Assembly (NCBI GenBank): GCA_947383145.1
Contig: CANDCH010000003.1
Span: forward strand, 62,001-126,000
DNA length: 64,000 bases
Direction of reading: 5' to 3'
Source: an uncultured bacterium
GTDB taxonomy: Bacteria > Bacillota > Clostridia > Oscillospirales > Oscillospiraceae
The translations under genes were made by a program, and so were the position numbers. Below, one piece after another: positions 1-64,000 of this stretch. The notes under the pieces are model-generated. The model did not search any database and had not been told where the DNA came from. It saw only the letters and a list, made by a program, of their open reading frames with translations. Within the stretch, counting starts at the first letter, position 1, and the number at the start of each line of letters is the position of its first letter.

Positions 1-986
1 GTGAGCTCCAGCATGACGGCGTGGACGCCGCCCGCCCCCTCCAAATCCTCCATATAGGTGTCCCCGGCGGGGGCCAGGTGGCACAGGTTGGGGGTTTTGG
101 AGGAGATGTCGTTGGACAGGTCCAGGTCCAGCTCGATGCCGCACTCGTGGGCGATGGCGGGCAGGTGGAGCATGGTGTTGGTGGAGCAGCCCAGGGCCAT
201 GTCCACCGTCTCGGCGTTGTGGAAGGCGGCCTCGGTCATGATGTCGCGGGGCTTGATGTCCTTTTTCACCAGCTCCATGATCTGCATCCCGGCGTGCTTG
301 GCCAGCCGCAGCCGGGCGGACCACACGGCGGGAATGGTGCCGTTGCCCCGCAGGCCCATGCCGATGGCCTCGGTGAGGCAGTTCATGGAGTTGGCGGTGT
401 ACATGCCGGAGCAGGAGCCGCAGGTGGGGCAGGCGGCGTTTTCATACTCCTCCACCCCCGCCTCGTCCAGCCTGCCGGCGTAGTAGCCGCCCACGGCCTC
501 GAACATATGGGACAGACAGGTGCGCCGTCCGTCGTTGAGCCTGCCGGCTAGCATGGGTCCGCCGGAGCAGAAAATGGTGGGAATATTCAGCCGCGCGGCG
601 GCCATCAGCAGGCCGGGCACGTTTTTGTCGCAGTTGGGGATCATCACCAGCCCGTCGAACTGGTGGGCCATGGCCATGGCCTCGGTGGAGTCGGCGATGA
701 GGTCCCGGGTGACCAGGGAGTACTTCATGCCCACATGGCCCATGGCGATGCCGTCGCACACGGCGATGGCGGGGAACTCGATGGGGGTGCCCCCCGCGGC
801 CCGGACGCCCGCCTTGACGGCCTGGGCGATCTTGTCCAGGTTCATGTGCCCGGGGACGATTTCGTTATAGGAGCACACCACGCCGATGAGGGGCCGCTCC
901 AGCTCCTCGCGGGTGTAGCCCAGGGCGTAGAACAGGGAGCGGTTGGGCGCGGTGGGGACGCCTTTTTTCACATGGTCGGAACGCAT
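1..986 (-). CDS. ilvD: Dihydroxy-acid dehydratase, 5' part (runs off left edge)
   Basis: The reverse strand encodes about 328 residues beginning MRSDHVKKG, and the frame is open to the window edge, so the C-terminal part lies outside. IlvD dehydrates 2,3-dihydroxy-isovalerate and -methylvalerate in valine and isoleucine synthesis in the cytoplasm. Family signatures are visible: PNCDKN and [19 protein letters not shown], which carry cysteines that ligand the Fe-S cluster, and VCDGIAMGH. The ATG at 984-986 is chosen because an AAAGGAG ribosome binding site sits just upstream on that strand. A promoter is visible about 40 bases upstream (1027-1055). Identity is secure. Confidence 0.96.
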
Positions 987-1026
987 AGCGCAAAACTCCT
1001 TTGCGGTTTAATATTTAGGATATGAC

Positions 1027-1055
1027 ATTTTATCACAGAACGAGCGGGAGCGCAA
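1027..1055 (-). promoter_or_regulatory. Probable ilvD promoter
   Basis: On the reverse strand TTGCGC (1050-1055) and TAAAAT (1027-1032) are separated by 17 bases, about 40 bases before the ilvD start. A second candidate (TTCAAT-17-TATAAT) lies further upstream near 1090-1120. No T-box or other leader was recognised. Confidence 0.6.
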
Positions 1056-1149
1056 TGGAAAATCTCTCGCAAACCGCGGCAGACGCATTATAATCAGCGC
1101 TTCCTTAAGATTGAAGGCCGGAGTGATTCGGCTTGCCGCATAATTAGGA

Positions 1150-1193
1150 CGGCCTCCCCATGTGTCACTTTGCAGTGGCGCGTGGGGAGGCCG
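1150..1193. terminator. Hairpin between ilvD and the flavodoxin operon
   Basis: Perfect 11-base arms (1150-1160 and 1183-1193) with a smaller inner stem. It lies beyond the 3' end of the gene ending at 1324 and so may end that operon, but there is only a short T run on the plus side. The rest of 987-1323 shows nothing else recognisable. Confidence 0.5.
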
Positions 1194-1323
1194 TTTCCTG
1201 GTAATAGGGATGTATTTTATTCTGTACCAGCGCCGGGGTAATGGTTACCTGGGGCGGCCTTGCCGGAATTGAAACAGGTCTCTCCGCGGAGGCGGATAGG
1301 CTCCCAGGCTGTTGAGGGGCGTT

Positions 1324-2835
1324 TCATGGCCGCTGTTGAGCGACGGTTTTAGCCTCAAAATCGGACGCTCTCACCGCTCCGCCTCCCGTTGGCCCGTCCA
1401 GCGAAAATGTAACGGAGACATTGCCGCCGCCGGCCTTCAGCGCCTCCCGAAGCTCAGCTTCCGAAACGCCGTCAATATGTCCCAGGCGAGTGAAATTCCA
1501 GGTGTTTTCACCGTAATAGATGGTGACGCTGTTACCCTGATAAAGAATGATATCTCCCGGCTTGGCGGTAATCTGCCGGTTGGTCTGGGGGAGGGTCGTG
1601 CCGATACCGCCCACCTTCTCAAACCCGCCGTAATCGCTCATGTCCACCGTCAGCGGCCCTTTGGCCAGCAGTTCCCTCCACGCCGAGACCGAAGGATTGT
1701 CCTCCAGCGATGCCGTCCAGACCGTATCGTTTATCTGAAGATACATTTTATCTGCCTCCGCGTCGCCGGTTTTGGGCAGGTCAAGGCCGTTCACCCAATC
1801 CTCCACCTGGGACGCGCCGGAGAACCGCCGGCCCTCCAGCCATGTGGCATTGGGCTCGTAGTCCCGAAGGGTGGCGTCCTCATGGCCGCTGCCCCCGGAG
1901 GTGCAGAAGGCGGCGATGGTCTTTCCGCTCAGGTCGTAGGTCTCCAAAAAGGTGTGGATGATCTTGGGCGCGCGGCCCCACCAGATGGGGTAACCAAGGA
2001 GCACCACGTCATACCGCTCCATGTCCTCCACGGCGTTGGCGATGGCGGGCCGGGCGTCGGGATCATTCTGCTCCGCGTTGGCCCGGCAGTCGGTGCTGTA
2101 GTTCAAATCAGCGTCGGTGTAGGGCTGTGCGGGTACGATTTCAAAGAGGTCGCCGCCTGTTGCCTCCGTCGCCTTTTCCGCCACCGGGCGGGTGTTTCCG
2201 GTGGCGGAAAAATAGGCCACCAGGATCTTGCCGCCGGCTGCCTCCTCCTGGGGAAGCTGGGCATAATTCATCACCGCCGCCGCGGCCTGGGCCCGTGTGG
2301 CGGGCTTGGAGGAGCCGTCGAAGCCGGGAATGCCCCCGGTGACAGGACGGTCGGCGTACCGCTGGAAAATCAGGTTCAGCTGCTCCTGGGTGATAGGGTC
2401 GCCGGGTCCGAAGCGGCCGTCGCCGTAGCCGCCCACCAGCTTTTCACTGGCGGCCCAGCGGACGGCCTCGCTGTACCACTGCCCCCCGGGCACATCGGAA
2501 AACTGCATAAGGTAATTCACCACCGGCTCTCCCGCCTGCCGCCACAGGATGGTGACCAGCATGGCCCGGGTCAGGGTTTCCTCCGGCGCGAAGCGGCCCT
2601 CGCCTACGCCGTTCATCAGCTCGTTTTTGTGCACATAGTCCGCCGCCCCGGCATACCACGCGTTGGCGGGGATATCCGTAAAGGCGTTCACCGGCTGCGG
2701 TTCAGAGGTGCGCGCAGCGGTGTTCTGATCCACACCGCTGCCGGCGGCGGGGGCTTCCGCCGCCGAACAGGCGGTCATGGTCAGGAGGCAGGCCACGCAG
2801 GCTGCCATCAAAAAGGCGAAGAATCTGTTTTTCAT
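1324..2835 (-). CDS. Lipoprotein with SLH, flavodoxin and cyclophilin-like domains
   Basis: 503 residues. Residues 1-23 form a signal peptide ending in a lipobox-like LTMTAC, so the protein is probably anchored outside the membrane. Residues ~52-165 hold two S-layer-homology modules (FTDIPANAWYAGAADYVHK; FSDVPGGQWYSEAVRWAAS), which usually bind cell-wall polymer. Residues ~205-355 are a flavodoxin-type domain with the FMN phosphate loop YFSATGNTRPVAEKA and GYPIWWGRAP. Residues ~365-485 resemble the cyclophilin-like fold (AWRELLAKGPLTVDMSDYGG; KPGDIILYQGNSVTIYYG). It is last in a three-gene set behind the hydrolase and the cupin protein. Substrate is unknown; an extracytoplasmic FMN reductase role is inference. 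Confidence 0.85.
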   Translation of the reverse strand: MKNRFFAFLMAACVACLLTMTACSAAEAPAAGSGVDQNTAARTSEPQPVNAFTDIPANAWYAGAADYVHKNELMNGVGEGRFAPEETLTRAMLVTILWRQAGEPVVNYLMQFSDVPGGQWYSEAVRWAASEKLVGGYGDGRFGPGDPITQEQLNLIFQRYADRPVTGGIPGFDGSSKPATRAQAAAAVMNYAQLPQEEAAGGKILVAYFSATGNTRPVAEKATEATGGDLFEIVPAQPYTDADLNYSTDCRANAEQNDPDARPAIANAVEDMERYDVVLLGYPIWWGRAPKIIHTFLETYDLSGKTIAAFCTSGGSGHEDATLRDYEPNATWLEGRRFSGASQVEDWVNGLDLPKTGDAEADKMYLQINDTVWTASLEDNPSVSAWRELLAKGPLTVDMSDYGGFEKVGGIGTTLPQTNRQITAKPGDIILYQGNSVTIYYGENTWNFTRLGHIDGVSEAELREALKAGGGNVSVTFSLDGPTGGGAVRASDFEAKTVAQQRP

Positions 2836-2848
2836 AGTAGCTCCTTAA

Positions 2849-3601
2849 TCAGTCCTTCCCTAAAGACAGTTGGTTGTAAATATCATCCGCCACCGGCTCC
2901 AGCCACTCGTTGGACGTATCCTCCCCCGGGCACTCCACCGCCAGATGGCTGAACCAGCGGTCCGCTTTGGCCCCGTGCCAGTGCTTTACCCCGGCGGGGA
3001 TGGTCACCACATCCCCCGGCTTCAGGCTCTTTGCCGGTTTCCCGTCCTCCTGATACCAGCCCTCGCCGTCCACGCAGACCAGAATCTGCCCGCCGCCGCT
3101 TTTGGCGCGGTGGATGTGCCAGTTGTTACGGCATCCGGGTTCAAAGGTGACGTTGGCGATGAACACCGTCTCTCTGGGGTCTGTCAGGGGCTTCAGATAG
3201 CTGTCCCCGGTAAAATACCGGGCAAAGGCCGTATTCGGTTCGCCCTGTCCAAAGAAGCCGCCGTGCCGTTCCTGCTCCCCGTCCCCGGCGTAGACCTCCT
3301 TCGCCATGCGAAAGGCGGCCCAGGCGTTGGGCCATCCGGCATAGAAAGCCAGGTGAGTCAAAATTTCCGCCATCTCGGTGCGTGTCACGCCGTTTTTCCG
3401 GGCGGTGGAGAGGTGGTAGGTCAGGGAGCTGTCCACGATCCCCTTGCTGATGAGGGCGGTGATGGTCACAATGGAGCGGGTTTTCAGCGGCAGCTGAGCC
3501 TCCCGTGACCAGACCCCGCCGAACAGGATGTCATCGTTCAGCTCCGCAAACTTGGGAGCGAAATCATTCAGGGCGTCCCTGCCCGCCGTCTGTTTTACCA
3601 T
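2849..3601 (-). CDS. Carboxymuconolactone decarboxylase-like / cupin fusion
   Basis: 250 residues. Residues ~15-100 are an AhpD/carboxymuconolactone decarboxylase-type helical domain (TITALISKGIVDSSLTYHL; EILTHLAFYAGWPNAWAAF). Residues ~125-240 are a cupin with metal-binding pattern HIHRAKSGGGQILVCVDGEG and IPAGVKHWHG. Such fusions accompany flavodoxins and hydrolases in clostridial LysR-controlled operons and are thought to act on small aromatic or lactone compounds or in peroxide reduction; the real substrate is not known. No CxxC of a true AhpD is seen. It lies 13 bases upstream of the flavodoxin lipoprotein and 16 bases downstream of the hydrolase, so the three are probably co-transcribed. 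Confidence 0.88.
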   Translation of the reverse strand: MVKQTAGRDALNDFAPKFAELNDDILFGGVWSREAQLPLKTRSIVTITALISKGIVDSSLTYHLSTARKNGVTRTEMAEILTHLAFYAGWPNAWAAFRMAKEVYAGDGEQERHGGFFGQGEPNTAFARYFTGDSYLKPLTDPRETVFIANVTFEPGCRNNWHIHRAKSGGGQILVCVDGEGWYQEDGKPAKSLKPGDVVTIPAGVKHWHGAKADRWFSHLAVECPGEDTSNEWLEPVADDIYNQLSLGKD

Positions 3602-3617
3602 ATCGCGGTCCTCCTCT

Positions 3618-4589
3618 TTATTTCAGATTCTTCTGGAAAAAGTCCGCCAGCTTGTCAAAGGGGATGATGTCCGTCCGGTCGTAGAGGTCGGTGTGGACGG
3701 CGCCGGGGATGAGAAGCAGCTCCTTGTTGTCCCCGTTCAGCTTGGCGAAGGCGTCCCTGCTGAAATAGCAAGAGTGGGCCTTTTCGCCATGTACAAGGAG
3801 AACGGCGGAGCGGATCTCCCCGGCGTAGGCCAGGATGGGCTGATTGAGGAAGGACATGCAGCCGGTTACGTTCCAGCCGTTGTTGGAGTTCAAGGACCGG
3901 GGATGGTAGCCCCGGGGAGTCTTGTAATAAGCATGGTAGTCCTTGAAGTAGAAAGGCGCATCCTCTGGCATGGGGTCAGCCACGCCGCCGCCCAGGGCGT
4001 ACCCTCCGCTCTTGCAGTCGGCCAGCCGTTGGGCGTTTAGGGCCTTGCGCTTTTCATAGCGGGCCTCCTCGCTGTCCTCCGCGTCAAAATAGCCGTTGGC
4101 GTTTACCCGGCTCATGTCGTACATGGTGGAGGCCACGGTGGCCTTGATCCGGGTGTCCAAAGCCGCCGCGTTCAGCGCCAGACCGCCCCAGCCGCAGATT
4201 CCGATGACGCCGAGCTTCTCCGGGTCCACGTCCTCCCGCAGGGAGAGATAGTCCACCGCAGCCTGAAAATCCTCGGTGTTGATGTCCGGGGAGGCCATGT
4301 ACCGGGGCGTGCCGCCGCTCTCGCCGGTGAAGGAGGGGTCAAAGGCGACGGAGAGGAAGCCCCGCTCCGCCATGGTCTGGGCGTACAGTCCGGCGCACTG
4401 CTCCTTCACCGCGCCGAAGGGGCCGCACACGGCGACGGCGGGCAGCTTGCCGGACGCGCCCTTGGGGAGGTAGAGGTCGGCGGCCAGGGCGATGCCGTAG
4501 CGGTTGCGGAAGGTCGTCTTGCTGTGCTCCACCTTGCCGCTCCTGGGGAAGGTCTTGTCCCACTCCTGGGTCAAAGTCAGCTTTTCCAT
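3618..4589 (-). CDS. Alpha/beta hydrolase, dienelactone-hydrolase-like
   Basis: 323 residues from the ATG at 4587-4589; an upstream in-frame start would add 14 poor residues and has no ribosome site, whereas MEKLTLTQ is preceded by GGGGGAAA. The nucleophile elbow reads GVIGICGWGG, so a cysteine (about C132) occupies the usual serine position as in dienelactone hydrolases; a likely catalytic histidine is in GAVHTDLYD (about H299). No signal peptide. First gene of the set controlled by the divergent LysR gene. Substrate unknown; ester or lactone hydrolysis is likely from the fold. Confidence 0.87.
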   Translation of the reverse strand: MEKLTLTQEWDKTFPRSGKVEHSKTTFRNRYGIALAADLYLPKGASGKLPAVAVCGPFGAVKEQCAGLYAQTMAERGFLSVAFDPSFTGESGGTPRYMASPDINTEDFQAAVDYLSLREDVDPEKLGVIGICGWGGLALNAAALDTRIKATVASTMYDMSRVNANGYFDAEDSEEARYEKRKALNAQRLADCKSGGYALGGGVADPMPEDAPFYFKDYHAYYKTPRGYHPRSLNSNNGWNVTGCMSFLNQPILAYAGEIRSAVLLVHGEKAHSCYFSRDAFAKLNGDNKELLLIPGAVHTDLYDRTDIIPFDKLADFFQKNLK

Positions 4590-4656
4590 GTTAAATTTCC
4601 CCCGAATGATAGAATTAGAACCTGTGCTCACAACCCCAAATCACCGTCATTCCGCG

Positions 4657-4803
4657 TTAAATTTTCTTGGAATAATCACGATCATTCCTGGGAAAATTCG
4701 TCATGCCTGACGGAAAAAAGCTCGGCCGTCCGGCGGCTTCGGTTGTGAATACAGGATCTGAATTTTGGCGGAGAGCGCCGCCGGCATTCGCCGCGTGGGG
4801 CAT
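4657..4803 (-). CDS. Possible 48-residue leader peptide
   Basis: A short reading frame starting MPHAANAGGALRQ lies in the leader of the hydrolase operon, between its promoter (4826-4854) and the hydrolase start. It has a strong GGGAGG ribosome site seven bases before the ATG, which is the only reason to list it. Composition is unremarkable and it may be a translated leader or chance. It ends just before the hydrolase leader hairpin. Confidence 0.3.
   Translation of the reverse strand: MPHAANAGGALRQNSDPVFTTEAAGRPSFFPSGMTNFPRNDRDYSKKI
4660..4698. promoter_or_regulatory. Imperfect palindrome in hydrolase operon leader
   Basis: The core 4669-4688 (GGAATAATCACGATCATTCC) is a near-perfect palindrome, extended by AATTTTC and GAAAATT on either side. 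It sits in the 5' untranslated region of the hydrolase mRNA and could be a hairpin or a second operator. Confidence 0.4.
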
Positions 4804-4825
4804 ATCACCACCTCCCTGTGCCCCT

Positions 4826-4854
4826 ATCATAGGACGCGGGGAGTAGAATAGCAA
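4826..4854 (-). promoter_or_regulatory. Probable promoter of hydrolase-cupin-flavodoxin operon
   Basis: Reverse strand TTGCTA (4849-4854), 17 bases, TATGAT (4826-4831). The LysR palindrome lies about 16 bases upstream of the -35, the usual position for LysR-type activation. Confidence 0.65.
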
Positions 4855-4870
4855 ATACTTAATTTCTATA

Positions 4871-4899
4871 TCATGTTATTCTTGTAAGGAATAACATGA
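4871..4899. promoter_or_regulatory. LysR-type operator, 11-bp inverted repeat
   Basis: TCATGTTATTC and GAATAACATGA are exact reverse complements separated by TTGTAAG. The site overlaps the -35 of the lysR promoter and lies just upstream of the divergent operon promoter, so binding could both repress the regulator and activate the operon. Confidence 0.75.
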
Positions 4900-4910
4900 C
4901 CTGCTATACT
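4882..4910 (+). promoter_or_regulatory. Promoter of the LysR-family gene
   Basis: TTGTAA (4882-4887), 17 bases, TATACT (4905-4910), immediately before the ribosome site. The -35 lies within the palindrome, implying autorepression. Confidence 0.7.
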
Positions 4911-4929
4911 ATAGCCGGAGGTGTTGGTC

Positions 4930-5832
4930 ATGGAAATTCGAGTACTGCGCTATTTTCTGGAGGTGGCCCGGGAGGGCAGCGTCACCCACGCCGCCCAGCG
5001 GCTCCATATCTCCCAGCCCGCCCTGTCCAAGCAGCTCAAGGATCTGGAGGCGGAGCTGGGCAAAAAGCTCTTTGTCCGTAGCAGCTTCAGCGTCCGGCTG
5101 ACGGACGAGGGGCTGCTGCTGCGCCGCCGGGCGGAGGACATCCTGGACATGGTGGACAAGACGGCGGAGGAATTCAAGGCCCTGGGGGAGATTTCCGGCG
5201 GGGATATCCACATCGGCTGCGCGGAATCGGACGGAATCAAGCATCTGGCCCGGCGGATCAAGGCGGTGCAGGCGCGGTACCCCCGCATCCGGGTGCATTT
5301 GTACAGCGGCGACCGAAGCGATCTGGCCCAGCGGCTGGAGCAGGGGCTGCTGGACTTCGCCGTGCTGGTGGAATCCAACGACCTGTCCAAATATAATTAT
5401 ATCCCCTTGCCCGGCGCGGACTCCTGGGGCGTCATCCTGCGGAAGGATCACCCTCTGGCGGAAAAGGAGGCCATCGCGCCGGAGGATCTGCTGGAGGTTC
5501 CCCTGATTTGCCCCCGGCAGGGCCTGCAAAAGGAGCTTTCGGACTGGTTCCAGGAGAAGGTGGATCGGCTCAACATTGCGGCGACCTGCAATCTGGCCTA
5601 CAACGGCGGGGTTTTGGCCCGGGAGGGCCTGGGCTGCCTGCTCTCCTTCGACAAGCTGGCGGACACCGGGCCAGACAGTCCCCTGTGCTTTCGGCCCCTG
5701 ACGCCGCCCCTCTATTCCAAGCTGTTTCTGGCTTGGAAAAGGTACGCGGTGTTTTCCCCGGCGGCGGAGGCGCTGCTGAACGAGATGAGGGCTTGCCATT
5801 CCCTGTTAGAAAGCGCTGGACAAAGCACCTAA
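4930..5832 (+). CDS. LysR-family transcriptional regulator
   Basis: 300 residues. The N-terminal winged helix-turn-helix is typical (YFLEVAREGSVTHAAQRLHI, then SQPALSKQLKDLEAELG), followed by a linker helix and a periplasmic-binding-protein-like effector domain from about residue 90. The ATG at 4930 is chosen over an in-frame GTG at 4921 because GGAGG at 4916 is correctly spaced for the ATG and overlaps the GTG. Divergent from the hydrolase-cupin-flavodoxin set, which it presumably controls through the palindrome at 4871-4899. The inducer is unknown. Its last 4 bases overlap the convergent gene ending at 5829. Confidence 0.93.
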   Translation: MEIRVLRYFLEVAREGSVTHAAQRLHISQPALSKQLKDLEAELGKKLFVRSSFSVRLTDEGLLLRRRAEDILDMVDKTAEEFKALGEISGGDIHIGCAESDGIKHLARRIKAVQARYPRIRVHLYSGDRSDLAQRLEQGLLDFAVLVESNDLSKYNYIPLPGADSWGVILRKDHPLAEKEAIAPEDLLEVPLICPRQGLQKELSDWFQEKVDRLNIAATCNLAYNGGVLAREGLGCLLSFDKLADTGPDSPLCFRPLTPPLYSKLFLAWKRYAVFSPAAEALLNEMRACHSLLESAGQST

Positions 5833-6785
5833 CCTTTTCCCGAGCCAAATGCGGCAATACACCGCCGGTAATATGATTCCATGTCAAAGGGGCAGGTTTT
5901 GCTCCTGCACAATTCTGGTACATATACGTGAAAGTCCGCGTCTCCATAGAGCGCTTCATACTCCCGGTATGTTTTGATTGCCCGGTCCCTTCCCAAAAAT
6001 TCAACACTGTTTCCATCAAGGCGGATACCGTACTGGACATTGTCCAGAAAACCCGGGTATTCCTGGGACGCCTCGTTTCCTTGCGTGGTGCCGCCCCGCA
6101 ATTCATCATGCGGATTTTCATCCCACCAGGTAATGGCGGCGGTAAAATCAAGAAACGGGAACGCCTTTTGATATCCCAGCAATTCCGTCAGCAGCTCCAG
6201 GAAGGTGGGCCATTTGCCGGTGATGCTGTCTATCCCAATCATACCGTTTGGATGGACCCAGCCATAGCGTTCCGGATAGCGGTATGGATTGAACCATCCG
6301 TTGCCAAAATGAAAGCTGTGCACCAGTTCATCGGCATGACAGGAATGTGACTGAGAGAAATGGGAGCGGATATAAACATCTGTTTTCCGTATCACTTCGA
6401 ATGCCTGGCCTTCTGTAACAGGTTTTCCCCGCATTCGGTAATAGGGGTATTTGACAAGGGCTTTGAATTTGTCAGGCGCCCCATCCAAGACGAGTCTGTT
6501 GGTTCTGAGCCGCTCCAATTCATCGCGCTCTAACCGGACCGTGTATTGGGTCAGGATATCAGCGGGCAGGGTATTCTCCAGGATGGCATGGACAGCCTCC
6601 AATTCAGTGTGCTCTGCACAGTGGATATACGAAAGCCCTTTCCGATAAAATGCGGCCATCTCTTCGTTCAGCTTGTCAAAATCAACATCCACCGATCCAT
6701 CCGGAAAGACGTGAAAACAGTCCGGCGCGGTACGAATGCAGTAATCCCAATAGGTCCCGTCAAAAAAAGGCGTTGCCCCTTCCAT
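5829..6785 (-). CDS. Uncharacterised protein, last gene of orphan operon
   Basis: 318 residues, no signal peptide or membrane segment. I do not recognise a family. It is rich in aromatic residues (TWWDENP, HPNGMIGIDSITGKW, GNGWFNPYRYPERYGWVHP) and contains a His/Asp-rich stretch SHFSQSHSCHADELVHSFH that could bind a metal, which is inference only. It starts 18 bases after the gene at 6804-7505 ends, so it belongs to the nine-gene operon read from 12.8 kb, and its stop overlaps the convergent LysR gene. Confidence 0.75.
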   Translation of the reverse strand: MEGATPFFDGTYWDYCIRTAPDCFHVFPDGSVDVDFDKLNEEMAAFYRKGLSYIHCAEHTELEAVHAILENTLPADILTQYTVRLERDELERLRTNRLVLDGAPDKFKALVKYPYYRMRGKPVTEGQAFEVIRKTDVYIRSHFSQSHSCHADELVHSFHFGNGWFNPYRYPERYGWVHPNGMIGIDSITGKWPTFLELLTELLGYQKAFPFLDFTAAITWWDENPHDELRGGTTQGNEASQEYPGFLDNVQYGIRLDGNSVEFLGRDRAIKTYREYEALYGDADFHVYVPELCRSKTCPFDMESYYRRCIAAFGSGKG

Positions 6786-6803
6786 GGTCGCTATTTCATC
6801 CTC

Positions 6804-7505
6804 TCACGATTCATCCGCCAATATAAATTCGGGCAGGCCCTGCACCGGGATGGAGGTGACTGTCCCAGACAGGCACACAATGTTCTTCGAGGAAAAACCA
6901 AACGCGATATCCGTGAGCCCCTCATTGCGAATTTGCAGTAATTTTAACCCTCGGGATATGTGATAGGGTTCCAGCCGGTTTCCCATGGGGAAAAGGCGGA
7001 AATCCAAGTAATGGGACGCCGCAGATTCCTCATACTCGCCGCGGATCAGGTACGAATCCTGGAACATCCCCAGGTGAATTCCGATGGGGGCGTCTCGAAT
7101 TTGGGCGTCCGGGCCGGCCCAAAGGGCGGAACGGACATGCGCCCCCACAATGCGCATAAAAAGCGTGCCCGGTTCCATAAGCGGCCGCAGCTCAGCCTGT
7201 TCCGCTTTTGAAGCCTCCTCCCGGGCCTGGGCGCACCGCTCCCAGAAATCCGACGGAAGGCCCAGCAGCTCCGGGCGCAGCGGCTCCGCGCCGCCAACGC
7301 GGGGGCTCCACTCGCTCATCCGCAGAAGATATACGCTCCCGGAGGCGGTCTCCATCTGGAGGGCATTTTTTATCCTGGCCGCGTGAAGCACCGGCGAGGT
7401 GTGGATATCAATTCCTTCCTCCAGCTTTCGGTGGCCAGATACGATTCCGACGCCCACAGGGACGCCGCGCCGCAGGATCAGATCCCATTGAAATAAGGTT
7501 GGCAT
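6804..7505 (-). CDS. Uncharacterised protein of orphan operon
   Basis: 233 residues, cytoplasmic by sequence. Family not recognised. The C-terminal part contains LLQIRNEGLTDIAFGFSSKN, which resembles the short xNxGxxxL beta motif found in other proteins of this operon. A charged helical stretch (ERCAQAREEASKAEQAELR) lies in the middle. It begins 12 bases after the metallophosphoesterase gene. Confidence 0.72.
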   Translation of the reverse strand: MPTLFQWDLILRRGVPVGVGIVSGHRKLEEGIDIHTSPVLHAARIKNALQMETASGSVYLLRMSEWSPRVGGAEPLRPELLGLPSDFWERCAQAREEASKAEQAELRPLMEPGTLFMRIVGAHVRSALWAGPDAQIRDAPIGIHLGMFQDSYLIRGEYEESAASHYLDFRLFPMGNRLEPYHISRGLKLLQIRNEGLTDIAFGFSSKNIVCLSGTVTSIPVQGLPEFILADES

Positions 7506-7517
7506 AGCGCGCCTCCT

Positions 7518-8360
7518 TCACCGTTCTTGCGGGTCTTGCTCCAGTTTTCGGAAAAATTCCGCGATGTCCCGCCGGGCGATGGACAGGTACGCAGAACGCT
7601 CTTGTTCGCTGTCAAACGCAGACCGGCCCTTTGTGTCATAATATTGGATCGCTTCTTCAAACTCCTCTCCCGGCCTGAGGCAGTTCACCGTAAAAGAGTA
7701 GCCCCGCAGGTGCAGGTATCCGAGATACCGCCCATCCTTGTCGAACGCATCATATTGCTCCGGGCACGCCTCGCACGTCATCTCCAGGCGTATTTCCCCG
7801 GGCTTGATCCGCCCCCAGTATTCGTCGGGGCGGTGCTCCTCCTCCCAGAAGGCCAGCAGCTCCTCTATGCCGACGGGCGCCATGGCCTGGGCGTCCGCCC
7901 CCACATCCAGCTGCGTAACCCCCATTTTTCGGTTGGACTCATTATAGCGCGGGTGATTGTGCTGGTGTCCGTGGAGCTGAAACGCGCCCCGGCGCATCCC
8001 GTTCCAGCTGAGGAGCGGGTAGTGGCACAGGATAAACCACCGCCCCCGGTACGGCAATTCATAGTAATCTCTGACCCACAAAAAGTGCTCTTTTCGGAAG
8101 GAGGCCCGGTCCACGTAGCCGTCGTGGTTCCCCCGGATCAGGTATTTGCGCCCCTGGAGCCGCTCCAGGAGCGCGTTCGCCTGTTGGGGGCCCTTCAGGG
8201 TGAGGTCCCCCAGAATGTAGATATCGTCCTCCGGGGAAACCTTTCGGTTCCAATTTTGGATCAGCGCCTCGTCCATCTCCTCCGCCGTCTGGAACGGGCG
8301 GCGTTCGTATCGGATCACGTTTTCGTGTCCAAAATGGGTGTCTGCGGTAAAATAAATCAT
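7518..8360 (-). CDS. Metallophosphoesterase (calcineurin-like)
   Basis: 280 residues. The dinuclear-metal signature blocks appear in order in the first ~150 residues: FTADTHFGHENVI, YILGDLTLKG, LIRGNHDGY, LCHYPLLSW and HGHQHNHPRYN. This is the arrangement of the small phosphoesterase proteins often found with phage and polymorphic gene sets, which cleave phosphomono- or diesters. Residues ~190-280 form an additional domain without recognised family, containing EMTCEACPEQYDAFDKDG. It is the only enzyme with an obvious fold in the nine-gene operon, so it may supply the catalytic activity of that system. Substrate unknown. Confidence 0.9.
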   Translation of the reverse strand: MIYFTADTHFGHENVIRYERRPFQTAEEMDEALIQNWNRKVSPEDDIYILGDLTLKGPQQANALLERLQGRKYLIRGNHDGYVDRASFRKEHFLWVRDYYELPYRGRWFILCHYPLLSWNGMRRGAFQLHGHQHNHPRYNESNRKMGVTQLDVGADAQAMAPVGIEELLAFWEEEHRPDEYWGRIKPGEIRLEMTCEACPEQYDAFDKDGRYLGYLHLRGYSFTVNCLRPGEEFEEAIQYYDTKGRSAFDSEQERSAYLSIARRDIAEFFRKLEQDPQER

Positions 8361-8405
8361 GGCGCCCTCCTCCGCGGCCCGGTTACAATCCGTCTCATTC
8401 CGTCG

Positions 8406-9077
8406 TCAGCCATCTCCGTGGATTTCCAGGAAAAACCTTCTAAAATCCACCGGGCCCGGCCGTTCCATGTCCCGCGCAGCCTCCGCGGCGGTTTGGAAGA
8501 AGCGGTCGGGATAATAGAGGCTGTTTTCCAAAATGTCCGGCTCTTTTTTCAGGATCATGTGCGGGTAGCCCCAGAATCCGATTTCCCAGTAGTTCATCCA
8601 CCTCTCGCCAGATGGGTCAAATGAGCTGGGCGTCCTCGGACGTTCGATTTGCAGCTTCACGCAGCGGATCAGCCGGCCATCCGGGAACGCTGGTTCGGGG
8701 TCCTCCAGGTAGACCGCGTCCACTCGCACCTCGTCCATGGAAATATCGCTCTCCCACCTCCAGGCATTGTAGAACAGATACGTCTGAGGCCCATACTCCC
8801 AGACGCGCTTTCCCAGGCGCTTCACGCGGCTGAGCAGCGGCCTGGGCGCTTCAAACTGAAGCTGGACATTCCCCGGCCCCCGCCCGGAGAGGTATTCCTC
8901 CATCGCGGCAAGGCAGCGCTCCGCCTCCTCCCGGTTCCGGCCGGTGAGAGAGCGCTCGTAAAGCCGCCGGATATTTTCGGCGGTATCATAGTACTCAAGC
9001 TCAGAGTCGCAGAAGGACGGAACCGCGTAATCGGGCACCCGCACCTTGTAAAATTCATCGGGGCTGCTCATGTCCAT
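8406..9077 (-). CDS. Uncharacterised protein of orphan operon
   Basis: 223 residues, no membrane segment. Unrecognised. N-terminal half is charged and probably helical (NIRRLYERSLTGRNREEAER), C-terminal half has many aromatic residues (WMNYWEIGFWGYPHMILKK). The start is at 9075-9077 or six bases later; both follow GGAGG. It overlaps the preceding gene by 23 bases, which suggests coupled translation, and is followed by a 45-base gap before the phosphoesterase gene. Confidence 0.7.
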   Translation of the reverse strand: MDMSSPDEFYKVRVPDYAVPSFCDSELEYYDTAENIRRLYERSLTGRNREEAERCLAAMEEYLSGRGPGNVQLQFEAPRPLLSRVKRLGKRVWEYGPQTYLFYNAWRWESDISMDEVRVDAVYLEDPEPAFPDGRLIRCVKLQIERPRTPSSFDPSGERWMNYWEIGFWGYPHMILKKEPDILENSLYYPDRFFQTAAEAARDMERPGPVDFRRFFLEIHGDG

Positions 9078-9348
9078 TTTGCCTCCATTCTCTTGGCGTT
9101 TCTGAGAGCATGAATTCCATACAGGGGAGAAAATTCAAACTACCCGCCGAAGGCTCCGCAAGCCCCTCCTCCCCATAGAATTCCGAACAGACCGGCCCGA
9201 TGCCGTACAGGTAAAGCGGGTCAAAGGTGTGAGGAACCTGCTCGATGAAGCGGAAATTCCGATACTCCAGCGTCTCCTTCATGCAGATAGAAACCCGGTT
9301 GATCCGGGAGCAGTACCGGCGGATCACGCCAAATGTAATGGGCCGCAT
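9055..9348 (-). CDS. Small uncharacterised protein of orphan operon
   Basis: 97 residues beginning MRPITFGVIRRYC, preceded by AAGGAGG at ten bases. Contains FIEQVPHTFDPLYLYGIGP. No recognised family, no membrane segment. It sits 15 bases after one gene and overlaps the next by 23 bases, so it is a genuine operon member rather than a chance frame. Confidence 0.68.
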   Translation of the reverse strand: MRPITFGVIRRYCSRINRVSICMKETLEYRNFRFIEQVPHTFDPLYLYGIGPVCSEFYGEEGLAEPSAGSLNFLPCMEFMLSETPREWRQNGHEQPR

Positions 9349-9363
9349 AGAATATCGTCCTCC

Positions 9364-10062
9364 TTAATCCGCCGGTCCCCGCCAGAAGATGGTCTCCCTG
9401 TGGGGCTCCTCCTTCGGGCGGAGAAGGATATCCCCGACGCTCGCCCCACTCTCGTCTGCCCGGATCAGGACCCAGTCGTCAAAGCAATCAAATAGGGGCC
9501 TGTGACGGTCCCACAGGGTATACAGCGGCTGCTCCTCCTGAATAAGAGACTCATGAATTTTACGAAGCTCCTCTGGGTCAAACCCGCCGCTCCGCAGGCA
9601 TTCCGCGTAACGCCCGCTGAATATCTCGTCCAGCGCCAGGCGCTCCACCTTTCTCAGAAACGAAAACTCCAGCGAGCGCTCGTCTAGATTTTCCGCAATC
9701 AGCGTCAGCGGGAGCTTCAGCCGGAAGGGGCCGGGCTTTACATAGTACCAGGTCTGATCGGAATCGTAAAAATATCCATAGTCGATGAAGGCAATTCGGC
9801 TGAACATCCAGCGCTCAGAAGGGGACACCCAGTGGGGCATCCCGCTCGGCACGGTACAAATCCCTGACGCCTGCGCTTCGCTGTGGGGCTTCCACAGGTG
9901 CCGGAGCTGTCCCAGGCCAAACAGGTATTCCACCATATCCGGGGTGTTGTAGGAATCCAGCAGCCTTGCCCCGACGGTTTTAAAGTAGCCTCCGTTGCCG
10001 CTCCAGCCATGTTGGACATACTGATCAGACAGCCGTCTGGCAATCACGGAAACATCTCCCAT
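9364..10062 (-). CDS. Uncharacterised protein of orphan operon
   Basis: 232 residues from the ATG at 10060-10062, which follows AAAGGGGG; an upstream in-frame ATG at 10134 lies inside the preceding gene and is rejected. Unrecognised family; aromatic-rich (IDYGYFYDSDQTWYYVKPG) with a helical middle (SFLRKVERLALDEIFSGRYA) and a conserved-looking end (FDCFDDWVLIRADESGASVG). Starts 13 bases after the gene at 10076-11161. Confidence 0.72.
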   Translation of the reverse strand: MGDVSVIARRLSDQYVQHGWSGNGGYFKTVGARLLDSYNTPDMVEYLFGLGQLRHLWKPHSEAQASGICTVPSGMPHWVSPSERWMFSRIAFIDYGYFYDSDQTWYYVKPGPFRLKLPLTLIAENLDERSLEFSFLRKVERLALDEIFSGRYAECLRSGGFDPEELRKIHESLIQEEQPLYTLWDRHRPLFDCFDDWVLIRADESGASVGDILLRPKEEPHRETIFWRGPAD

Positions 10063-10075
10063 AACAGTTCCCCCT

Positions 10076-11161
10076 TTACGCTGGAAAATCCCCCGGCGGC
10101 TCCGGGGCGGCCTCTTCCTGTGCCGTCTGAACAATAGAGAACGGTTCCTGAGGCCCCTTGTCGTCCCCGTGACCCTCCGTGCGGGCCTCCTCAGGCGCTG
10201 CGCAGGGCTCGTCCCGAGCCTCCAGAAACGCCCGCAGCTTATCGCTGGCCAGGGGAACTGTTAGAGGACGCCTCTTTCCCTCTGGGGAGGCGTCCTCTTT
10301 CCGCTCGTCCGGCAGTCCGGGAAGCCGGACGGCGCACTGCTCCGCCATCCCCTGCGTCTGGGACTCCCGGAGCCCTTGGAGGCTGTAGACGGCAGGCTCG
10401 TCCCAATTGTAGCATTGGGGGGATCTCACCCGCTGCGCCACCCGCCCGTCCCGATAATCCGTCCGATTGAACCGCAGCGTGACCCGGTCCCCGCACTCCG
10501 CAGCGACGAAGATCTCATAGTCGGGATCCGGCTCTGGGGAATCCATCATCAGAATGCTATGATCCACGTTGACAATCAGATGCTGCACGACGGCGCAGCC
10601 GTCCAGGACGGTCTGGCCGTGTTCCCCATTGTACGCATCCGGCTCATTTCGGATGTTCAATCGCCGCCACGTGCCCTCCTCCCAGAGCTCCGCGCGCTCC
10701 AGGGGGTGTTTGTACCGGGAACTGAGCGTGAGCAGAACCTGCTTCTTTTCCCGCTGGGGCGCGTTCTCGTCCAGCCGGAGCATGGTCCCGGCGTATACCG
10801 TGAACTTGCCCAGGAAGGTGTCCACCCGCAGGGGGATCACCCCGAAATTGGCCACCGCGATGGGCTTCGCCGGCCCGGCGGTCTGCCGGATGTATCCGCT
10901 GGGACGGTCCCGGAGAAAGACATACGTCTCTTCCCCGGCCTGGACCTCCAAAACGTCCATGCCCGCGCTGTCGCGCCAGAACTGCGCGGCCAGATCCTGG
11001 GGTTGGCCGTCCCGCCACAGGAACACATAGGCGTTGCTGTGGGACCCGGAGTGGAGGCAGTTTGGTTGGCGGGGGTTCACAGTGCCGGTGTAAATGGCCA
11101 GCTCGCCCTCCTGGACGCCCGCTTGCGGCATCTCCCTCTCCGTGTAGCTGAAATAAGTCAT
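10076..11161 (-). CDS. Uncharacterised beta-rich protein of orphan operon
   Basis: 361 residues. Contains at least one copy of the motif shared across this operon, VANFGVIPLRVDTFLGKF, followed by TVYAGTMLRLDE. The last ~80 residues are charged and low-complexity (LPGLPDERKEDASPEGKRR; EEAAPEPPGDFPA), probably disordered. No signal peptide. Its ATG overlaps the stop of the preceding gene by four bases (ATGA), which indicates translational coupling. Function unknown. Confidence 0.73.
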   Translation of the reverse strand: MTYFSYTEREMPQAGVQEGELAIYTGTVNPRQPNCLHSGSHSNAYVFLWRDGQPQDLAAQFWRDSAGMDVLEVQAGEETYVFLRDRPSGYIRQTAGPAKPIAVANFGVIPLRVDTFLGKFTVYAGTMLRLDENAPQREKKQVLLTLSSRYKHPLERAELWEEGTWRRLNIRNEPDAYNGEHGQTVLDGCAVVQHLIVNVDHSILMMDSPEPDPDYEIFVAAECGDRVTLRFNRTDYRDGRVAQRVRSPQCYNWDEPAVYSLQGLRESQTQGMAEQCAVRLPGLPDERKEDASPEGKRRPLTVPLASDKLRAFLEARDEPCAAPEEARTEGHGDDKGPQEPFSIVQTAQEEAAPEPPGDFPA

Positions 11162-12009
11162 ACGCCCTCCTCCTCTCCGTATGCGCCCAATTCCTCTATG
11201 CTGTATATCTGGTTATCGGCGGGAACCTCCGCCGTCCGCCCCCCCGGCCCGGTCAGGGGGAGGGGCGTTTTTCCTTTATTGCGGACAAACCACCGGCTGA
11301 CGCCATAGCCCTTGATGTCCAAAAGCTCCAGCCGGGGCTGGTCCAGGAAGTAGCCGGAGCAGGATTCCAGCACGCCCAGGCAGTCATCGCCGCAGAAAAC
11401 AGGGCAGATGTGGCTGTCGATCCGGGTTCCAGGCGACAGGCAGTCCAGCCCGCCCCGATGCCAGGGGCCCTCTCCGTATTTAACGTGCGCCGCGCTGACC
11501 TGGAAATCCAGCGGATTGCCGCCCAGGTCCAGCAGAACCTGGGTGGGAGCGATTCGCGCCGGGGTATTTGACGGGACAAGCGCCTCCGTATATCCGGCGC
11601 AGACGCGGTAGGTCATGCCGTCCGGCGTCTGGAAGCGCAGGGAGCGGTCCCCTCCGTTGCGGATCCATATGGTGCCGTCCCCCGTTGCCGTGACCGTGAA
11701 AAAATTGCTGTTGGGATTTCCGTTCCGGCGCAAGCTACAGCCCCGTTTCCGATAGTTCTCCAGTTCCTCGCTCCGCTGCCCCAAGGGACGGGAGATGAGG
11801 GCGCTATCACAGCAGCGTTCGGACTGCACCGACAGCAGCATTCCGCCGCTCAGCTCCACCATGGAAGCATCCAGTTCCTCGAATCCCGCCTCCGTTTTGA
11901 TGGCGGCCCGCTTCAGCGGCAGCTCCCCCGGCTTGAACTCCCCAAAGACCAGGCACAGGTCGTCCTGCCGCGCCTCCGGGAAGGATACTTTACAGCTTTG
12001 AAGCTCCAT
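11158..12009 (-). CDS. Uncharacterised beta-rich protein with two motif copies
   Basis: 283 residues from the ATG at 12007-12009, which overlaps the stop of the preceding gene (TAATG); longer in-frame starts would lie inside that gene and encode Gly/Pro-rich frame shadow. Two copies of the shared motif are visible: IWIRNGGDRSLRFQTPDG and WFVRNKGKTPLPLTGPGG. Cysteines are frequent (RCCDSAL, CPVFCGDDCLGVLESCSG), so disulfides or metal binding are possible. Family and function unknown. Confidence 0.75.
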   Translation of the reverse strand: MELQSCKVSFPEARQDDLCLVFGEFKPGELPLKRAAIKTEAGFEELDASMVELSGGMLLSVQSERCCDSALISRPLGQRSEELENYRKRGCSLRRNGNPNSNFFTVTATGDGTIWIRNGGDRSLRFQTPDGMTYRVCAGYTEALVPSNTPARIAPTQVLLDLGGNPLDFQVSAAHVKYGEGPWHRGGLDCLSPGTRIDSHICPVFCGDDCLGVLESCSGYFLDQPRLELLDIKGYGVSRWFVRNKGKTPLPLTGPGGRTAEVPADNQIYSIEELGAYGEEEGV

Positions 12010-12551
12010 TATGCCTGCCCTCCCTTTTCCCGCGCCTGACGGCGCGCCTCCTCCACTTCCGCGTGCCGGCGGCGCGCTTCCTCCACCCCCTTCAGGACCT
12101 CCGGGCTCTTGAGGTACTCCGCCCAGAAGCTCTGGAGCTCCGGACTGTCGGGGTCCAGCTCCTGAATGGTTGTGTACTCCCCGGGGGCGAGCCATTCCCC
12201 GTCCACTGTCAACGGCTCTTCGCCGCTGTTGTAGAACACGGCGCAAGGGAAGTTCAAATCCTCATGGTGCACGCGGATGCCGTTGGGGCGGCGGTCCCTG
12301 GAGCTGGGCCGGGTCTCGTGGAAGGCCACAAGGTCGATCCCGTCCTCGGACATTCGGACCACAGCCTCGTCCGCCCGGTCGCCGTCGCTGGTGGTCTCAT
12401 AGAAGATCTCCCGCAAGCCGTCCCCGGCGGTCCAAAGGAAGGCGCCCGCCAGCATGGAGTCGTACCCCCGGTCCAGGCAGACGACGATCTTTTCCCGGGA
12501 CATAAGCTCAGGGTCGCTCTGGATGGCGCCGGTCATTTTCTTGATGTTCAT
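12009..12551 (-). CDS. Uncharacterised protein, first gene of orphan operon
   Basis: 180 residues. Its central part (REIFYETTSDGDRADEAVV; CAVFYNSGEEPLTVDGEWL then APGEYTTI) is clearly related to the divergent gene at 13018-13416 (ILWNRGRRALAVDGEPLSPG). The C-terminal 35 residues are a charged helix (KGVEEARRRHAEVEEARRQA). No signal peptide. It follows a ~230-base leader with a terminator-like hairpin and a strong promoter at 12786-12814. Function unknown. Confidence 0.75.
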   Translation of the reverse strand: MNIKKMTGAIQSDPELMSREKIVVCLDRGYDSMLAGAFLWTAGDGLREIFYETTSDGDRADEAVVRMSEDGIDLVAFHETRPSSRDRRPNGIRVHHEDLNFPCAVFYNSGEEPLTVDGEWLAPGEYTTIQELDPDSPELQSFWAEYLKSPEVLKGVEEARRRHAEVEEARRQAREKGGQA

Positions 12552-12614
12552 GATGATTCCGCCTTTCCGTTTTTATATGTTTGAGAAGCCTGTCCTGTCG
12601 CAATTTCAATTGAA

Positions 12615-12655
12615 AAGCCTGTTCTCCGAAACGTAATTTCCGAAAAACAGGCAGA
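12615..12655 (-). terminator. Terminator-like hairpin in leader of orphan operon
   Basis: On the reverse strand GCCTGTT and AACAGGC close a stem that is followed by TTTT, between the operon promoter (12786-12814) and the first start codon at 12551. It could act as an attenuator or make a short RNA. Confidence 0.45.
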
Positions 12656-12785
12656 AAAAAAGGCGCAACAACAGAACCCTTCCGTGACCCGCTCAGAAAT
12701 CACATCGGTTCCGCCGCATTCGCCTGACAGAACAAACTATTCGGTTTTCAGCTGAAGTCCAGCAACGGACGCTTCCTATTTTCAG

Positions 12786-12814
12786 ACTATAACACCAATC
12801 GGCCCTTCTGTCAA
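12786..12814 (-). promoter_or_regulatory. Promoter of the nine-gene orphan operon
   Basis: Reverse strand TTGACA (12809-12814), exactly 17 bases, TATAGT (12786-12791). A near-consensus sigma-A promoter. Confidence 0.75.
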
Positions 12815-12882
12815 GGGGATGTTCAAAAATTCTTCCGATTTTTCTGAGCCGCTTTCCGGCAGCCGTCCTACGGAAGTTTTCC

Positions 12883-12911
12883 TTGACAGCTCCGCTTCCC
12901 AGTGATATTCT
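12883..12911 (+). promoter_or_regulatory. Promoter of the divergent small gene
   Basis: TTGACA (12883-12888), exactly 17 bases, TATTCT (12906-12911), about 105 bases before the start codon at 13018. Confidence 0.72.
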
Positions 12912-12951
12912 TGTGGCAACAGGCAAAGGCGATTCATTTGGTCAGGCTCAG

Positions 12952-12996
12952 GCGGCCACGATTCTCCCTCAGCGGAGGCATCGTGGCCGCCTTTAT
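12952..12996 (+). terminator. Terminator-like hairpin in leader of the small gene
   Basis: GGCGGCCACGAT and ATCGTGGCCGCC are perfect 12-base arms around a ~17-base loop, followed by TTTATTTTG. It stands between the promoter at 12883 and the start at 13018, mirroring the leader hairpin on the other side. Confidence 0.6.
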
Positions 12997-13017
12997 TTTG
13001 TGAAAGGGGAATCGGAA

Positions 13018-13416
13018 ATGGAAACGGCGCGTGAGAATTTTTTCAGGGACAATCCGGAGGGGGCCGTCGTCGCGGCTCTGGACAGCCGGGAGGAGGGGCT
13101 CCTGTTCGGCGCGGTGGAGCTGCGGGCCGGGAGGAAGGCGTGGCTGGACTACGAATTGGAATCCAGTCCGGATGGCGATACGGTCTCTCTTTACCGGGAG
13201 GCGGAGGACGCGCCTGTGCTGGAATACCACGCCAATGGGCGGCGGGTGGACACCGTGACGGCCCCGGACCGGCTGCTGATTCTCTGGAACCGGGGCCGGC
13301 GCGCGCTGGCCGTGGACGGAGAGCCGCTTTCGCCGGGGGAGATAACCTCCAGCGTCCCCCAAAACGCCGCCCCTTGGCTGCTCCGGTTTGCCGCATGGCT
13401 GCCGGATTGGGAGTGA
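13018..13416 (+). CDS. Small protein related to the first gene of the orphan operon
   Basis: 132 residues from the ATG at 13018, preceded by AAAGGGG; an upstream in-frame start would run through the promoter and hairpin. It shares the segment ILWNRGRRALAVDGEPLSPG with the divergent 12009-12551 protein (VFYNSGEEPLTVDGEWLAPG), so the two are paralogues. No signal peptide or membrane segment. It ends five bases before the convergent membrane-protein gene. Function unknown; shared regulation with the divergent operon is inferred from the matching leader design. Confidence 0.72.
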   Translation: METARENFFRDNPEGAVVAALDSREEGLLFGAVELRAGRKAWLDYELESSPDGDTVSLYREAEDAPVLEYHANGRRVDTVTAPDRLLILWNRGRRALAVDGEPLSPGEITSSVPQNAAPWLLRFAAWLPDWE

Positions 13417-13420
13417 CGCC

Positions 13421-14500
13421 TTATTTGCCGGAGCCAGAGAGATTCAACTTTTTCAGACCTTTGAAGTCCCTCCAGTGCTCCTCTGCCCAGGCCCGGCGTC
13501 TGGCGTCTTCGCGTTTCACCCATTCATTTCCCCGCGCAGAGGCGTCATGAATGGCGTCCTGAATCCCTTGCGGCAGGACGTTTACCACCGCGGTTGCCGC
13601 TTTTTCGCCCAGCTTGGCCGCAAGCCACGTCACAAAGAAGGATGCCGCGATCCGCACCACGCCGATGGCGTCCAGCACCTGCCAGGCCACGTCCAACGGC
13701 CCAAGCTCGTTTTTTCCCAACCATGTCATAACAAAGCTGTAAGCCAGCAGCGCCAGTAAAAACAGCGCCAGGGAAACCGGATTATACGCAAACGTATGAA
13801 CCGTTGTTTTGTTGAAAAAGTCCACCGTGGCCTTCCCCAGCCGCCCCGGCAGGCTCTGGGAGTCTATTCCGCCCTCCCGCTCTGCCGCAGGGCGGATGTT
13901 CAGCTTTTCTGCCATCAGGTCAAAAAAGGGCATTTTTACCAGAAGATTCTGCAAAAATCCAAAAAGGATGGAAAAAAATAAGGTGTTGATGGCGACATAT
14001 TGGACCGCCGCAATCACTGTGCCTGCGGCGGCCATGACGATTCCGCCTCCGTTTTCCGCCTCGAATTTGACCGCCACCCGAAGAAAGACCACCGCCTGAC
14101 TGAGCTTCCCCAGGAGCGTGCCGTCGCTTCCCTCTGCCAGAGCATCCACTCCGGCGGGAAACAGGCCGTCCATCAGGCGGTTATAGCCCGAGATGAGCAA
14201 AAACAGCACCCCTGCCGAGCATAAAACATCCACGAGGCCCTCAATGCCATGCCGTATATTTTCCTTCACCGCATGCTTCTGAGAGCGCGGAAGGCAGGTA
14301 TCCAATATCTTTCCGACAATCGTTCTGTAAAGCTTGAAGCATCCAAATCCCATAAAGGACAGAAAGCGAAAGCAAGCCCTCCAAATGCCGCTTTCCGACA
14401 TATCCGCCATATCCTGTCCCGTCCAATAGGGCACATTGAAGAAAAACAGAAAAAAAGAAGCCGCTAAGGACAGAAAAAATGCAATGCCGTTTAAAATCAT
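13421..14500 (-). CDS. Multi-pass membrane protein, uncharacterised
   Basis: 359 residues from the ATG at 14498-14500, preceded by AGAGAGGG; a longer frame upstream has no coding character. About six hydrophobic segments are visible (ILNGIAFFLSLAASFFLFFF at the N-terminus, DVLCSAGVLFLLISGYN, GGGIVMAAAGTVIAAVQYVA, LALFLLALLAYSFVMTWLG, and others). The C-terminal ~55 residues are charged and cytoplasmic-looking (EWVKREDARRRAWAEEHWRD). Family not recognised. Its own promoter lies at 14553-14581. Convergent with the small gene ending at 13416. Confidence 0.72.
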   Translation of the reverse strand: MILNGIAFFLSLAASFFLFFFNVPYWTGQDMADMSESGIWRACFRFLSFMGFGCFKLYRTIVGKILDTCLPRSQKHAVKENIRHGIEGLVDVLCSAGVLFLLISGYNRLMDGLFPAGVDALAEGSDGTLLGKLSQAVVFLRVAVKFEAENGGGIVMAAAGTVIAAVQYVAINTLFFSILFGFLQNLLVKMPFFDLMAEKLNIRPAAEREGGIDSQSLPGRLGKATVDFFNKTTVHTFAYNPVSLALFLLALLAYSFVMTWLGKNELGPLDVAWQVLDAIGVVRIAASFFVTWLAAKLGEKAATAVVNVLPQGIQDAIHDASARGNEWVKREDARRRAWAEEHWRDFKGLKKLNLSGSGK

Positions 14501-14552
14501 ATCATGCCGCCCTCTCTCATATTGCGACAGGCTTCGCGCCGTCTTGCGTTTC

Positions 14553-14581
14553 AAGGTAGCATGTAATGGAGGAAAAGTCAA
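14553..14581 (-). promoter_or_regulatory. Probable promoter of the membrane protein gene
   Basis: Reverse strand TTGACT (14576-14581), 17 bases, TACCTT (14553-14558), about 50 bases before the start codon. Confidence 0.5.
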
Positions 14582-14631
14582 GAGTCGGCGGCGCAGAGCA
14601 GAACGGCTGCCCAGTTCCCGAAAAAATACAT

Positions 14632-14660
14632 TTGCAAATAAGCTCAGCGGAGTATATACT
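14632..14660 (+). promoter_or_regulatory. Promoter of the teichoic-acid/choline operon
   Basis: TTGCAA (14632-14637), 17 bases, TATACT (14655-14660), 70 bases before the first gene. The seven following genes overlap or are separated by under 35 bases, so this may drive the whole locus. Confidence 0.68.
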
Positions 14661-14729
14661 ATTGGCTTGGATTTGAGCGCCGGCGCATTCTGACGGATTC
14701 CGCCGGCGGCTTCGCAGAGGGGATTGGAA

Positions 14730-16481
14730 ATGGAAAGCATCAGAGAAAAGCTGCGGGCGCTTTGGGAGGACAGGCGAAGCTGGAGGGTCCGGCTGCCGCT
14801 GGCTCTCCTGCTCCCGTTCACCTTCGCGTTCACCTTCATCCTGTTTGGGCCGTGTGAACTCTACATACAAAATATGCAGGAGATGCCCTTTCCCTTTCTC
14901 ACCCTGGTCCCGGCCCTGCTGCTGGCGGGGGGCTGCGTATCCGCCGTCCTGCTGCTGGTTCTGCTCCTGCTGCGGGGCAAGGCCTTCAACCTGGCGGCCT
15001 CCCTCCTGTTTGCCGGGACGCTGGCGGGCTACCTCCAGGGAAACTTCTGGAACATCGGCCACGGCGCCCTGGACGGCAGCGCCGTCAGCTGGACCTCCTA
15101 CAAACTCCCCATGCTGCAAAACTGTCTGATCTGGCTTCTGGTTTTCGGGGCGGTGTTCCTCCTGCTGTACCTGAGCCGGAGGGCCTGGACCCGCGGGATC
15201 GAGTTGGCCTGCGCCGTCCTGATCGGCGCGCAGGCCGCCGCCCTTCTCGTGCTGCTGGTCCAGGCCGGCCCCGGCCGGGTGTTCCGGGTGGGGCAGGAAA
15301 AGACCTACGTCTCCCGGGACGGCATCTACGAGGTGGCTCCCGAGAACAACGTCATCGTGTTCCTGCTGGACCGGCTGGACAACCGCTTCACCGACGAGGC
15401 GCTGGAGCTCCACCCGGAGTGGCGGGAGCGGCTGGGCGGCTTCACCTATTACCACGACTTCACCGGCAGCTATATCAACACCCGCCCCGCCATCACCTAC
15501 TTTCTGACCGGCGTGACCCACGACTACACCGTTCCCTGGGAGGGCTACTTCCGGCGGGCCTGGTCGGAGCCGGTCTACCAGCTGCTTTCGGACATCCACG
15601 CCGCCGGGTACAAAACCAGGGTCTACACCGACTGCGCCTATGTGTTCGGCGAGGCGGAGTATGTGGAGGGCTTCGTGGACAACATCCACCGGGACGTCCA
15701 GACGGTCCACCACCGGCTGATGCTGGAAAAAATGCTGGCGCTGTCCGCCTACCGCTATGTGCCGGAGGCCCTCAAGCCCTACTTTCAGATGTACTCCGGG
15801 GAGCTGGGGGACGTGGTGTCCGTCCACGGAAAGGGGGGCGGCATGGAGAACAACCTGTTCACCGTGGACGACGTGGCCTTCTGGCAGGGCTACCGGGAGC
15901 GGGGGCTCACCGTGGACCCGGACGCCCCGGGGGCATTCCAGTTCTACCACTTTGAGGGGGCCCACTCTCCCTATGTGATGGACGCCGACGCCCGGCCGGT
16001 GGAGGGCGGCACCCGGAACGGCCAGATCGCGGGCAATATGGAGATGATTTTCCGCTACCTGGACGAGCTGGAGGAAAAGGGACTCTTTGAGGACGCCACC
16101 ATCGTCATCACCACCGACCACGCCCGTCCCCCCGGGGAGGCGGGCGACATGAGCGACGTGTGCGGCAGCCGGGTGGCCACCCTGATGGTCAAGCCCGCCG
16201 GAACCGGCAGGGCCGGGTCCCTCCGGCTGTCCGGCAAGCAGGTGTGCCAGGACAACCTGCGGGCATCCATCGCCGCCTGGTGCGGGCTGGACCCCGCCGG
16301 CTACGGCCGCACCCTCGAGTCCATCGGCGAGGACGAGCAGACCACCCGGTATCTCTGGGTCCGCGGGGAGCACGGCTCCGTGGTGGACAAGATATTCACC
16401 TTCCGCGTCGTCGGGGACGCCAACGACTTCTCCAACTGGGAGCTGGTCCGCGAGGACACCATGGACTACATCGGACTGTAG
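14730..16481 (+). CDS. LTA-synthase-like membrane protein (alkaline phosphatase/sulfatase fold)
   Basis: 583 residues. Four to five membrane helices fill residues ~18-180, followed by an extracellular domain of the alkaline-phosphatase superfamily from about 190. Likely catalytic and metal-binding segments are NNVIVFLLDRLDN, a nucleophile region YINTRPAITYFLTG, FYHFEGAHSPY and ATIVITTDHARPP. This layout matches lipoteichoic acid synthase and other phosphoglycerol or phosphoethanolamine transferases, which move a headgroup from a lipid to a surface polymer. Start at the ATG 14730 (GAGGGG seven bases before) rather than the TTG at 14724. First gene of the choline/teichoic acid locus. The exact donor is not deducible. 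Confidence 0.85.
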   Translation: MESIREKLRALWEDRRSWRVRLPLALLLPFTFAFTFILFGPCELYIQNMQEMPFPFLTLVPALLLAGGCVSAVLLLVLLLLRGKAFNLAASLLFAGTLAGYLQGNFWNIGHGALDGSAVSWTSYKLPMLQNCLIWLLVFGAVFLLLYLSRRAWTRGIELACAVLIGAQAAALLVLLVQAGPGRVFRVGQEKTYVSRDGIYEVAPENNVIVFLLDRLDNRFTDEALELHPEWRERLGGFTYYHDFTGSYINTRPAITYFLTGVTHDYTVPWEGYFRRAWSEPVYQLLSDIHAAGYKTRVYTDCAYVFGEAEYVEGFVDNIHRDVQTVHHRLMLEKMLALSAYRYVPEALKPYFQMYSGELGDVVSVHGKGGGMENNLFTVDDVAFWQGYRERGLTVDPDAPGAFQFYHFEGAHSPYVMDADARPVEGGTRNGQIAGNMEMIFRYLDELEEKGLFEDATIVITTDHARPPGEAGDMSDVCGSRVATLMVKPAGTGRAGSLRLSGKQVCQDNLRASIAAWCGLDPAGYGRTLESIGEDEQTTRYLWVRGEHGSVVDKIFTFRVVGDANDFSNWELVREDTMDYIGL

Positions 16482-16508
16482 CCATCACCGCAAAGGGGGT
16501 TTTCCGCC

Positions 16509-17036
16509 TTGAAAAAAGCTGCTGTTTTTCTGTACTTTTTCCTGTTCGGCTCCATGCTGTTCTCTGTGACGGCGCTGGCCTATATCGACCCCTCCGCCAT
16601 GACCTACATGATCCAGATCGCCGCGGGCGCCGCCATCGCCGCGGGCGCGGGCGCCAGCTACTATTTCCGCCGGCTCAAGCGGCGCTTCTCACGCCGGTCC
16701 GGCGGAGCGGACCGGGCCGCGGGCCGCTCCGCCTTGGACGATGACGACGACACCGGCTACGGCGACTACGAGCTGGACGGCGCCCAGCCGGCCCCCGCGC
16801 CCGCTCCGGCGGCGGAGCCCGTCCGGGCCGCGCCGCCTCCCCTTGAGGAGTCCGCCGCCCCGGAGCGCTCTCCGGCACAGCCGGCGTCCGCCGCCCCGGA
16901 CCCCTTTGACGAGACCGGCGGCGCGGCCGGCCTGCTGGCCGAAAACCGGGAACTGCGCCGCCTCCTGGCCCAAGAGCGCCGGAATGTGGAGGAGCTGAAG
17001 CGGGCCCTCCACATCTGCACCGCTCCCCGCCGGTGA
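16509..17036 (+). CDS. Small membrane protein with YIDPS motif and coiled-coil tail
   Basis: 175 residues starting at a TTG preceded by AAAGGGGG. An N-terminal signal-like helix is followed by YIDPSAMTYMIQ and a second membrane helix (IAAGAAIAAGAGASYYF), then a basic patch, an Ala/Pro-rich disordered stretch, and a terminal coiled coil (LLAENRELRRLLAQERRNVE). A YIDPxxxxY motif in front of a membrane helix is common in small proteins beside surface-polymer sulfatase-fold enzymes. Probably an accessory or scaffold of the neighbour; function is inference. Its stop overlaps the next start (GTGA). Confidence 0.7.
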   Translation: MKKAAVFLYFFLFGSMLFSVTALAYIDPSAMTYMIQIAAGAAIAAGAGASYYFRRLKRRFSRRSGGADRAAGRSALDDDDDTGYGDYELDGAQPAPAPAPAAEPVRAAPPPLEESAAPERSPAQPASAAPDPFDETGGAAGLLAENRELRRLLAQERRNVEELKRALHICTAPRR

Positions 17037-17548
17037 GGACCCGGCGGCAAAAGCGGGAGCGCTGGTGGACGCTCCCCCTGCTGGCCCTGGGGCTGGCCGC
17101 CCTTCTCAACCGGTTCGTGCTCATCAACGCCCGGGTGCCCTCCGGGTCCATGGAGCCCGCCATTCCCAGCGGGGCCATGGTGCTGGGGGACCGCACCGCC
17201 TATCTCCGGGCGGACCCCCAGGTGGGGGACGTGGTGTTTTTCCGCCATGAGGAGGAGTTCGGGCGGGATATCCTCATCAAACGGGTGGCGGCGGTGGGCG
17301 GGCAGGTCTTTTCCGTCCGGGACGGGCAGGCCTATCTGGACGGCCTGCCCCTGGCCCAGGGCCGGTCCCCCGTCCTGGCCGGGGCCGACTTTCCCGACAC
17401 GGCGGTGCCGGAGGACTGCCTGGTGGTGCTGGGGGACAACCGGGAGGCCTCCAACGACTCCCGGTACTGGGCGGACCCCTTCGTTCCCCGGCAGGACGTT
17501 CTCGGCCGGGCCGTATTGGTCTATTTTCCCGGCTTCCATCTTCTTTGA
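17033..17548 (+). CDS. Type I signal peptidase
   Basis: 171 residues with one N-terminal membrane anchor (residues ~12-30). It has the S26 family dyad: nucleophile serine in VPSGSMEPA (S39) and general-base lysine in LIKRVAAVGG (K83), plus the downstream GDNREASNDSRYW box. It removes signal peptides from exported proteins at the outer membrane face. The GTG start overlaps the preceding stop. A dedicated signal peptidase inside a teichoic-acid locus is unusual; it could process a locus-specific exported protein or serve generally. Confidence 0.93.
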   Translation: MRTRRQKRERWWTLPLLALGLAALLNRFVLINARVPSGSMEPAIPSGAMVLGDRTAYLRADPQVGDVVFFRHEEEFGRDILIKRVAAVGGQVFSVRDGQAYLDGLPLAQGRSPVLAGADFPDTAVPEDCLVVLGDNREASNDSRYWADPFVPRQDVLGRAVLVYFPGFHLL

Positions 17549-17574
17549 CAGAAAGCGAGGCGCCGCATCACCCT

Positions 17575-19686
17575 ATGGATATCATAAGCACCGCCGCCGG
17601 AACCCCCCTGGGCTGGCTGATGTACGGCTGCTACCGGCTGCTGGGCAGCTACGGCGGGGCCGTCATCCTTTTCACCCTGCTCACCAAGGCAGTCATGTTT
17701 CCCATCTCCCTGCTGGTGCAGAAAAACTCCATCAAAATGGTGAAGATGAAGCCCCAGCTGGATATGCTCCGCTATCAATATGTGGACGACAGCGACGCCT
17801 TTTTGGACGCCCAGACCGCCCTGTACAAGCGGGAGGGCTACAGCCCCATGGCGGGAGTGGTCCCCCTGCTCCTCCAGATTCCCATCATCTTCGGCCTGCT
17901 GGATGTGGTGTATAAGCCGCTGAAGCACCTGCTTCACCTGAGCCCCCAGCTTCAGCTGGCCTTCACGGAGCGGACCGCGGAGCTGATGGGCGTCACCCTG
18001 AACGAGCTGGGCTCCACCGCCCAGCTGGCGGTGGTGGAGCGGGTGCGGGCCATCCCGGACAGCTTTGCCGCCATCCCCGGCGGCGCGGAGGCCGCCGCCC
18101 GGATTCAGGCGCTGAACATGAACTTCCTGGGGATCAACCTGGCCGCCGTCCCCGACGCGCGGGTGCTGGACGGCCTGTTCCTCATCCCCGTGCTGGCGGG
18201 GCTGTCCGCCCTGCTGATGTGCTGGGTGCAGAACAGGGTGAACGTCCTCCAGATTGAGCAGAACAAGCTGTCCCAGTGGGGGATGACCCTGTTCATGATC
18301 GCCTTTTCCACCTTTTTCGCCTTCATCGTCCCCGCCGGAGTGGGGCTGTACTGGACCTTCGGCAACCTGTTCTCCATCGGGGTCATGTTTCTGTGCAACG
18401 CCGTATACTCCCCCAAGGCGTACATCGACTACGGCTTGCTGGATGAGATGAAGCGCACCGCCGCCCAGGACAGGGCTAGGCGGCGGGAAAACGCCGTCCG
18501 GGCCAAAGCGGACTACAAGCGGTTCTTTTCGCCGGAAAACCGGGGAAACATGCGGATCATGTTCTACTCCGAGGGCAGCGGATTCTACAAATATTTCCGG
18601 GCCCTCATCGAGGCCCTGCTCCGGGACACCCAGCTCACCATCCACTATGTCACCAGCGACCCCGGCGACGCCATTTTTCAGAACGGCAGCCCCCGCATCC
18701 GGCCCTACTACGTGGACGAGACCCGGCTGATTTCGCTGATGATGAAGCTGGAGGCGGACATTGTGGTGATGACCACCCCCGACCTGGAAAAGTACCACAT
18801 CAAGCGCTCCCGGGTGCGGGAGGATGTGGAATATATCTTCATAGACCACGGGTGCAGCAGCGACAATCTGGCCTACCGCACCGGGGCGCTGGACGCCTAC
18901 GACACCCTGCTTGTGGTGAGCCGGGAGCAGGCCGTCGAGGCGCGGGCCATCGAGAAGCTGCGGCACGGGAAGAAAAAGCGCATCATCGAGTGCGGCTACG
19001 GCCTCATTGACGACATGACCGCCGCCTATCAGGCCATGGGCCCGGTGGAAAACGAGAAAAAAACCATCCTCATCGCCCCCTCCTGGCAGTACGACAACAT
19101 CATGGACTCCTGCCTGGACGACATGGTGGACGCCCTGTACGGCAAGGGCTTCCGCATCGTCGTCCGGCCCCACCCCCAGTACGTCCGGCGGTTCCCCGCC
19201 CGAATGAGGGATATTCTCCGCCGTTATGAGGACCGGATGGGGGAGGATTTTGTCATTGAGACGGACTTCTCCTCCAACGTGACGGTGTACACCGCCGACC
19301 TGGTGATCACCGACTGGAGCGGCATCGCCTTTGAGTTCTCCTTCACCACCGGCAGGCCCTCCCTGTTTGTCAACACCCAGATGAAGGTGGTCAACGAGGA
19401 CTGGCAGAAAATCCCCCTGGTCCCCTTCGACATCACCGCGCGCTCCAAGGTGGGCCGGCAGGTGGAAAAGAGCCAGGTGAAAGAACTGGCCCCCGTGGTG
19501 GAGGAGCTGCTGGCCTGCCGGGAGGACTACCGGGAGCGGATCGACGCCCTGAAGCGGCAGCATTTCTACAACCTGGGCCACAGCGGCGAGGCGGGGGCCC
19601 GGTATATTATCCACCGCCTCTGCCGCCGGTACGGGCCGGAGGGCCTGGAGCCCGTCCCCGCCGCCGGAGCGCGCCGCGGGCGGTGA
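17575..19686 (+). CDS. YidC/Oxa1 insertase fused to CDP-glycerol glycerophosphotransferase
   Basis: 703 residues. Residues ~1-290 are a YidC-type insertase: VILFTLLTKAVMFPISLLVQ, KREGYSPMAGVVPLLLQIPI and three further membrane helices; the groove residue that is usually arginine is lysine here. Residues ~325-690 are a TagB/TagF-type glycerophosphotransferase with MRIMFYSEGSGFYKYF, YIFIDHGCSSDNL, VVRPHPQYVRRF and ADLVITDWSGIAFEFSF, the His and Asp-Ser motifs that polymerise glycerol phosphate from CDP-glycerol. The frame is continuous across the junction. Start: ATG 17575; a TTG at 17545 overlapping the previous stop is the alternative. It sits among LTA-synthase-like, choline kinase and cytidylyltransferase genes. 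The union of membrane insertion and polymerisation in one chain is unusual. Confidence 0.88.
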   Translation: MDIISTAAGTPLGWLMYGCYRLLGSYGGAVILFTLLTKAVMFPISLLVQKNSIKMVKMKPQLDMLRYQYVDDSDAFLDAQTALYKREGYSPMAGVVPLLLQIPIIFGLLDVVYKPLKHLLHLSPQLQLAFTERTAELMGVTLNELGSTAQLAVVERVRAIPDSFAAIPGGAEAAARIQALNMNFLGINLAAVPDARVLDGLFLIPVLAGLSALLMCWVQNRVNVLQIEQNKLSQWGMTLFMIAFSTFFAFIVPAGVGLYWTFGNLFSIGVMFLCNAVYSPKAYIDYGLLDEMKRTAAQDRARRRENAVRAKADYKRFFSPENRGNMRIMFYSEGSGFYKYFRALIEALLRDTQLTIHYVTSDPGDAIFQNGSPRIRPYYVDETRLISLMMKLEADIVVMTTPDLEKYHIKRSRVREDVEYIFIDHGCSSDNLAYRTGALDAYDTLLVVSREQAVEARAIEKLRHGKKKRIIECGYGLIDDMTAAYQAMGPVENEKKTILIAPSWQYDNIMDSCLDDMVDALYGKGFRIVVRPHPQYVRRFPARMRDILRRYEDRMGEDFVIETDFSSNVTVYTADLVITDWSGIAFEFSFTTGRPSLFVNTQMKVVNEDWQKIPLVPFDITARSKVGRQVEKSQVKELAPVVEELLACREDYRERIDALKRQHFYNLGHSGEAGARYIIHRLCRRYGPEGLEPVPAAGARRGR

Positions 19687-19718
19687 GCCCGCCCAAACCG
19701 TCAGGAGCGAATCGTTTT

Positions 19719-20669
19719 ATGAACACTCAAAACCGTCCCCCGTCCCTCCTGCTGAAGCCGGAAGAGGTCCGGGCAGTCTGCCGGGCGCTCCATGCCGCGC
19801 CGGAGGAAATCACCCAGGTCTCCGCCCTGAAGCGGGGCATGACCAACCGCTCCTTCCTGCTCTCCTGCCGGGGGGAGCGGTACATCCTGCGCGTCCCCGG
19901 CGAGGGGACCGCGCGGCTCATCAGCCGCCGCCAGGAGGCCGAGGTGTACCGCGCCCTGCGGGGGCTGGACCTGTGCGAGGATGTGCTCTGCCTGGACCCG
20001 GAAACCGGCTATAAGCTCACCCGGTTCATTCCGGGCGCCCGGGCCTGCGACCCCCTGAACCCGGCGGACACCGCCGCCTGCATGGACAAGCTCCGGGACT
20101 TCCACAGGCTGGGCCTGCGGGTGGACCACGAATTCGACCTCTTCGGCCGGATGGACTTCTACGAGAGCCTGTGGGAGGGCCAGCCCTCCGCTTATCCGGA
20201 CTACCAGGAGACCAAGGCCGCCGTGCTGGCCCTGCGGCCCTTCCTCGAGGCCAGTGCCGGAACCCGGGTCCTCACCCACATCGACGCCGTGCCGGACAAC
20301 TTCCTGTTCGTCCCCGGCGGGCGCGGCGGTCAGGCGCTGCGCCTCATCGACTGGGAGTACGCCGCCATGCAGGACCCCCATGTGGATGTGGCCATGTTCT
20401 GCATCTACGCCATGTACGGCCGGGAGCAGGTGGACCGGCTCATCGGCCAGTACTTCGCCGGGGACTGCCCCATTCGGACGAGGATCAAAATTTACTGCTA
20501 TATCGCCGTGTGCGGCTTGCTGTGGAGCAATTGGTGCGAGTACAAGGCCCGCCTGGGGGCGGCGTTCGGCGGCTACGCCCTGAGGCAGTACCGCTACGCC
20601 CGGGAGTACTGCGCCGTGGTCCGCCGGGAGCTGGAGCGGCTGGGGGAGGGACTTCCATGCACACCGTGA
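19719..20669 (+). CDS. licA: Choline/ethanolamine kinase-like phosphotransferase (LicA type)
   Basis: 316 residues from the ATG at 19719 (AGGAG upstream); a GTG at 19683 overlapping the previous stop is possible. The kinase-fold catalytic loop VLTHIDAVPDNFLF and the metal-binding LRLIDWEYAAMQDPHVD match LicA/choline kinases. It would phosphorylate choline using ATP. Genes for a LicC-type cytidylyltransferase and a BCCT transporter follow directly, so the three reactions of choline uptake, phosphorylation and CDP activation are all encoded here. Ethanolamine as substrate cannot be excluded. Confidence 0.82.
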   Translation: MNTQNRPPSLLLKPEEVRAVCRALHAAPEEITQVSALKRGMTNRSFLLSCRGERYILRVPGEGTARLISRRQEAEVYRALRGLDLCEDVLCLDPETGYKLTRFIPGARACDPLNPADTAACMDKLRDFHRLGLRVDHEFDLFGRMDFYESLWEGQPSAYPDYQETKAAVLALRPFLEASAGTRVLTHIDAVPDNFLFVPGGRGGQALRLIDWEYAAMQDPHVDVAMFCIYAMYGREQVDRLIGQYFAGDCPIRTRIKIYCYIAVCGLLWSNWCEYKARLGAAFGGYALRQYRYAREYCAVVRRELERLGEGLPCTP

Positions 20670-21385
20670 AGCGTGCGGTCATCCTGGCCGCGGGGGAGGG
20701 CAGGCGGATGCGGCCCGTCACCCTGACCACCCCCAAGCCCCTGGTCCGGGTGAACGGCGTGCGGATGATCGACACCGCCATCCGGGCCCTGCGGGCCAAC
20801 GGCATCCGTGAGCTCTACGTGGTCACAGGCTGGCTGGGGGAGCAGTTCCGCCCCCTGGAGGCGGAATACCCCGGCCTCACCCTCATCGAAAACCCCTGGT
20901 ACGGCAGCTGCAACAACATCTCCTCCCTCTACGCCGCCCGGGACCACCTGGAGGACGCCATGATTCTGGACGGCGACCAGCTCATCCGAAACCCCGCGGC
21001 GCTGGCCCCGGACTTCCAGCGCTCCGGCTACAACGCGGTGTGGACGGACCGGACCACCGGCGAGTGGCTGTTGACGGTGGAGGACGGAGTGGTGGCCTCG
21101 TGCAGCAGGACGGGGGGTTCCCACGGCTGGCAGCTGTACAGCGTGTCCCGGTGGACCGCCCGGGACGGGCGGCGGCTCCGGCGGCACCTGGAGCTGGAAT
21201 TTGAGCGAAACCTGAACCGGGACATCTACTGGGACGACGTGGCCCTGTTCTGCCATCGGTTGGACTACCGGCTGGGAATCCATCCAATGGCGCCGGGGGA
21301 TGTGGCGGAGGTGGACACCCTGGCCGAGCTGGCCGAACTGGACCCCGGCTACCGGCACTACCTGAGCGGAGGAGGCTTGACGTGA
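20657..21385 (+). CDS. licC: Phosphocholine cytidylyltransferase-like NTP transferase (LicC type)
   Basis: 242 residues from ATG 20657 (GGGAGGG upstream), overlapping the kinase gene by 13 bases. The nucleotide-binding loop VILAAGEGRRMRPVTLTTPK and MILDGDQLIRNP (metal-binding Asp) are those of sugar-phosphate/choline-phosphate nucleotidyltransferases; IENPWYGSCNNISSLYAA matches the LicC subgroup. It would make CDP-choline from CTP and phosphocholine. Context with a LicA-like kinase and BCCT carrier supports that over sugar activation. Confidence 0.84.
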   Translation: MHTVKRAVILAAGEGRRMRPVTLTTPKPLVRVNGVRMIDTAIRALRANGIRELYVVTGWLGEQFRPLEAEYPGLTLIENPWYGSCNNISSLYAARDHLEDAMILDGDQLIRNPAALAPDFQRSGYNAVWTDRTTGEWLLTVEDGVVASCSRTGGSHGWQLYSVSRWTARDGRRLRRHLELEFERNLNRDIYWDDVALFCHRLDYRLGIHPMAPGDVAEVDTLAELAELDPGYRHYLSGGGLT

Positions 21386-22899
21386 AGCGCAGAGAAATCG
21401 ACTGGACCATCACCCTGGTCCCCCTGGGGTGCGTCCTGGCGCTGAGCGCGCTGTTTTTCGCCTTCCCGGAACGCTCCAATGAGATGCTGGGGCAGATCCG
21501 TTTCCTGCTCGGGGACACGTTCGGCGTCTATTACCTCGCCATCGGGCTGGGGATATTTCTGCTTTCCCTGTACGCGGCGGGCTCCAAATACGGGGACATC
21601 GTGCTGGGCGAGCCGGGGGAACGGCCCAAGTACTCTTTTTTCACCTGGGGCTCCATGATGTTCACCGCGGGGCTGGCGGCGGACATCCTGTTCTACTCCT
21701 TCTCCGAGTGGATTTTGTACGCCGCTGACCCCCACATCGCCCAGCTGGGCAGCCTTCAGGACTGGGCCGGGGTGTTTCCCCTCTTCCACTGGAGCCTCAT
21801 CCCCTGGGGGTTCTACCTCATGCTGGCGGCGGCCTTCGGGTTCATGCTCCACGTGAGAAAGCGGAACCGCCAGCGGTACTCCGAGGCCTGCCGCCCTCTC
21901 TTGGGCAGGCATACCGACGGCCTGCCGGGGCGGCTCATCGACCTGCTGGCGGTGTTTGCGCTGCTGGCGGGCACGGCCACCACCTTCGGCCTGGCCACCC
22001 CCCTGATGGCGGGCATTTTGGACGAGCTGTTCCATCTCCCCCTCAGCCGGGAGGCGGCGGCCGTCCTTATCCTGCTGGCCACCTGCGCGGTGTATACCTA
22101 CTCCCTGCTCCACGGCTTCAAGGGCATCAGCCTGCTGGCCAAGTCCTGCGTCTATCTCTTCTTCGGCCTGCTGGCCTATGTGCTCCTCCTGGGCGGGCAA
22201 GCCCGGTATATCATCGAGACCGGCTTCTCCTCCCTGGGGCGGATGATCCAGCACTTTTTCGAGCTGGCCACCTTCACCGACCCCCAGCGGACCACCTCCT
22301 TTCCCCAGAACTGGACCATCTTTTACTGGTCCTACTGGATGGTGTGGTGCGTGGCCGCTCCCTTCTTCATCGGCGGCATCTCCCGGGGACGGACGGTGCG
22401 GCAGACCATTCTGGGGGGCTATGCCTTCGGGGTGGGCTCCACCATCGTCAGCTTCATCGTGCTGGGCAACTATTCCATGGGCCGGCAGCTGTCCGGCGCG
22501 GCGGACTTCCTCGCCCAGTACCGGGAGTCCGGCGACCTGTACGCCCTCATCATCTCCATGATCCGAACCCTGCCCGGCTCCGGCTTCGTGCTGGCGCTGG
22601 TGCTGGCGGCCATGGCGGCCTTTTACGCCACCTCCTTTGACTCCATCGCCCTCATCGCCGCCTGCTACAGCTGCCGCCGCCTGGAGCCGGAGGACAGCCC
22701 CCACCGGGGCCTCCAGCTGATGTGGTGCCTGCTGCTCATCGCCCTGCCCGTCGCCCTGGTGTTCTCCGAGAGCTCCATGGCCAGCCTCCAGTCGGTGAGC
22801 ATCATCGCCGCCTTCCCCATCGGGGCGGTGATCCTGCTCATCACCGCCAGCTTCTTTAAGGACGCGGGCCGCTGCCTCCGGGAGCGGGGCCTGCGCTGA
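21382..22899 (+). CDS. BCCT-family choline/betaine/carnitine transporter
   Basis: 505 residues, about twelve membrane helices. BCCT landmarks: SMMFTAGLAADILFYSFSEW and the signature FYWSYWMVWCVAAPFFIGGI followed by SRGRTVRQ. It imports quaternary amines. The GTG start overlaps the previous stop (GTGA) with GGAGGAGG upstream. In classical lic loci the carrier is LicB; here a BCCT protein holds that place, which supports choline as the substrate. No gene follows before a bidirectional terminator. Confidence 0.92.
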   Translation: MKRREIDWTITLVPLGCVLALSALFFAFPERSNEMLGQIRFLLGDTFGVYYLAIGLGIFLLSLYAAGSKYGDIVLGEPGERPKYSFFTWGSMMFTAGLAADILFYSFSEWILYAADPHIAQLGSLQDWAGVFPLFHWSLIPWGFYLMLAAAFGFMLHVRKRNRQRYSEACRPLLGRHTDGLPGRLIDLLAVFALLAGTATTFGLATPLMAGILDELFHLPLSREAAAVLILLATCAVYTYSLLHGFKGISLLAKSCVYLFFGLLAYVLLLGGQARYIIETGFSSLGRMIQHFFELATFTDPQRTTSFPQNWTIFYWSYWMVWCVAAPFFIGGISRGRTVRQTILGGYAFGVGSTIVSFIVLGNYSMGRQLSGAADFLAQYRESGDLYALIISMIRTLPGSGFVLALVLAAMAAFYATSFDSIALIAACYSCRRLEPEDSPHRGLQLMWCLLLIALPVALVFSESSMASLQSVSIIAAFPIGAVILLITASFFKDAGRCLRERGLR

Positions 22900-22935
22900 A
22901 AAGGGACTGCCCGCCGCGCGGCGGGCAGTCCCTTT
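22899..22935. terminator. Bidirectional terminator between BCCT gene and gltX
   Basis: AAAAGGGACTGCCCGCC and GGCGGGCAGTCCCTTTT form a perfect 17-base stem with a 3-4 base loop and A/T runs on both sides. It serves both convergent genes. Confidence 0.92.
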
Positions 22936-22937
22936 TG

Positions 22938-24443
22938 TCATTGCAGCTTTGCCATGCCCCGCTCCATCCGGCGCAGGGTCTCCTCCTTCCCCAGAATGCC
23001 GCAGATTTCCACCGCGCCGCCGGGGGTGACGGCCTTGCCCGCCGCGGCGATGCGCAGGGGCCACATCAGGGTGGCGTTCTTCACGCCCAGCCGCTCCGCC
23101 AGCTCCACCAGCGCGCCGTGGATGCCCTCCTGGCTCCAATCGGCCAGTCCGGCCAGCACGGGATAGGCCTGCTTCAGCATCTCCAGAGAGACCTCCGGGT
23201 TGGTTTTGGATTTCTTGTTGGTGAACAGGTCCGCGCCGTACTCCGGCGGGGCGTCGAAGAAATCCACCTTTTCCGGGATGTCGGACAGCTTCTCGCACCG
23301 GGCCTGGAGCAGGGCGGCGATGGCGGCGGCGTCATAACGCTCGTTTTTCACCGCCCGCCTGATCCAGGGCTCCGCCTCCCTGGCAAACTCCTCCGGGGGA
23401 AGCTCTCTCAGGTATGTGGCGTTGAAGTAGTTCAGCTTGTCCATGTCGAAGGCGGAGGGGGACTTGGAGATGCCCCCGATCTCAAAGGCCTTGATCAGCT
23501 GCTCCATGGTGAAGAACTCCTGCTCGGCGATATCCCCGTGGGGGGCCCAGCCCAGCAGGGCCACATAGTTCACCACCGCCTGGGACAGGTAGCCCTGGGA
23601 GACCAGGTCCTGATAGGAGGGGTCGCCGTGGCGCTTGGACATCTTGCGTACCGTCCCGGTGGCCGGGTCGTTGAACATGACGGAGGCACAGTGGACATAG
23701 GTGGGGATTTCCCAGCCGAAGGCCTGGTACAGCAGGTTATACTTGGGCGCGGAGGGCAGGTACTCCGCGCCGCGCACCACGTGGGTGATGCCCATCAGGT
23801 GGTCGTCCACCACGTTGGCGAAATTGTAGGTGGGCAGGCCGTCGGACTTGAGAAGAATCTGGTCGTCCAGCTCGGCGTTGTCCACGGTGATATCCCCATA
23901 CACCGCGTCGTGGAAGGTGGTGCACCCCTCCGGGATGCGCTGGCGGATCACGTAGGGCTCTCCGGCGTCCAGCTTCGCCTGAATCTCCTCGGGGGTGAGG
24001 GAGAGGCAGCGCCGGTCATATTTGGCGTTGGGATCGTCTCTGTGGAGCTCTGCCAGCCGCTCCTCCGTACAGAAGCAGCGGTAGGCCAGACCCTTTTCCA
24101 CCAGAAGCTCGGCGTAATTTTTGTAGAGGGCACGGCGCTCGGTCTGGATGTAGGGGCCCACCGGGCCGCCCACGTCGGGTCCCTCGTCCCAGTCGAGCCC
24201 GCACCGCCGCATGGTGGCGTAGATCACATCCACCGCGTCCGCCACCAGCCGCCCCTGGTCGGTATCCTCGATGCGCAGGATGAACCTGCCCCCCTCATGG
24301 CGGGCCAGGAGGTAGGTATACAGGGCGGTGCGCAGGTTGCCAACGTGCATATACCCGGTGGGGGAGGGGGCGAACCGGGTCCGAACCTCTCCGCGGGGGA
24401 TGCGGGCCTCCATCCCGTCAAACCAGCTCTTGTCCATGTCCAT
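22938..24443 (-). CDS. gltX: Glutamate--tRNA ligase
   Basis: 501 residues. Class I synthetase: HIGH-type sequence FAPSPTGYMHVGNLRTALYT, RFILRIEDTDQGR, and the KMSKS loop as VRKMSKRHGDPSYQDL. Charges tRNA-Glu (and tRNA-Gln where an amidotransferase is used). The start at MDMDKSW is chosen because GGAGG lies eight bases upstream; a slightly earlier ATG overlaps that ribosome site. It has its own strong promoter (24477-24505) placed after an independent terminator. Confidence 0.97.
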   Translation of the reverse strand: MDMDKSWFDGMEARIPRGEVRTRFAPSPTGYMHVGNLRTALYTYLLARHEGGRFILRIEDTDQGRLVADAVDVIYATMRRCGLDWDEGPDVGGPVGPYIQTERRALYKNYAELLVEKGLAYRCFCTEERLAELHRDDPNAKYDRRCLSLTPEEIQAKLDAGEPYVIRQRIPEGCTTFHDAVYGDITVDNAELDDQILLKSDGLPTYNFANVVDDHLMGITHVVRGAEYLPSAPKYNLLYQAFGWEIPTYVHCASVMFNDPATGTVRKMSKRHGDPSYQDLVSQGYLSQAVVNYVALLGWAPHGDIAEQEFFTMEQLIKAFEIGGISKSPSAFDMDKLNYFNATYLRELPPEEFAREAEPWIRRAVKNERYDAAAIAALLQARCEKLSDIPEKVDFFDAPPEYGADLFTNKKSKTNPEVSLEMLKQAYPVLAGLADWSQEGIHGALVELAERLGVKNATLMWPLRIAAAGKAVTPGGAVEICGILGKEETLRRMERGMAKLQ

Positions 24444-24476
24444 GGCGAAAACCTCCATACAAAATCGTGTGGCACC

Positions 24477-24505
24477 ATTATAAGAGGTGGCGGAAGATTT
24501 TTCAA
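24477..24505 (-). promoter_or_regulatory. gltX promoter
   Basis: Reverse strand TTGAAA (24500-24505), 17 bases, TATAAT (24477-24482). Near consensus and downstream of the terminator at 24552-24574. Confidence 0.8.
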
Positions 24506-24551
24506 GAGGGAAATCAGGGCCCCACAGGCACAGGCGCGCCCTGCCGCAATT

Positions 24552-24696
24552 AAAAAGCCGCCCTTGCGGGCGGCAAAACGGAGCCGGATTGGGGCTTCGA
24601 AGCGATTGGTCCGGGGGGCTCCGACGGCGTGCCGGAGCAGCCCCGGTCAAAGAGAAAGAGGAGATTGCGGCGGATTGTCTGGCTTTCCTTCCTGAC
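24552..24696 (-). ncRNA. Candidate structured small RNA with own terminator
   Basis: On the reverse strand an extended -10 (TGGTACACT, 24703-24711) would start RNA near 24696. The ~145-base transcript can form a strong GC hairpin (GGGGCTGCTCC...GGAGCCCC region, 24600-24645), a GCTTCGAAGC stem flanked by CCGGA/TCCGG, and a final terminator GCCGCCCGCAAGGGCGGC followed by TTTTTAATT. It lies upstream of gltX, but gltX has a separate promoter, so this looks like an independent RNA rather than only a leader. No T-box element was seen and no known RNA family (6S, SRP, tmRNA) could be assigned. Confidence 0.5.
24557..24574 (-). terminator. Rho-independent terminator of candidate small RNA
   Basis: GCCGCCC GCAA GGGCGGC followed by TTTTTA on the reverse strand: a textbook stem with a tetraloop and U run. 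Confidence 0.85.
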
Positions 24697-24957
24697 GTAG
24701 TCAGTGTACCACAGGTCTCACAAAGAAACCAGGGATAATTTGCGAAAATTTTGTTAAAAAACTATGAATTGGTAGCTGCCGCAGTTGTTACCGCGCCGCC
24801 GCAGCAAGGCGGTGGGCGCTCAACTTGAATCCATATATAATGACGGATGCGAAAAAGTGTGAGGTTCAGGCGAAAATATGGCGGCGCGTTGCGAGTTGCC
24901 ACAGAAGAGGTTATGGGTAATTTGAGCGTCTTAATCGGAATTTAAACATTTTCCCAC

Positions 24958-24986
24958 TTGCGGCTTAATGGCCCGCCTGATAGGAT
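24958..24986 (+). promoter_or_regulatory. Possible promoter of the two-component operon
   Basis: TTGCGG (24958-24963), 17 bases, TAGGAT (24981-24986; TAATAT overlaps it), 60 bases before the response-regulator start. The AT-rich stretch 24740-24957 shows no gene. Confidence 0.45.
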
Positions 24987-25049
24987 AATATCATCAAAGG
25001 CTTTGAGCCGTCCCCGGGGGGCCGGCAGGGGAGAAGGGAGCGGTTTGAC

Positions 25050-25754
25050 ATGTACACGGTGCTCATCTGCGACGACGACAAGGATATTGTTTCGGCGCTG
25101 GAGATTTACCTGACCAGCGAGGGCTACCGCACGGTGTCCGCCTATAACGGGGAACAGGCCGTTCAGGCGGTGAACGAGGGGAATATCGACCTCATTTTGA
25201 TGGATATCATGATGCCGCAGCTGGACGGCATCCGGGCCACCGCCCGCCTGCGGGAGTCCGGGGGCAATATCCCCATCATCCTGCTCACCGCCAAGAGCGA
25301 GGACAGCGACAAGGTGCTGGGGCTGAACATCGGCGCGGACGACTATATCACCAAGCCCTTCAACCCCATCGAGGTGCTGGCCCGGGTGAAAAGCCAGCTG
25401 CGGCGGTACACCACCCTGGGGGGCAAGGCGGCGGCCCCGGAGGAGGAGGGAACCCTGCGCAACGGCTCTATTGTCATGGACGACGAGGCCAAGTCGGTGA
25501 CGGTGGACGGGGAGGGCGTCAGCCTCACCCCCATTGAGTACAACATTCTGCGGCTGCTGATGAAGAATCTGGGCCGGGTGTACTCCACAGCCCAGATCTA
25601 TGAGCAGGTGTGGAACGACCCCGCCCTGGGCTCGGAAAACACCGTGGCCGTCCACATCCGGCACCTGCGGGAGAAGCTTGAGATCGACCCCGCCAACCCC
25701 CGGTATCTCAAAGTGGTGTGGGGCCTGGGCTATAAGATGGAGAAAATGTCATGA
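25050..25754 (+). CDS. OmpR-family response regulator
   Basis: 234 residues. Receiver domain with acidic pocket (LICDDDKD), phospho-acceptor Asp in LILMDIMMPQLDG (D52) and the K of ITKPFNPIE; C-terminal winged helix ending VAVHIRHLREKLE and YLKVVWGLGYKM. It would be phosphorylated by the kinase encoded immediately downstream and bind DNA. GGGAG ribosome site. Its stop overlaps the kinase start by four bases. Confidence 0.96.
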   Translation: MYTVLICDDDKDIVSALEIYLTSEGYRTVSAYNGEQAVQAVNEGNIDLILMDIMMPQLDGIRATARLRESGGNIPIILLTAKSEDSDKVLGLNIGADDYITKPFNPIEVLARVKSQLRRYTTLGGKAAAPEEEGTLRNGSIVMDDEAKSVTVDGEGVSLTPIEYNILRLLMKNLGRVYSTAQIYEQVWNDPALGSENTVAVHIRHLREKLEIDPANPRYLKVVWGLGYKMEKMS

Positions 25755-28105
25755 AGTGGCGGGAAAATGTGATGGTGAAGGCCCTGGCCTTCACCGCGGC
25801 TGTGGCGGCCTTCACCGCCACAGCCATCATGGGCTGGTATCAACTGGCCAATTTCGACGCCCTTTGGACCGACGCCTATTACGACAGCACCGGCTACACC
25901 GGGGGCTACACCCGGACCTACCTGGTGCGGCAGGACTACTTCATGGTGCGCGAGCTGGTGGATCTGAAGGACAAACAGGCGGCGGGACAGGAGCTGAGCC
26001 TGTTCGAGAAACGGGCCATCAAGCGCTTTGAGGCTGAGCTTGACGCCGGGGCCACCAACCTGCGCTGGCAGCTTTTGGACAAAGACGGCAAGGTGATTTA
26101 CGGCAACACCCGGGAGGACAGCGCCCAGGCGGATATCGACTACGGGGTGGAGTACCGCCGGAGCGGGTCCGCCGAGGCGGTCAACGCCGGGTGGGAATAC
26201 CTCGTGGCGGACACCTTGAATGGGGCGGTCAACCAGGAGGAGTACGAAGGCGCCCGCTGTGACGACAACTGGCGGGAGTTCCTGCCCGTTCTGGCGGACG
26301 CGGCGAGGCGGCAGGAAAACGCCGCGGAGGAGGGCGTCCGGCTGGACGTGCCCGACGGCGACACCATCATACTGCCCCTGGACCGGGCTTTAGCGGACGA
26401 CAACGGCTATACCAAGGTGCTGCGGATCGTCAGCGGCCATCAGGAGTACGTCTTTCTGCCCACCGTCCGGGCCTGCCTGGAGGCCAACCAGTTTGGCTAC
26501 GTCTTCAATCCAGACAGTCTGGAATGGAGGCTGACCCCGGAGGCCCAGGCCGAGATGAACCAGTCCGACTCCAGCCTGATCCTGTGGGTGGACAAAGCCC
26601 TGCGGGTGAACGACCAGTACAAGCGGGCCGCCGACAAGCTGGCCCACTGGCAGGCGGACCGGGAGTGGTATCTGACGGGCACCATCGTGCTGGGCACCCT
26701 GGGCCTGCTGCTGACGGTGTTTCTGTGCTGCGGCGCGGGCCACAAGGCGGGGACGGAGGGGGTGTACCTCAACTGGTTCCACCGCCTGCCCGGGGACGTG
26801 CTGCTGTGCCTGCTCTTTTTGGGCGGCGCGGGCGCGGTGGGGCTGGGCGTGGCCATCGTGGCAAACGCCTATGGAGACCTGCCCATGTTTATGCAGCTCA
26901 TCGGCGTGGGGCTGGGGGTGGCCGCGGCGGCGGCCCTGGGTCTGGCGGCGCTGGTGACGGTGTGCGCCCGGTGCAAGGCCCGTACTCTCCTGCGCAATAC
27001 CTGGACGTGGGCTGTCTGCGCCTGGTGCTGGAAGGTGTTCGTCCGGCTGTGGGGCTGGTGCTGGGGGCTGTTCGAAGCTATGGGGCAGGCCGTCCAGGCC
27101 ATCCCCCTCATCTGGAAGGCGGTGATGGGCTGTATGGCGTACGCACTGTTTACCATTACAACATTCGAGCGGGGCGCGGGGCTGTGGCTGCTGGTGAGCT
27201 TCGCGGCGGCGGCCTACCTGTGTACCTGGGCCTACCAGTGGAAGCGCATCCGCCACGGCACCCAGGAGATCATCGGCGGCAATCCCAGCTACCACATCGA
27301 CACCCGGCGGATGCTCCCCGACCTCAAGGGCCACGCCGACGAGCTGAATAACCTGGGCCACGCCATCTCCACGGCGGTGGACGAGCGGGTGAAGAGCGAG
27401 CACTTCAAGGCGGAGCTCATTACCAACGTGTCCCATGACCTGAAAACGCCGCTGACCTCCATCATCAACTATGTGGACCTGCTGAAAAAGGAGGACATCG
27501 ACAACCCCAAGGCGGCGGAGTATATCGAGGTGCTGGACCGGAAGAGCCAGCGGCTGAAAAAGCTCACCGAGGACCTGGTGGAGGCGTCCAAGGCGTCCAC
27601 CGGCAACCTGACGGTGAACTGGGAGCGGCTGGACTGGGCCCAGCTCACCGACCAGGCCCTGGCCGAGTGCGGCGAGCGGCTGGAGGCCCAGCGGCTGACG
27701 GTGATCCGCACCCTGCCCGGCGAGCCGCTGTGGGTGGAGGCGGACGGGCGGCACCTGTGGCGGGTGCTGGACAACCTGCTGACCAACTGCGCCAAATACG
27801 CCCTGCCGGGAACCCGGGTCTATGTGGACCTGAGGCGCAGCGGAGAGCAGGCGGTGCTGTCGGTGAAAAACATCTCCCGGGACCCGCTGGACGTGCCCGC
27901 CGAGCGGCTGATGGAGCGGTTTGTCCGGGGGGACGAATCCCGCAACCAGGCGGGCAGCGGCCTTGGGCTGTCCATCGCCCAGTCGCTGACGGAGCTCCAG
28001 CGGGGGACGTTTGAGATCGGCATCGACGGCGACCTGTTCAAGGCCATTGTCACCCTCCCCCTGGCGGGGGAGCGGCCCGAGGACCCCATACAATTGATCC
28101 TTTGA
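25751..28105 (+). CDS. Membrane sensor histidine kinase with extra helix cluster
   Basis: 784 residues. One N-terminal membrane helix (~10-30), an extracytoplasmic region to ~300, then about five to six closely spaced helices (~305-500; for example TGTIVLGTLGLLLTVFLCC, VLLCLLFLGGAGAVGLGVAI), then HisKA with NVSHDLKTPLTSIINY (H562) and an HATPase domain with LDNLLTNCAKYALPG and GSGLGLSIAQSL. There is no clear HAMP domain. The large helix cluster suggests it senses a membrane or lipid-linked signal; that is inference. Partner of the regulator upstream. Confidence 0.93.
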   Translation: MKWRENVMVKALAFTAAVAAFTATAIMGWYQLANFDALWTDAYYDSTGYTGGYTRTYLVRQDYFMVRELVDLKDKQAAGQELSLFEKRAIKRFEAELDAGATNLRWQLLDKDGKVIYGNTREDSAQADIDYGVEYRRSGSAEAVNAGWEYLVADTLNGAVNQEEYEGARCDDNWREFLPVLADAARRQENAAEEGVRLDVPDGDTIILPLDRALADDNGYTKVLRIVSGHQEYVFLPTVRACLEANQFGYVFNPDSLEWRLTPEAQAEMNQSDSSLILWVDKALRVNDQYKRAADKLAHWQADREWYLTGTIVLGTLGLLLTVFLCCGAGHKAGTEGVYLNWFHRLPGDVLLCLLFLGGAGAVGLGVAIVANAYGDLPMFMQLIGVGLGVAAAAALGLAALVTVCARCKARTLLRNTWTWAVCAWCWKVFVRLWGWCWGLFEAMGQAVQAIPLIWKAVMGCMAYALFTITTFERGAGLWLLVSFAAAAYLCTWAYQWKRIRHGTQEIIGGNPSYHIDTRRMLPDLKGHADELNNLGHAISTAVDERVKSEHFKAELITNVSHDLKTPLTSIINYVDLLKKEDIDNPKAAEYIEVLDRKSQRLKKLTEDLVEASKASTGNLTVNWERLDWAQLTDQALAECGERLEAQRLTVIRTLPGEPLWVEADGRHLWRVLDNLLTNCAKYALPGTRVYVDLRRSGEQAVLSVKNISRDPLDVPAERLMERFVRGDESRNQAGSGLGLSIAQSLTELQRGTFEIGIDGDLFKAIVTLPLAGERPEDPIQLIL

Positions 28106-28107
28106 AC

Positions 28108-28143
28108 AAAAGCGCCCCCATCCGTCGGGATGGGGGCGCTTTT
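28108..28143. terminator. Bidirectional terminator after kinase gene
   Basis: AAAAGCGCCCCCATCC and GGATGGGGGCGCTTTT, perfect 16-base arms around GTCG or so, with A/T runs on both sides, between the kinase gene and the convergent bactofilin gene. Confidence 0.92.
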
Positions 28144-28147
28144 CGCT

Positions 28148-28645
28148 TTATTGCTCCTCGTCCAGGTCAAACTCTGGGCCGAACTTCAGCTCGCCGGGGC
28201 CCCGGACCGTCTGAAGCTCCGGCTCCAGGGCGGGCTGAGGCTTTACGGTGGTGCACCGGCCGTTGAGAATGCCGCCGTCCTCCACCACCAGAGAGGCGGT
28301 GGTCACGTCGCCGTCCAGGCTGCCTGTGGACTCCAGGCGCATGTGCTCCCGGGCGTGGACGTTGCCCTCCACCCGGCCCGCCACCCGGACCACGTCAGCG
28401 GCCACAGGGCCCCGGATCAGGCCGGATTCCGCCACGATCACCGCGCCGGTGAGGTCGAACTCGCCCTCCACGACGCCCTCCACCTGGACCACGCCCTCGC
28501 CCCGGAGAATGCCGGAAAATGTAATGCCCTGGGCCACGACGGTGCTGCCTGCCCGGGGGGCGGCGGGGGCGGCCGCCGGCTCCTCCTTGGGAAGGGCGGG
28601 GACGTCCGCCGGGGAATCCACCTTCTGCATACCAAAGAAACCCAT
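28148..28645 (-). CDS. Bactofilin-like polymer-forming cytoskeletal protein
   Basis: 165 residues from the ATG at 28643-28645 (AAGGTG upstream). After a short N-terminal arm and a Pro/Ala-rich stretch, residues ~50-130 form regularly spaced short hydrophobic repeats (GVVQVEGVVEGEFDLTGAV, GRVEGNVHAREHMRLES, GSLDGDVTTASLVVEDGG) typical of the right-handed beta-helix of bactofilins. These self-assemble into filaments at the membrane and guide wall synthesis or sporulation. The acidic tail is probably disordered. Own promoter at 28702-28730. Confidence 0.87.
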   Translation of the reverse strand: MGFFGMQKVDSPADVPALPKEEPAAAPAAPRAGSTVVAQGITFSGILRGEGVVQVEGVVEGEFDLTGAVIVAESGLIRGPVAADVVRVAGRVEGNVHAREHMRLESTGSLDGDVTTASLVVEDGGILNGRCTTVKPQPALEPELQTVRGPGELKFGPEFDLDEEQ

Positions 28646-28701
28646 AACGATTTCACCTTTCCTTTTTAGGAAGGGCCGGGGGCCCTCCGTTTGTGGTTTC
28701 C

Positions 28702-28730
28702 ATATTAACACAGAAGGGGAGAGATTTCAA
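28702..28730 (-). promoter_or_regulatory. Promoter of bactofilin gene
   Basis: Reverse strand TTGAAA (28725-28730), 17 bases, TAATAT (28702-28707). Confidence 0.65.
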
Positions 28731-28781
28731 CCCTGAATGCCTTCCTGTTTTTGTCAGATTGTGGGAGCAATTGAGGTCTGC

Positions 28782-29513
28782 TCACCGCTCCGTCAGCCGC
28801 CGCCGGAACAGGAGGACGGCCAGCGCCATGACCGCCGCCGCCCAGGCGGACACCCACAGCAGATGGACCGGCAGGGCGGCCCAGTCCCCGGCCAGGGCGG
28901 CCTTGGCGGCGTCCGCGCCGTGGGCAAAGGGGAGGAAGTAGGCCGCGGCGTGAAGGGGTCCGCCCAAAAGAGAGAGGTCGAACCAGATCCCCGCCAGAAA
29001 CGCCGTCACGTTGGTGAGCAGCGCTCCGCACATGCCGCCCACCTGCTTGTCGTTGAACAGGGTTCCGCACAGCAGGCCCAGGGCGATGAACAGCAGGGCG
29101 GAGGGGAGGAGGGAGGCCGCCGCGGCCAGAAGATTCCAGCTAGGGGGCAGGCCCAGAGCCACCGCCGCCGCCAGACAGACGGCGGTCTGTCCCGCAGCCA
29201 TGGGCAGCATGGGGAGCAGGTAGCCCAGCAGAAAGTCGGCGGCGGTCATGGGAGAGGCGGTCAGCCGGGCCAGGAGGGCGGAGGAACGGTCCTTGGCCAG
29301 CAGCAGGCCGGAAAACAGGGCCATAAAGGTGAGCCCGAACAGGGCCATGCCCGGGGCAAGGGTATCCAGCTCGAAAATGTGTACCGGGATGTTGCGCTGA
29401 ATCAGGGTCATCAGACCCAGCAGCGCCATGGGGAAGCCCAGGCCGAAGAACAGGGTCAGCGGGTCCCGGAGCAGCTCCTTGAGGTTCCGCTTGGCAAACG
29501 CGGCCGCTCTCAT
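28782..29513 (-). CDS. ABC-2 type transporter permease
   Basis: 243 residues with six hydrophobic segments (PLTLFFGLGFPMALLGLMTL, ALFGLTFMALFSGLLLAKD, and four more), the ABC-2 permease pattern. Its start overlaps the ATPase gene by four bases, so the two form an exporter; substrate unknown (often antimicrobials or lipids). Last gene of an AbrB-ATPase-permease operon. Confidence 0.9.
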   Translation of the reverse strand: MRAAAFAKRNLKELLRDPLTLFFGLGFPMALLGLMTLIQRNIPVHIFELDTLAPGMALFGLTFMALFSGLLLAKDRSSALLARLTASPMTAADFLLGYLLPMLPMAAGQTAVCLAAAVALGLPPSWNLLAAAASLLPSALLFIALGLLCGTLFNDKQVGGMCGALLTNVTAFLAGIWFDLSLLGGPLHAAAYFLPFAHGADAAKAALAGDWAALPVHLLWVSAWAAAVMALAVLLFRRRLTER

Positions 29514-30229
29514 GACGCCGCCTCCTCTCCCGCCAGCGCCACAAAGGCGTCCTCAAAGCTCTGGCAGCCCGCCAGGGCCTTCAGCTCCTCCGCCGTTCCC
29601 ACCGCCCGGAGCCGTCCGGCGTTCATGACGCCGATGCGGTCCGCCAGCGCCTCCGCCTCCTCCAGATAGTGGGTGGTCAGAATCATGGCGGTGCGCCCCT
29701 TGAGCCCCCGGATTACCGACCACAGCTCCCGCCGGGCCAGCACGTCCAGCCCCAGGGTGGGCTCGTCCAGAAACAGTATCTCCGGCTGGGACACCAGGGC
29801 CATGGCGATGGACAGCCGCCTCTGCCAGCCGCCGGACAGGTTTTTGGCCCTGGTCCCGCCCCACCGGTCCAGCCCCAGCTGGGCCTGAACCTGGGCCGCG
29901 AGCTGCCTGGGACGGCCGTAGATGCCCGCCATCAGCTCCAGATTCTCGGCGGCGGTGAGGTTGGGGGCGACGGCGGTCTCCTGGGGAGAGACCGCCAGAA
30001 TCTCCTTGGCCTGATGGCTGTCCTTTGTCACGCTGTGTCCCATGAGCCGGGCGTCCCCCTGCGTGGGCGCGGTGAGGCAGGACAGCATTTTGATAGTGGT
30101 GGACTTGCCCGCCCCGTTCACCCCCAGCAGGGCGAACAGCTCCCCCGCCGGGACGGACAGCTCCAGCTTGTCCACCACCCTGCGGCCGGCGTACTCCTTG
30201 GTGAGGCCTGTGATCTCAATGGCGTTCAT
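29510..30229 (-). CDS. ABC transporter ATP-binding protein
   Basis: 239 residues. Walker A GVNGAGKSTTIKML, Q-loop around VSPQETAVAP, signature LSGGWQRRLSIAMAL, Walker B EILFLDEPTLGLD and the switch His in LTTHYLEEAE. Powers the ABC-2 permease downstream. Start overlaps the AbrB-type gene by four bases. Confidence 0.96.
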   Translation of the reverse strand: MNAIEITGLTKEYAGRRVVDKLELSVPAGELFALLGVNGAGKSTTIKMLSCLTAPTQGDARLMGHSVTKDSHQAKEILAVSPQETAVAPNLTAAENLELMAGIYGRPRQLAAQVQAQLGLDRWGGTRAKNLSGGWQRRLSIAMALVSQPEILFLDEPTLGLDVLARRELWSVIRGLKGRTAMILTTHYLEEAEALADRIGVMNAGRLRAVGTAEELKALAGCQSFEDAFVALAGEEAAS

Positions 30230-30471
30230 TTACACTCCTCCTCCTGTTCCCGCTGGGCCTCCCGGCCCTGGCGGAGCGACTCGTCCATAAAATCCATCAT
30301 GCCGTCAAAGCCCACGATGGCGATGCCCCGCTTCCTGTCCGCCATCAGCAGCAGGCTGTCCCCCGGTTCGATCTCGAACAGGTCCCGCACCTCCTTGGGG
30401 ATGACGATCTGGCCCTTGTCCCCCACCCGCACGGTGCTCAGGAATTGATCCCTGGGCAATTTCAGCTTCAT
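30226..30471 (-). CDS. AbrB/SpoVT-family DNA-binding regulator
   Basis: 81 residues. The swapped-hairpin motif VRVGDKGQIVIPKEVRDLFE and IEPGDSLLLMAD is characteristic of AbrB-like transition-state regulators. It leads an operon with the ABC exporter and probably represses it: a 7-base inverted repeat at 30488-30515 overlaps the -10 of its promoter. Confidence 0.92.
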   Translation of the reverse strand: MKLKLPRDQFLSTVRVGDKGQIVIPKEVRDLFEIEPGDSLLLMADRKRGIAIVGFDGMMDFMDESLRQGREAQREQEEECK

Positions 30472-30487
30472 TTCAATTCCTCCTATT

Positions 30488-30515
30488 AGTTATACTTTTC
30501 TCACTTATTATAACT
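30488..30515. promoter_or_regulatory. Inverted repeat over the AbrB operon -10
   Basis: AGTTATA (30488-30494) and TATAACT (30509-30515), separated by 14 bases. The right arm covers the -10, a position suited to autorepression. Confidence 0.55.
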
Positions 30516-30535
30516 CGTTAAACTTCCGCTGTCAA
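30507..30535 (-). promoter_or_regulatory. Promoter of AbrB-ABC operon
   Basis: Reverse strand TTGACA (30530-30535), 17 bases, TATAAT (30507-30512): full consensus. Confidence 0.82.
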
Positions 30536-30538
30536 GGG

Positions 30539-30566
30539 TCTAATTGGCGCTGCCGCCGCATACCAT
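30539..30566 (+). promoter_or_regulatory. Possible sigma-E promoter of spoIIP
   Basis: CATACCAT (30559-30566) resembles the sigma-E -10 (CATACANT), with TCTAATT about 13 bases upstream as a weak -35. Consistent with spoIIP being a mother-cell gene, but close to the ribosome site. Confidence 0.35.
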
Positions 30567-30583
30567 GCAGGGAGGTGAAGCGT

Positions 30584-31771
30584 ATGCGAAAGAAGAGGAC
30601 AACCCGGCCCTGGGCCCGCGGGCTGCGGGTGGGGGCGGCGGCGCTGGTGGGGTCGCTGGCGCTGTGGCTGGCCTGGCTGGTGGGGGACCCCGCCGCCGCC
30701 CTGGAGGACCTGCGGGAGCTGGCGGGCAGCGCCCAGGTTTCCCTGGCCCTGCTGTCGGCGGAGCTGGGGCTGGAGGACAGCCGGGACGGCCTGACCGGCT
30801 GGGACAGGCTGGTGCTTGCCCAGTCCTCCCTGCTGAAGGCGGTTCCGCCCTCTCGGGAGCCGGAGCCCTCCGGCCCGCCGCCGGAGGAGAGCGGCGACCT
30901 GCTTGAGCTGGACCCCGCCGGGGAGGACGAGGAACCCAGCGAACCCGTCCCCACCGCCGCGCCCCAGGAGGGCATCATCCCCCGGACCATGGTGGCGGGG
31001 ACCTCCGCCAAGTATGTCACGTGGGAGAACGTGTCTCTTTACAATCATACCGACTACGCCATCGACATCCCCGCCCTCATCGGCAACGCCCCCCAGCTGT
31101 CGGGGACGGGGGAGGGGCCCAAGGTGCTGATCTATCACTCCCACGCCACCGAGTCCTACACCATGGAGGGGACGGATGTGTACGAGCCCAGCGGAGACCA
31201 CCGCACCCTGGACACCAACTACAACATGGTCCGGGTGGGGGAGGAGATGAAGGCGGTGTTTGAGGCGGCGGGCATCGGCGTGGTCCACGACACCACGCTG
31301 TACGACTACCCCAGCTACAACGAGGCCTATGTCCGCTCGGTGGAGGGCGTGGCGGAAAATTTGAAAAAATACCCCTCCATCGTGCTGGCGCTGGACGTCC
31401 ACCGGGACGCCCTGGTGGCCAGCGACGGCACCATATACAAGGTGGTGGCGGGGACGGTGGACGGCTGCGCCCAGGTGATGATGGTGCTGGGCAGCGACGC
31501 CACCGGCCAGGTCCACCCCAACTGGAAGGTGAATCTGGCGCTGGCGCTGAATATCCAGGCGGCGCTGAGCGATAAGTGGTCCACTCTGGCCCGGCCGCTG
31601 GTGCTGCGGCCCACCCGGTTCAACCAGCACCTGTCCACGGGGATGCTGCTGGTGGAGGTGGGCACCCATGGAAACACGCTGAACGAGGCCGTCACCGCCG
31701 CGCGGCTGTACGCCCGGACGGTGGTGGAGCTGATGGAGGCGGACGGGGAAAACGCGGAGCGCGCCGGATGA
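30584..31771 (+). CDS. spoIIP: Stage II sporulation protein P
   Basis: 395 residues. N-terminal membrane anchor (AALVGSLALWLAWLVG), a Pro/Glu-rich linker, then the SpoIIP peptidoglycan hydrolase domain from ~135 with zinc-type motifs LIYHSHATESYTM, LALDVHRDALVAS and LLVEVGTHGNTLNEA. It is an amidase/endopeptidase of the SpoIIDMP engulfment machine and marks a spore former. Start at ATG 30584 (GGAGG eight bases before); an in-frame GTG inside the ribosome site is rejected. A sigma-E-like -10 CATACCAT lies at 30559-30566. Confidence 0.94.
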   Translation: MRKKRTTRPWARGLRVGAAALVGSLALWLAWLVGDPAAALEDLRELAGSAQVSLALLSAELGLEDSRDGLTGWDRLVLAQSSLLKAVPPSREPEPSGPPPEESGDLLELDPAGEDEEPSEPVPTAAPQEGIIPRTMVAGTSAKYVTWENVSLYNHTDYAIDIPALIGNAPQLSGTGEGPKVLIYHSHATESYTMEGTDVYEPSGDHRTLDTNYNMVRVGEEMKAVFEAAGIGVVHDTTLYDYPSYNEAYVRSVEGVAENLKKYPSIVLALDVHRDALVASDGTIYKVVAGTVDGCAQVMMVLGSDATGQVHPNWKVNLALALNIQAALSDKWSTLARPLVLRPTRFNQHLSTGMLLVEVGTHGNTLNEAVTAARLYARTVVELMEADGENAERAG

Positions 31772-31787
31772 TCCGGCGCGCTCCGCG
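31753..31787. terminator. Perfect hairpin containing the spoIIP stop codon
   Basis: Sixteen-base perfect arms (31753-31768 and 31772-31787) around a three-base loop that is exactly the TGA stop codon of spoIIP. No U run. Lies between convergent spoIIP and the malic enzyme gene. Confidence 0.6.
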
Positions 31788-31802
31788 CAGAGGCATATTC
31801 AG

Positions 31803-32981
31803 TTACGCCCGGGCCGCGCCGCTGCTCCGCGCGGCCTCCGCCACGGCCTGGGCCACGGCGGGGCACACCCGCTCATCAAAGGCGGCGGGGATGATGTAGT
31901 CGGGGGACAACTCCGACGGGTCCACCAGACCGGCCAGCGCCCGGACGGCGGCGCGTTTCATCTCCTCGTTGATGTCGGAGGCCCGCACGTCGAAGGCCCC
32001 CCGGAACACCCCGGGGAAGGCCAGCACGTTGTTGATCTGGTTGGGGAAGTCGCTGCGGCCGGTGCCCACCACCGCCGCGCCGGCGGCTTTTGCCAGGTCT
32101 GGCATGATCTCGGGGGTGGGGTTGGCCATGGGAAACAGGATGGGGCGGGGGGCCATGGAGCGCACCATATCCTGGGTGACGATGCCCGGCGCGGACACGC
32201 CGATGAACACGTCCGCTCCCCTCACGGCCTCCGCCAGCCCGCCCCGGGTGGGGGCGGGCTTTGTCATATCTGCCAGCTGGGCCAGGACCGGGTCGCCCGC
32301 CAGATCGGGCCGCCCCGGATAGACGATCCCCTTGATGTCGCACAGCACCGCGTGGCGCAGGCCTATGGACCATAGCAGCTTGAAAATGGCGGTTCCGGCG
32401 GCGCCCGCCCCGGACAGGACAAGCTTTACCCCGTCCAGCCGCTTTCCGACGATTTTCAGCGCGTTGGTCAGCGCCGCCGCCACGATGATGGCGGTGCCGT
32501 GCTGGTCGTCATGGAAAATCGGGATGTCGCATCGCTCCTTCAGTTTCCGCTCGATCTCAAAGCAGCGGGGGGCGGAGATATCCTCCAGGTTCACCCCGCC
32601 GAAGGACCCGGCCAGCAGGGCCACGGTGTTGACGATCTCATCCACATCCTTGGAGCGCACGCACAGCGGCACGGCGTTTACTCCGCCGAAGGCCTTGAAC
32701 AGCACGCATTTGCCCTCCATCACGGGCATACCGGCCTCTGGGCCGATGTCTCCCAGGCCCAGCACGGCGGTGCCGTCTGTGACCACGGCCACGGTGTTCC
32801 ACCGGCCGGTGAGCTCGTAGCTCTTGCCGGGGTCCTTTTTGATCTCCAGGCATGGTTGGGCCACCCCGGGGGTATAGGCCAGGGAGAGGGACTGCCGGTC
32901 CTTAACCTCCATTTTGGGCACCGTGTCCAGCTTGCCCCGCCATTGGTAGTGGAGCCGCAGTGATTCTGCCGCGTAGTCCAT
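31803..32981 (-). CDS. NAD(P)-dependent malic enzyme
   Basis: 392 residues from the ATG at 32979-32981 (AGAGG upstream). Short bacterial malic enzyme: substrate segment SLAYTPGVAQPC, metal and catalytic region FHDDQHGTAIIVAAALTNAL, dinucleotide fold VKLVLSGAGAAGTAIFKLL, and FPMANPTPEIMP. It oxidatively decarboxylates malate to pyruvate. No phosphotransacetylase extension, so not the MaeB type. Promoter at 33014-33042. Confidence 0.95.
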   Translation of the reverse strand: MDYAAESLRLHYQWRGKLDTVPKMEVKDRQSLSLAYTPGVAQPCLEIKKDPGKSYELTGRWNTVAVVTDGTAVLGLGDIGPEAGMPVMEGKCVLFKAFGGVNAVPLCVRSKDVDEIVNTVALLAGSFGGVNLEDISAPRCFEIERKLKERCDIPIFHDDQHGTAIIVAAALTNALKIVGKRLDGVKLVLSGAGAAGTAIFKLLWSIGLRHAVLCDIKGIVYPGRPDLAGDPVLAQLADMTKPAPTRGGLAEAVRGADVFIGVSAPGIVTQDMVRSMAPRPILFPMANPTPEIMPDLAKAAGAAVVGTGRSDFPNQINNVLAFPGVFRGAFDVRASDINEEMKRAAVRALAGLVDPSELSPDYIIPAAFDERVCPAVAQAVAEAARSSGAARA

Positions 32982-33013
32982 ATCAAGCGCCTCTTTTCTA
33001 TTTGATCGGGAAA

Positions 33014-33042
33014 AGTATAGCATACGGCGGGTCCGCTGGCAA
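33014..33042 (-). promoter_or_regulatory. Malic enzyme promoter
   Basis: Reverse strand TTGCCA (33037-33042), 17 bases, TATACT (33014-33019). Confidence 0.7.
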
Positions 33043-33096
33043 GGGAAAAGGCCCCGCCGGAGCTCCGGGGGGCCTGGTGGGCGGGGTTATGACCTT

Positions 33097-33371
33097 GCGC
33101 TTCGATGTTGTCACGCTCGCTTTGGGCGCGCTTCTCGCCCCGGCTTCCCTCCGTCTCGGGCAAAACCCGGCCCGCTGCGCGGCCCTGGGCTTTTGCCCTC
33201 GCTCCGGTCCATCCGGGGCGGCGCGCCTAAGCTCGCGCTTCGATGTTGTCACGCTCGCTTTGGGCGCGCACTCGCCCCGGCTTCCCTCCGTCTCGGGCAA
33301 AACCCGGCCCGCTGCGCGGCCCTGGGCTTTTGCCCTCGCTCCGGTCCATCCGGGGCGGCGCGTCTAAGCTC
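33097..33371. repeat. Tandem repeat, two units of about 138 bp
   Basis: 33097-33234 and 33235-33371 are almost identical (a one-base length difference near GGGCGCGC). Each unit is GC-rich with internal short palindromes, has no ribosome site and no credible gene. It fills the space between the malic enzyme promoter and the gdhA 3' end. Likely a dispersed intergenic element duplicated in place; whether copies occur elsewhere needs the whole genome. Confidence 0.85.
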
Positions 33372-33378
33372 GCGTTTC

Positions 33379-34761
<1,383 letters not shown>

Positions 34762-34773
34762 TTACAATGCACT

Positions 34774-34802
34774 ATTTTACACCGTTAAAGTGAATTTTGC
34801 AA
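34774..34802 (-). promoter_or_regulatory. gdhA promoter
   Basis: Reverse strand TTGCAA (34797-34802), 17 bases, TAAAAT (34774-34779). Confidence 0.7.
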
Positions 34803-34920
34803 GACTGAAGATGAAAAATTGCAAAAACGATTTTCACAAAAAATCCGGGCGCGGCGGGAGGCTTTTTGGAGGAGACGCGGTTCAGGCGTGTCGGCGGCCG
34901 GCCGGGTCCGTCCGGCAATA

Positions 34921-34975
34921 AAAACAGGAGGAGGCGGTTCGCTCCCGTTGGAGCGGACGGCCTCCCTCCCGTTTT
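34921..34975 (-). terminator. Terminator after trkH
   Basis: Long imperfect stem (reverse strand AAAACGGGAGGGAGGC pairing with GCCTCCTCCTGTTTT) followed by TTTTTATTG. It ends the trkA-trkH operon. Confidence 0.75.
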
Positions 34976-35002
34976 GAAAGGGAACGCGGCGCGGCGGAAC
35001 GC

Positions 35003-36442
35003 TCAGGAGCGCTTCCAGGCGGTGCGGCTGAACAGCACCAGGATGGGGAACATCTCCAGCCGGCCCAGGATCATGGCGAAGGACAGCACCAGCTTGCTCA
35101 GCACGGAGAAGGCGGAGAAATTCCCCGCCGGGCCCACCAGCTCCAGGCCGGGGCCCACGTTGCTGACGCAGGTGATGACGGCGGTGAGGGTGGTGCCGAA
35201 GGAGAAGTTGTCCAGCCCCACCACGATGGCCATGCCGAACACCAGAAACAGGTTTGCGATGAAATAGCACTGGGCGGTGCGCACGGCGCTCTCGCTGACG
35301 GCGGCCCCGTCCAGCCGGACCACGGACACCGCCCTGGGGTGGACGATGGAGCGCACCTCCCGGGCGGCGGAGCGGACAAGGATCAGGATGCGCCCGCACT
35401 TGATGCCGCCGCCGGTGGAGCCGCCGCAGGCCCCGATAAAGGTGAGCACCACCAGCAGCATTTTGGAGAACTCCGGCCACAGGTCGTAGTTGTCGGAGGA
35501 GAAGCCGGTGGTGGACACGATGGACGACACCTGGAAGGCGGCGTAGCGGACGCAGTCCCCCGCCGTCTCGTAGACATCCCGGATGTTCCAGGCGATGGCG
35601 CCCACGGACACCGCCACCATGATGAGGAAAAACCGCAGCTCGTCGCTTTTGAGGGCCTGCCGGGCCTTGCCGGTGAGGATGAGAAAGTACACGGAGAAGT
35701 TGACGGAGAACAGCAACATGAACACCGTGATGATGATCTCGATGGCGGGGCTTCCAAAGGCGCCCACCGAGGCGTTCCGGCTGGAAAATCCGCCGGTGCC
35801 CGCGGTGGACATGGCGTGGGTGACGGCGTCGTACCAGTTCATTCCCGCCGCCCGCAGCAGCAGAATCTCCAGCACGGTGAGGGCCAGATAGATTGTGTAC
35901 AGGATTTTGGAGGACTGGGAGGCCCGGGGGACCAGCTTGCTTTTCACGGGTCCGGGGCTCTCCGCCCGAATCAGAAAATTGGAGCTGATGCCCAAAAAGG
36001 GCAGCAGGGCGGCGGTGAGAATCAGCACCCCCATGCCTCCCAGCCAGTGGGTGAAGGACCGCCAGAACAGCAGACCCATGGGGAGCCCCTCGATGGCGGT
36101 GAGGATGGTGGCCCCGGTGGTGGTAAAGCCGGAGATGGTCTCAAAAAAGCAGTCGATGAAGGGTCCGAACTGCCCGGAAAACCAGAAGGGCAGCGCCCCG
36201 AATATGCCGAACAGCACCCAGATCAGGCCCACGGTGAAGAAGCCCTCCCGGGCGAAGAAGTCCGGCTTGGGCCGGAGAAGGAACACCGGCACGGCGGCGG
36301 ACGCCAGAATCAGCAGGATGGCGCACAGAAAGGGGACGGGGCTCTCCCCGTAGGCCAGGGCCACCGCCATGGGGACCAGCATGGAGGCCGCCTCAATGAG
36401 CAGGGACAGGCCCGTGATGCGCAGCACCAGTTTGAAATTCAT
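35003..36442 (-). CDS. trkH: Potassium uptake protein, TrkH/KtrB family
   Basis: 479 residues, about ten membrane helices arranged as four M1-P-M2 units. The filter loops are visible: SGFTTTGATILT, TAGTGGFSSRNAS, VSTTGFSSDNYDL and CVSNVGPGLE. It forms the K+ channel-like pore, with TrkA as the cytoplasmic gate ring. GGGAGG lies eight bases before the ATG. It starts four bases after the trkA stop. Confidence 0.95.
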   Translation of the reverse strand: MNFKLVLRITGLSLLIEAASMLVPMAVALAYGESPVPFLCAILLILASAAVPVFLLRPKPDFFAREGFFTVGLIWVLFGIFGALPFWFSGQFGPFIDCFFETISGFTTTGATILTAIEGLPMGLLFWRSFTHWLGGMGVLILTAALLPFLGISSNFLIRAESPGPVKSKLVPRASQSSKILYTIYLALTVLEILLLRAAGMNWYDAVTHAMSTAGTGGFSSRNASVGAFGSPAIEIIITVFMLLFSVNFSVYFLILTGKARQALKSDELRFFLIMVAVSVGAIAWNIRDVYETAGDCVRYAAFQVSSIVSTTGFSSDNYDLWPEFSKMLLVVLTFIGACGGSTGGGIKCGRILILVRSAAREVRSIVHPRAVSVVRLDGAAVSESAVRTAQCYFIANLFLVFGMAIVVGLDNFSFGTTLTAVITCVSNVGPGLELVGPAGNFSAFSVLSKLVLSFAMILGRLEMFPILVLFSRTAWKRS

Positions 36443-36446
36443 GCCG

Positions 36447-37829
36447 TCAGCCTCCCGCGCCCAGGCCGCTGTCGGCGTAGATGTCGTTGAGGTCCAGAAT
36501 GCCGCTGTCCCGGGCCACGATGATCACGTCGTCCCCCTGCTCCAGGCAGGTGGAGCCCTCCGGGATGATGACCTTGCCCCCCCGGACGATCACCGCCACC
36601 AGCACCCCCCGCCGGAGCTTCAGCTCCTTCAGGGGCACGTGCAGGTTCCGGGTGGCCGGGGAGACCAGGAACTCCATGGCCTCGGCCTTGCCCCCGGCGA
36701 TGCGGTACAGGGCGTTCATCACGGCGCCCTTGGAGTTTTGCAGGCCCCGGATGAAGCGGAGGATGAGTCCGGCGGTGGCAAGCTTGGGGGACACCACCGA
36801 CTCCACCCCGGCGGACCGGGCGATGGCGGTGTAATTCTGGCGGCTGGACTTGGCCACCACCTTGGGCACCCCCGCCTGGTGGGCGTAGAGGGAGATAATG
36901 AGGTTGTCCTCGTCCCGGTCGGTGAGGGCCACAAAGGCGTCGCTGGACGCCATGCGCTCCTCGTTGAGCAGCTCCGGGTCGGTGCCGTCGCCGTGGATGA
37001 CCAGGCTGTGGGGGAACTCCTCCGCCAGCGTGCGGCACCGCTCCTCCCCCTTTTCCACCACCTTGCAGCTCATGCCCAGCCGCTCCAGCTGGAGCAGCAG
37101 ATAGAAGGCGATGCGCCCGCCGCCGATGATGAACACCGAGCGGATGCGGTGGGTCTGCCGGCCCAGCAGCTTGAAGAACTGATGGATGCCGTTGGGGGTG
37201 CCCGCGATGGACACCCGGTCGCCCACCCTCAGCTGGGATGCGCCGTTGGGGATGAATACCTCGTCCCCCCGCTCCACGGCGCACAGCAGCATGGGCAGGC
37301 CCTGGATTTTGGAGGACAGGGCGGCCAGGGTGCGGCCCGCCAAAAAATCCCCCTCCTGGACGGTAAAGGACACCAGCTCCACCCGTCCCCTGGCGAAGGA
37401 GTCGATGTTGGCGGCGCTGGGAAAGCGCAGCAGCCGGGAAATCTCGGTGGCGGCGGTGAGCTCCGGGTTGATGAGCATGGTGATGCCCAGATCATTTTTC
37501 AGGGTGTCCAGCTCCCTGACGTACTCGTTTCCCCGGACGCGGGCCACGGTGTAGGCCACGCCGATGTTGCGGGCGCAGTGACAGCACAGCAGATTGATCT
37601 CGTCGGAGGCGGTGGCGGCGATGAGCACGTCGGTGTCCTTGGCCCCCGCCTCCAGCAGCACGTCCCGGGAGACGCAGTTTCCCCTCAGGCACATCACGTC
37701 CAGCTGGTTGGACAGGCGGTCCAGGGTGGAGCCGGACACGTCCACAATGGTGACGTTGTGCCCCTCGTCCGCCAGATGCTCTGCCAGGGTGGCGCCCACC
37801 TTTCCGCCGCCCGCTATGATAATGGTCAA
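36447..37829 (-). CDS. trkA: Trk system potassium uptake protein TrkA
   Basis: 460 residues with two RCK units: two Rossmann NAD-binding domains (TIIIAGGGKVGATLAEHL at the N-terminus and VFIIGGGRIAFYLLLQLERL at ~230), each followed by a TrkA-C domain (DFLAGRTLAALSSKIQG; HVPLKELKLRRGVLVAVIV). The start is a TTG at 37827-37829, since the Rossmann strand begins at residue 2 and the nearby ATG hits a stop. Operon with trkH. Confidence 0.94.
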   Translation of the reverse strand: MTIIIAGGGKVGATLAEHLADEGHNVTIVDVSGSTLDRLSNQLDVMCLRGNCVSRDVLLEAGAKDTDVLIAATASDEINLLCCHCARNIGVAYTVARVRGNEYVRELDTLKNDLGITMLINPELTAATEISRLLRFPSAANIDSFARGRVELVSFTVQEGDFLAGRTLAALSSKIQGLPMLLCAVERGDEVFIPNGASQLRVGDRVSIAGTPNGIHQFFKLLGRQTHRIRSVFIIGGGRIAFYLLLQLERLGMSCKVVEKGEERCRTLAEEFPHSLVIHGDGTDPELLNEERMASSDAFVALTDRDEDNLIISLYAHQAGVPKVVAKSSRQNYTAIARSAGVESVVSPKLATAGLILRFIRGLQNSKGAVMNALYRIAGGKAEAMEFLVSPATRNLHVPLKELKLRRGVLVAVIVRGGKVIIPEGSTCLEQGDDVIIVARDSGILDLNDIYADSGLGAGG

Positions 37830-37874
37830 CTCAAATCAACTCATTTCCTTGATGATCGGAACATGGCAGAGGGC

Positions 37875-37903
37875 ATTATACCACAGCGCCCGTGGGAACG
37901 CAA
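37875..37903 (-). promoter_or_regulatory. trkA-trkH promoter
   Basis: Reverse strand TTGCGT (37898-37903), 17 bases, TATAAT (37875-37880). Confidence 0.75.
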
Positions 37904-37916
37904 CGGGGAAGCGGAC

Positions 37917-39581
37917 TCAGAACAGCCCGGAGACGACCCCGTTTTCGTCCACGTCGATCTTCTCCGCGGCGGGCGATTTGGGAAGCCCCGGCATGGTCAT
38001 GATATCCCCGGTCTGCACCACCACGAAGCCCGCCCCGGCGGACACCTTTACCTTGGACACGGAGACGGTGAAGCCCTCCGGCCTGCCCAGCTTGGCCGGA
38101 TCGTCGGACAGGGAGTACTGGGTCTTGGCCATGCACACCGGCAGGCCGCCGAAGCCCATGGCCTCCAGCCGGTCCAGCTCCTTGGCGGCGGCGGAGGAAT
38201 AGCTCACCCCCGCGCCGCCGTACACCCGCCTGACGATGGTTTCGATTTTCTCCCGCAGGGGGCGGTCCAGCTCGTAGGCGAAGCGGAAGTCATGGGGCTG
38301 CCCGCACAGCCGGAGCACCTCCTGTGCCAGCTCCAGGCCGCCCTCGCCGCCCTTGCCCCACACCTCGGACAGGGCCACGTTCACCCCCAGCTCCCGGCAC
38401 TTGTCCCGGACGAGGGACAGCTCGGCGGCGGTGTCGTTGACAAAACGGTTGATGGCCACCACGCAGGGCAGGCCGTACACCTGGGTGATGTTCTCCACAT
38501 GCTTCAGGAGGTTGGGCAGGCCGCGCTCCAGGGCCTCCAGGTTCTCCGCGCCCAGCTCGGCCTTGGGGACGCCGCCGTTGTACTTCAGCGCCTTCACCGT
38601 GGCCACAACGACCACCGCGCTGGGGTCCATCCCCGCCGCCCGGCACTTGATGTCCAGGAATTTTTCCGCACCCAGGTCCGCGCCGAAGCCCGCCTCGGTC
38701 ACCACGTAGTCCGCCAGCTTCAGGGCGGTGTCGGTGGCGGACACGGAGTTGCAGCCGTGGGCGATATTGGCGAAGGGCCCGCCGTGGACCAGGGCGGGGG
38801 TGTTCTCCAGGGTCTGGACCAGATTGGGCTTGATGGCGTCCTTCAGCAGGGCGGCCATGGCTCCCTGAGCCTTCAGATCGGCGGCGGTCACCGGCCTGCC
38901 GCCATAGGTGTAGCCCACGATGATTCGGGCCAGCCGTTCCTTCAGGTCCTTCAAACCGGAGGCCAGGCACAGCACCGCCATGACCTCGGAGGCCACGGTG
39001 ATGTCGAAGCCGTCCTCCCGGGGCACGCCCTGCATCCGGCCGCCCAGGCCGTCCACAATGCTGCGCAGCTGGCGGTCGTTCATGTCTACGCACCGCCGCC
39101 AGGTGATGCTCTTCCCGTCGATGCCCAGGGCGTTGCCCTGTTGAATGTGGTTGTCCAGCATGGCGGCCAGCAGGTTGTTGGCCGCGCCGATGGCGTGGAA
39201 GTCGCCGGTGAAGTGGAGGTTGATGTCCTCCATGGGCACCACCTGGGCATAGCCGCCCCCGGCGGCGCCCCCCTTCACCCCGAACACCGGGCCCAGGGAG
39301 GGCTCCCGCAGGCACAGCAGCACGTTTTTGTCCAGCCTGGCCAGCGCGTCCGCCAGCCCCACGCTGGTGGTGGTTTTGCCCTCTCCGGCGGGAGTGGGGT
39401 TGATGGCGGTGACCAGGATCAGCTTACCCTTCCGGGGGCGGGCGCGCAGGGGAGCGGTGTCGATCTTGGCCTTCACCCGGCCATAGTGCTCCAGCAGGGC
39501 CTCGTCGATGCCCGCGCGGGCGGCCACCTGGCTGATGGGCAGCATCTGGGCGCCCTGGGCGATCTCAATGTCGGTCTTCAT
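37917..39581 (-). CDS. fhs: Formate--tetrahydrofolate ligase
   Basis: 554 residues. P-loop [40 protein letters not shown], and the C-terminal [18 protein letters not shown] are hallmarks. It makes 10-formyl-tetrahydrofolate from formate and ATP, feeding purine synthesis and one-carbon metabolism in anaerobes. AGGAGG ribosome site before the ATG at 39579-39581. DnaA-box-like sites lie in its upstream region. Confidence 0.97.
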
Positions 39582-39641
39582 GGCGTGTCCTCCTCATATT
39601 CTGGTTTTCATAATTGCGGTCATAACTCCTGATACGGAGAG

Positions 39642-39725
39642 TTATCCACAGCTTCCACAAGGTTTTCAACAGCCTGAACGCTTAGGAACTCAACCGGTTT
39701 GGGGAAACTTACATATTTATGCACA
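39642..39725. promoter_or_regulatory. DnaA-box-like sites upstream of fhs
   Basis: TTATCCACA (39642-39650) matches the DnaA box exactly and TTATGCACA (39717-39725) matches the relaxed consensus. The first overlaps a possible fhs promoter (reverse strand TTGAAA then ATAACT, 18 apart). No dnaA or dnaN is present, so this is not taken as oriC. Confidence 0.45.
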
Positions 39726-39786
39726 GCGCCAAACCTTAGTTTTATCACAGGCTAAAGCGCCGCAATGGTTTACATAATAACAAATA

Positions 39787-40797
39787 TTACCCTTTGGAGA
39801 TATCCAGGCTCGCCCTTGCGTTCAATTCCCACCCGGCGGTATGCCCCGCCAGGTACTCGTAATAGCCCTGGCTGCCGATCATGGCGGCGTTGTCGCCGCA
39901 CAGGGCCAGGGGTGGGAGCCACAGCTTGGCGCCGGCCTGGGCGCAGGCGGACTCCAAATCCGCCCGGATGCGGCTGTTGGCGGCCACGCCCCCGGCCACG
40001 GCGATTTTGTGGTAGCCGGTGAGGGCGTCAGCCTCCATCACCCGGGGAACGAGGGCGCCGGACACGGCGGCGGCGAAGGAGGCCGCCAGGTCGTGGAGGT
40101 TCAGCGTTTCGCCCTTCTGCCGGGCGTTGTGGATGGTGTTGAGCGCCGCCGTTTTCAGCCCCGAGAAGGACATGTCCAGCGGGTGGCCGGCCACGTGGGC
40201 CTGAGGGAATAGAAAGGCGGTGTCGCTGCCTCCCTGAGCCATTTTGTCCATGGGCCCGCCGCCGGGGTAGCCCAGCCCCAGCACACGGGCGGTTTTGTCG
40301 AAGCACTCCCCCGCCGCGTCGTCTCTGGTGGAGCCCAGCACCGTGAATTGCGTATAGTCCCGCACGTCCACAATGGCGGTGGTGCCGCCGGACACGCACA
40401 GGCACAAAAAGGGGGGCTCCAGGTCGGGGTGGGCGATGTAGTTGGCGGCGATGTGCCCCCGGACGTGGTGGACGGGGATGAGAGGAACCCCCAGCCCGAA
40501 GGCGGCGGACTTGGCGAAGGACACCCCCACCAGCAGGGCCCCGATGAGGCCGGGGGCGTAGGTCACCGCCACCGCGTCAATTTCTTTTTTTGACAGCTCC
40601 GCCAGCCGCAGGGCCTCGTCCGCCAGCCCGGAGATGGCCTCCACATGCTTTCGGGAGGCGATTTCCGGCACCACGCCGCCGTAGACGGCGTGCATGTCTG
40701 CCGACGAGGCGATCACAGAGGACAGCACCGTGCGGCCGTCCCGCACCACGGCGGCGGCGGTCTCGTCACAGGAGGATTCAAAGGCGAGAATATTCAT
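39787..40797 (-). CDS. tsaD: tRNA threonylcarbamoyladenosine transferase subunit TsaD
   Basis: 336 residues. FESSCDETAAAVV, the metal-binding HHVRGHIAANYIAHP, CVSGGTTAIVDV and GGVAANSRIRADLE identify the Kae1/TsaD family, which completes the t6A modification of tRNA position 37. Start MNILAFES at 40797 overlaps the upstream gene by four bases. The usual partners tsaB and tsaE are not in this window, although rimI is three genes upstream. Confidence 0.96.
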   Translation of the reverse strand: MNILAFESSCDETAAAVVRDGRTVLSSVIASSADMHAVYGGVVPEIASRKHVEAISGLADEALRLAELSKKEIDAVAVTYAPGLIGALLVGVSFAKSAAFGLGVPLIPVHHVRGHIAANYIAHPDLEPPFLCLCVSGGTTAIVDVRDYTQFTVLGSTRDDAAGECFDKTARVLGLGYPGGGPMDKMAQGGSDTAFLFPQAHVAGHPLDMSFSGLKTAALNTIHNARQKGETLNLHDLAASFAAAVSGALVPRVMEADALTGYHKIAVAGGVAANSRIRADLESACAQAGAKLWLPPLALCGDNAAMIGSQGYYEYLAGHTAGWELNARASLDISKG

Positions 40798-41819
40798 ATG
40801 ATCACGCTTTCTGTGTGGCATTCAAAGTATTGGGAGGCCCTGCCGCCCTCCATGAACTCCTCCGCCAGTCGGAAGCCGTTTTTCTCCAGCACCCGGACAG
40901 AGGGGCGGTTGTCCGCGTAGGTGAACGCGCCCACGGTTTTGAGGCCGAACTTGGGGACGATCTCCGCCAGGAACAGCCCCAGGGCTTTGGACGCCGCGCC
41001 GCGCCCCCACAGCGCCCGTTCAAAAATACAATAGCTCACCATGGCGTTGGGCGCGGCTTCCGGGTCAATGCAATAGCACCACACGTCGCCCACGTGCCGC
41101 CCCTCTGCCCAAATGGTCCGCCCGAAGCTGGCCGCGTCCGGGCGCTGGGAGGCGTAAAAATCCTCCGCCGCCTCCTCCGCCGTCTGGGCCTTCATGGGAA
41201 GGAATTTCCGAATGGCCTCGCTGTTGGTTTTTTCAAAGAAGACGGCGGCGGTTTCGGCGGTGCGCTTCCCCAGAGCCACGCTTACGGCTTTTCTCCCCGG
41301 TTCCAGGTCCAGCCGGTAAATATGGCTTTTGAAGCGGACGTCCATGTGATATTTTTCAAATTCAGACGCCCGCTCTATCCGAAAGCCGCACGCCTCCAGC
41401 AGCTTTCGGGAGGGGAGATTGCCGTCGGCCACCTCTGCGGTCATCCGCTTTCCGCCCTGCGCCCGGGCCCAGTCCGCGGCCAGCTCCACAATCTCCCTGC
41501 CAAAGCCCTGGCCCCAGCGGCTTTTGTGGACGCAGTAGCCGATGTCGTATTCCTCCCGGCTCTGGTCCGGGAATACGCAGCAGGTGCCCACCCGCTCCCC
41601 CGTCCCGTTCAGGCAGGCGGTGAGGTAGTAGCCCAACCCGCTGTCCTGGAGGGTGTCCAGCGCCCGTTGGAAGGGGGCGTCCACATGGCCCCGGTCCGGG
41701 TCGCTGAGATACCGCCCGTTTTCCTCATCCAGCCACATCCCGGCGGAGAAGTCCAGGTCATCGGGGCGGTGGTTCCGAAGGTACACCCGCGCCCCGGCCA
41801 GCTCCGTGTCAAGCCTCAT
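40794..41819 (-). CDS. Tandem GNAT acetyltransferase
   Basis: 341 residues made of two GNAT units. Residues ~5-165 contain HKSRWGQGFGREIVELAADW and LLEACGFRIERASEF; residues ~180-340 contain ERALWGRGAASKALGLFLAE and VRVLEKNGFRLAEEFM. Both keep the acetyl-CoA-binding (Q/R)GxG/A loop, in the style of RimJ/RimL-type enzymes. Substrate unknown. It overlaps the next gene in the run by 11 bases and tsaD by 4. Confidence 0.86.
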   Translation of the reverse strand: MRLDTELAGARVYLRNHRPDDLDFSAGMWLDEENGRYLSDPDRGHVDAPFQRALDTLQDSGLGYYLTACLNGTGERVGTCCVFPDQSREEYDIGYCVHKSRWGQGFGREIVELAADWARAQGGKRMTAEVADGNLPSRKLLEACGFRIERASEFEKYHMDVRFKSHIYRLDLEPGRKAVSVALGKRTAETAAVFFEKTNSEAIRKFLPMKAQTAEEAAEDFYASQRPDAASFGRTIWAEGRHVGDVWCYCIDPEAAPNAMVSYCIFERALWGRGAASKALGLFLAEIVPKFGLKTVGAFTYADNRPSVRVLEKNGFRLAEEFMEGGRASQYFECHTESVII

Positions 41820-42918
41820 CTTCTTTCTTATCCTTTCTGATCTCAAACCGCTCCCCATAGACCCGCTCCGTCCGCGTCACGTCGTAATCATAGCCGGGGA
41901 AATCCTTACGGATGGTGACAGTGTTCAGGCAGTCATAGCCCAGGCGGCGGTACAGCCGGATGGCCCGCCCGTTCCGGGCCGCCGCCTCGATGTACATGGA
42001 CTGGGAATACTGCCGCACCATGGCCTCCGCCAGACGGATGGCCTGACTGCCGATGCCCCGCCCCTGGAGCTCCGGCAGAATGAACAGGTCCTCCAGCCAG
42101 TCGATCTCCCCGCCCCGGCTGCCCAGGTGGAGCAGGCCCACGGCAGCGTCCCCCAGGGTGACAAAGTACAGCTTGTGCCCCCGCCCGCTCCAGGCGGTCA
42201 GATCGGCCTTTGCCTCCTCCTCTGTTTGGCGATAATGGTTGTGGGCCAGCCAAAAGCCCTGGATGAGCGCCACGGCCTCCGCCTCCCGGCTTTCCTCGTA
42301 TTCCACCAGGGCGGGGAACGCCTCCTCCACCCACTCGGGGGCGGGCTTCACCGCCTCTCCCGGCCGCAGGGGGAGCTGGATATACCGCTGCATATGCATG
42401 GGGGAAAAATACTCCGCGTATACCCCCCGGTGGAGGGCCTCCACCCTTCGGTCGTCGGCCTCCGGGCCCCGGTAGAGACAGTGGAACCGCACCCCGAACA
42501 GGGCGCACTGGTAGTCCAGCACCCGGAAGCCGTTGCGCTCATAGAAGGCGATCCGGCGGCGGCGCAGGCCGTTTTCCTCGGGGGAGGCGTCCTCTCCGGG
42601 AACCTCGGCCTCGCCGAAAAGCTGGCCGTAACGTTCCGCCAGCAGCTCCAGAATTTTGGCGCCCAGCCCGGCGTTCCGCTTCCCCCGCAGAACGCCGAAA
42701 TACTCCAGCAGGGCTCCCGCCCGGTCCCGGGTGAGCCACAGCATGGCATACCCCACGGTCTCGCCGCCCGACCGCACCATCAGGGGATCGTACCGGCCCA
42801 GGTCCATCAGCCGCAGCATGGCGGCTAAGGGCTTCAGCTCCGCGTGGGGGAAGTCGGCGGTCATCTCGTTTTGGTAGAGGGCGGCGAGCTCCTCCTTATT
42901 CAGCCGTTTCAGTTCCAT
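41809..42918 (-). CDS. Double GNAT-like acetyltransferase
   Basis: 369 residues from the ATG at 42916-42918 (GGAG seven bases upstream, inside the end of rimI). The N-terminal half looks like a diverged GNAT (VLRGKRNAGLGAKILELLAE; IAFYERNGFRVLDYQC), the C-terminal half a typical one (LPELQGRGIGSQAIRLAEAM; RLYRRLGYDCLNTV). Substrates unknown. It overlaps rimI by 23 bases. Confidence 0.82.
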   Translation of the reverse strand: MELKRLNKEELAALYQNEMTADFPHAELKPLAAMLRLMDLGRYDPLMVRSGGETVGYAMLWLTRDRAGALLEYFGVLRGKRNAGLGAKILELLAERYGQLFGEAEVPGEDASPEENGLRRRRIAFYERNGFRVLDYQCALFGVRFHCLYRGPEADDRRVEALHRGVYAEYFSPMHMQRYIQLPLRPGEAVKPAPEWVEEAFPALVEYEESREAEAVALIQGFWLAHNHYRQTEEEAKADLTAWSGRGHKLYFVTLGDAAVGLLHLGSRGGEIDWLEDLFILPELQGRGIGSQAIRLAEAMVRQYSQSMYIEAAARNGRAIRLYRRLGYDCLNTVTIRKDFPGYDYDVTRTERVYGERFEIRKDKKEDEA

Positions 42919-43363
42919 GATCAAACTCCAAGGTCATCAGAATCGCGTCCTCCTTTGGGGCGCTGTAGTAGTTTTTCCGCCGCCCCACGGCGGCGAAGCC
43001 GTGCTTTTCGTACAGGGCGATGGCGGGGGTGTTGGAGGAGCGCACCTCCAGCGTGAGCACGGACAGGTGCTCCCTGCCAAAGGCGGTGAGCGCGCTCAGC
43101 AGCGCGTCCGCCACCCCCATCCGCCGGAACTCCGGGGCCGCGGCGATGTTGTCCAGATTGCCCTCGTCCAGCACCGCGGACAGCACGGCGTAGCCCCAAA
43201 TTCCGCCGTCCTCCCCCTGGGCCAGCAGGACGGCGGTGTTGGGGCTGTCCAGTGCGGCCTCAAACACAGTTTTGCTCCAGGGGTCGGCGGGAAAGCAGCG
43301 CTTTTCCAGCGCCGCGATTTGGGGCAGGTGTTCGGTTGTCATGGGGACAATGCGGTAACGCAC
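42896..43363 (-). CDS. rimI: Ribosomal-protein-alanine N-acetyltransferase RimI
   Basis: 155 residues from a GTG at 43361-43363 with GGAGG nine bases upstream. Single GNAT domain: AAAPEFRRMGVADALLSALT, LEVRSSNTPAIALYEKHGF and RRKNYYSAPKEDAILM are typical of RimI, which acetylates ribosomal protein S18 and is often next to tsaB/tsaD. Shorter alternative start at M8. Confidence 0.88.
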   Translation of the reverse strand: MRYRIVPMTTEHLPQIAALEKRCFPADPWSKTVFEAALDSPNTAVLLAQGEDGGIWGYAVLSAVLDEGNLDNIAAAPEFRRMGVADALLSALTAFGREHLSVLTLEVRSSNTPAIALYEKHGFAAVGRRKNYYSAPKEDAILMTLEFDHGTETAE

Positions 43364-43435
43364 GGGGCGGCGCCTCCAATTCGTAAAGCCGTTTTGTGCA
43401 GGGGCAGGTATCGCCCGCCTGACTCCATTTTGTAG

Positions 43436-43454
43436 GGGCGCACATTGTGCGCCC
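43436..43454. repeat. REP-like palindrome
   Basis: GGGCGCACA T TGTGCGCCC is a perfect palindrome within a 137-base spacer that also holds GGGGCAGGTATCGCCCGCCT and CAATGCCCGCACCTACAGG. Such TAGGGGC... palindromes are typical of dispersed intergenic elements in this group. Confidence 0.55.
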
Positions 43455-43500
43455 GCAGGGAAACGGGCTCCCGGCAAGGGCGGGGGGACAATGCCCGCAC

Positions 43501-44253
43501 CTACAGGCGGGACGCTGCCTCTAACGCCACCCGGAGGTACTTCTCGTAGACCGACGCGGGCACCGCACCCATGGTGCGCCGGTCCCAGGCGTCCCCGTCC
43601 AGGCTGTCCTCGGCGTAGAGGAACTGGTAGACCTCCGCGCCCCGGAACTGTCCCACCGCCATGGCGGAGGCGCACTCCATGTCCACGGCGAGACAGCCGT
43701 CCGCCTTCCGCTTTTCCATGTTGGTCCTGGTCTCCCGGTAGAAGGCGTCGGTGGTCCACACCCGGCCCTTCACGTAGGGCAGGCGCAGTTCGTCGAAGAC
43801 CTCCCCCAGCCGCTGGGCGGTGGGGATATCCACGTAATCGCTGACAGGCAGGTAGTGGTAGCTGGCGCCCTCGTCCCGGTAGGCCTGGGTGGGCAGGATG
43901 AAGTGCCCGGCCACCAGGGCGGAGTCCAGCACCCCGCAGGAGCCATACAGGAGAACTTTTTTCGCCCCCATGGCCAGCGTTTCTTCCAACAGCCCCGCCG
44001 TGCCCGCGCCGCCCAGGAGGGTCTGGCATATGCCGATGCTCCGCCCGTTCCAGCGCAATCGGTAGATGGGGATGTCCCGGCCCGCGCGATGGTTGGCAAT
44101 GACTTCCGTGGGGCAGAGGCGCTCCAACACCCGGAAGGTCTCGTCCTGAAAGGTCATGACGATGGTTTCCGGGAAGCCGTCCAAGGGTGGGTGCGTAGAG
44201 GAAGGAGAGATGATCTCTGTAGAATCGGGGTCAAAGGTGTCAAATAAGCTCAT
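43501..44253 (-). CDS. Nucleoside phosphorylase (uridine/purine type)
   Basis: 250 residues, start at 44251-44253 (AAGGAG seven bases upstream). PNP/UDP family I: GICQTLLGGAGTAGLLEETL, KVLLYGSCGVL, and CLAVDMECASAMAVGQFRGA, where the Met-Glu binds ribose. It phosphorolyses nucleosides to base and ribose-1-phosphate. Whether uridine or purine is preferred is not clear. Overlaps the membrane protein gene upstream by four bases. Confidence 0.88.
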   Translation of the reverse strand: MSLFDTFDPDSTEIISPSSTHPPLDGFPETIVMTFQDETFRVLERLCPTEVIANHRAGRDIPIYRLRWNGRSIGICQTLLGGAGTAGLLEETLAMGAKKVLLYGSCGVLDSALVAGHFILPTQAYRDEGASYHYLPVSDYVDIPTAQRLGEVFDELRLPYVKGRVWTTDAFYRETRTNMEKRKADGCLAVDMECASAMAVGQFRGAEVYQFLYAEDSLDGDAWDRRTMGAVPASVYEKYLRVALEAASRL

Positions 44254-44648
44254 ATAGAAGCTCCTTTCCATTGTCTTATCAGGTACTGAACGCCGTAAAC
44301 AGACCAGGCCAGCCCATAGCCCGCCGCCGGGGCAATGCACAGCAGAAGCAGGACGCCCCAGCCCAGGATATCCAAGCCGGAGGCGTTGTACAGACCCGCG
44401 GCAAGCAGGGCTGCCGCGGCCAGCAGCAGAAGGACGGGGATGAGGCGGGGCAAGGGCCGTTTCGCCGTCCGGCAGACCAGAAGCTGGAGAAAAAAGCAGG
44501 GCACGGCGTGGAAGAAAAAGCCCAGGGTCATCCACAGCTCAGGATCGCGCACGGGAACGGCGCCCACCCAGCACAGCATCACAAAGGCGTACAGGGCAGC
44601 GGCGGCGAGGGCGGCGGCAAGCAGGATTTGATTGGCGCGGTTTTTCAT
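44250..44648 (-). CDS. Small four-helix membrane protein
   Basis: 132 residues with four hydrophobic segments (LLAAALAAAALYAFVMLCWV; FFFHAVPCFFLQLLVC; LIPVLLLLAAAALLAAGLYN; GWGVLLLLCIAPAAGYGLAW). Preceded by AAGGAGG. Family not recognised. Its stop overlaps the phosphorylase start, so the two are coupled. Confidence 0.72.
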   Translation of the reverse strand: MKNRANQILLAAALAAAALYAFVMLCWVGAVPVRDPELWMTLGFFFHAVPCFFLQLLVCRTAKRPLPRLIPVLLLLAAAALLAAGLYNASGLDILGWGVLLLLCIAPAAGYGLAWSVYGVQYLIRQWKGASI

Positions 44649-44758
44649 CAAAATGACCTCCTTTTCATTTGGGCGCGACAGGCCATCTTGAGTGTAACAA
44701 ATCCGATTTTTCGCCGCAGCAAAAGGGGGATAGGCGGCCGCTTCGGATGGATAAGCGG

Positions 44759-47422
44759 TCAGTGGCACTCCGCCCAGGTGCGGCCCGCGTTGGCGTCGGC
44801 CACCAGGGGAACCGCCAGCGCCGCCACCCCCTCCATCTCCTCCTGGAGCAGGGCGCGGACCCGGTCCGCCTCCCCCTCGGGGCACTCCACGATGAGCTCG
44901 TCGTGAACCTGGAGCACCAGCCGGGCCTCCAGACCCTCCGCCCGGAGCCGCCCGTCCACCTTAATCATGGCCAGCTTGATGATGTCCGCCGCCGTACCCT
45001 GTATGGGCATGTTCAGGGCCACCCGCTCCCCGAAGGAGCGGGTGTTGAAGTTGGAGCTCTTCAGCTCAGGCAGCCAGCGCCGCCGCCCGTACAGGGTGGA
45101 CACATAGCCGTCCTCCCGGCCCTGGGCCACCACCCGGTCCATATAGGCGCGCACGCCGGAGTAGTGCTCGAAATACTTCTCCATATACTCCTTGGCCTGG
45201 GCCACGGACACGTGGATATCCTCCGACAGGGAGAAGGCGGATATGCCGTACACAATGCCGAAGTTCACCGCCTTGGCGGCGCGGCGCAGCTCCGGGGGCA
45301 CCTGGTCCTGGGGCAGGGAGAACACCTGGGAGGCGGTGACGGTGTGGATGTCCACGCCGCTGTTGAAGCCGTCAATCATGGCCTGGTCGCCGGACATATG
45401 GGCCAGCAGCCGCAGCTCGATCTGGGAGTAGTCCGCGTCCACCAGCACCTTCCCCGCCGGGGCCACGAACATTTTGCGCATCTCCGCCCCCAGGGGGGTG
45501 CGCACGGGGATATTCTGCAAGTTGGGCTCGGTGGAGGACAGCCGCCCGGTGGCGGTGACGGTGTTCTGGAAGCTGGTGTGAATGCGCCCGTCGGCGGCGA
45601 TGACCTTGCCCAGCCCCTCCACATAGGTGGAGTTGAGCTTGGTGAGCTGGCGGTAGTCCAGCACCCGGCCCACGATCTCGTGGCGGGGGCGCAGCTTTTC
45701 CAGCACGTCCACATTGGTGGACCAGCCGGTTTTGGTCTTCTTCACCGGGGGCAGGCCCAGCTTGTCGAACAGGATATGGCCCAGCTGCTTGGGGGAGAGG
45801 ATGTTGAATTTCTCCCCGGCCAGGGCGTAAATCTCCTCCATGAGCACCTCAATGCCGGTCTGGAGCTGCCTGCCGAATTCCGCCAGCGCCTGACTGTCCA
45901 CCAGCACCCCGGCCCGTTCCATCCGGGCCAGCACCGGGCACAGGGGCAGCTCGATGTCCGACAGCACGCTCATGAGGCCCAGCTCCTCCAGCTTGGGCTT
46001 GAACAGGGCGTGGAACGCCTCGATCCAGGCCACGTTTTCGTACCATTCGGTCCGGGCCTTGAGATCGTCGGTCAGGAAGGACAGCTGTTCCTCCTCCTGG
46101 AGGGCCGCCTTCTGCTCCACAGCCTTTTTGAAATAGGACGCCGCCAGTTTTCGGATCTCATAGCTCCCCGCCGTGGGGTCCAGCAGGTAGGCGGCCAGCT
46201 CCGTGTCGAACACAAAGCCGCCGGGTTCCACCCCCTGGTCCAGCAGGGCGCGGCACAGCTCCTTGACGCCGTGGGCCGTTTTTTTGACGGCGGGGCCGAA
46301 CAGGGCCGACAGGGCGGCGTGGTAATCCCCCTCGTATCGGCCGGCGCGGAGGTCGTAGAGGTACGCCTGCCCGCCTTCCTCGCTGACGCTCACCGCCGCC
46401 CCCGACAGGTCCGGCAGAGGCAGGACGGCGGCGCAGTCCGCGCTCTCCCATCTGGCGCGGGCCCTTTCAAAATCCTGGGCGGTAATGACCTCCACAATGT
46501 CCACACGGACCTCGACGGGCTCCTCTCCCTCTGGGGCGGACGCGGGACCGGGGGTGAGCCTCAGCTTGTCAATGAGCTTGCTGAACTCCAATTCCATCAG
46601 CTTTTGATACAAAACAGGCTGGTTATAGGGTTTTCGCACCGTATCCGCAGGATTGAACTCCATGGGGGCGTCCCGGCGGATGACGGCCAGCTCGTAGCTG
46701 AGCCGGGCGTCCGCCTCCCCCTCGGCCAGCTTTTTGACGACGCCGGGCTTGGCGTCGATGTCCGGCAGCTTTTCATAAATGGCGTCCACCGTGCGGTACT
46801 GCCGGACGAGGGCCATGGCGGTCTTCTCTCCCACCCCCCTCACGCCGGGGTAGTTGTCGGAGGAATCTCCCATGAGGGCCTTCAAATCGATCATGTGGAT
46901 GGGGTCGAAGCCGTACTCGGCCCGGAACTCCTCCGGGGCGACGTTTCGGGTGGTGGTCTGGCCCATGCGGGTGGAGACCAGCTTCACGGTGGTGCGCCCG
47001 TCGATGAGCTGGAGGGCGTCCTTGTCCCCGGTGACGATCACCGTTTCGCCCCCCTGCGCCGCGTTCACCCGGGCCATGGTGCCCAGCAGGTCGTCCGCCT
47101 CCCAGCCCTCCAGCTCGTACCGGCGGACGTTCATGGCGTCCAGCACCTCCTTGAGCACGGGCATTTGGACGGCCAGCTCCTCCGGCATCCCCTTGCGCTG
47201 GGCCTTGTACTGGGCAAATGCCTTGTGCCGGAAGGTGGGGGCCCGCAGGTCGAAGGCCACCGCCAAGCCCTCCGGCCGCTCCTCGTCCAGCAGCTTGAGC
47301 AGAATGTTGAGAAAGCCGAAAATGGCGTTGGTGGGCAAGCCCTCCCGGGTGGCCAGATTCTGGCTGACGCCGTAAAAGGCCCGGTTGACAATGGAATTGC
47401 CGTCGATTACCATGAGCTTCAT
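44759..47422 (-). CDS. polA: DNA polymerase I
   Basis: 887 residues. N-terminal 5'-3' exonuclease (LMVIDGNSIVNRAFYGV, WEADDLLGTMARV, ALMGDSSDNYPGVRGVG); a middle 3'-5' exonuclease-like domain that lacks the usual Asp-x-Glu of motif I, so proofreading is probably lost; C-terminal polymerase with motif A LVDADYSQIELRLLAHMSGD, motif B RRAAKAVNFGIVYGIS and motif C LVLQVHDELIVE. The start MKLMVIDG at 47422 follows GAGGTG. Works in repair and Okazaki fragment processing. Confidence 0.97.
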   Translation of the reverse strand: MKLMVIDGNSIVNRAFYGVSQNLATREGLPTNAIFGFLNILLKLLDEERPEGLAVAFDLRAPTFRHKAFAQYKAQRKGMPEELAVQMPVLKEVLDAMNVRRYELEGWEADDLLGTMARVNAAQGGETVIVTGDKDALQLIDGRTTVKLVSTRMGQTTTRNVAPEEFRAEYGFDPIHMIDLKALMGDSSDNYPGVRGVGEKTAMALVRQYRTVDAIYEKLPDIDAKPGVVKKLAEGEADARLSYELAVIRRDAPMEFNPADTVRKPYNQPVLYQKLMELEFSKLIDKLRLTPGPASAPEGEEPVEVRVDIVEVITAQDFERARARWESADCAAVLPLPDLSGAAVSVSEEGGQAYLYDLRAGRYEGDYHAALSALFGPAVKKTAHGVKELCRALLDQGVEPGGFVFDTELAAYLLDPTAGSYEIRKLAASYFKKAVEQKAALQEEEQLSFLTDDLKARTEWYENVAWIEAFHALFKPKLEELGLMSVLSDIELPLCPVLARMERAGVLVDSQALAEFGRQLQTGIEVLMEEIYALAGEKFNILSPKQLGHILFDKLGLPPVKKTKTGWSTNVDVLEKLRPRHEIVGRVLDYRQLTKLNSTYVEGLGKVIAADGRIHTSFQNTVTATGRLSSTEPNLQNIPVRTPLGAEMRKMFVAPAGKVLVDADYSQIELRLLAHMSGDQAMIDGFNSGVDIHTVTASQVFSLPQDQVPPELRRAAKAVNFGIVYGISAFSLSEDIHVSVAQAKEYMEKYFEHYSGVRAYMDRVVAQGREDGYVSTLYGRRRWLPELKSSNFNTRSFGERVALNMPIQGTAADIIKLAMIKVDGRLRAEGLEARLVLQVHDELIVECPEGEADRVRALLQEEMEGVAALAVPLVADANAGRTWAECH

Positions 47423-47456
47423 GGGGGACACCTCATATCGTGATTAAGAATGATAT

Positions 47457-47485
47457 AGTATACCACTTTTTCGGGGCGGAAGCAA
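47457..47485 (-). promoter_or_regulatory. polA promoter
   Basis: Reverse strand TTGCTT (47480-47485), 17 bases, TATACT (47457-47462) with extended TG. Confidence 0.72.
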
Positions 47486-47657
47486 GCGGGATGGGAGAGG
47501 TTTCCGGCGGCGCGGCGCGGGAGCGCTGTACAAAGCGGGCGCCGCGCTCTTCCTGGGCGGGGGATTCCCCGGCCGGCTTGCCTGTCCAATTGGCCTGCCG
47601 GACCTGCGCAGGACATAAATTTTCCCCAAAGGACCGCGGGATTTGCGGGGTTCCCCG

Positions 47658-47686
47658 TTGCTTTTTTTGTGGAGTTGGGGTAAAAT
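47658..47686 (+). promoter_or_regulatory. nadE promoter
   Basis: TTGCTT (47658-47663), 17 bases, TAAAAT (47681-47686). The rest of 47486-47657 between the divergent promoters shows no gene. Confidence 0.65.
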
Positions 47687-47754
47687 ACCGCAGAAGCGCG
47701 CAGCCGCCGCGAACAGGCGCGGCGGAACGGAACTGACAAAGGGGGCCGGTTTTT

Positions 47755-49686
47755 ATGAGAGACGGCTTTGTGAAGGCGGCGGCGGGCACGCCCAAGATAC
47801 GGGTGGCCGACTGCGATTACAACGCGGGGCAGATCATCTCCCTGATGAAAGAGGCGGCGGCCCAGGGTGTAAAGGTGTTGGCCCTGCCGGAGCTGTGCGT
47901 CACCGGGTACACCTGCGGGGACCTGTTTTTGCAGGACGCCCTGCTGGACGGGGCGGAGCGGGCGCTGGGGCGGATTTTGGAGGAGACGGAGGAGCTGGAC
48001 ATGCTCACCGCCCTGGGTATGCCGGTGCGGTATCAAAACAAGCTGTATAACTGCGCCGTTGTAATACAAAACGGAGAGATTCTTGGCGCGGTTCCCAAAA
48101 CGCATATTCCCGCCTACGGGGAATTTTACGAGTCCCGCTGGTTTACCGCCGGGGAATTGGGAACAAAGCTGTTCCAAGCCAAGGGGCTTGCCCTGTGCGG
48201 CAATGACGTTCCCTTTCACACGAAACAGGTATTCTGCTGCGCGGACTTTCCCAATTTTTCCGTTGGCGTGGAAATCTGCGAAGACCTGTGGGCGGTGGAG
48301 CCGCCCTCCAACGCGCTGATTCAGGCGGGGGCCACGCTGATCCTGAACCTGTCGGCTTCCGATGAGCTGGCGGGCAAGGCCGCCTACCGCCGCCAATTGG
48401 TGCTGAGCCAATCCGCCCGCCTTTGCTGCGGCTATATCTACGCGGACGCCGGGGAAGGGGAATCTACCACCGATATGGTCTTTTCTGGCCACAACATGAT
48501 CGCGGAAAACGGCGCGATGCTGGCGGAGAGGCGATTTGCCACCGGGCTGACGGTCAGCGAGATCGACGTGGACCGGCTGGCCTATGAGCGGCGGAGGGTT
48601 AATACCTTCCCGGTGGGGGACACCAGTCCCGCCAGCGAATTCCACTGCTTCAGATTTGACATGGCGCCCGCCGAGACATCCCTCACCCGTCCCGTGTCTC
48701 CCGACCCCTTCATCCCCGCCGATGCCGGGGACCGGGCCGAGCGGTGCGAGGAGATTTTGACCATCGCCGCCCTGGGCCTCAAAAAGCGGCTGGAGCACAC
48801 CAATGCCTCCTGCGCCGTGGTGGGGCTTTCCGGCGGACTGGACTCCACTCTGGCCATTCTCATCACCGCCAAGGCCTTCGACCTGTTGGGCCGGGACCGG
48901 AAGGGGATTTTGGCCGTCACCATGCCCTGCTTCGGCACCACCCGCCGCACCCGCTCCAACGCCGAACTCCTGGCCGCGGAGCTGGGCGCGGACTTCCGGG
49001 AGGTGAACATAGGCGCGGCGGTGCGACAGCACTTCGCCGACATCGGCCAGTCCATGGAGGACCAGTCCGTGACCTTTGAGAACGCCCAGGCCCGGGAGCG
49101 CACCCAGGTGCTCATGGACCTGGCAAACCAGCGGGGGGGACTGGTCGTCGGCACCGGCGACCTCAGCGAGCTGGCCCTGGGCTGGGCCACCTACAACGGG
49201 GACCATATGTCCATGTACGCCGTCAACGCGTCCATCCCCAAGACGCTGGTGCGCCATTTGGTTGCGTGGGAGGCGGAACGTCTGGGCGGGCGGGCCGGGG
49301 AGGTGCTCCGGGACATTTTGGACACCCCGGTGTCCCCGGAGCTGCTCCCCCCGAAGGATGGGGAGATCGCCCAGCGGACCGAGGACTTGGTGGGGCCCTA
49401 TGAGCTCCATGATTTCTACCTGTATTACGCCGTCCGCTGGGGCTTTCCGCCCCGCAAGGTGCTCCGTCTCGCCGCCAGGGCGTTCAAAGGGCGTTACCAG
49501 GAGGAGACGCTGCTGAAGTGGCTGAAAAGCTTTTACCGGCGGTTCTTTTCCCAGCAGTTCAAGCGGTCCTGCCTGCCCGACGGGCCCAAGGTGGGGTCGG
49601 TGGCGCTGTCCCCCCGGGGCGACTGGCGGATGCCCAGCGACGCGGTGGCGAAGCTGTGGCTGGACGAGTTAGAGGAAATCCAATAA
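47755..49686 (+). CDS. nadE: Glutamine-dependent NAD+ synthetase
   Basis: 643 residues. N-terminal nitrilase-type glutaminase with the Glu-Lys-Cys triad in LALPELCVTGYTCG, GAVPKTHIPAYGEF and VGVEICEDLWAV; C-terminal synthetase with the PP-loop VVGLSGGLDSTLAILI and VVGTGDLSELALGWATYNGD. Converts deamido-NAD to NAD with glutamine as nitrogen donor. The last ~19 codons are the first copy of a 199-bp tandem repeat, so the present C-terminus (LWLDELEEIQ) may be recent. Confidence 0.96.
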   Translation: MRDGFVKAAAGTPKIRVADCDYNAGQIISLMKEAAAQGVKVLALPELCVTGYTCGDLFLQDALLDGAERALGRILEETEELDMLTALGMPVRYQNKLYNCAVVIQNGEILGAVPKTHIPAYGEFYESRWFTAGELGTKLFQAKGLALCGNDVPFHTKQVFCCADFPNFSVGVEICEDLWAVEPPSNALIQAGATLILNLSASDELAGKAAYRRQLVLSQSARLCCGYIYADAGEGESTTDMVFSGHNMIAENGAMLAERRFATGLTVSEIDVDRLAYERRRVNTFPVGDTSPASEFHCFRFDMAPAETSLTRPVSPDPFIPADAGDRAERCEEILTIAALGLKKRLEHTNASCAVVGLSGGLDSTLAILITAKAFDLLGRDRKGILAVTMPCFGTTRRTRSNAELLAAELGADFREVNIGAAVRQHFADIGQSMEDQSVTFENAQARERTQVLMDLANQRGGLVVGTGDLSELALGWATYNGDHMSMYAVNASIPKTLVRHLVAWEAERLGGRAGEVLRDILDTPVSPELLPPKDGEIAQRTEDLVGPYELHDFYLYYAVRWGFPPRKVLRLAARAFKGRYQEETLLKWLKSFYRRFFSQQFKRSCLPDGPKVGSVALSPRGDWRMPSDAVAKLWLDELEEIQ

Positions 49687-50080
49687 GATGATACAGCGCC
49701 AGCCAGTCGCCCAATGGGGCCCCCACAAAGCCGTTCTTTGGCTTTGTGGGGAGAGGAGGCACAGCGAAATGTGTGAGCTATGGCCGCAGGCCGAAGCGAA
49801 GGATATGGAGCTTGTGCCGGCGAGGCGGATGCCCAGCGGCGCGGTGGCGAAGCTGTGGCTGGACGAGTTAGAGGAAATCCAATAAGATGATACAGCGCCA
49901 GCCAGTCGCCCAATGGGGCCCCCACAAAGCCGTTCTTTGGCTTTGTGGGGAGAGGAGGCACAGCGAAATGTGTGAGCTATGGCCGCAGGCCGAAGCGAAG
50001 GATATGGAGCTTGTGCCGGCGAGGCGGATGCCCAGCGGCGCCTCGGCAAAATTATGGCTGGATGAACTGGAGGCCCTGTA
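49625..50080 (+). repeat. Tandem 199-bp repeat carrying copies of the nadE 3' end
   Basis: Units at 49625-49823 and 49824-50022 are nearly identical, followed by a partial diverged third start at 50023-50080. Each begins with the end of nadE (RMPSxAxAKLWLDELE and a stop) and continues with a spacer that contains a CCCACAAAGCC/GGCTTTGTGGG hairpin and short frames beginning MIQRQPVAQWGPHKAV. Only the first copy is part of nadE. The partial third copy (ending DELEAL) may be the ancestral gene end. Confidence 0.88.
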
Positions 50081-50130
50081 GGCGCGGAGCATGTCCGCTT
50101 CCGCGTGATACGACATTTTGAGGTGATCTC

Positions 50131-50724
50131 ATGAACATTCTCATCGACCTGTTTCTCACCTTCGCCCGGATCGGGGTGTGTACCTTTGGCGGCGGCCTTG
50201 CCATGCTGCCCATCCTCCAGCGGGAGCTGGTGGAAAACAAGCGGTGGGCCACGGAGGAGGAGCTGGCCGACTACTACGCGGTGGGCCAGTGCACCCCCGG
50301 CGTCATCGCGGTGAACACCGCCACCTTTGTGGGCCGCAGTCAGGCGGGGCTCATGGGAGGGGTTCTGGCCACCTTGGGGGTGGTGTTTCCCTCCGTCGTC
50401 ATCATTTTGGTCATTGCTGCCTTTTTGAAAAATTTTATGCACATCGCCTGGGTGGTCCACGCCTTCAACGGCGTTCGGGCCGGGGTGGCGGCCCTCATTT
50501 TGTCCAGCGTGGTCAAGCTGTTCAAGAGCTCCGTGACCGACTGGCCCACCCGGATCATTTACGCCGTGGTGCTGCTGCTGGCTGCGGCGGGCGCCTTCCT
50601 GCCCCTGCCTGACGGCGCCTTGGGCGCGGCGCTGGGCTTTGTCCTGTCCCCGGTGTGCCTGGTGGTGGCCGCCGGCGCCGCCGGACTGGGCGTCCGGGCG
50701 GCCAAGGGAGGGCTGAAGAAATGA
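50131..50724 (+). CDS. Chromate transporter subunit (half-size CHR protein)
   Basis: 197 residues, about five to six membrane helices. CHR-family features RIGVCTFGGGLAMLPILQRE and VGQCTPGVIAVNTATFVG, with LGVVFPSVVIILVIAAF. Half-size members work as pairs. The second half-size gene overlaps its stop (ATGA). Chromate, sulfate or another anion as substrate cannot be told from sequence. Confidence 0.9.
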   Translation: MNILIDLFLTFARIGVCTFGGGLAMLPILQRELVENKRWATEEELADYYAVGQCTPGVIAVNTATFVGRSQAGLMGGVLATLGVVFPSVVIILVIAAFLKNFMHIAWVVHAFNGVRAGVAALILSSVVKLFKSSVTDWPTRIIYAVVLLLAAAGAFLPLPDGALGAALGFVLSPVCLVVAAGAAGLGVRAAKGGLKK

Positions 50725-51290
50725 CGCTGCTGAAATTGTTTTTCGAGTTCTGCCGGGTGGGCCTGTTCGCCGTGGGCGGAGGGCTGGCCACCATCCCCTT
50801 TCTCACCGACCTGGGGGAGCGCACCGGCTGGTTTACCTCCGGCCAGCTGGCCGACATGATCGCCATCTCCGAATCCACCCCCGGCCCCATGGGGGTGAAC
50901 ATGGCCACCTATGTGGGGTTCACCACGGCGGGGGTGCCGGGGGGCGCCGCCGCCACCCTGGGGCTCATCTTTCCCTCGGTGGTCATCATTCTCGTCATCG
51001 CCGGGTTTCTGGAGAAATTCCGCCGGTCCAAAGCGGTGGAGGGCGTGTTTTACGGCCTGCGGGCGGCTTCGGTGGCGCTGATCAGCGCCGCGCTGCTCCA
51101 GGTGGCCAAAATCGCCCTGTTCCGCCCCGCCCAGGCGGGGGAGAGCGCCTTCCTCCTCTACCCCAACGTGACGGCGATTTTGCTGGCCGCGGTTATTTTT
51201 GCGCTGGCGAAGTTTACGCCGCTGAAAAAGCTGCACCCGGTCTGCTTCATCGGGCTGGCGGCGCTGGCGGGGATTGTATTCCAGATGTAG
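50721..51290 (+). CDS. Chromate transporter subunit, second half
   Basis: 189 residues. RVGLFAVGGGLATIPFLTDL, SESTPGPMGVNMATYVG and LGLIFPSVVIILVIAGF are the CHR pattern of the partner upstream, from which it probably arose by duplication. The pair would form the antiparallel complex. Confidence 0.9.
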   Translation: MTLLKLFFEFCRVGLFAVGGGLATIPFLTDLGERTGWFTSGQLADMIAISESTPGPMGVNMATYVGFTTAGVPGGAAATLGLIFPSVVIILVIAGFLEKFRRSKAVEGVFYGLRAASVALISAALLQVAKIALFRPAQAGESAFLLYPNVTAILLAAVIFALAKFTPLKKLHPVCFIGLAALAGIVFQM

Positions 51291-51311
51291 CGGCATGCGG
51301 CCACAAAATCC

Positions 51312-51340
51312 TTGCATTTTTGCCGCACTCCTGCTATGAT
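51312..51340 (+). promoter_or_regulatory. Promoter of chemoreceptor gene
   Basis: TTGCAT (51312-51317), 17 bases, TATGAT (51335-51340). Confidence 0.65.
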
Positions 51341-51425
51341 AATGCTGTAATTGCGGCGTTTTCCAGGGTTTTCCTTTTGCGGAGGGCGCGGTGCAGATCA
51401 TGAAAGCGAAAGAGGGAGTTTCGCA

Positions 51426-53432
51426 ATGAAAGTGAAGGAAAGAAAGCCGGCCCAGGCCGGCGCGGAGGCAAAGCGGGGCATGGGCGTCACGGGGAAGCTG
51501 GTGTTCGCGACGGTGGCCAGCGCGGTGCTGGCGCTGGCCGCGCTGCTGGCGGTGGTGTATGTTCAGATGTCCGGCGCCCTGCTGGACAAGAGCGAGAACC
51601 TGCTGCTGACCACCACGGAGCGGACGCTTCAGGAGACCAGGGCGTGGATGAACAGCACGCTGACCATGCTGGAGACCCAGCGCGACACCATTGAGTATGA
51701 GGACATGGACGTACCCGCCCTGCGGGAGTACATCCGGCATACCGTGGACCAGAACGAGGCCTATCCCGCCGGACTGTACGTGGCGCTCACCGATGGGTCG
51801 CTGTACCACGCGTCCTTTGTGCCCGGGCCGGAGTTCAACGCCCTGTCCAAAAGCTGGTATCAGGACGGCGTGGCCTCCCAGGCGTTTATCCTGGGCGACG
51901 TGTATTTTGACGAGGACAGCCAATCCTACGTGGTGGGCGCCTCGGGAATGCTGAAAAACGCCGACGGCTCGGTGCGGGGCGTGGCGGCGGCGGACGTGTA
52001 CCTGGATTCCATCTCCAAAATCGTCAGCGGCATTCAGATTGAGGACACCGGCGGCATCTTCCTGGTGGACACCCGGACGGACACCATCATCGGCCACCGG
52101 GACCCGGAGATCACCGGCAAAAAGCTCAGCGAGCTGGACACCGGCGTTTACGCCTATGCCAGCGGGCAGATTCAGGCGGGGAAAACCGGCCTGACCCTGG
52201 ACGGGGGAACCTATGTGCAGGTGGCCCGGGTGCCGGGCAGCGACTGGACGGCGGTGGCCTATGTGTCCCAGAGCGAGGTGCTGGCGGAGCTCCATCAGCT
52301 CACCGCCATTATGCTGGCGGTGGCCGTGCTGGCGGTGGCGGTCCTCACCCTTCTGGTGGTGATCCAGGTGCGGCGCATCATCGGCCGCCCGGTGGCCGAG
52401 CTGAGTCAGGCCGCCACCCGCATCGCCGAGGGCGAGCTGGACCAGGCCATCCATTACCACTCCAAGGATGAGCTGGGGGTGCTGGCGGACGACTTCAACC
52501 GGGTCACTGTCCGCCTGCGCGACTATGTCACCTACATCAATGAGATTGCCGCCAAGCTGCGGGAGATCGCGGGCGGAAACCTTGCCTTCACCCTGGAGCA
52601 GGAGTACACCGGGGAGTTCTCCAAAATCAAGGATTCTCTGGACGAGATCTCCTGCCAGCTCAACGGCGTGATGGGGCAGCTCAGCGCCGCCTCCCGGGAC
52701 GTGGCGGCGGGGGCGGAGCAGGTGTCCAGCGGTTCCATGGAGCTGTCCCAGGGCTCCACGGAGCAGGCCGCGGAGGTGGAGGCGCTGGCCGGGCACATCA
52801 ACTTGGTGTCCGAGAGCGTTCACCGCATCGCCCAGGGAGCCCAGCGGGCCAGCGAGCTCTCCCGGGAGGTGAAGGACGGGCTGGTGGTGAGCAACGGCAA
52901 AATGCAGAACCTGACGGGGCTGATCCAGCGCATCAGCGACCGGTCCACCGAAATTCACCGCATTGTGAAGATCATCGAGGACATCGCGTTCCAGACCAAC
53001 ATTCTGGCGCTGAACGCCGCCGTGGAGGCCGCCCGGGCCGGAGAGGCCGGGAAGGGCTTCGCGGTGGTGGCCGACGAGGTGCGGATGCTGGCGGGCAAGT
53101 CCTCCGCGGCGGCGAAGGAGACCACGGCGCTCCTGGGCGAGACGGTGGACGCCATGGCCGAGGGGGCCCGGGCCGCCCAGGATACGTCGGAGTCCATGCT
53201 GGCGGCGGTGGAGCACGCCGACGAGATGGGCAAGCTGGTGGACGGCATCGCCGAGTACACTCAGGAGCAGTCGGACAACGCGGCGGAGATCACCCAGGGC
53301 ATCGAGCAGATTTCCAACGTGGTGCAGACGAACGTGGCCACGGCGGAGACCAGCGCCGCCGCCAGCGAGGAGCTGTCCAGCCAGGCGGCCATGCTCCGGG
53401 AGCTGGTGTCCCGGTTCCGGCTGAAGGACTGA
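51426..53432 (+). CDS. Methyl-accepting chemotaxis protein
   Basis: 668 residues from the ATG at 51426 (AGAGGGAG upstream). One membrane helix at ~25-45, a dCache-like extracellular sensor (~50-295) with [18 protein letters not shown] and [14 protein letters not shown], a second helix, HAMP (~325-375), and a signalling hairpin with [20 protein letters not shown] and [20 protein letters not shown]. Ligand unknown; the sensor type often binds amino acids. No other chemotaxis gene is in the window. Confidence 0.94.
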
Positions 53433-53438
53433 CAGCCG

Positions 53439-53480
53439 TCCGGCAATCCCCGGCGCGGGGGCGCGCCGGGGATTGCCGGA
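53439..53480 (+). terminator. Hairpin after chemoreceptor gene
   Basis: TCCGGCAATCCCCGGCGCG and its complement form a long stem seven bases after the stop; no clear U run follows. Confidence 0.6.
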
Positions 53481-53516
53481 CAGAGTGGAATTTTCCCGGG
53501 GACGGCAAAAGAACGA

Positions 53517-53545
53517 TTGACTTTTATTCCAAGCCAACCTATAAT
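53517..53545 (+). promoter_or_regulatory. Promoter of the NifU-like/GGGtGRT operon
   Basis: TTGACT (53517-53522), 17 bases, TATAAT (53540-53545). The untranslated leader is ~130 bases. Confidence 0.78.
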
Positions 53546-53679
53546 GAACCGATGGGAAGGGCGTTTTCCCAAGGCCCAGTGCCTGAACCGCTTTTAAGCC
53601 GGTGTCTTCTGTGATGGCGACCGTCCTGGAGCGCAGTGGCTTTTTTGCTGTAAAACATGAAAAATTAGGAGGTATTGGC

Positions 53680-54372
53680 ATGATCTATTCCAGCGAAGTG
53701 GAACGTATGTGCCCGGTGGCGAAGGGGGCGTACCACGGTCCCGCACCCATTCCCGAGGAGGGAAAATGGGTGCAGGCCAAGGAGATCAAGGACGTCTCCG
53801 GCCTGACCCATGGGGTGGGCTGGTGCGCGCCCCAGCAGGGCGCCTGCAAGCTGACCCTGAACGTGAAGGACGGGATCATTGAGGAGGCGCTGGTGGAGAC
53901 CCTGGGCTGCTCCGGCATGACCCATTCCGCAGCCATGGCCAGCGAGATTCTCATCGGCAAGACCCTCCTGGAGGCGCTGAACACCGACCTGGTGTGCGAC
54001 GCCATCAACACCGCCATGCGGGAGCTCTTCCTTCAGATCGTCTACGGCCGCACCCAGACCGCTTTCTCCGAGGGCGGGCTTCCCATCGGCGCCTCCCTGG
54101 AGGACCTGGGCAAGGGCCTGCGCAGCCAGATCGGCACCATGTTCGCCACCAAGGAGAAGGGCCCGCGCTATATGGAGATGGCCGAGGGCTACGTCACCCG
54201 GGTGGCCCTCAACAAGGAGAAGGAGATCATCGGCTACGAGTTCGTCAACCTGGGCCGGATGATGGACTTCATCAAGGACGGCGTGGAGCCCGGCGAGGCC
54301 CTCAAGAAGGCCCAGGGCCATTACGGCCAGTTTGAGAACGCCGATTCTTACATCGACCCCCGCAGGCAGTAA
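53680..54372 (+). CDS. NifU/IscU-like iron-sulfur scaffold protein
   Basis: 230 residues from the ATG at 53680 (AGGAGG upstream). The central part resembles the NifU-N/IscU scaffold fold, with candidate ligand cysteines in GVGWCAPQQGACKLTL and VETLGCSGMTHSAAMASEIL. The C-terminal ~100 residues form an extra region (IVYGRTQTAFSEGGLPIGAS, ENADSYIDPRRQ). It pairs with a GGGtGRT protein 20 bases downstream, an arrangement seen in anaerobes. A shared role in a Fe-S or redox process is inferred; not demonstrated. Confidence 0.85.
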   Translation: MIYSSEVERMCPVAKGAYHGPAPIPEEGKWVQAKEIKDVSGLTHGVGWCAPQQGACKLTLNVKDGIIEEALVETLGCSGMTHSAAMASEILIGKTLLEALNTDLVCDAINTAMRELFLQIVYGRTQTAFSEGGLPIGASLEDLGKGLRSQIGTMFATKEKGPRYMEMAEGYVTRVALNKEKEIIGYEFVNLGRMMDFIKDGVEPGEALKKAQGHYGQFENADSYIDPRRQ

Positions 54373-54392
54373 GAGAAAAGGAGGAGTAGAAA

Positions 54393-55394
54393 ATGGCTCT
54401 GTTTGAAAGCTATGAGCGCCGCATCGGCAAGATCAACGCCGTTCTGAACCAATACGGAATCGCCTCCGTGGAGGAGTGCCGGACCCTGTGCCAGACCGCG
54501 GGCTTCGACCCCTATGAGATCGTCAAGGGCATTCAGCCCATCTGCTTTGAGAACGCCTGCTGGGCCTACTGCGTCGGGGCGGCCATCGCGCTGAAGAAGG
54601 GCGTCAAGTCCGCCGCCGAGGCCGCCGAGGCCATCGGCGAGGGGCTCCAGTCCTTCTGCATCCCCGGCTCCGTGGCGGAGGACCGCAAGGTGGGCCTGGG
54701 TCACGGCAACCTGGGCGCCATGCTCCTGCGGGACGAGACCAAGTGCTTTGCCTTCCTGGCCGGCCACGAGTCCTTTGCCGCCGCCGAGGGGGCCATCGGC
54801 ATTGTGCGCAACGCCAACAAGGCCCGCAAGACCCCCCTTCAGGTCATCCTCAACGGCCTGGGCAAGGACGCCGCCCAGATCATCAGCCGCATCAACGGCT
54901 TCACCTATGTGCAGACCCAGTTTGACTACTACACCGGCGAGCTGAAGGTCGTCCGCGAGATCCCCTATTCCCAGGGCGAGCGGGCCGCCGTGCGCTGCTT
55001 CGGCGCGGACGACGTGCGGGAGGGCGTGGCCGTCATGTGGCATGAGGGCGTGGACGTGTCCATCACGGGCAACTCCACCAACCCCACCCGGTTCCAGCAC
55101 CCCGTGGCGGGCACCTATAAGAAGGAGTGCGTGGAGCAGGGCAAGAAGTACTTCTCCGTGGCCTCCGGCGGCGGCACGGGCCGCACCCTGCACCCCGACA
55201 ACATGGCCGCCGGCCCCGCTTCCTACGGCATGACCGACACCATGGGCCGGATGCACTCCGACGCCCAGTTCGCCGGCAGCTCCTCCGTCCCCGCCCACGT
55301 GGAGATGATGGGCTTCCTGGGCATGGGCAACAACCCCATGGTGGGCGCCACCGTGGCGGTGGCGGTGGCCGTGGCCAACGCCATCAGCAAGTAA
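54393..55394 (+). CDS. GGGtGRT protein
   Basis: 333 residues. It contains the eponymous motif as SVASGGGTGRTLHPDNMAAG at about 253-272, and further glycine-rich segments (GLGHGNLGAMLLRDETKC; GFLGMGNNPMVGATVAVAVA). Cysteines occur at CFENACWAYC and in SFCIPG. This is a conserved family of unknown function of anaerobic bacteria, typically beside a NifU-like scaffold gene as here. No signal peptide. Confidence 0.9.
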   Translation: MALFESYERRIGKINAVLNQYGIASVEECRTLCQTAGFDPYEIVKGIQPICFENACWAYCVGAAIALKKGVKSAAEAAEAIGEGLQSFCIPGSVAEDRKVGLGHGNLGAMLLRDETKCFAFLAGHESFAAAEGAIGIVRNANKARKTPLQVILNGLGKDAAQIISRINGFTYVQTQFDYYTGELKVVREIPYSQGERAAVRCFGADDVREGVAVMWHEGVDVSITGNSTNPTRFQHPVAGTYKKECVEQGKKYFSVASGGGTGRTLHPDNMAAGPASYGMTDTMGRMHSDAQFAGSSSVPAHVEMMGFLGMGNNPMVGATVAVAVAVANAISK

Positions 55395-55415
55395 AGCGCC
55401 GGACGGCGTAAAAAG

Positions 55416-55444
55416 GGAGCGCCGGACCTTCGGTCCGGCGCTCC
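55416..55444 (+). terminator. Terminator hairpin after GGGtGRT gene
   Basis: GGAGCGCCGGACC TTC GGTCCGGCGCTCC, a perfect stem, first of two in series. Confidence 0.7.
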
Positions 55445-55462
55445 ACAAGTGCCTGCCGCTGA

Positions 55463-55496
55463 GAGGGTCCGTGGACGCGTCCACGGGCCCTCTTTT
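55463..55496 (+). terminator. Second terminator after GGGtGRT gene
   Basis: GAGGG.CCGTGGAC and GTCCACGG.CCCTC stem followed by TTTT. The following 55497-55787 carries no convincing gene; a reverse-strand open stretch (55384-55644) has no ribosome site or family resemblance. Confidence 0.85.
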
Positions 55497-55787
55497 CTGC
55501 GCTGCGCCGGATCAGAAGGCCCGCAGAAGCGGCCTGTACCTGGTCCGACCGGGCCAGCCCGCTGGAAAAGGCGGTGGCGGACCCGGCGGCATATCGGCCG
55601 GCGCGCATTTTCTCCGGCGTGTGGGGCTGCCGCTTGGCGTCCATGTCCGGCTCCTCCGCCCGGAACTACTCCCGAACGGGGAAGGGCCCCGCCGTGCCGC
55701 CCTGTTCAGCTTGCCCGCCTTGAAGGCTGTCTGCCGGTTTTCAAAGGCGTTGACAATCAAAACCGAGCGAGAGCAGGGGAAAATCCT

Positions 55788-56771
55788 TCACGCCTCCTCG
55801 GGGTAGGACACCCCCCACTCCCGGCGCAGGGCGGTCATCAGCGCCATCACGTCCACCGTGTAGGGCAGCATCATATCTCCCTCTCCCCGGACCGCAGCCT
55901 CCATGTCGGCCAGCTCGTAGGCCAGGGCTTCGGCGGCGCGTCCGGCCCGGACGGTCTCCCGGGCTCCGGTGGCGGCGTCCACAATGACCGCCTGGTCCGC
56001 CCGGGGGTATTCCATGATCTCGATATAGCCCTTTTCGCAGGAGATCACCGCCCGCTTGGGCTGCTTGGAATGGAGGGATAACGCGGCGGACGCCAGCTGG
56101 CCCTCCCGGTTTGTCATGGCCAGCACGGCGCTCTCGTCCACCCCGGTGGGGGCTTTTCGGACGAAGGACTTCACTTGATCCGGGCAGGACTCCAAAAACA
56201 TCCGGGCCAGGGACAAAGCGTACACCCCGATGTCCAGCAGGGCGCCTCCCGCCAGATTCCGGTTGAAAAACCGATTTTCCATGTCGTAGTCCTTAAAGCT
56301 GCCGAAGTTGAGCTGGATCAGGTTCACCCGGCCCAGCTCCCCCGACGCCAGCCGCTCCCGCAGCGCCCGGTAAAGGGGCATGTGGTAGATGGTCATGGCC
56401 TCCGCCAGCACCACGCCGTGGGACCGGGCCAGCTTCACCGCCCGGTCCAGCTCCTGGCTGTTGAGGGTGATGGACTTCTCGCACAGCACGTGCTTACCGT
56501 GGGAGAGTGCCTGTTCCAGATAGGCCATATGGGTGTTGTGGGGGGTGGCGAGGTAGATGGCGTCGATGTCCGGGTCGGTAAACATCTCGTGATAGCTGGC
56601 GTATACTTTTTTTACGCCGTACCGTTGGGCGAAGGCCGCCGCCTTTTCCTGGGTGCGGCTGCCCACTCCGTCCAGCGTGCGGCCCGTGGTCTGGAAGGTC
56701 TGGGCCATCTCGTTGGCGATGACCCCGGCGCCCAGCACGGCCCAGCGAAGCTGCCTGCTGCCGTCAAACAT
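55788..56771 (-). CDS. Gfo/Idh/MocA-family oxidoreductase
   Basis: 327 residues. NAD(P)-binding fold RWAVLGAGVIANEMAQTF, and the family's catalytic EKS/EKP-type sequence HGKHVLCEKSITLNSQE, plus LAGGALLDIGVYALSLARM. These enzymes oxidise or reduce sugars, inositols or related compounds; the substrate is not evident. Single-gene unit with promoter at 56822-56851. Confidence 0.93.
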   Translation of the reverse strand: MFDGSRQLRWAVLGAGVIANEMAQTFQTTGRTLDGVGSRTQEKAAAFAQRYGVKKVYASYHEMFTDPDIDAIYLATPHNTHMAYLEQALSHGKHVLCEKSITLNSQELDRAVKLARSHGVVLAEAMTIYHMPLYRALRERLASGELGRVNLIQLNFGSFKDYDMENRFFNRNLAGGALLDIGVYALSLARMFLESCPDQVKSFVRKAPTGVDESAVLAMTNREGQLASAALSLHSKQPKRAVISCEKGYIEIMEYPRADQAVIVDAATGARETVRAGRAAEALAYELADMEAAVRGEGDMMLPYTVDVMALMTALRREWGVSYPEEA

Positions 56772-56821
56772 GGCAAATCCCTGCCTTTCCTGTTTTGCCG
56801 CCTTCCGGCGGTGTGTTCTCT

Positions 56822-56851
56822 ATTTTATCACACCCGCTTCTTTTTCAGCAA
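56822..56851 (-). promoter_or_regulatory. Promoter of oxidoreductase gene
   Basis: Reverse strand TTGCTG (56846-56851), 18 bases, TAAAAT (56822-56827). The remaining 56852-57220 is without a gene; no clear promoter for the downstream gene was found. Confidence 0.6.
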
Positions 56852-57220
56852 GCCCAACAGCATCGCGCCCGCGATGCAGGCGGGCGGGACATGGAGGGAG
56901 CCGGGGGCGGCGAAGGGATGGCGCTGGGGCGGGGCAGACCGGTGGCGCGCGTGGCGGCGAGATTATATTTGTCTGAAAATGTCCCCGGCCGGACGGGCTT
57001 GAACATAATAAATCAGGGATGGAAACGGGAGGAAGCGGCGCGGACTCCCGCGCTTTGCGGAGGGAGGCGTTTGCGCGGCGGAGCCGGTAGGGAGGGCCGG
57101 TCCTCCAGGTATCGTCAGTGCGGTTGAAAAAGCGCGCCGGCGTTTGACTGTTAAAGGAGCGTGAGGCTGAGTGTTTTGAATTCCGATTCCGCGATCTATT
57201 TGGAAAGGGAGGCTGTTCAG

Positions 57221-59029
57221 ATGGAACAGGAGAGAAAGAAACGGCGGGAAAATGTTGCGGCCGGTATTGTGGGTGCGCTGATCGGCTCTCTGGCGGGAGT
57301 GATCTGCACCCTGGTCATCGGCCAGCTGGGCTATGTGGCGTCTGTCTCCGGCCTGGTGATGGCGGTGGGGGCGCTTAAGGGCTATGAGGCGCTGGGAGGA
57401 CGGCTGAGCAAAAAGGGGGCGGTGATCTCCTGCGTCCTCATCCTGGCGATGACCTGGCTGGCCCACCGGCTCACCTGGGCGATGGCCCTGTCCGCGGAGC
57501 TGGAGGCCAATGTGTTTGAGTGCTTCCGGGCGGTTCCCGCCCTGCTGGAGGCGGGGGTGCTGGAGGGGCCGGCCTACTGGGGCGACCTGGCGATGCTGTA
57601 CCTGTTCACCCTGCTGGGGGCGGTGCCCACCATTCTGGGCGGGCTGCGCAGCGCCGACCTGCCGGACCTGCCCCAGGGAACGGCGGTCCCCGGCGGCCCG
57701 GGGGAGGGCGGGGCGGACGCCATGTTTTATCCCGGAAGCGTGGCCTGGATGCGCCCCCTGCGGCTGTCCAGCGCGCTGTCCATGTTTGTGGGGCTGGTTC
57801 CTGCGGTGGCTCTGATGTTTGCCAGCGCCGCCGGAGGGACCCCGCTGACCCTCACCCTGTCGGCCATGGGCTGCCTGATTTCCGCCGTGGTGATGATGTG
57901 TCTGGCTCTGCCCAAAATTCAGCTGTGCAATCAGTCCATGACGCTGATGGCGCGCAGCGGCGGGACGGTGTGGAAGGTGACGCTACCCATGCTGAACGCC
58001 GCCGATACATACCGTTTCACCACAAAGACCGGGGCCATCCGGGCCATCCGCTGGGAGACGCTGAGCGAGGGGGAGCGGGAGCAGCTCAAGGTGTCGGTCC
58101 GGCGGGCCATCGCGCTGCTGTCCAGCGGACAGGTGATGCCGGGCAGCGCCCTGAGCATGGCGGTGCTGCCGCTGACCGGACTGCGTATCGACAGGGAGAC
58201 CCCCTGGGCCTGGAAGGGCGTGTACTCCGCCGGAGGCGGCCGTGAGAAGAAAATTTCCATTCCCAAGGCGTTTCAAGGCTTTGCGCCCGCTCCCGGGCTG
58301 GAGCCCGTTCAGAACCCCGTCCCCGCCCGCTGGGGCCTGCTGGGCCTGGCGGCGGCGCTGGCGGCGGTGTTGGGGCTGGCCGGGGCTGGGCTGGGGCTGC
58401 GGCTGGACGGCGGCTTTGCCCACGGCGCGCCCGGTCCCGCGCCCTCTCCCACGGCGGTCCAGACCGCCGAACCCACCCCCACCCCCACGCCTGATCCTCA
58501 GGCCCTGTTTCATGTGGCGTCGGAGCTGGGCTATGAGCTCACCGCCGTGGGCTATATCAAGGCCCCGGAGGGGATGTTCGGCGGCGAGGCCTATGTGGAC
58601 GCCCATGTGCCCTACAGCGGGGAGCCCGTCTACCTGGAGGACGGCTATGCCATCCGCTCCGCCGCCCACGGCATGGAGGTGACGGTGAAGGTGGTTGAGA
58701 GCGGCGGGAACGCGGCGGACGTGGTGGAACAGGCCTATGAGCAGCTGGCCGATGCCGGTACGGATTTTTATGAGGACGGCGTGTATGAGAGCCATTATTT
58801 CCAGGAGTATGATATCGCCGTCAAGCAGGTGACGTATTTTGAGGAGGACCGCACCAAGGTCCGGGTGGCGGTGCTGTACGCCGACTATAAGCAGGACGGG
58901 TATTACCTCTCCGCTTCCATTGTCTATCAGCCGGAGCGGATGGACGGGGATTATCCGGCGCTGCTGGCGGAGCTCAGCGACGCCTATGGGCTGTCCCTGC
59001 CGGAGATCGAGCCCATGGATCAGGGCTAA
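57221..59029 (+). CDS. Large uncharacterised membrane protein with C-terminal outer domain
   Basis: 602 residues from the ATG at 57221, which has GGGAGG eight bases upstream; an earlier in-frame start adds 20 unlikely residues. About seven membrane helices occupy ~13-255 (GIVGALIGSLAGVICTLVIG, GAVISCVLILAMTWLAHRL, LSMFVGLVPAVALMFASAA, and others), then a soluble segment ~265-375, another helix (WGLLGLAAALAAVLGLAGAG), a PTPTPTPDPQ-type linker and an outer domain of ~140 residues. Family not recognised. It is followed 33 bases later by a smaller membrane protein. Confidence 0.75.
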   Translation: MEQERKKRRENVAAGIVGALIGSLAGVICTLVIGQLGYVASVSGLVMAVGALKGYEALGGRLSKKGAVISCVLILAMTWLAHRLTWAMALSAELEANVFECFRAVPALLEAGVLEGPAYWGDLAMLYLFTLLGAVPTILGGLRSADLPDLPQGTAVPGGPGEGGADAMFYPGSVAWMRPLRLSSALSMFVGLVPAVALMFASAAGGTPLTLTLSAMGCLISAVVMMCLALPKIQLCNQSMTLMARSGGTVWKVTLPMLNAADTYRFTTKTGAIRAIRWETLSEGEREQLKVSVRRAIALLSSGQVMPGSALSMAVLPLTGLRIDRETPWAWKGVYSAGGGREKKISIPKAFQGFAPAPGLEPVQNPVPARWGLLGLAAALAAVLGLAGAGLGLRLDGGFAHGAPGPAPSPTAVQTAEPTPTPTPDPQALFHVASELGYELTAVGYIKAPEGMFGGEAYVDAHVPYSGEPVYLEDGYAIRSAAHGMEVTVKVVESGGNAADVVEQAYEQLADAGTDFYEDGVYESHYFQEYDIAVKQVTYFEEDRTKVRVAVLYADYKQDGYYLSASIVYQPERMDGDYPALLAELSDAYGLSLPEIEPMDQG

Positions 59030-59062
59030 GCGGTTCCAGTGAATGGTAAGGAGGAATTTGAA

Positions 59063-59737
59063 ATGGGAAATTTTTTGGAGAAGATCAGCCGGACCGGGCT
59101 GATTCTGATGCTGATTGGCGCGGTGCTGCTGGGCGTGTCCCTGGGGGACGCCGTCACCTCGTTCAAGGAGGCCAAGAGCTTTGAGCAGGTGCTGGAAAGC
59201 GGCGCGGTTCCCGGCGATCATGTGGCGGGGCGGGTGCCCTATCTGATGGATGTCTTTGCCGATATGCAGACCTGGACGGAGGACACCAAAACCCACGCGG
59301 TTTCCGGAAAGAGAACCACCTTTCAGTATTATGTCCTGCCTGCCGGGGAGGGCTATTTCGGATTGACCGTTTCCGCCAAAAACTTTGACGCGGCCAATAA
59401 GCTGGTGAAGCAGACCTATGCCTATCTGCTGGAGGGCGGTGCGGCCCCCTCGGCGGAGCTGACGGCGGACGCCCGGGTGGCGGTGATGGACCGGGAGCTG
59501 GCGGAGCTGTTCCGGCAGGATCTGAGGGAGTACTACGGCTATACCGACGAGGATATCGAGGCGCTGGGCACGCCGCTGATGGTGGAGCCCCGGGCCTTTG
59601 ATACCATCCGCATTGTCTGCGCGGTGGGGGCGGCGGCGCTGCTCATTGGGGCAGTGGTACAGGTGCGCCGCTGGCGGAAGGTGAGCGGCGTCATTCGGGC
59701 GGCCAAGCAGGCGGTCCAGGGCCCTGAGCTGGACTGA
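59063..59737 (+). CDS. Uncharacterised bitopic membrane protein
   Basis: 224 residues from the ATG at 59063 (AAGGAGG eight bases before). One helix near the N-terminus (LILMLIGAVLLGVSLGDAV), a central extracytoplasmic region with TTFQYYVLPAGEGYFGLTVS, and a second helix near ~180 (IVCAVGAAALLIGAVVQVRR). Family not recognised. Probably in an operon with the preceding gene. Confidence 0.72.
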   Translation: MGNFLEKISRTGLILMLIGAVLLGVSLGDAVTSFKEAKSFEQVLESGAVPGDHVAGRVPYLMDVFADMQTWTEDTKTHAVSGKRTTFQYYVLPAGEGYFGLTVSAKNFDAANKLVKQTYAYLLEGGAAPSAELTADARVAVMDRELAELFRQDLREYYGYTDEDIEALGTPLMVEPRAFDTIRIVCAVGAAALLIGAVVQVRRWRKVSGVIRAAKQAVQGPELD

Positions 59738-59746
59738 GGCATGGAG

Positions 59747-59785
59747 CGCCTCCCGCGGAGCGGCTGTCCGCTCCGGCGGGAGGCG
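59747..59785 (+). terminator. Terminator-like hairpin after membrane-protein pair
   Basis: CGCCTCCCGC pairs with GCGGGAGGCG around an inner GGAGCGG/CCGCTCC-type stem, ten bases after the stop. From 59786 to 60030 nothing further is recognised. Confidence 0.65.
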
Positions 59786-60033
59786 TTCCGGCAGAGTGGA
59801 GGGCGCATTGCCCGGAGTGCGGCGCAGATTTTTCGCCGTCTGACGCTTCGGGGTGCGGGCCGGACCGCGCCGCCGCCGTTTGGCCGTTCTACATGCCCCC
59901 GAAGCGCCGCCGGGCCGTGAGGGAAGCGCGGTATCCCTTGCGTGCCGCGGAGGGCCGCGCTTTTTCAGACCTTGAATGGTGTGGAAGCAATTGGGGGAAA
60001 AGAAAAACTTTGAGAATTATTGAGAAACATTGA

Positions 60034-60177
60034 CAAGAGAGCATTTGTCAAGGGACTTTCACCCAAAAGATGAAAGTCCCCGATAAATGAAAATTTGCTT
60101 ACAGGATTGTTTTCCAAGAGGGCATTTGTCAAGGGCAATTTCACCTAAAATGAAAGCACCCCAATAAACTAAACTTT
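60034..60177. repeat. Two imperfect direct repeats of ~63 bp
   Basis: 60034-60096 and 60115-60177 share AAGAG(A/G)GCATTTGTCAAGGG and the following hairpin-forming TTTCACC...AAATGAAAG block. In the first copy GGGACTTTCA and TGAAAGTCCC form a perfect 10-base stem. AT-rich, unlike the surroundings; borders the isomerase gene at 60191 and probably part of an acquired segment. Confidence 0.7.
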
Positions 60178-60190
60178 TTGTAGAAAATAT

Positions 60191-60823
60191 TTATCCATTG
60201 TGTCTGTCTTTTATCCAACGAAGGATATCCTGATTCTTTCCATTATTCAGAATATAGTTGACTACATTCTGCCTGTTCAATGCCTTGTTTACTAAGCCCT
60301 TATCCAAACGGTTTAACAGGTCAACCATAGGAAATTTTGATAACAACTGGATTGAATTTAGTATTGCCATGTCTTTCGTCTTTCTTGCTGCCTCTTTTGC
60401 GGGATAACCGATTCCAAATGGTTGTTCAAATAAAGCCGCGAGTATATACCTCAGATTCAATTCTCCCGCCCATCCATAATTTAATCCTAGAGGTACTGAT
60501 ATTGCATTCCCGGCGTTAATACGCCCAAAGAGGAACGCATCTTGTGCAGTTGGTGTATAGCCGCACAGAACCCCTGGCATATTATTACAAGCGAGCATCA
60601 TTCCTTGTCCCGAGGAACATCCTGTAACGATAAAGTCCACTGCATTACTCGCCAACAACAGTCCTATTTCGATGGATATTTCGACATATGAATATCCATC
60701 CGATTCATTTTCAAAACAGCCAAAGTTTATAATTTCATTCCGGGCATCTGCTCTTTTTGTCAGCTCATATAGTAGTTGATTTTTTGATGTTTGAGAACTT
60801 GCCTGTATTATGCCTACTATCAT
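60191..60823 (-). CDS. RpiB/LacAB-family sugar-phosphate isomerase
   Basis: 210 residues from the ATG at 60821-60823 (GGAGG seven bases upstream). Residues ~45-150 match the RpiB/LacA/LacB fold: FIVTGCSSGQGMMLACNN, CGYTPTAQDAFLFGRINA and GNAISVPLGLNYGWAGELNL. These enzymes interconvert aldose and ketose phosphates. The extra ~60 C-terminal residues are charged and helical. The gene is strikingly AT-rich against its GC-rich neighbours, which points to transfer. Possible promoter at 60889-60917. Confidence 0.87.
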   Translation of the reverse strand: MIVGIIQASSQTSKNQLLYELTKRADARNEIINFGCFENESDGYSYVEISIEIGLLLASNAVDFIVTGCSSGQGMMLACNNMPGVLCGYTPTAQDAFLFGRINAGNAISVPLGLNYGWAGELNLRYILAALFEQPFGIGYPAKEAARKTKDMAILNSIQLLSKFPMVDLLNRLDKGLVNKALNRQNVVNYILNNGKNQDILRWIKDRHNG

Positions 60824-60888
60824 CAGTACACCTCCAAAGATATAAAACATCGTTTCAACAGATTCCATTTGCCGATTGATGCAAGCAA

Positions 60889-60917
60889 AGTTTACCACCA
60901 TCGCGAACGAAATTCAA
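60889..60917 (-). promoter_or_regulatory. Possible promoter of isomerase gene
   Basis: Reverse strand TTGAAT (60912-60917), 17 bases, TAAACT (60889-60894). Confidence 0.45.
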
Positions 60918-60939
60918 CTCCTCATTTTAGGTGCTGATA

Positions 60940-61330
60940 GTAGTAGAAAGCAATGCCCCGGTATATACCCGGCGCAGCTTGTTGGGGGGCCGATGGCCCC
61001 CAAGTCCCCAGTGCATCGGCGCAGCTCCGCCCGATGCACAAGCCGCCGTTGGCGCCTGCTGGCCTATCCATTACTGGGCAGGGAAGGGACGCCCAGCGGG
61101 CCTCCCTCGGAGAGCGCACGACTGCCGCAGGCAGTACCGCCGTCCGCTTGCGGATGGTGAGTAAGTGCGCTCTTCAAGAGGGCCGGCAAAGAGAACGGAG
61201 CGCCCAGACCATCCCCGGACGCTCCCGCTTCGGCTCCCTCCTGCTGGTCGATCACCGCCCCTCCAGCCTGTGTCACTTTGCCACAAATGAACCTCAGTCA
61301 ACGTGTAGTAGTGGTCTGGTGAAACCACCC
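60940..61330. other. Non-coding GC-rich segment with strong hairpins
   Basis: Two close palindromes, TTGGGGG..CCCCCAA (60982-61003) and GTGCATCGG..CCGATGCAC (61011-61039), stand at one end. No frame has a ribosome site or family resemblance on either strand. The abrupt switch from the AT-rich isomerase gene to this sequence suggests the remnant of a mobile element, but no transposase, integrase or relaxase was recognised. 61331-61468 holds nothing clear. Confidence 0.4.
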
Positions 61331-61468
61331 TTTAAATAGTAACTCTCATGACAGATTTATCAGCAAAGTGCGGAAGTATTTGGGACTTGATTGAGCCGAC
61401 GCCCGCCATATTGCGCGATTATGGTAAAAGCGGCGTACCTCTCCCTTGGGGCCCGCCTATTACTGGGA

Positions 61469-61708
61469 TCAAAGCTGCCGGTACATGGCCTCCGCGTCCG
61501 CCTTGCCGACGATATCGGCGGTGGAAACCACCTCTACCCGGATGAGCTTCTCCCCAAATTTCAGTTCCAGCACGTCGCCGGCCTTTACGTCATAGGACGC
61601 CTTCACCGGCCGGCCGTTGGCGGCCACCCGCCCAGCGTCGCAGGCCTCGTTGGCCACGGTGCGCCGCTTGATGAGCCGGGAGACCTTCAACCATTTGTCA
61701 AGCCGCAT
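61469..61708 (-). CDS. rqcP: S4-domain RNA-binding protein RqcP
   Basis: 79 residues from the ATG at 61706-61708 (GGAGG seven bases upstream). The S4 motif MRLDKWLKVSRLIKRRTVAN and AGRVAANGRPVKASYDVKAG is that of the RqcP/YabO (Hsp15-like) family, which helps stalled-ribosome rescue by RqcH tailing. Commonly found next to hup and mazG, as here. Confidence 0.93.
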   Translation of the reverse strand: MRLDKWLKVSRLIKRRTVANEACDAGRVAANGRPVKASYDVKAGDVLELKFGEKLIRVEVVSTADIVGKADAEAMYRQL

Positions 61709-61772
61709 AGCATAACCTCCTGAAATGATGCAAAATGAGGCAGGGCCCGTGCCCTGCCTCACCGAAGGGATG

Positions 61773-62048
61773 TCAGCCCGCCACAGTATCCTTCAGGGCC
61801 TTGCCGGCCTTGAACACGGGGATACGGGACGCGGGAATCTCAATCGGCTCCTTGGTGTGGGGGTTGCGGCCCATGCGGGCGGAGCGGGATTTCACCTCAA
61901 AAGAGCCGAAGCCCACCAGCTGCACCTTTTCGCCCTGAACCAGAGACTCGGTGATGGCATCCACAACGGCGGCAATGGCGGCGTCGGAATCCTTCTTAGA
62001 CAGGCCGGTTTTTTCCGCCACAGCGGCGATCAGTTCAGTTTTGTTCAT
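61773..62048 (-). CDS. hup: HU-type DNA-binding protein
   Basis: 91 residues. [20 protein letters not shown] and the DNA-arm sequence [20 protein letters not shown] are diagnostic of bacterial HU, which bends and compacts DNA. AGGAGGAAGAG ribosome site. Followed by rqcP 64 bases downstream. Confidence 0.97.
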
Positions 62049-62161
62049 AATTTCTCTTCCTCCTAAAAATGGTGTAAGGCGAAGCGCATGGACGCGCCCT
62101 CCTATCAGCGGCAGCGCCGCTCATCTATCTTAAAGCGCGGCGTGGCGCTGTAAGTGTTATG

Positions 62162-62947
62162 CTAATGGGCCTCCCGCCACAGGGCGGCCTGCTCCGAACC
62201 GGAGAGCTTGTCCAGCGCAAGACCCCGCTGGGCCGCCAGGGCTTCCATGCGGCGGAACCGGACGGAAAACTTGTCGCAGGCGGCATGGAGGGCGTCCTCC
62301 GGGTCGGCGTCCAGAAACCGGCCCGCGCAGACGGCGGCGAACAGCAGGTCTCCCAGCTCCTCCACGGGATCGCCGTCCCCCTCCAGGGCGGCGGCCCTCA
62401 GCTCGTCCAGCTCTTCAGAGAGCTTGTCCAGCGCGCCGGACACATCCCGCCAGTCAAAACCGGCCTTGGCCGCTTTCTGCTTCATCTTTTCCGCCCGCCA
62501 CAGAGCGGGCAGGGTGCGGGCCACGGCGTCCACCGCGTCGGCCTGGGTGTTCTGGTGCTTTTCCTTCTTTTTCAGCTCCTCCCAGTTGGAGAGGACCTCG
62601 CCGGTGGAGTGAACGTTCACATCGCCAAAGACGTGGGGGTGGCGGTAGATCAGCTTTTTGCACACGCCGTCCGCCACGTCGTCCAGGGTGAACCGCCCCG
62701 CGTCCTCCTCAATAGAGGCGTGGAAGCATACCTGAAGGAGCACATCCCCCAGCTCCTCCTTGAGGCCGTCCACATCGCCGCTGTCAATGGCCTCCGCCGC
62801 CTCATAGGCTTCCTCCAGGAGGTTGCGGCGGATGGAGCGGTGGGTCTGCTCCTGGTCCCAGGGACAGCCCCCGGGATGGCGCAGCACCCGGACCAGCTCC
62901 ATCAGGTCCTGGCAGGTATAGGCTTTTTTCGAACACCAATTTACCAT
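62162..62947 (-). CDS. mazG: Nucleoside triphosphate pyrophosphohydrolase MazG
   Basis: 261 residues from the ATG at 62945-62947. Two MazG units: GGCPWDQEQTHRSIRRNLLE with EEAYEAAEAI and KEELGDVLLQV, and a second LSEELDELRAAALEGD with VEELGDLLFA. The EExx...ExxD pattern binds Mg and hydrolyses noncanonical NTPs to NMP and pyrophosphate. Genes hup and rqcP lie downstream on the same strand. Confidence 0.95.
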   Translation of the reverse strand: MVNWCSKKAYTCQDLMELVRVLRHPGGCPWDQEQTHRSIRRNLLEEAYEAAEAIDSGDVDGLKEELGDVLLQVCFHASIEEDAGRFTLDDVADGVCKKLIYRHPHVFGDVNVHSTGEVLSNWEELKKKEKHQNTQADAVDAVARTLPALWRAEKMKQKAAKAGFDWRDVSGALDKLSEELDELRAAALEGDGDPVEELGDLLFAAVCAGRFLDADPEDALHAACDKFSVRFRRMEALAAQRGLALDKLSGSEQAALWREAH

Positions 62948-63016
62948 AGTATCACCTGAATTGCAAGACTTTTTTCCCAATCATGCAGATTTTTTCCACG
63001 CTTTTTTGAAAAAGCT

Positions 63017-64000
63017 TTACTCAACCCGCAGAATCCGGGCGATTTTGTCCCCCTTGGGAATGAGGGAGAGGTCCTCCCGGGAGATGGCGCGGGTGGCGAG
63101 GATGAGGGCGAAGTAAACGATTACCGCCACGCCGATGGCGGCGAACACGGCCAGGGCGTTGCCGGTGCGGCTGAGGGCCAGGGCGGCGGAGCCGTCCGGG
63201 AGAAGCTCCTCCGTCTCGGCCACGAGAATTTTCAGCGCCAGAAACGCCTTGGACATCAGCCCGTAGACGGCCCAGGCGGACAGCCCCATGGCCGCCGCCG
63301 CTCCCACCGGCTTGACAAACACCCGGGCCATGCTCAGGGAGCGGGGTAGGGTCCGCCAGATGATGAACAGGTCCAGCAGGGCGATGATCCAGAAGCAAGC
63401 CACGGTGCTGATGGGGCCGCCCTTGATGCCGATGTCCGGATTGCCGATGAGGAGGTAGCCCACCAGCAGCTTGAGGGCGCAGCCCACCACGGTGGTGGCC
63501 ATGGGCAGGGCCACCATCCGGTAGGCCTGGAGGACGGAGTTGCACACCAGCATGAAGCACACCGCCACCGAGGCGACGCCCAGCACGGACAGCATCCAGC
63601 CCCCCAGCTCCACGTCGGTGGCGGGGTAGAGCAGCCGCATGATGGGCTCGCCCAGCACGAACAGCCCCACCCCGGCGGGGATGGCCAGCAGGGCGGTGGT
63701 GCGCAGGGTGGTCTCGCTGATCTGGGCGGCCTGACGGCGGCGCTTCACCTGGAGGGCGGCGGACACGTGGGGGATGACGCTGGCGGTGAGGGGCACCATG
63801 AAGGAGGCGGGCAGGTTATATAAGGTGAGGGCCTTGTCATATACGCCCTTGGTCTCCCGGGCGGCGTCCAGGGTGAGGTTCAAGGCGTCCTGGAGCTGGC
63901 CCAGCAGGATGCGGGAGTCCAGGATGTTGGTCAGGGCGATGACGGAGGAGCTCAGGGTGATGGGGATGGCCAGCCGGGCCAGGGTGGCCAGGATGGTGCG
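63017..64000 (-). CDS. SpoVB/MurJ-type polysaccharide flippase, C-terminal part (runs off right edge)
   Basis: At least 327 residues, the 5' end lies beyond the window. The frame is open to the edge, where it reads LATLARLAIPITLSSSVIAL. MATE/MOP-type helices with NLPASFMVPLTASVIPHVSA and GGPISTVACFWIIALLDLFI match the SpoVB family of lipid-linked precursor flippases. SpoVB acts in cortex synthesis; a vegetative homologue cannot be excluded. Adjacent to mazG, as in Bacillus and many clostridia. Confidence 0.9.
   Translation of the reverse strand, partial: RTILATLARLAIPITLSSSVIALTNILDSRILLGQLQDALNLTLDAARETKGVYDKALTLYNLPASFMVPLTASVIPHVSAALQVKRRRQAAQISETTLRTTALLAIPAGVGLFVLGEPIMRLLYPATDVELGGWMLSVLGVASVAVCFMLVCNSVLQAYRMVALPMATTVVGCALKLLVGYLLIGNPDIGIKGGPISTVACFWIIALLDLFIIWRTLPRSLSMARVFVKPVGAAAAMGLSAWAVYGLMSKAFLALKILVAETEELLPDGSAALALSRTGNALAVFAAIGVAVIVYFALILATRAISREDLSLIPKGDKIARILRVE

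Follow-up and report, generated by a model that had tools for sequence, protein, structure and literature searches.

A YidC–TagF-type fusion protein in a putative LicD-free phosphocholine decoration operon of an uncultured gut Oscillospiraceae bacterium

In the 64,000-nucleotide stretch of DNA analysed here (the window; contig CANDCH010000003.1 of assembly GCA_947383145.1, an uncultured gut Oscillospiraceae), seven plus-strand genes at positions 14730–22899 form a tight operon run with some overlapping ORFs and probably encode a phosphocholine decoration system that operates without LicD. One of the genes codes for a YidC domain and a TagF-type domain within a single protein, and the latter domain is likely to transfer phosphocholine from CDP-choline, as predicted from the adjoining donor genes and from residues beside its catalytic histidine that track choline; it would most likely be a LicD substitute on a different fold. 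Our reading of the operon rests on the fusion, the adjoining donor genes, the donor-tracking residues and physical fusions among the core parts, all of which are comparative evidence.

The operon starts with an LtaS-like membrane enzyme of the alkaline-phosphatase superfamily (14730–16481; ATG at 14730, about 583 aa), followed by a small membrane protein, called here the YIDP protein (16509–17036; a signal-peptide-like start, AxA, then YIDPS and another membrane-like stretch), and by a signal peptidase I (17033–17548; PF10502, E = 3.2e-31; TIGR02227 above cut-off). Downstream of the fusion gene are a LicA-like choline kinase (19683–20669; PF01633 above cut-off), a LicC-like CTP:phosphocholine cytidylyltransferase (20657–21385) and a BCCT carrier (21382–22899; PF02028, E = 5.3e-118), which is a probable choline importer as judged from the adjoining genes. 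The LtaS-like, signal peptidase, kinase, cytidylyltransferase and carrier genes named in a first-pass annotation are indeed all present; the YIDP gene was absent from its gene list. The kinase has choline kinase 4r77, presumably that of Streptococcus pneumoniae, as its best solved relative (E = 2.8e-32), and the LicC-like enzyme has S. pneumoniae LicC (1jyk; E = 2.2e-27). Because 1jyk is also the best solved match of the cytidylyltransferase at a 2-aminoethylphosphonate (AEP)-type locus (L038), the top match alone does not decide the substrate of these enzymes.

The fusion gene (17575–19686) encodes both domains and a linker in one reading frame, as the first-pass annotation had claimed: PF02096 covers residues 36–285 (17650–18399; about five membrane segments by hydropathy) and PF04464 residues 337–672 (18553–19560; the putative phosphocholine transferase). 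Residues are counted from the TTG at 17545 that opens the longest ORF, while the ATG at 17575 (residue 11) is the more likely start, since the matches of many relatives begin only at residue 8–11. The fusion was found in 9 of 59 other related genomes (45–82% identity), and the two halves were in a single ORF at 54 of 55 related loci, the remaining one being cut by a contig end. These loci come mostly from separate assemblies, and an assembly join or a frameshift as the origin of the fusion is thus ruled out. The impression that this layout is not known as characterised was also borne out, in that no description of a YidC–PF04464 fusion was found in the open-licence literature. Nor are we aware of an earlier lipid or glycan enzyme that incorporates a YidC domain.

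Genes for the supply or activation of a zwitterionic headgroup adjoin the fusion at 43 of the 54 loci, and their cassettes are of the choline type (15 loci), the AEP type (23), a cytidylyltransferase alone (2) or a cytidylyltransferase with CobD (3). Donor genes are missing at ten loci, although at five of them the sequence stops no more than 1.3 kb away on one side, and one locus (L072) is ambiguous. In representatives of the AEP type, PEP mutase, phosphonopyruvate decarboxylase and AEP aminotransferase exceed the curated cut-offs, and AEP transporter models match below cut-off only. The donor-gene neighbourhood has switched several times along the tree of the transferase domain. Among 20 control loci with ordinary PF04464 genes, in contrast, a headgroup cassette was found at only one (L144, with PEP mutase about 8 kb away); these controls, some of which are short (3,994 bases in L131), are the best PF04464 matches (at least 110 bits) of 20 of the 22 genomes with such a match, and cassettes are absent from the remaining two loci of this type (L158 and L159) as well. 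One control (L128) has a cytidylyltransferase-like match of 27 bits, and four of the 20 have weak PEP-mutase matches of 129–153 aa, which we infer to be TagD-like proteins. As for low-scoring PF04464 loci, L155 has PEP mutase and decarboxylase genes about 5 kb from a PF04464 match unlike that of the fusions, and a cytidylyltransferase match of 36 bits is present at L157. YidC-less homologues were found in AEP cassettes (L094–L096) and next to choline genes (L097, from the same genome as L096), and around six others (L148, L149 and L151–L154) a cassette is lacking over about 10 kb. The window genome also encodes an AEP cassette unlinked to the fusion, and CMP-AEP is therefore probably present there too.

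Two residues of the TagF-type domain follow the headgroup: D440 and A443, close to the catalytic histidine (H435 to A443, 18847–18873), occur together in the window and at 15 of 15 loci with a choline cassette but at none of the 40 other loci. In an alignment of 43 fusion sequences (A1; 713 columns), the ten choline rows are split from all 33 others at these two columns and at no other. A1 omits L026, L027, L032, L035, L036, L039, L042, L049, L059, L064, L071, L072 and L073 for redundancy, truncation or space, and the comparison of the loop covered the omitted rows, with L053–L055, which the search pattern missed, read separately. The pattern is drawn from one clade plus L050, and the pair may have been gained once, an origin that the AU test fails to reject (p-AU 0.086), or twice. 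A parallel exists in the cytidylyltransferases, since LicC and PntC differ as D105 and E104, according to the available text of Rice et al. (2019, PMC6697681). At this position, the enzyme has D in all 16 choline cases (the window and 15 fusion loci) and E at all 22 scorable fusion loci of the AEP or cytidylyltransferase-only type, proteins of 100 bits or less (L065, L067, L072, L081 and L082) having been dropped; the exception is the YidC-less L097, which carries E though adjoining choline genes.

The LtaS-like enzyme and the YIDP protein would belong to the same machine, given that in certain relatives one or the other is physically joined to a further part: LtaS-like, YidC and TagF-type parts share a single ORF at L057, YIDP and LtaS-like parts are joined at L098, and TagF-type and YIDP parts are joined at L073. 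While the window's LtaS-like protein has no Pfam match at 1e-3, five of six relatives scanned pass the PF00884 cut-off, and solved LtaS is matched by a profile built from 26 relatives (E = 2.4e-10), in which the DH motifs line up. The metal-site residues D216, D465 and H466 are invariant in all 26, as are T253, H409 and H414, although the LtaS profile alignments do not span the nucleophile threonine of LtaS and T253 is to be read accordingly; the hydrophobic segments fall between residues 24 and 179. The YIDP protein was matched at 47 of the 55 fusion loci (YIDP motif at 44, YLDP at 3), two of the matches being fused and 45 being genes of their own, and nine YidC-less homologues likewise open with this motif.

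The first-pass annotation had taken the C-terminal half for a glycerol-phosphate polymerase, a claim that is probably wrong. Like the TagF/TagB CDP-alcohol phosphotransferases, the domain passes the PF04464 cut-off (47.1 bits against 22.1) and retains two motif histidines, H435 and H543 (RPHP), in 43 of 43 fusions of A1; from motif context rather than structural alignment, these would be the catalytic H444 and H584 of TagF, for which roles are described in the available text of PMC11666461. Unlike that family, the score is low (47 bits), the WHG motif is missing (mostly D or P before H, W in 0 of 43, G not conserved) and the donor is probably CDP-choline or CMP-AEP instead of CDP-glycerol; a profile of the domain matched no TagF in the PDB set. 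If the fusion were a teichoic acid polymerase or primase, with the choline genes decorating the polymer through an enzyme encoded elsewhere, its PF04464 membership, the nearby LtaS-like gene and a 148-aa CTP_transf_like protein in one genome (G026; 98 bits against the TIGR01518 cut-off of 165) would fit. Nonetheless, TagD (TIGR01518) is above cut-off in none of the ten fusion genomes checked, the single weak match in the window genome being a PEP mutase domain; LicD (PF04991) is missing in eight of the ten and present in two; and the switching of choline and AEP neighbours, which the histidine-flanking residues follow, is left unexplained. A polymerase role is thus unlikely, and the full scenario with decoration from elsewhere very unlikely. 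The earlier statement that LicD is lacking was borne out by a PF04991 search across the window genome, and no second PF04464 protein was found in this genome, which is 85% complete so that these absences, like that of TagD, are soft. Near the fusion, no LicD-like ORF was found at 54 of 55 loci, whereas L052 has two; such ORFs are also near the YidC-less L095 and L096, two of the three such homologues in AEP cassettes, and LicD could hence be the transferase at L095, L096 and L052. The survey helps the case for the fusion but weakens the YidC-less comparison. The LtaS-like enzyme might instead transfer the phosphocholine, leaving the fusion another role such as glycolipid priming; PptA of the same superfamily places phosphocholine on pilin (PMC10434233, in the text available). 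The donor-tracking residues, however, sit in the TagF-type domain, and no LtaS-like match was found at the loci of the YidC-less homologues L094–L097. Furthermore, CDP-choline is cytosolic while this enzyme class acts outside, and we regard the idea as improbable.

The YidC half shares its domain with the YidC/Oxa1 insertases above Pfam and NCBIfam cut-offs (PF02096, 118 bits against 35; TIGR03592, 111 against 84.3) but is a paralogue of the housekeeping copy, joined to an enzyme and equipped with its own invariant polar loop. It could still insert proteins, with the YIDP protein or the LtaS-like enzyme as its dedicated client and the transferase link serving only to co-localise. K48 aligns with an arginine of the solved Bacillus halodurans YidC2 chain, which we take to be R72, the positively charged groove residue; 41 of the 43 sequences in A1 have K at this position and the other two have R, and K is also found in the five readable rows among ten reference clostridial YidCs of the ordinary kind, which speaks for an insertase and leads us to reject K at this position as a hallmark of the fusion. 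Small membrane proteins of the YIDP kind are, moreover, typical YidC clients. Homologues with a YIDP segment joined to the TagF-type domain have, nonetheless, no YidC match in their loci, and the polar stretch Q229, N230, N233, Q236, E238 and Q239, invariant in the fusions, is by eye not common to the five ordinary YidCs. The genome also has a housekeeping YidC already, beside rnpA-, yidD- and Jag-like ORFs (these three named by eye), so that the fusion is not its sole YidC and a dedicated insertase is rather unlikely. The YidC half could otherwise serve purely to anchor the protein in the membrane, lacking both insertase and lipid-passage activity: YidC-less versions bear a simple YIDP membrane segment instead, and a plain anchor can therefore suffice. 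That the 45 loci above retain the YIDP protein as its own gene, and that the charged groove position and the conserved polar loop are kept beyond the needs of an anchor, makes this rather unlikely.

In the LicD-free decoration system that we favour, choline would enter via the BCCT carrier, be phosphorylated by the LicA-like kinase and be turned into CDP-choline by the LicC-like enzyme. The cytosolic TagF-type domain would move phosphocholine from CDP-choline onto an acceptor at the inner membrane face, which on balance we expect to be lipid-linked. The fused YidC domain probably tethers the enzyme at the membrane and may be a scaffold or conduit; tentatively, its hydrophilic groove may also let the zwitterionic lipid product reach the outer face, by analogy with the lipid scrambling of E. 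coli YidC in vitro (PMC10491306, in its available part). Coupling of synthesis to a membrane-embedded chaperone, also raised in the first-pass annotation, is no more than conceivable. Outside, the LtaS-like phosphotransferase may relay the headgroup, or else the whole decorated lipid, to a surface polymer or protein as its final carrier, a step that is possible but somewhat less likely than not; the YIDP protein would act as a subunit. AEP import or AEP synthesis would feed this same core in relatives. In a bolder version, which we consider unlikely, a single polypeptide would use its TagF-fold part to place phosphocholine or AEP on a glycolipid or diacylglycerol and would then flip the resulting zwitterionic lipid via the YidC-fold groove, with the LtaS-like enzyme spending the headgroup outside and returning the lipid.

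Choline uptake, kinase and cytidylyltransferase are common to the operon and the Lic-1 system (LicA-LicB-LicC-LicD, with the TacF flippase) of S. pneumoniae, where a flippase inspects teichoic acid for its phosphocholine content (PMC13385700, available text). The operon differs in its BCCT carrier and in its TagF-type transferase on a YidC domain, and among its seven genes there is neither LicD nor a flippase. The CD0240–CD0244 type A flagellin glycan system of Clostridioides difficile likewise combines a TagF-like protein, CD0244, necessary for the phosphothreonine (amino-acid phospho) headgroup, with a nucleotidyltransferase, CD0242, likened to CTP:phosphocholine cytidylyltransferase, and CDP-threonine is the donor proposed in that paper; it acts on flagellin GlcNAc, and the available text names no YidC part or choline genes (PMC10714395). 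PntC and phosphonoglycan pathways have the same AEP genes and cytidylyltransferases as the AEP-type fusion loci, but LicD-like phosphotransferases or glycosyltransferases are the neighbours named, with YidC and TagF unmentioned in the available text (PMC6697681). In Mycoplasma fermentans, mf1 transfers phosphocholine from CDP-choline onto glucosyl-diacylglycerol, a membrane glycolipid (PMC11982090, available text); a comparable transfer of phosphocholine, to a probably lipid-linked acceptor, is predicted for the fusion, although mf1 is of the LicD family and the fusion of the TagF type.

If our reading is right, a transferase would be named for those gut Clostridia in which genes for choline or phosphonate activation occur without LicD, and the activity would be placed on a fold without such an assignment in the open-licence literature found, CD0244 with threonine being nearest. 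D440 and A443 may then predict the headgroup from sequence. Phosphocholine on gut commensals matters for host antibodies and pentraxins. Cellular lipid scrambling by YidC-fold proteins would become testable on the fusion, which is probably dispensable for general insertion; and, should the bolder flipping version prove true, a YidC-family protein would be a dedicated lipid flipper coupled to synthesis, with its headgroup set by exchangeable cassettes.

The frame that the first-pass annotation had described as a YidC insertase joined to a TagF-type enzyme is open from 17545 to 19686 on the plus strand, and Pfam matched both domains (60KD_IMP at residues 36–285 and Glyphos_transf at residues 337–672, numbered from 17545). 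Many relatives match only from residue 8–11, and the ATG at 17575 is hence the better start. The run of genes reported around the fusion was also recovered by ORF reading and Pfam/NCBIfam scans, but a small membrane protein (YIDP; 16509–17036) between the gene of the LtaS-like enzyme (14730–16481) and that of the signal peptidase was absent from that list. YIDP proves to be a core part, being matched in 47 of the 55 fusion loci compared, and an LtaS-like match was found in 43. In one locus (L057), the LtaS-like, YidC, and TagF parts constitute a single ORF of 1200 residues; in L098, YIDP and the LtaS-like enzyme share one ORF, and in L073, TagF is followed by YIDP. If the start of the YidC part and the LtaS catalytic domain face the outside here, as they do in YidC and LtaS proper, the order in L057 would be topologically sound, with the TagF part in the cytosol together with CDP-choline. 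On the minus strand, furthermore, a 472-aa ORF with hydrophobic stretches (13421–14839) overlaps the start of the operon; neither Pfam nor NCBIfam matches it at 1e-3, and its true start is probably further in.

The fusion is a real, conserved domain fusion. Fifty fusion loci, with titles mostly of Lachnospiraceae, Oscillospiraceae, and other Clostridia, came from a scan of genome contigs, and four further regions and L098 complete the set of 55. As to how often the halves are fused, which the first-pass annotation had asked, they form one ORF in 54 of these loci, the other (L073) being cut by a contig end. The spread is nonetheless patchy: the fusion was found in 9 of 59 other related genomes, and when 398 genomes drawn from the phylum were searched with the C-terminal half, the whole fusion was seen in the window genome and in one other (G452), with one further hit being a fragment at a contig end (G369). 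One genome (G015) has two fusions, namely, L082 beside genes for synthesis of 2-aminoethylphosphonate (AEP) and L083 beside genes for AEP import.

Neighbours were classified over the 54 loci with a whole fusion ORF. Choline genes (kinase, cytidylyltransferase, and BCCT carrier) adjoin 15 of them and AEP synthesis genes another 15 (all four genes in 12, partial in 3); an AEP transporter with a cytidylyltransferase was seen in 8, a cytidylyltransferase alone in 2, and a cytidylyltransferase fused to a CobD-like part in 3. L072 was ambiguous, and the remaining 10 had no donor genes in sight; in 5 of these, one flank runs out at a contig end within 1.3 kb. In representative loci, where donor genes were named by Pfam and NCBIfam, the AEP aminotransferase, PEP mutase, and phosphonopyruvate decarboxylase passed curated cut-offs, and the AEP transporter models matched below cut-off. 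As controls, 20 ordinary PF04464 loci from the same class showed no choline genes, and a PEP mutase lay about 8 kb away in one; the contrast (43/54 versus 1/20) is strong, although related loci are not independent. On the transferase-domain tree, at least eight changes of neighbour class are required over the labelled rows, three of them involving choline, but the labels separate AEP import from AEP synthesis, so that not every change is one of headgroup. The cytidylyltransferase–CobD-like decarboxylase proteins adjoining the fusion (8134–9948 in both L065 and L067; 6961–8778, minus strand, in L081) may produce a CDP-linked aminoalcohol, for example CDP-ethanolamine or CDP-aminopropanol. L067, from Lachnospiraceae bacterium COE1, a strain whose record carries no MAG label, also has a DUF6020 protein upstream of the fusion (3336–5264).

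Residues within the proteins point in the same direction as the neighbours. H435 and H543 are present in all 43 sequences of the fusion alignment and, as matched by motif, would be equivalent to the TagF histidine pair described in PMC11666461. Out of 713 columns, only 440 and 443, five and eight residues past H435, separate the 10 choline rows from the 33 others; in the full set, D440/A443 occurs in the window and 15/15 choline loci and in 0/40 other loci. All choline rows but L050 fall into one clade, and the best transferase-domain tree takes two changes, but a single clade is not rejected (p-AU 0.086); D440/A443 may thus have arisen in one or two events. Rice et al. (PMC6697681) describe a difference between LicC D105 and PntC E104, and with these positions assigned by alignment, Asp is found in the cytidylyltransferases of all 16 choline cases, the window included, and Glu in all 22 scorable AEP or cytidylyltransferase-only fusion loci. 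Outside the fusion loci, Glu is also present in L095, L096, and the AEP cassette of the window genome itself; the exception is L097, which has choline genes nearby yet Glu at this position. We read this as the cytidylyltransferase and the transferase both being fitted to the same headgroup.

A LicD-like ORF was absent from the locus DNA examined in 54 of the 55 fusion loci, which supports the fusion as the transferase; L052 has two (14858–17081). The others were found in fusion-less loci near AEP genes (L095, 372–1187; L096, 16385–17233; L155, 16713–17627, minus strand), and LicD and TagF types can therefore co-occur. Distant homologues without YidC also exist. Four of these (L094–L097) are 23–34% identical; L094, L095, and L096 lie within AEP cassettes, the transferase being ambiguous in the latter two because of the LicD-like ORF nearby, and L097, from the same genome as L096, adjoins choline genes. 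Genomes G530 and G505 have several such homologues each (L148–L149 and L151–L154), with no donor cassette near these six; weak LtaS-like matches were seen in L152 and L154. The homologues of L095–L097, L148, L149, and L151–L154 themselves start with YIDPGTGS or YIDPGTGG and a membrane segment, resembling the YIDP protein of the window; that of L094 does not. A single protein with winged-helix, cytidylyltransferase, and choline kinase domains was noticed in L097 (16391–18283, minus strand) and L030 (12191–13951).

Besides the fusion, a single YidC is encoded in the window genome (2.48 Mb, 85% complete); its neighbours resemble rnpA, yidD, and Jag, as judged by eye. Within this assembly, neither a second PF04464 protein nor a TagD over cut-off was found, the sole weak TIGR01518 match being the cytidylyltransferase domain of PEP mutase; the lack of LicD remarked on previously also extends to the assembly. 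Elsewhere in it (L164, covering C12:17501–37500; 7535–16573 of L164, minus strand), an AEP cassette of cytidylyltransferase, AEP aminotransferase, PEP mutase, and decarboxylase lies beside a flagellin gene. This arrangement suggests that flagellin carries AEP, a modification reported for Clostridioides difficile (PMC8861647), and a 742-aa ORF in between (12633–14861, minus strand), with no Pfam match, is a candidate flagellin-modifying enzyme.

CDP-choline would be made in the cytosol via choline import, the kinase, and the cytidylyltransferase; the TagF-type domain would most likely move phosphocholine onto an acceptor, which must then get outside. Lipid scrambling is described for E. coli YidC in vitro and, in simulations, for insertases via the insertion groove (PMC10491306); the pairing of a headgroup transferase with a YidC half thus suggests passage of a decorated lipid. 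Outside, the LtaS-like enzyme could use up the headgroup, much as PptA attaches phosphocholine to pilin (PMC10434233). Gene neighbours and residues support the donor assignment; we infer the acceptor, lipid passage, and headgroup relay.

Among pathways, Lic-1 comes closest; unlike it, the window system has no LicD. Functionally, the closest precedent is the TagF-like protein CD0244 of C. difficile, which is required for phosphothreonine in the type A flagellin glycan and for which CDP-threonine has been proposed as donor (PMC10714395); a YidC–transferase fusion is not described among the matches listed from the open-licence literature. Rather than the glycerol-phosphate polymerase of the initial reading, the fusion is most likely an enzyme that transfers phosphocholine (AEP in other loci) and has a YidC-type membrane part.
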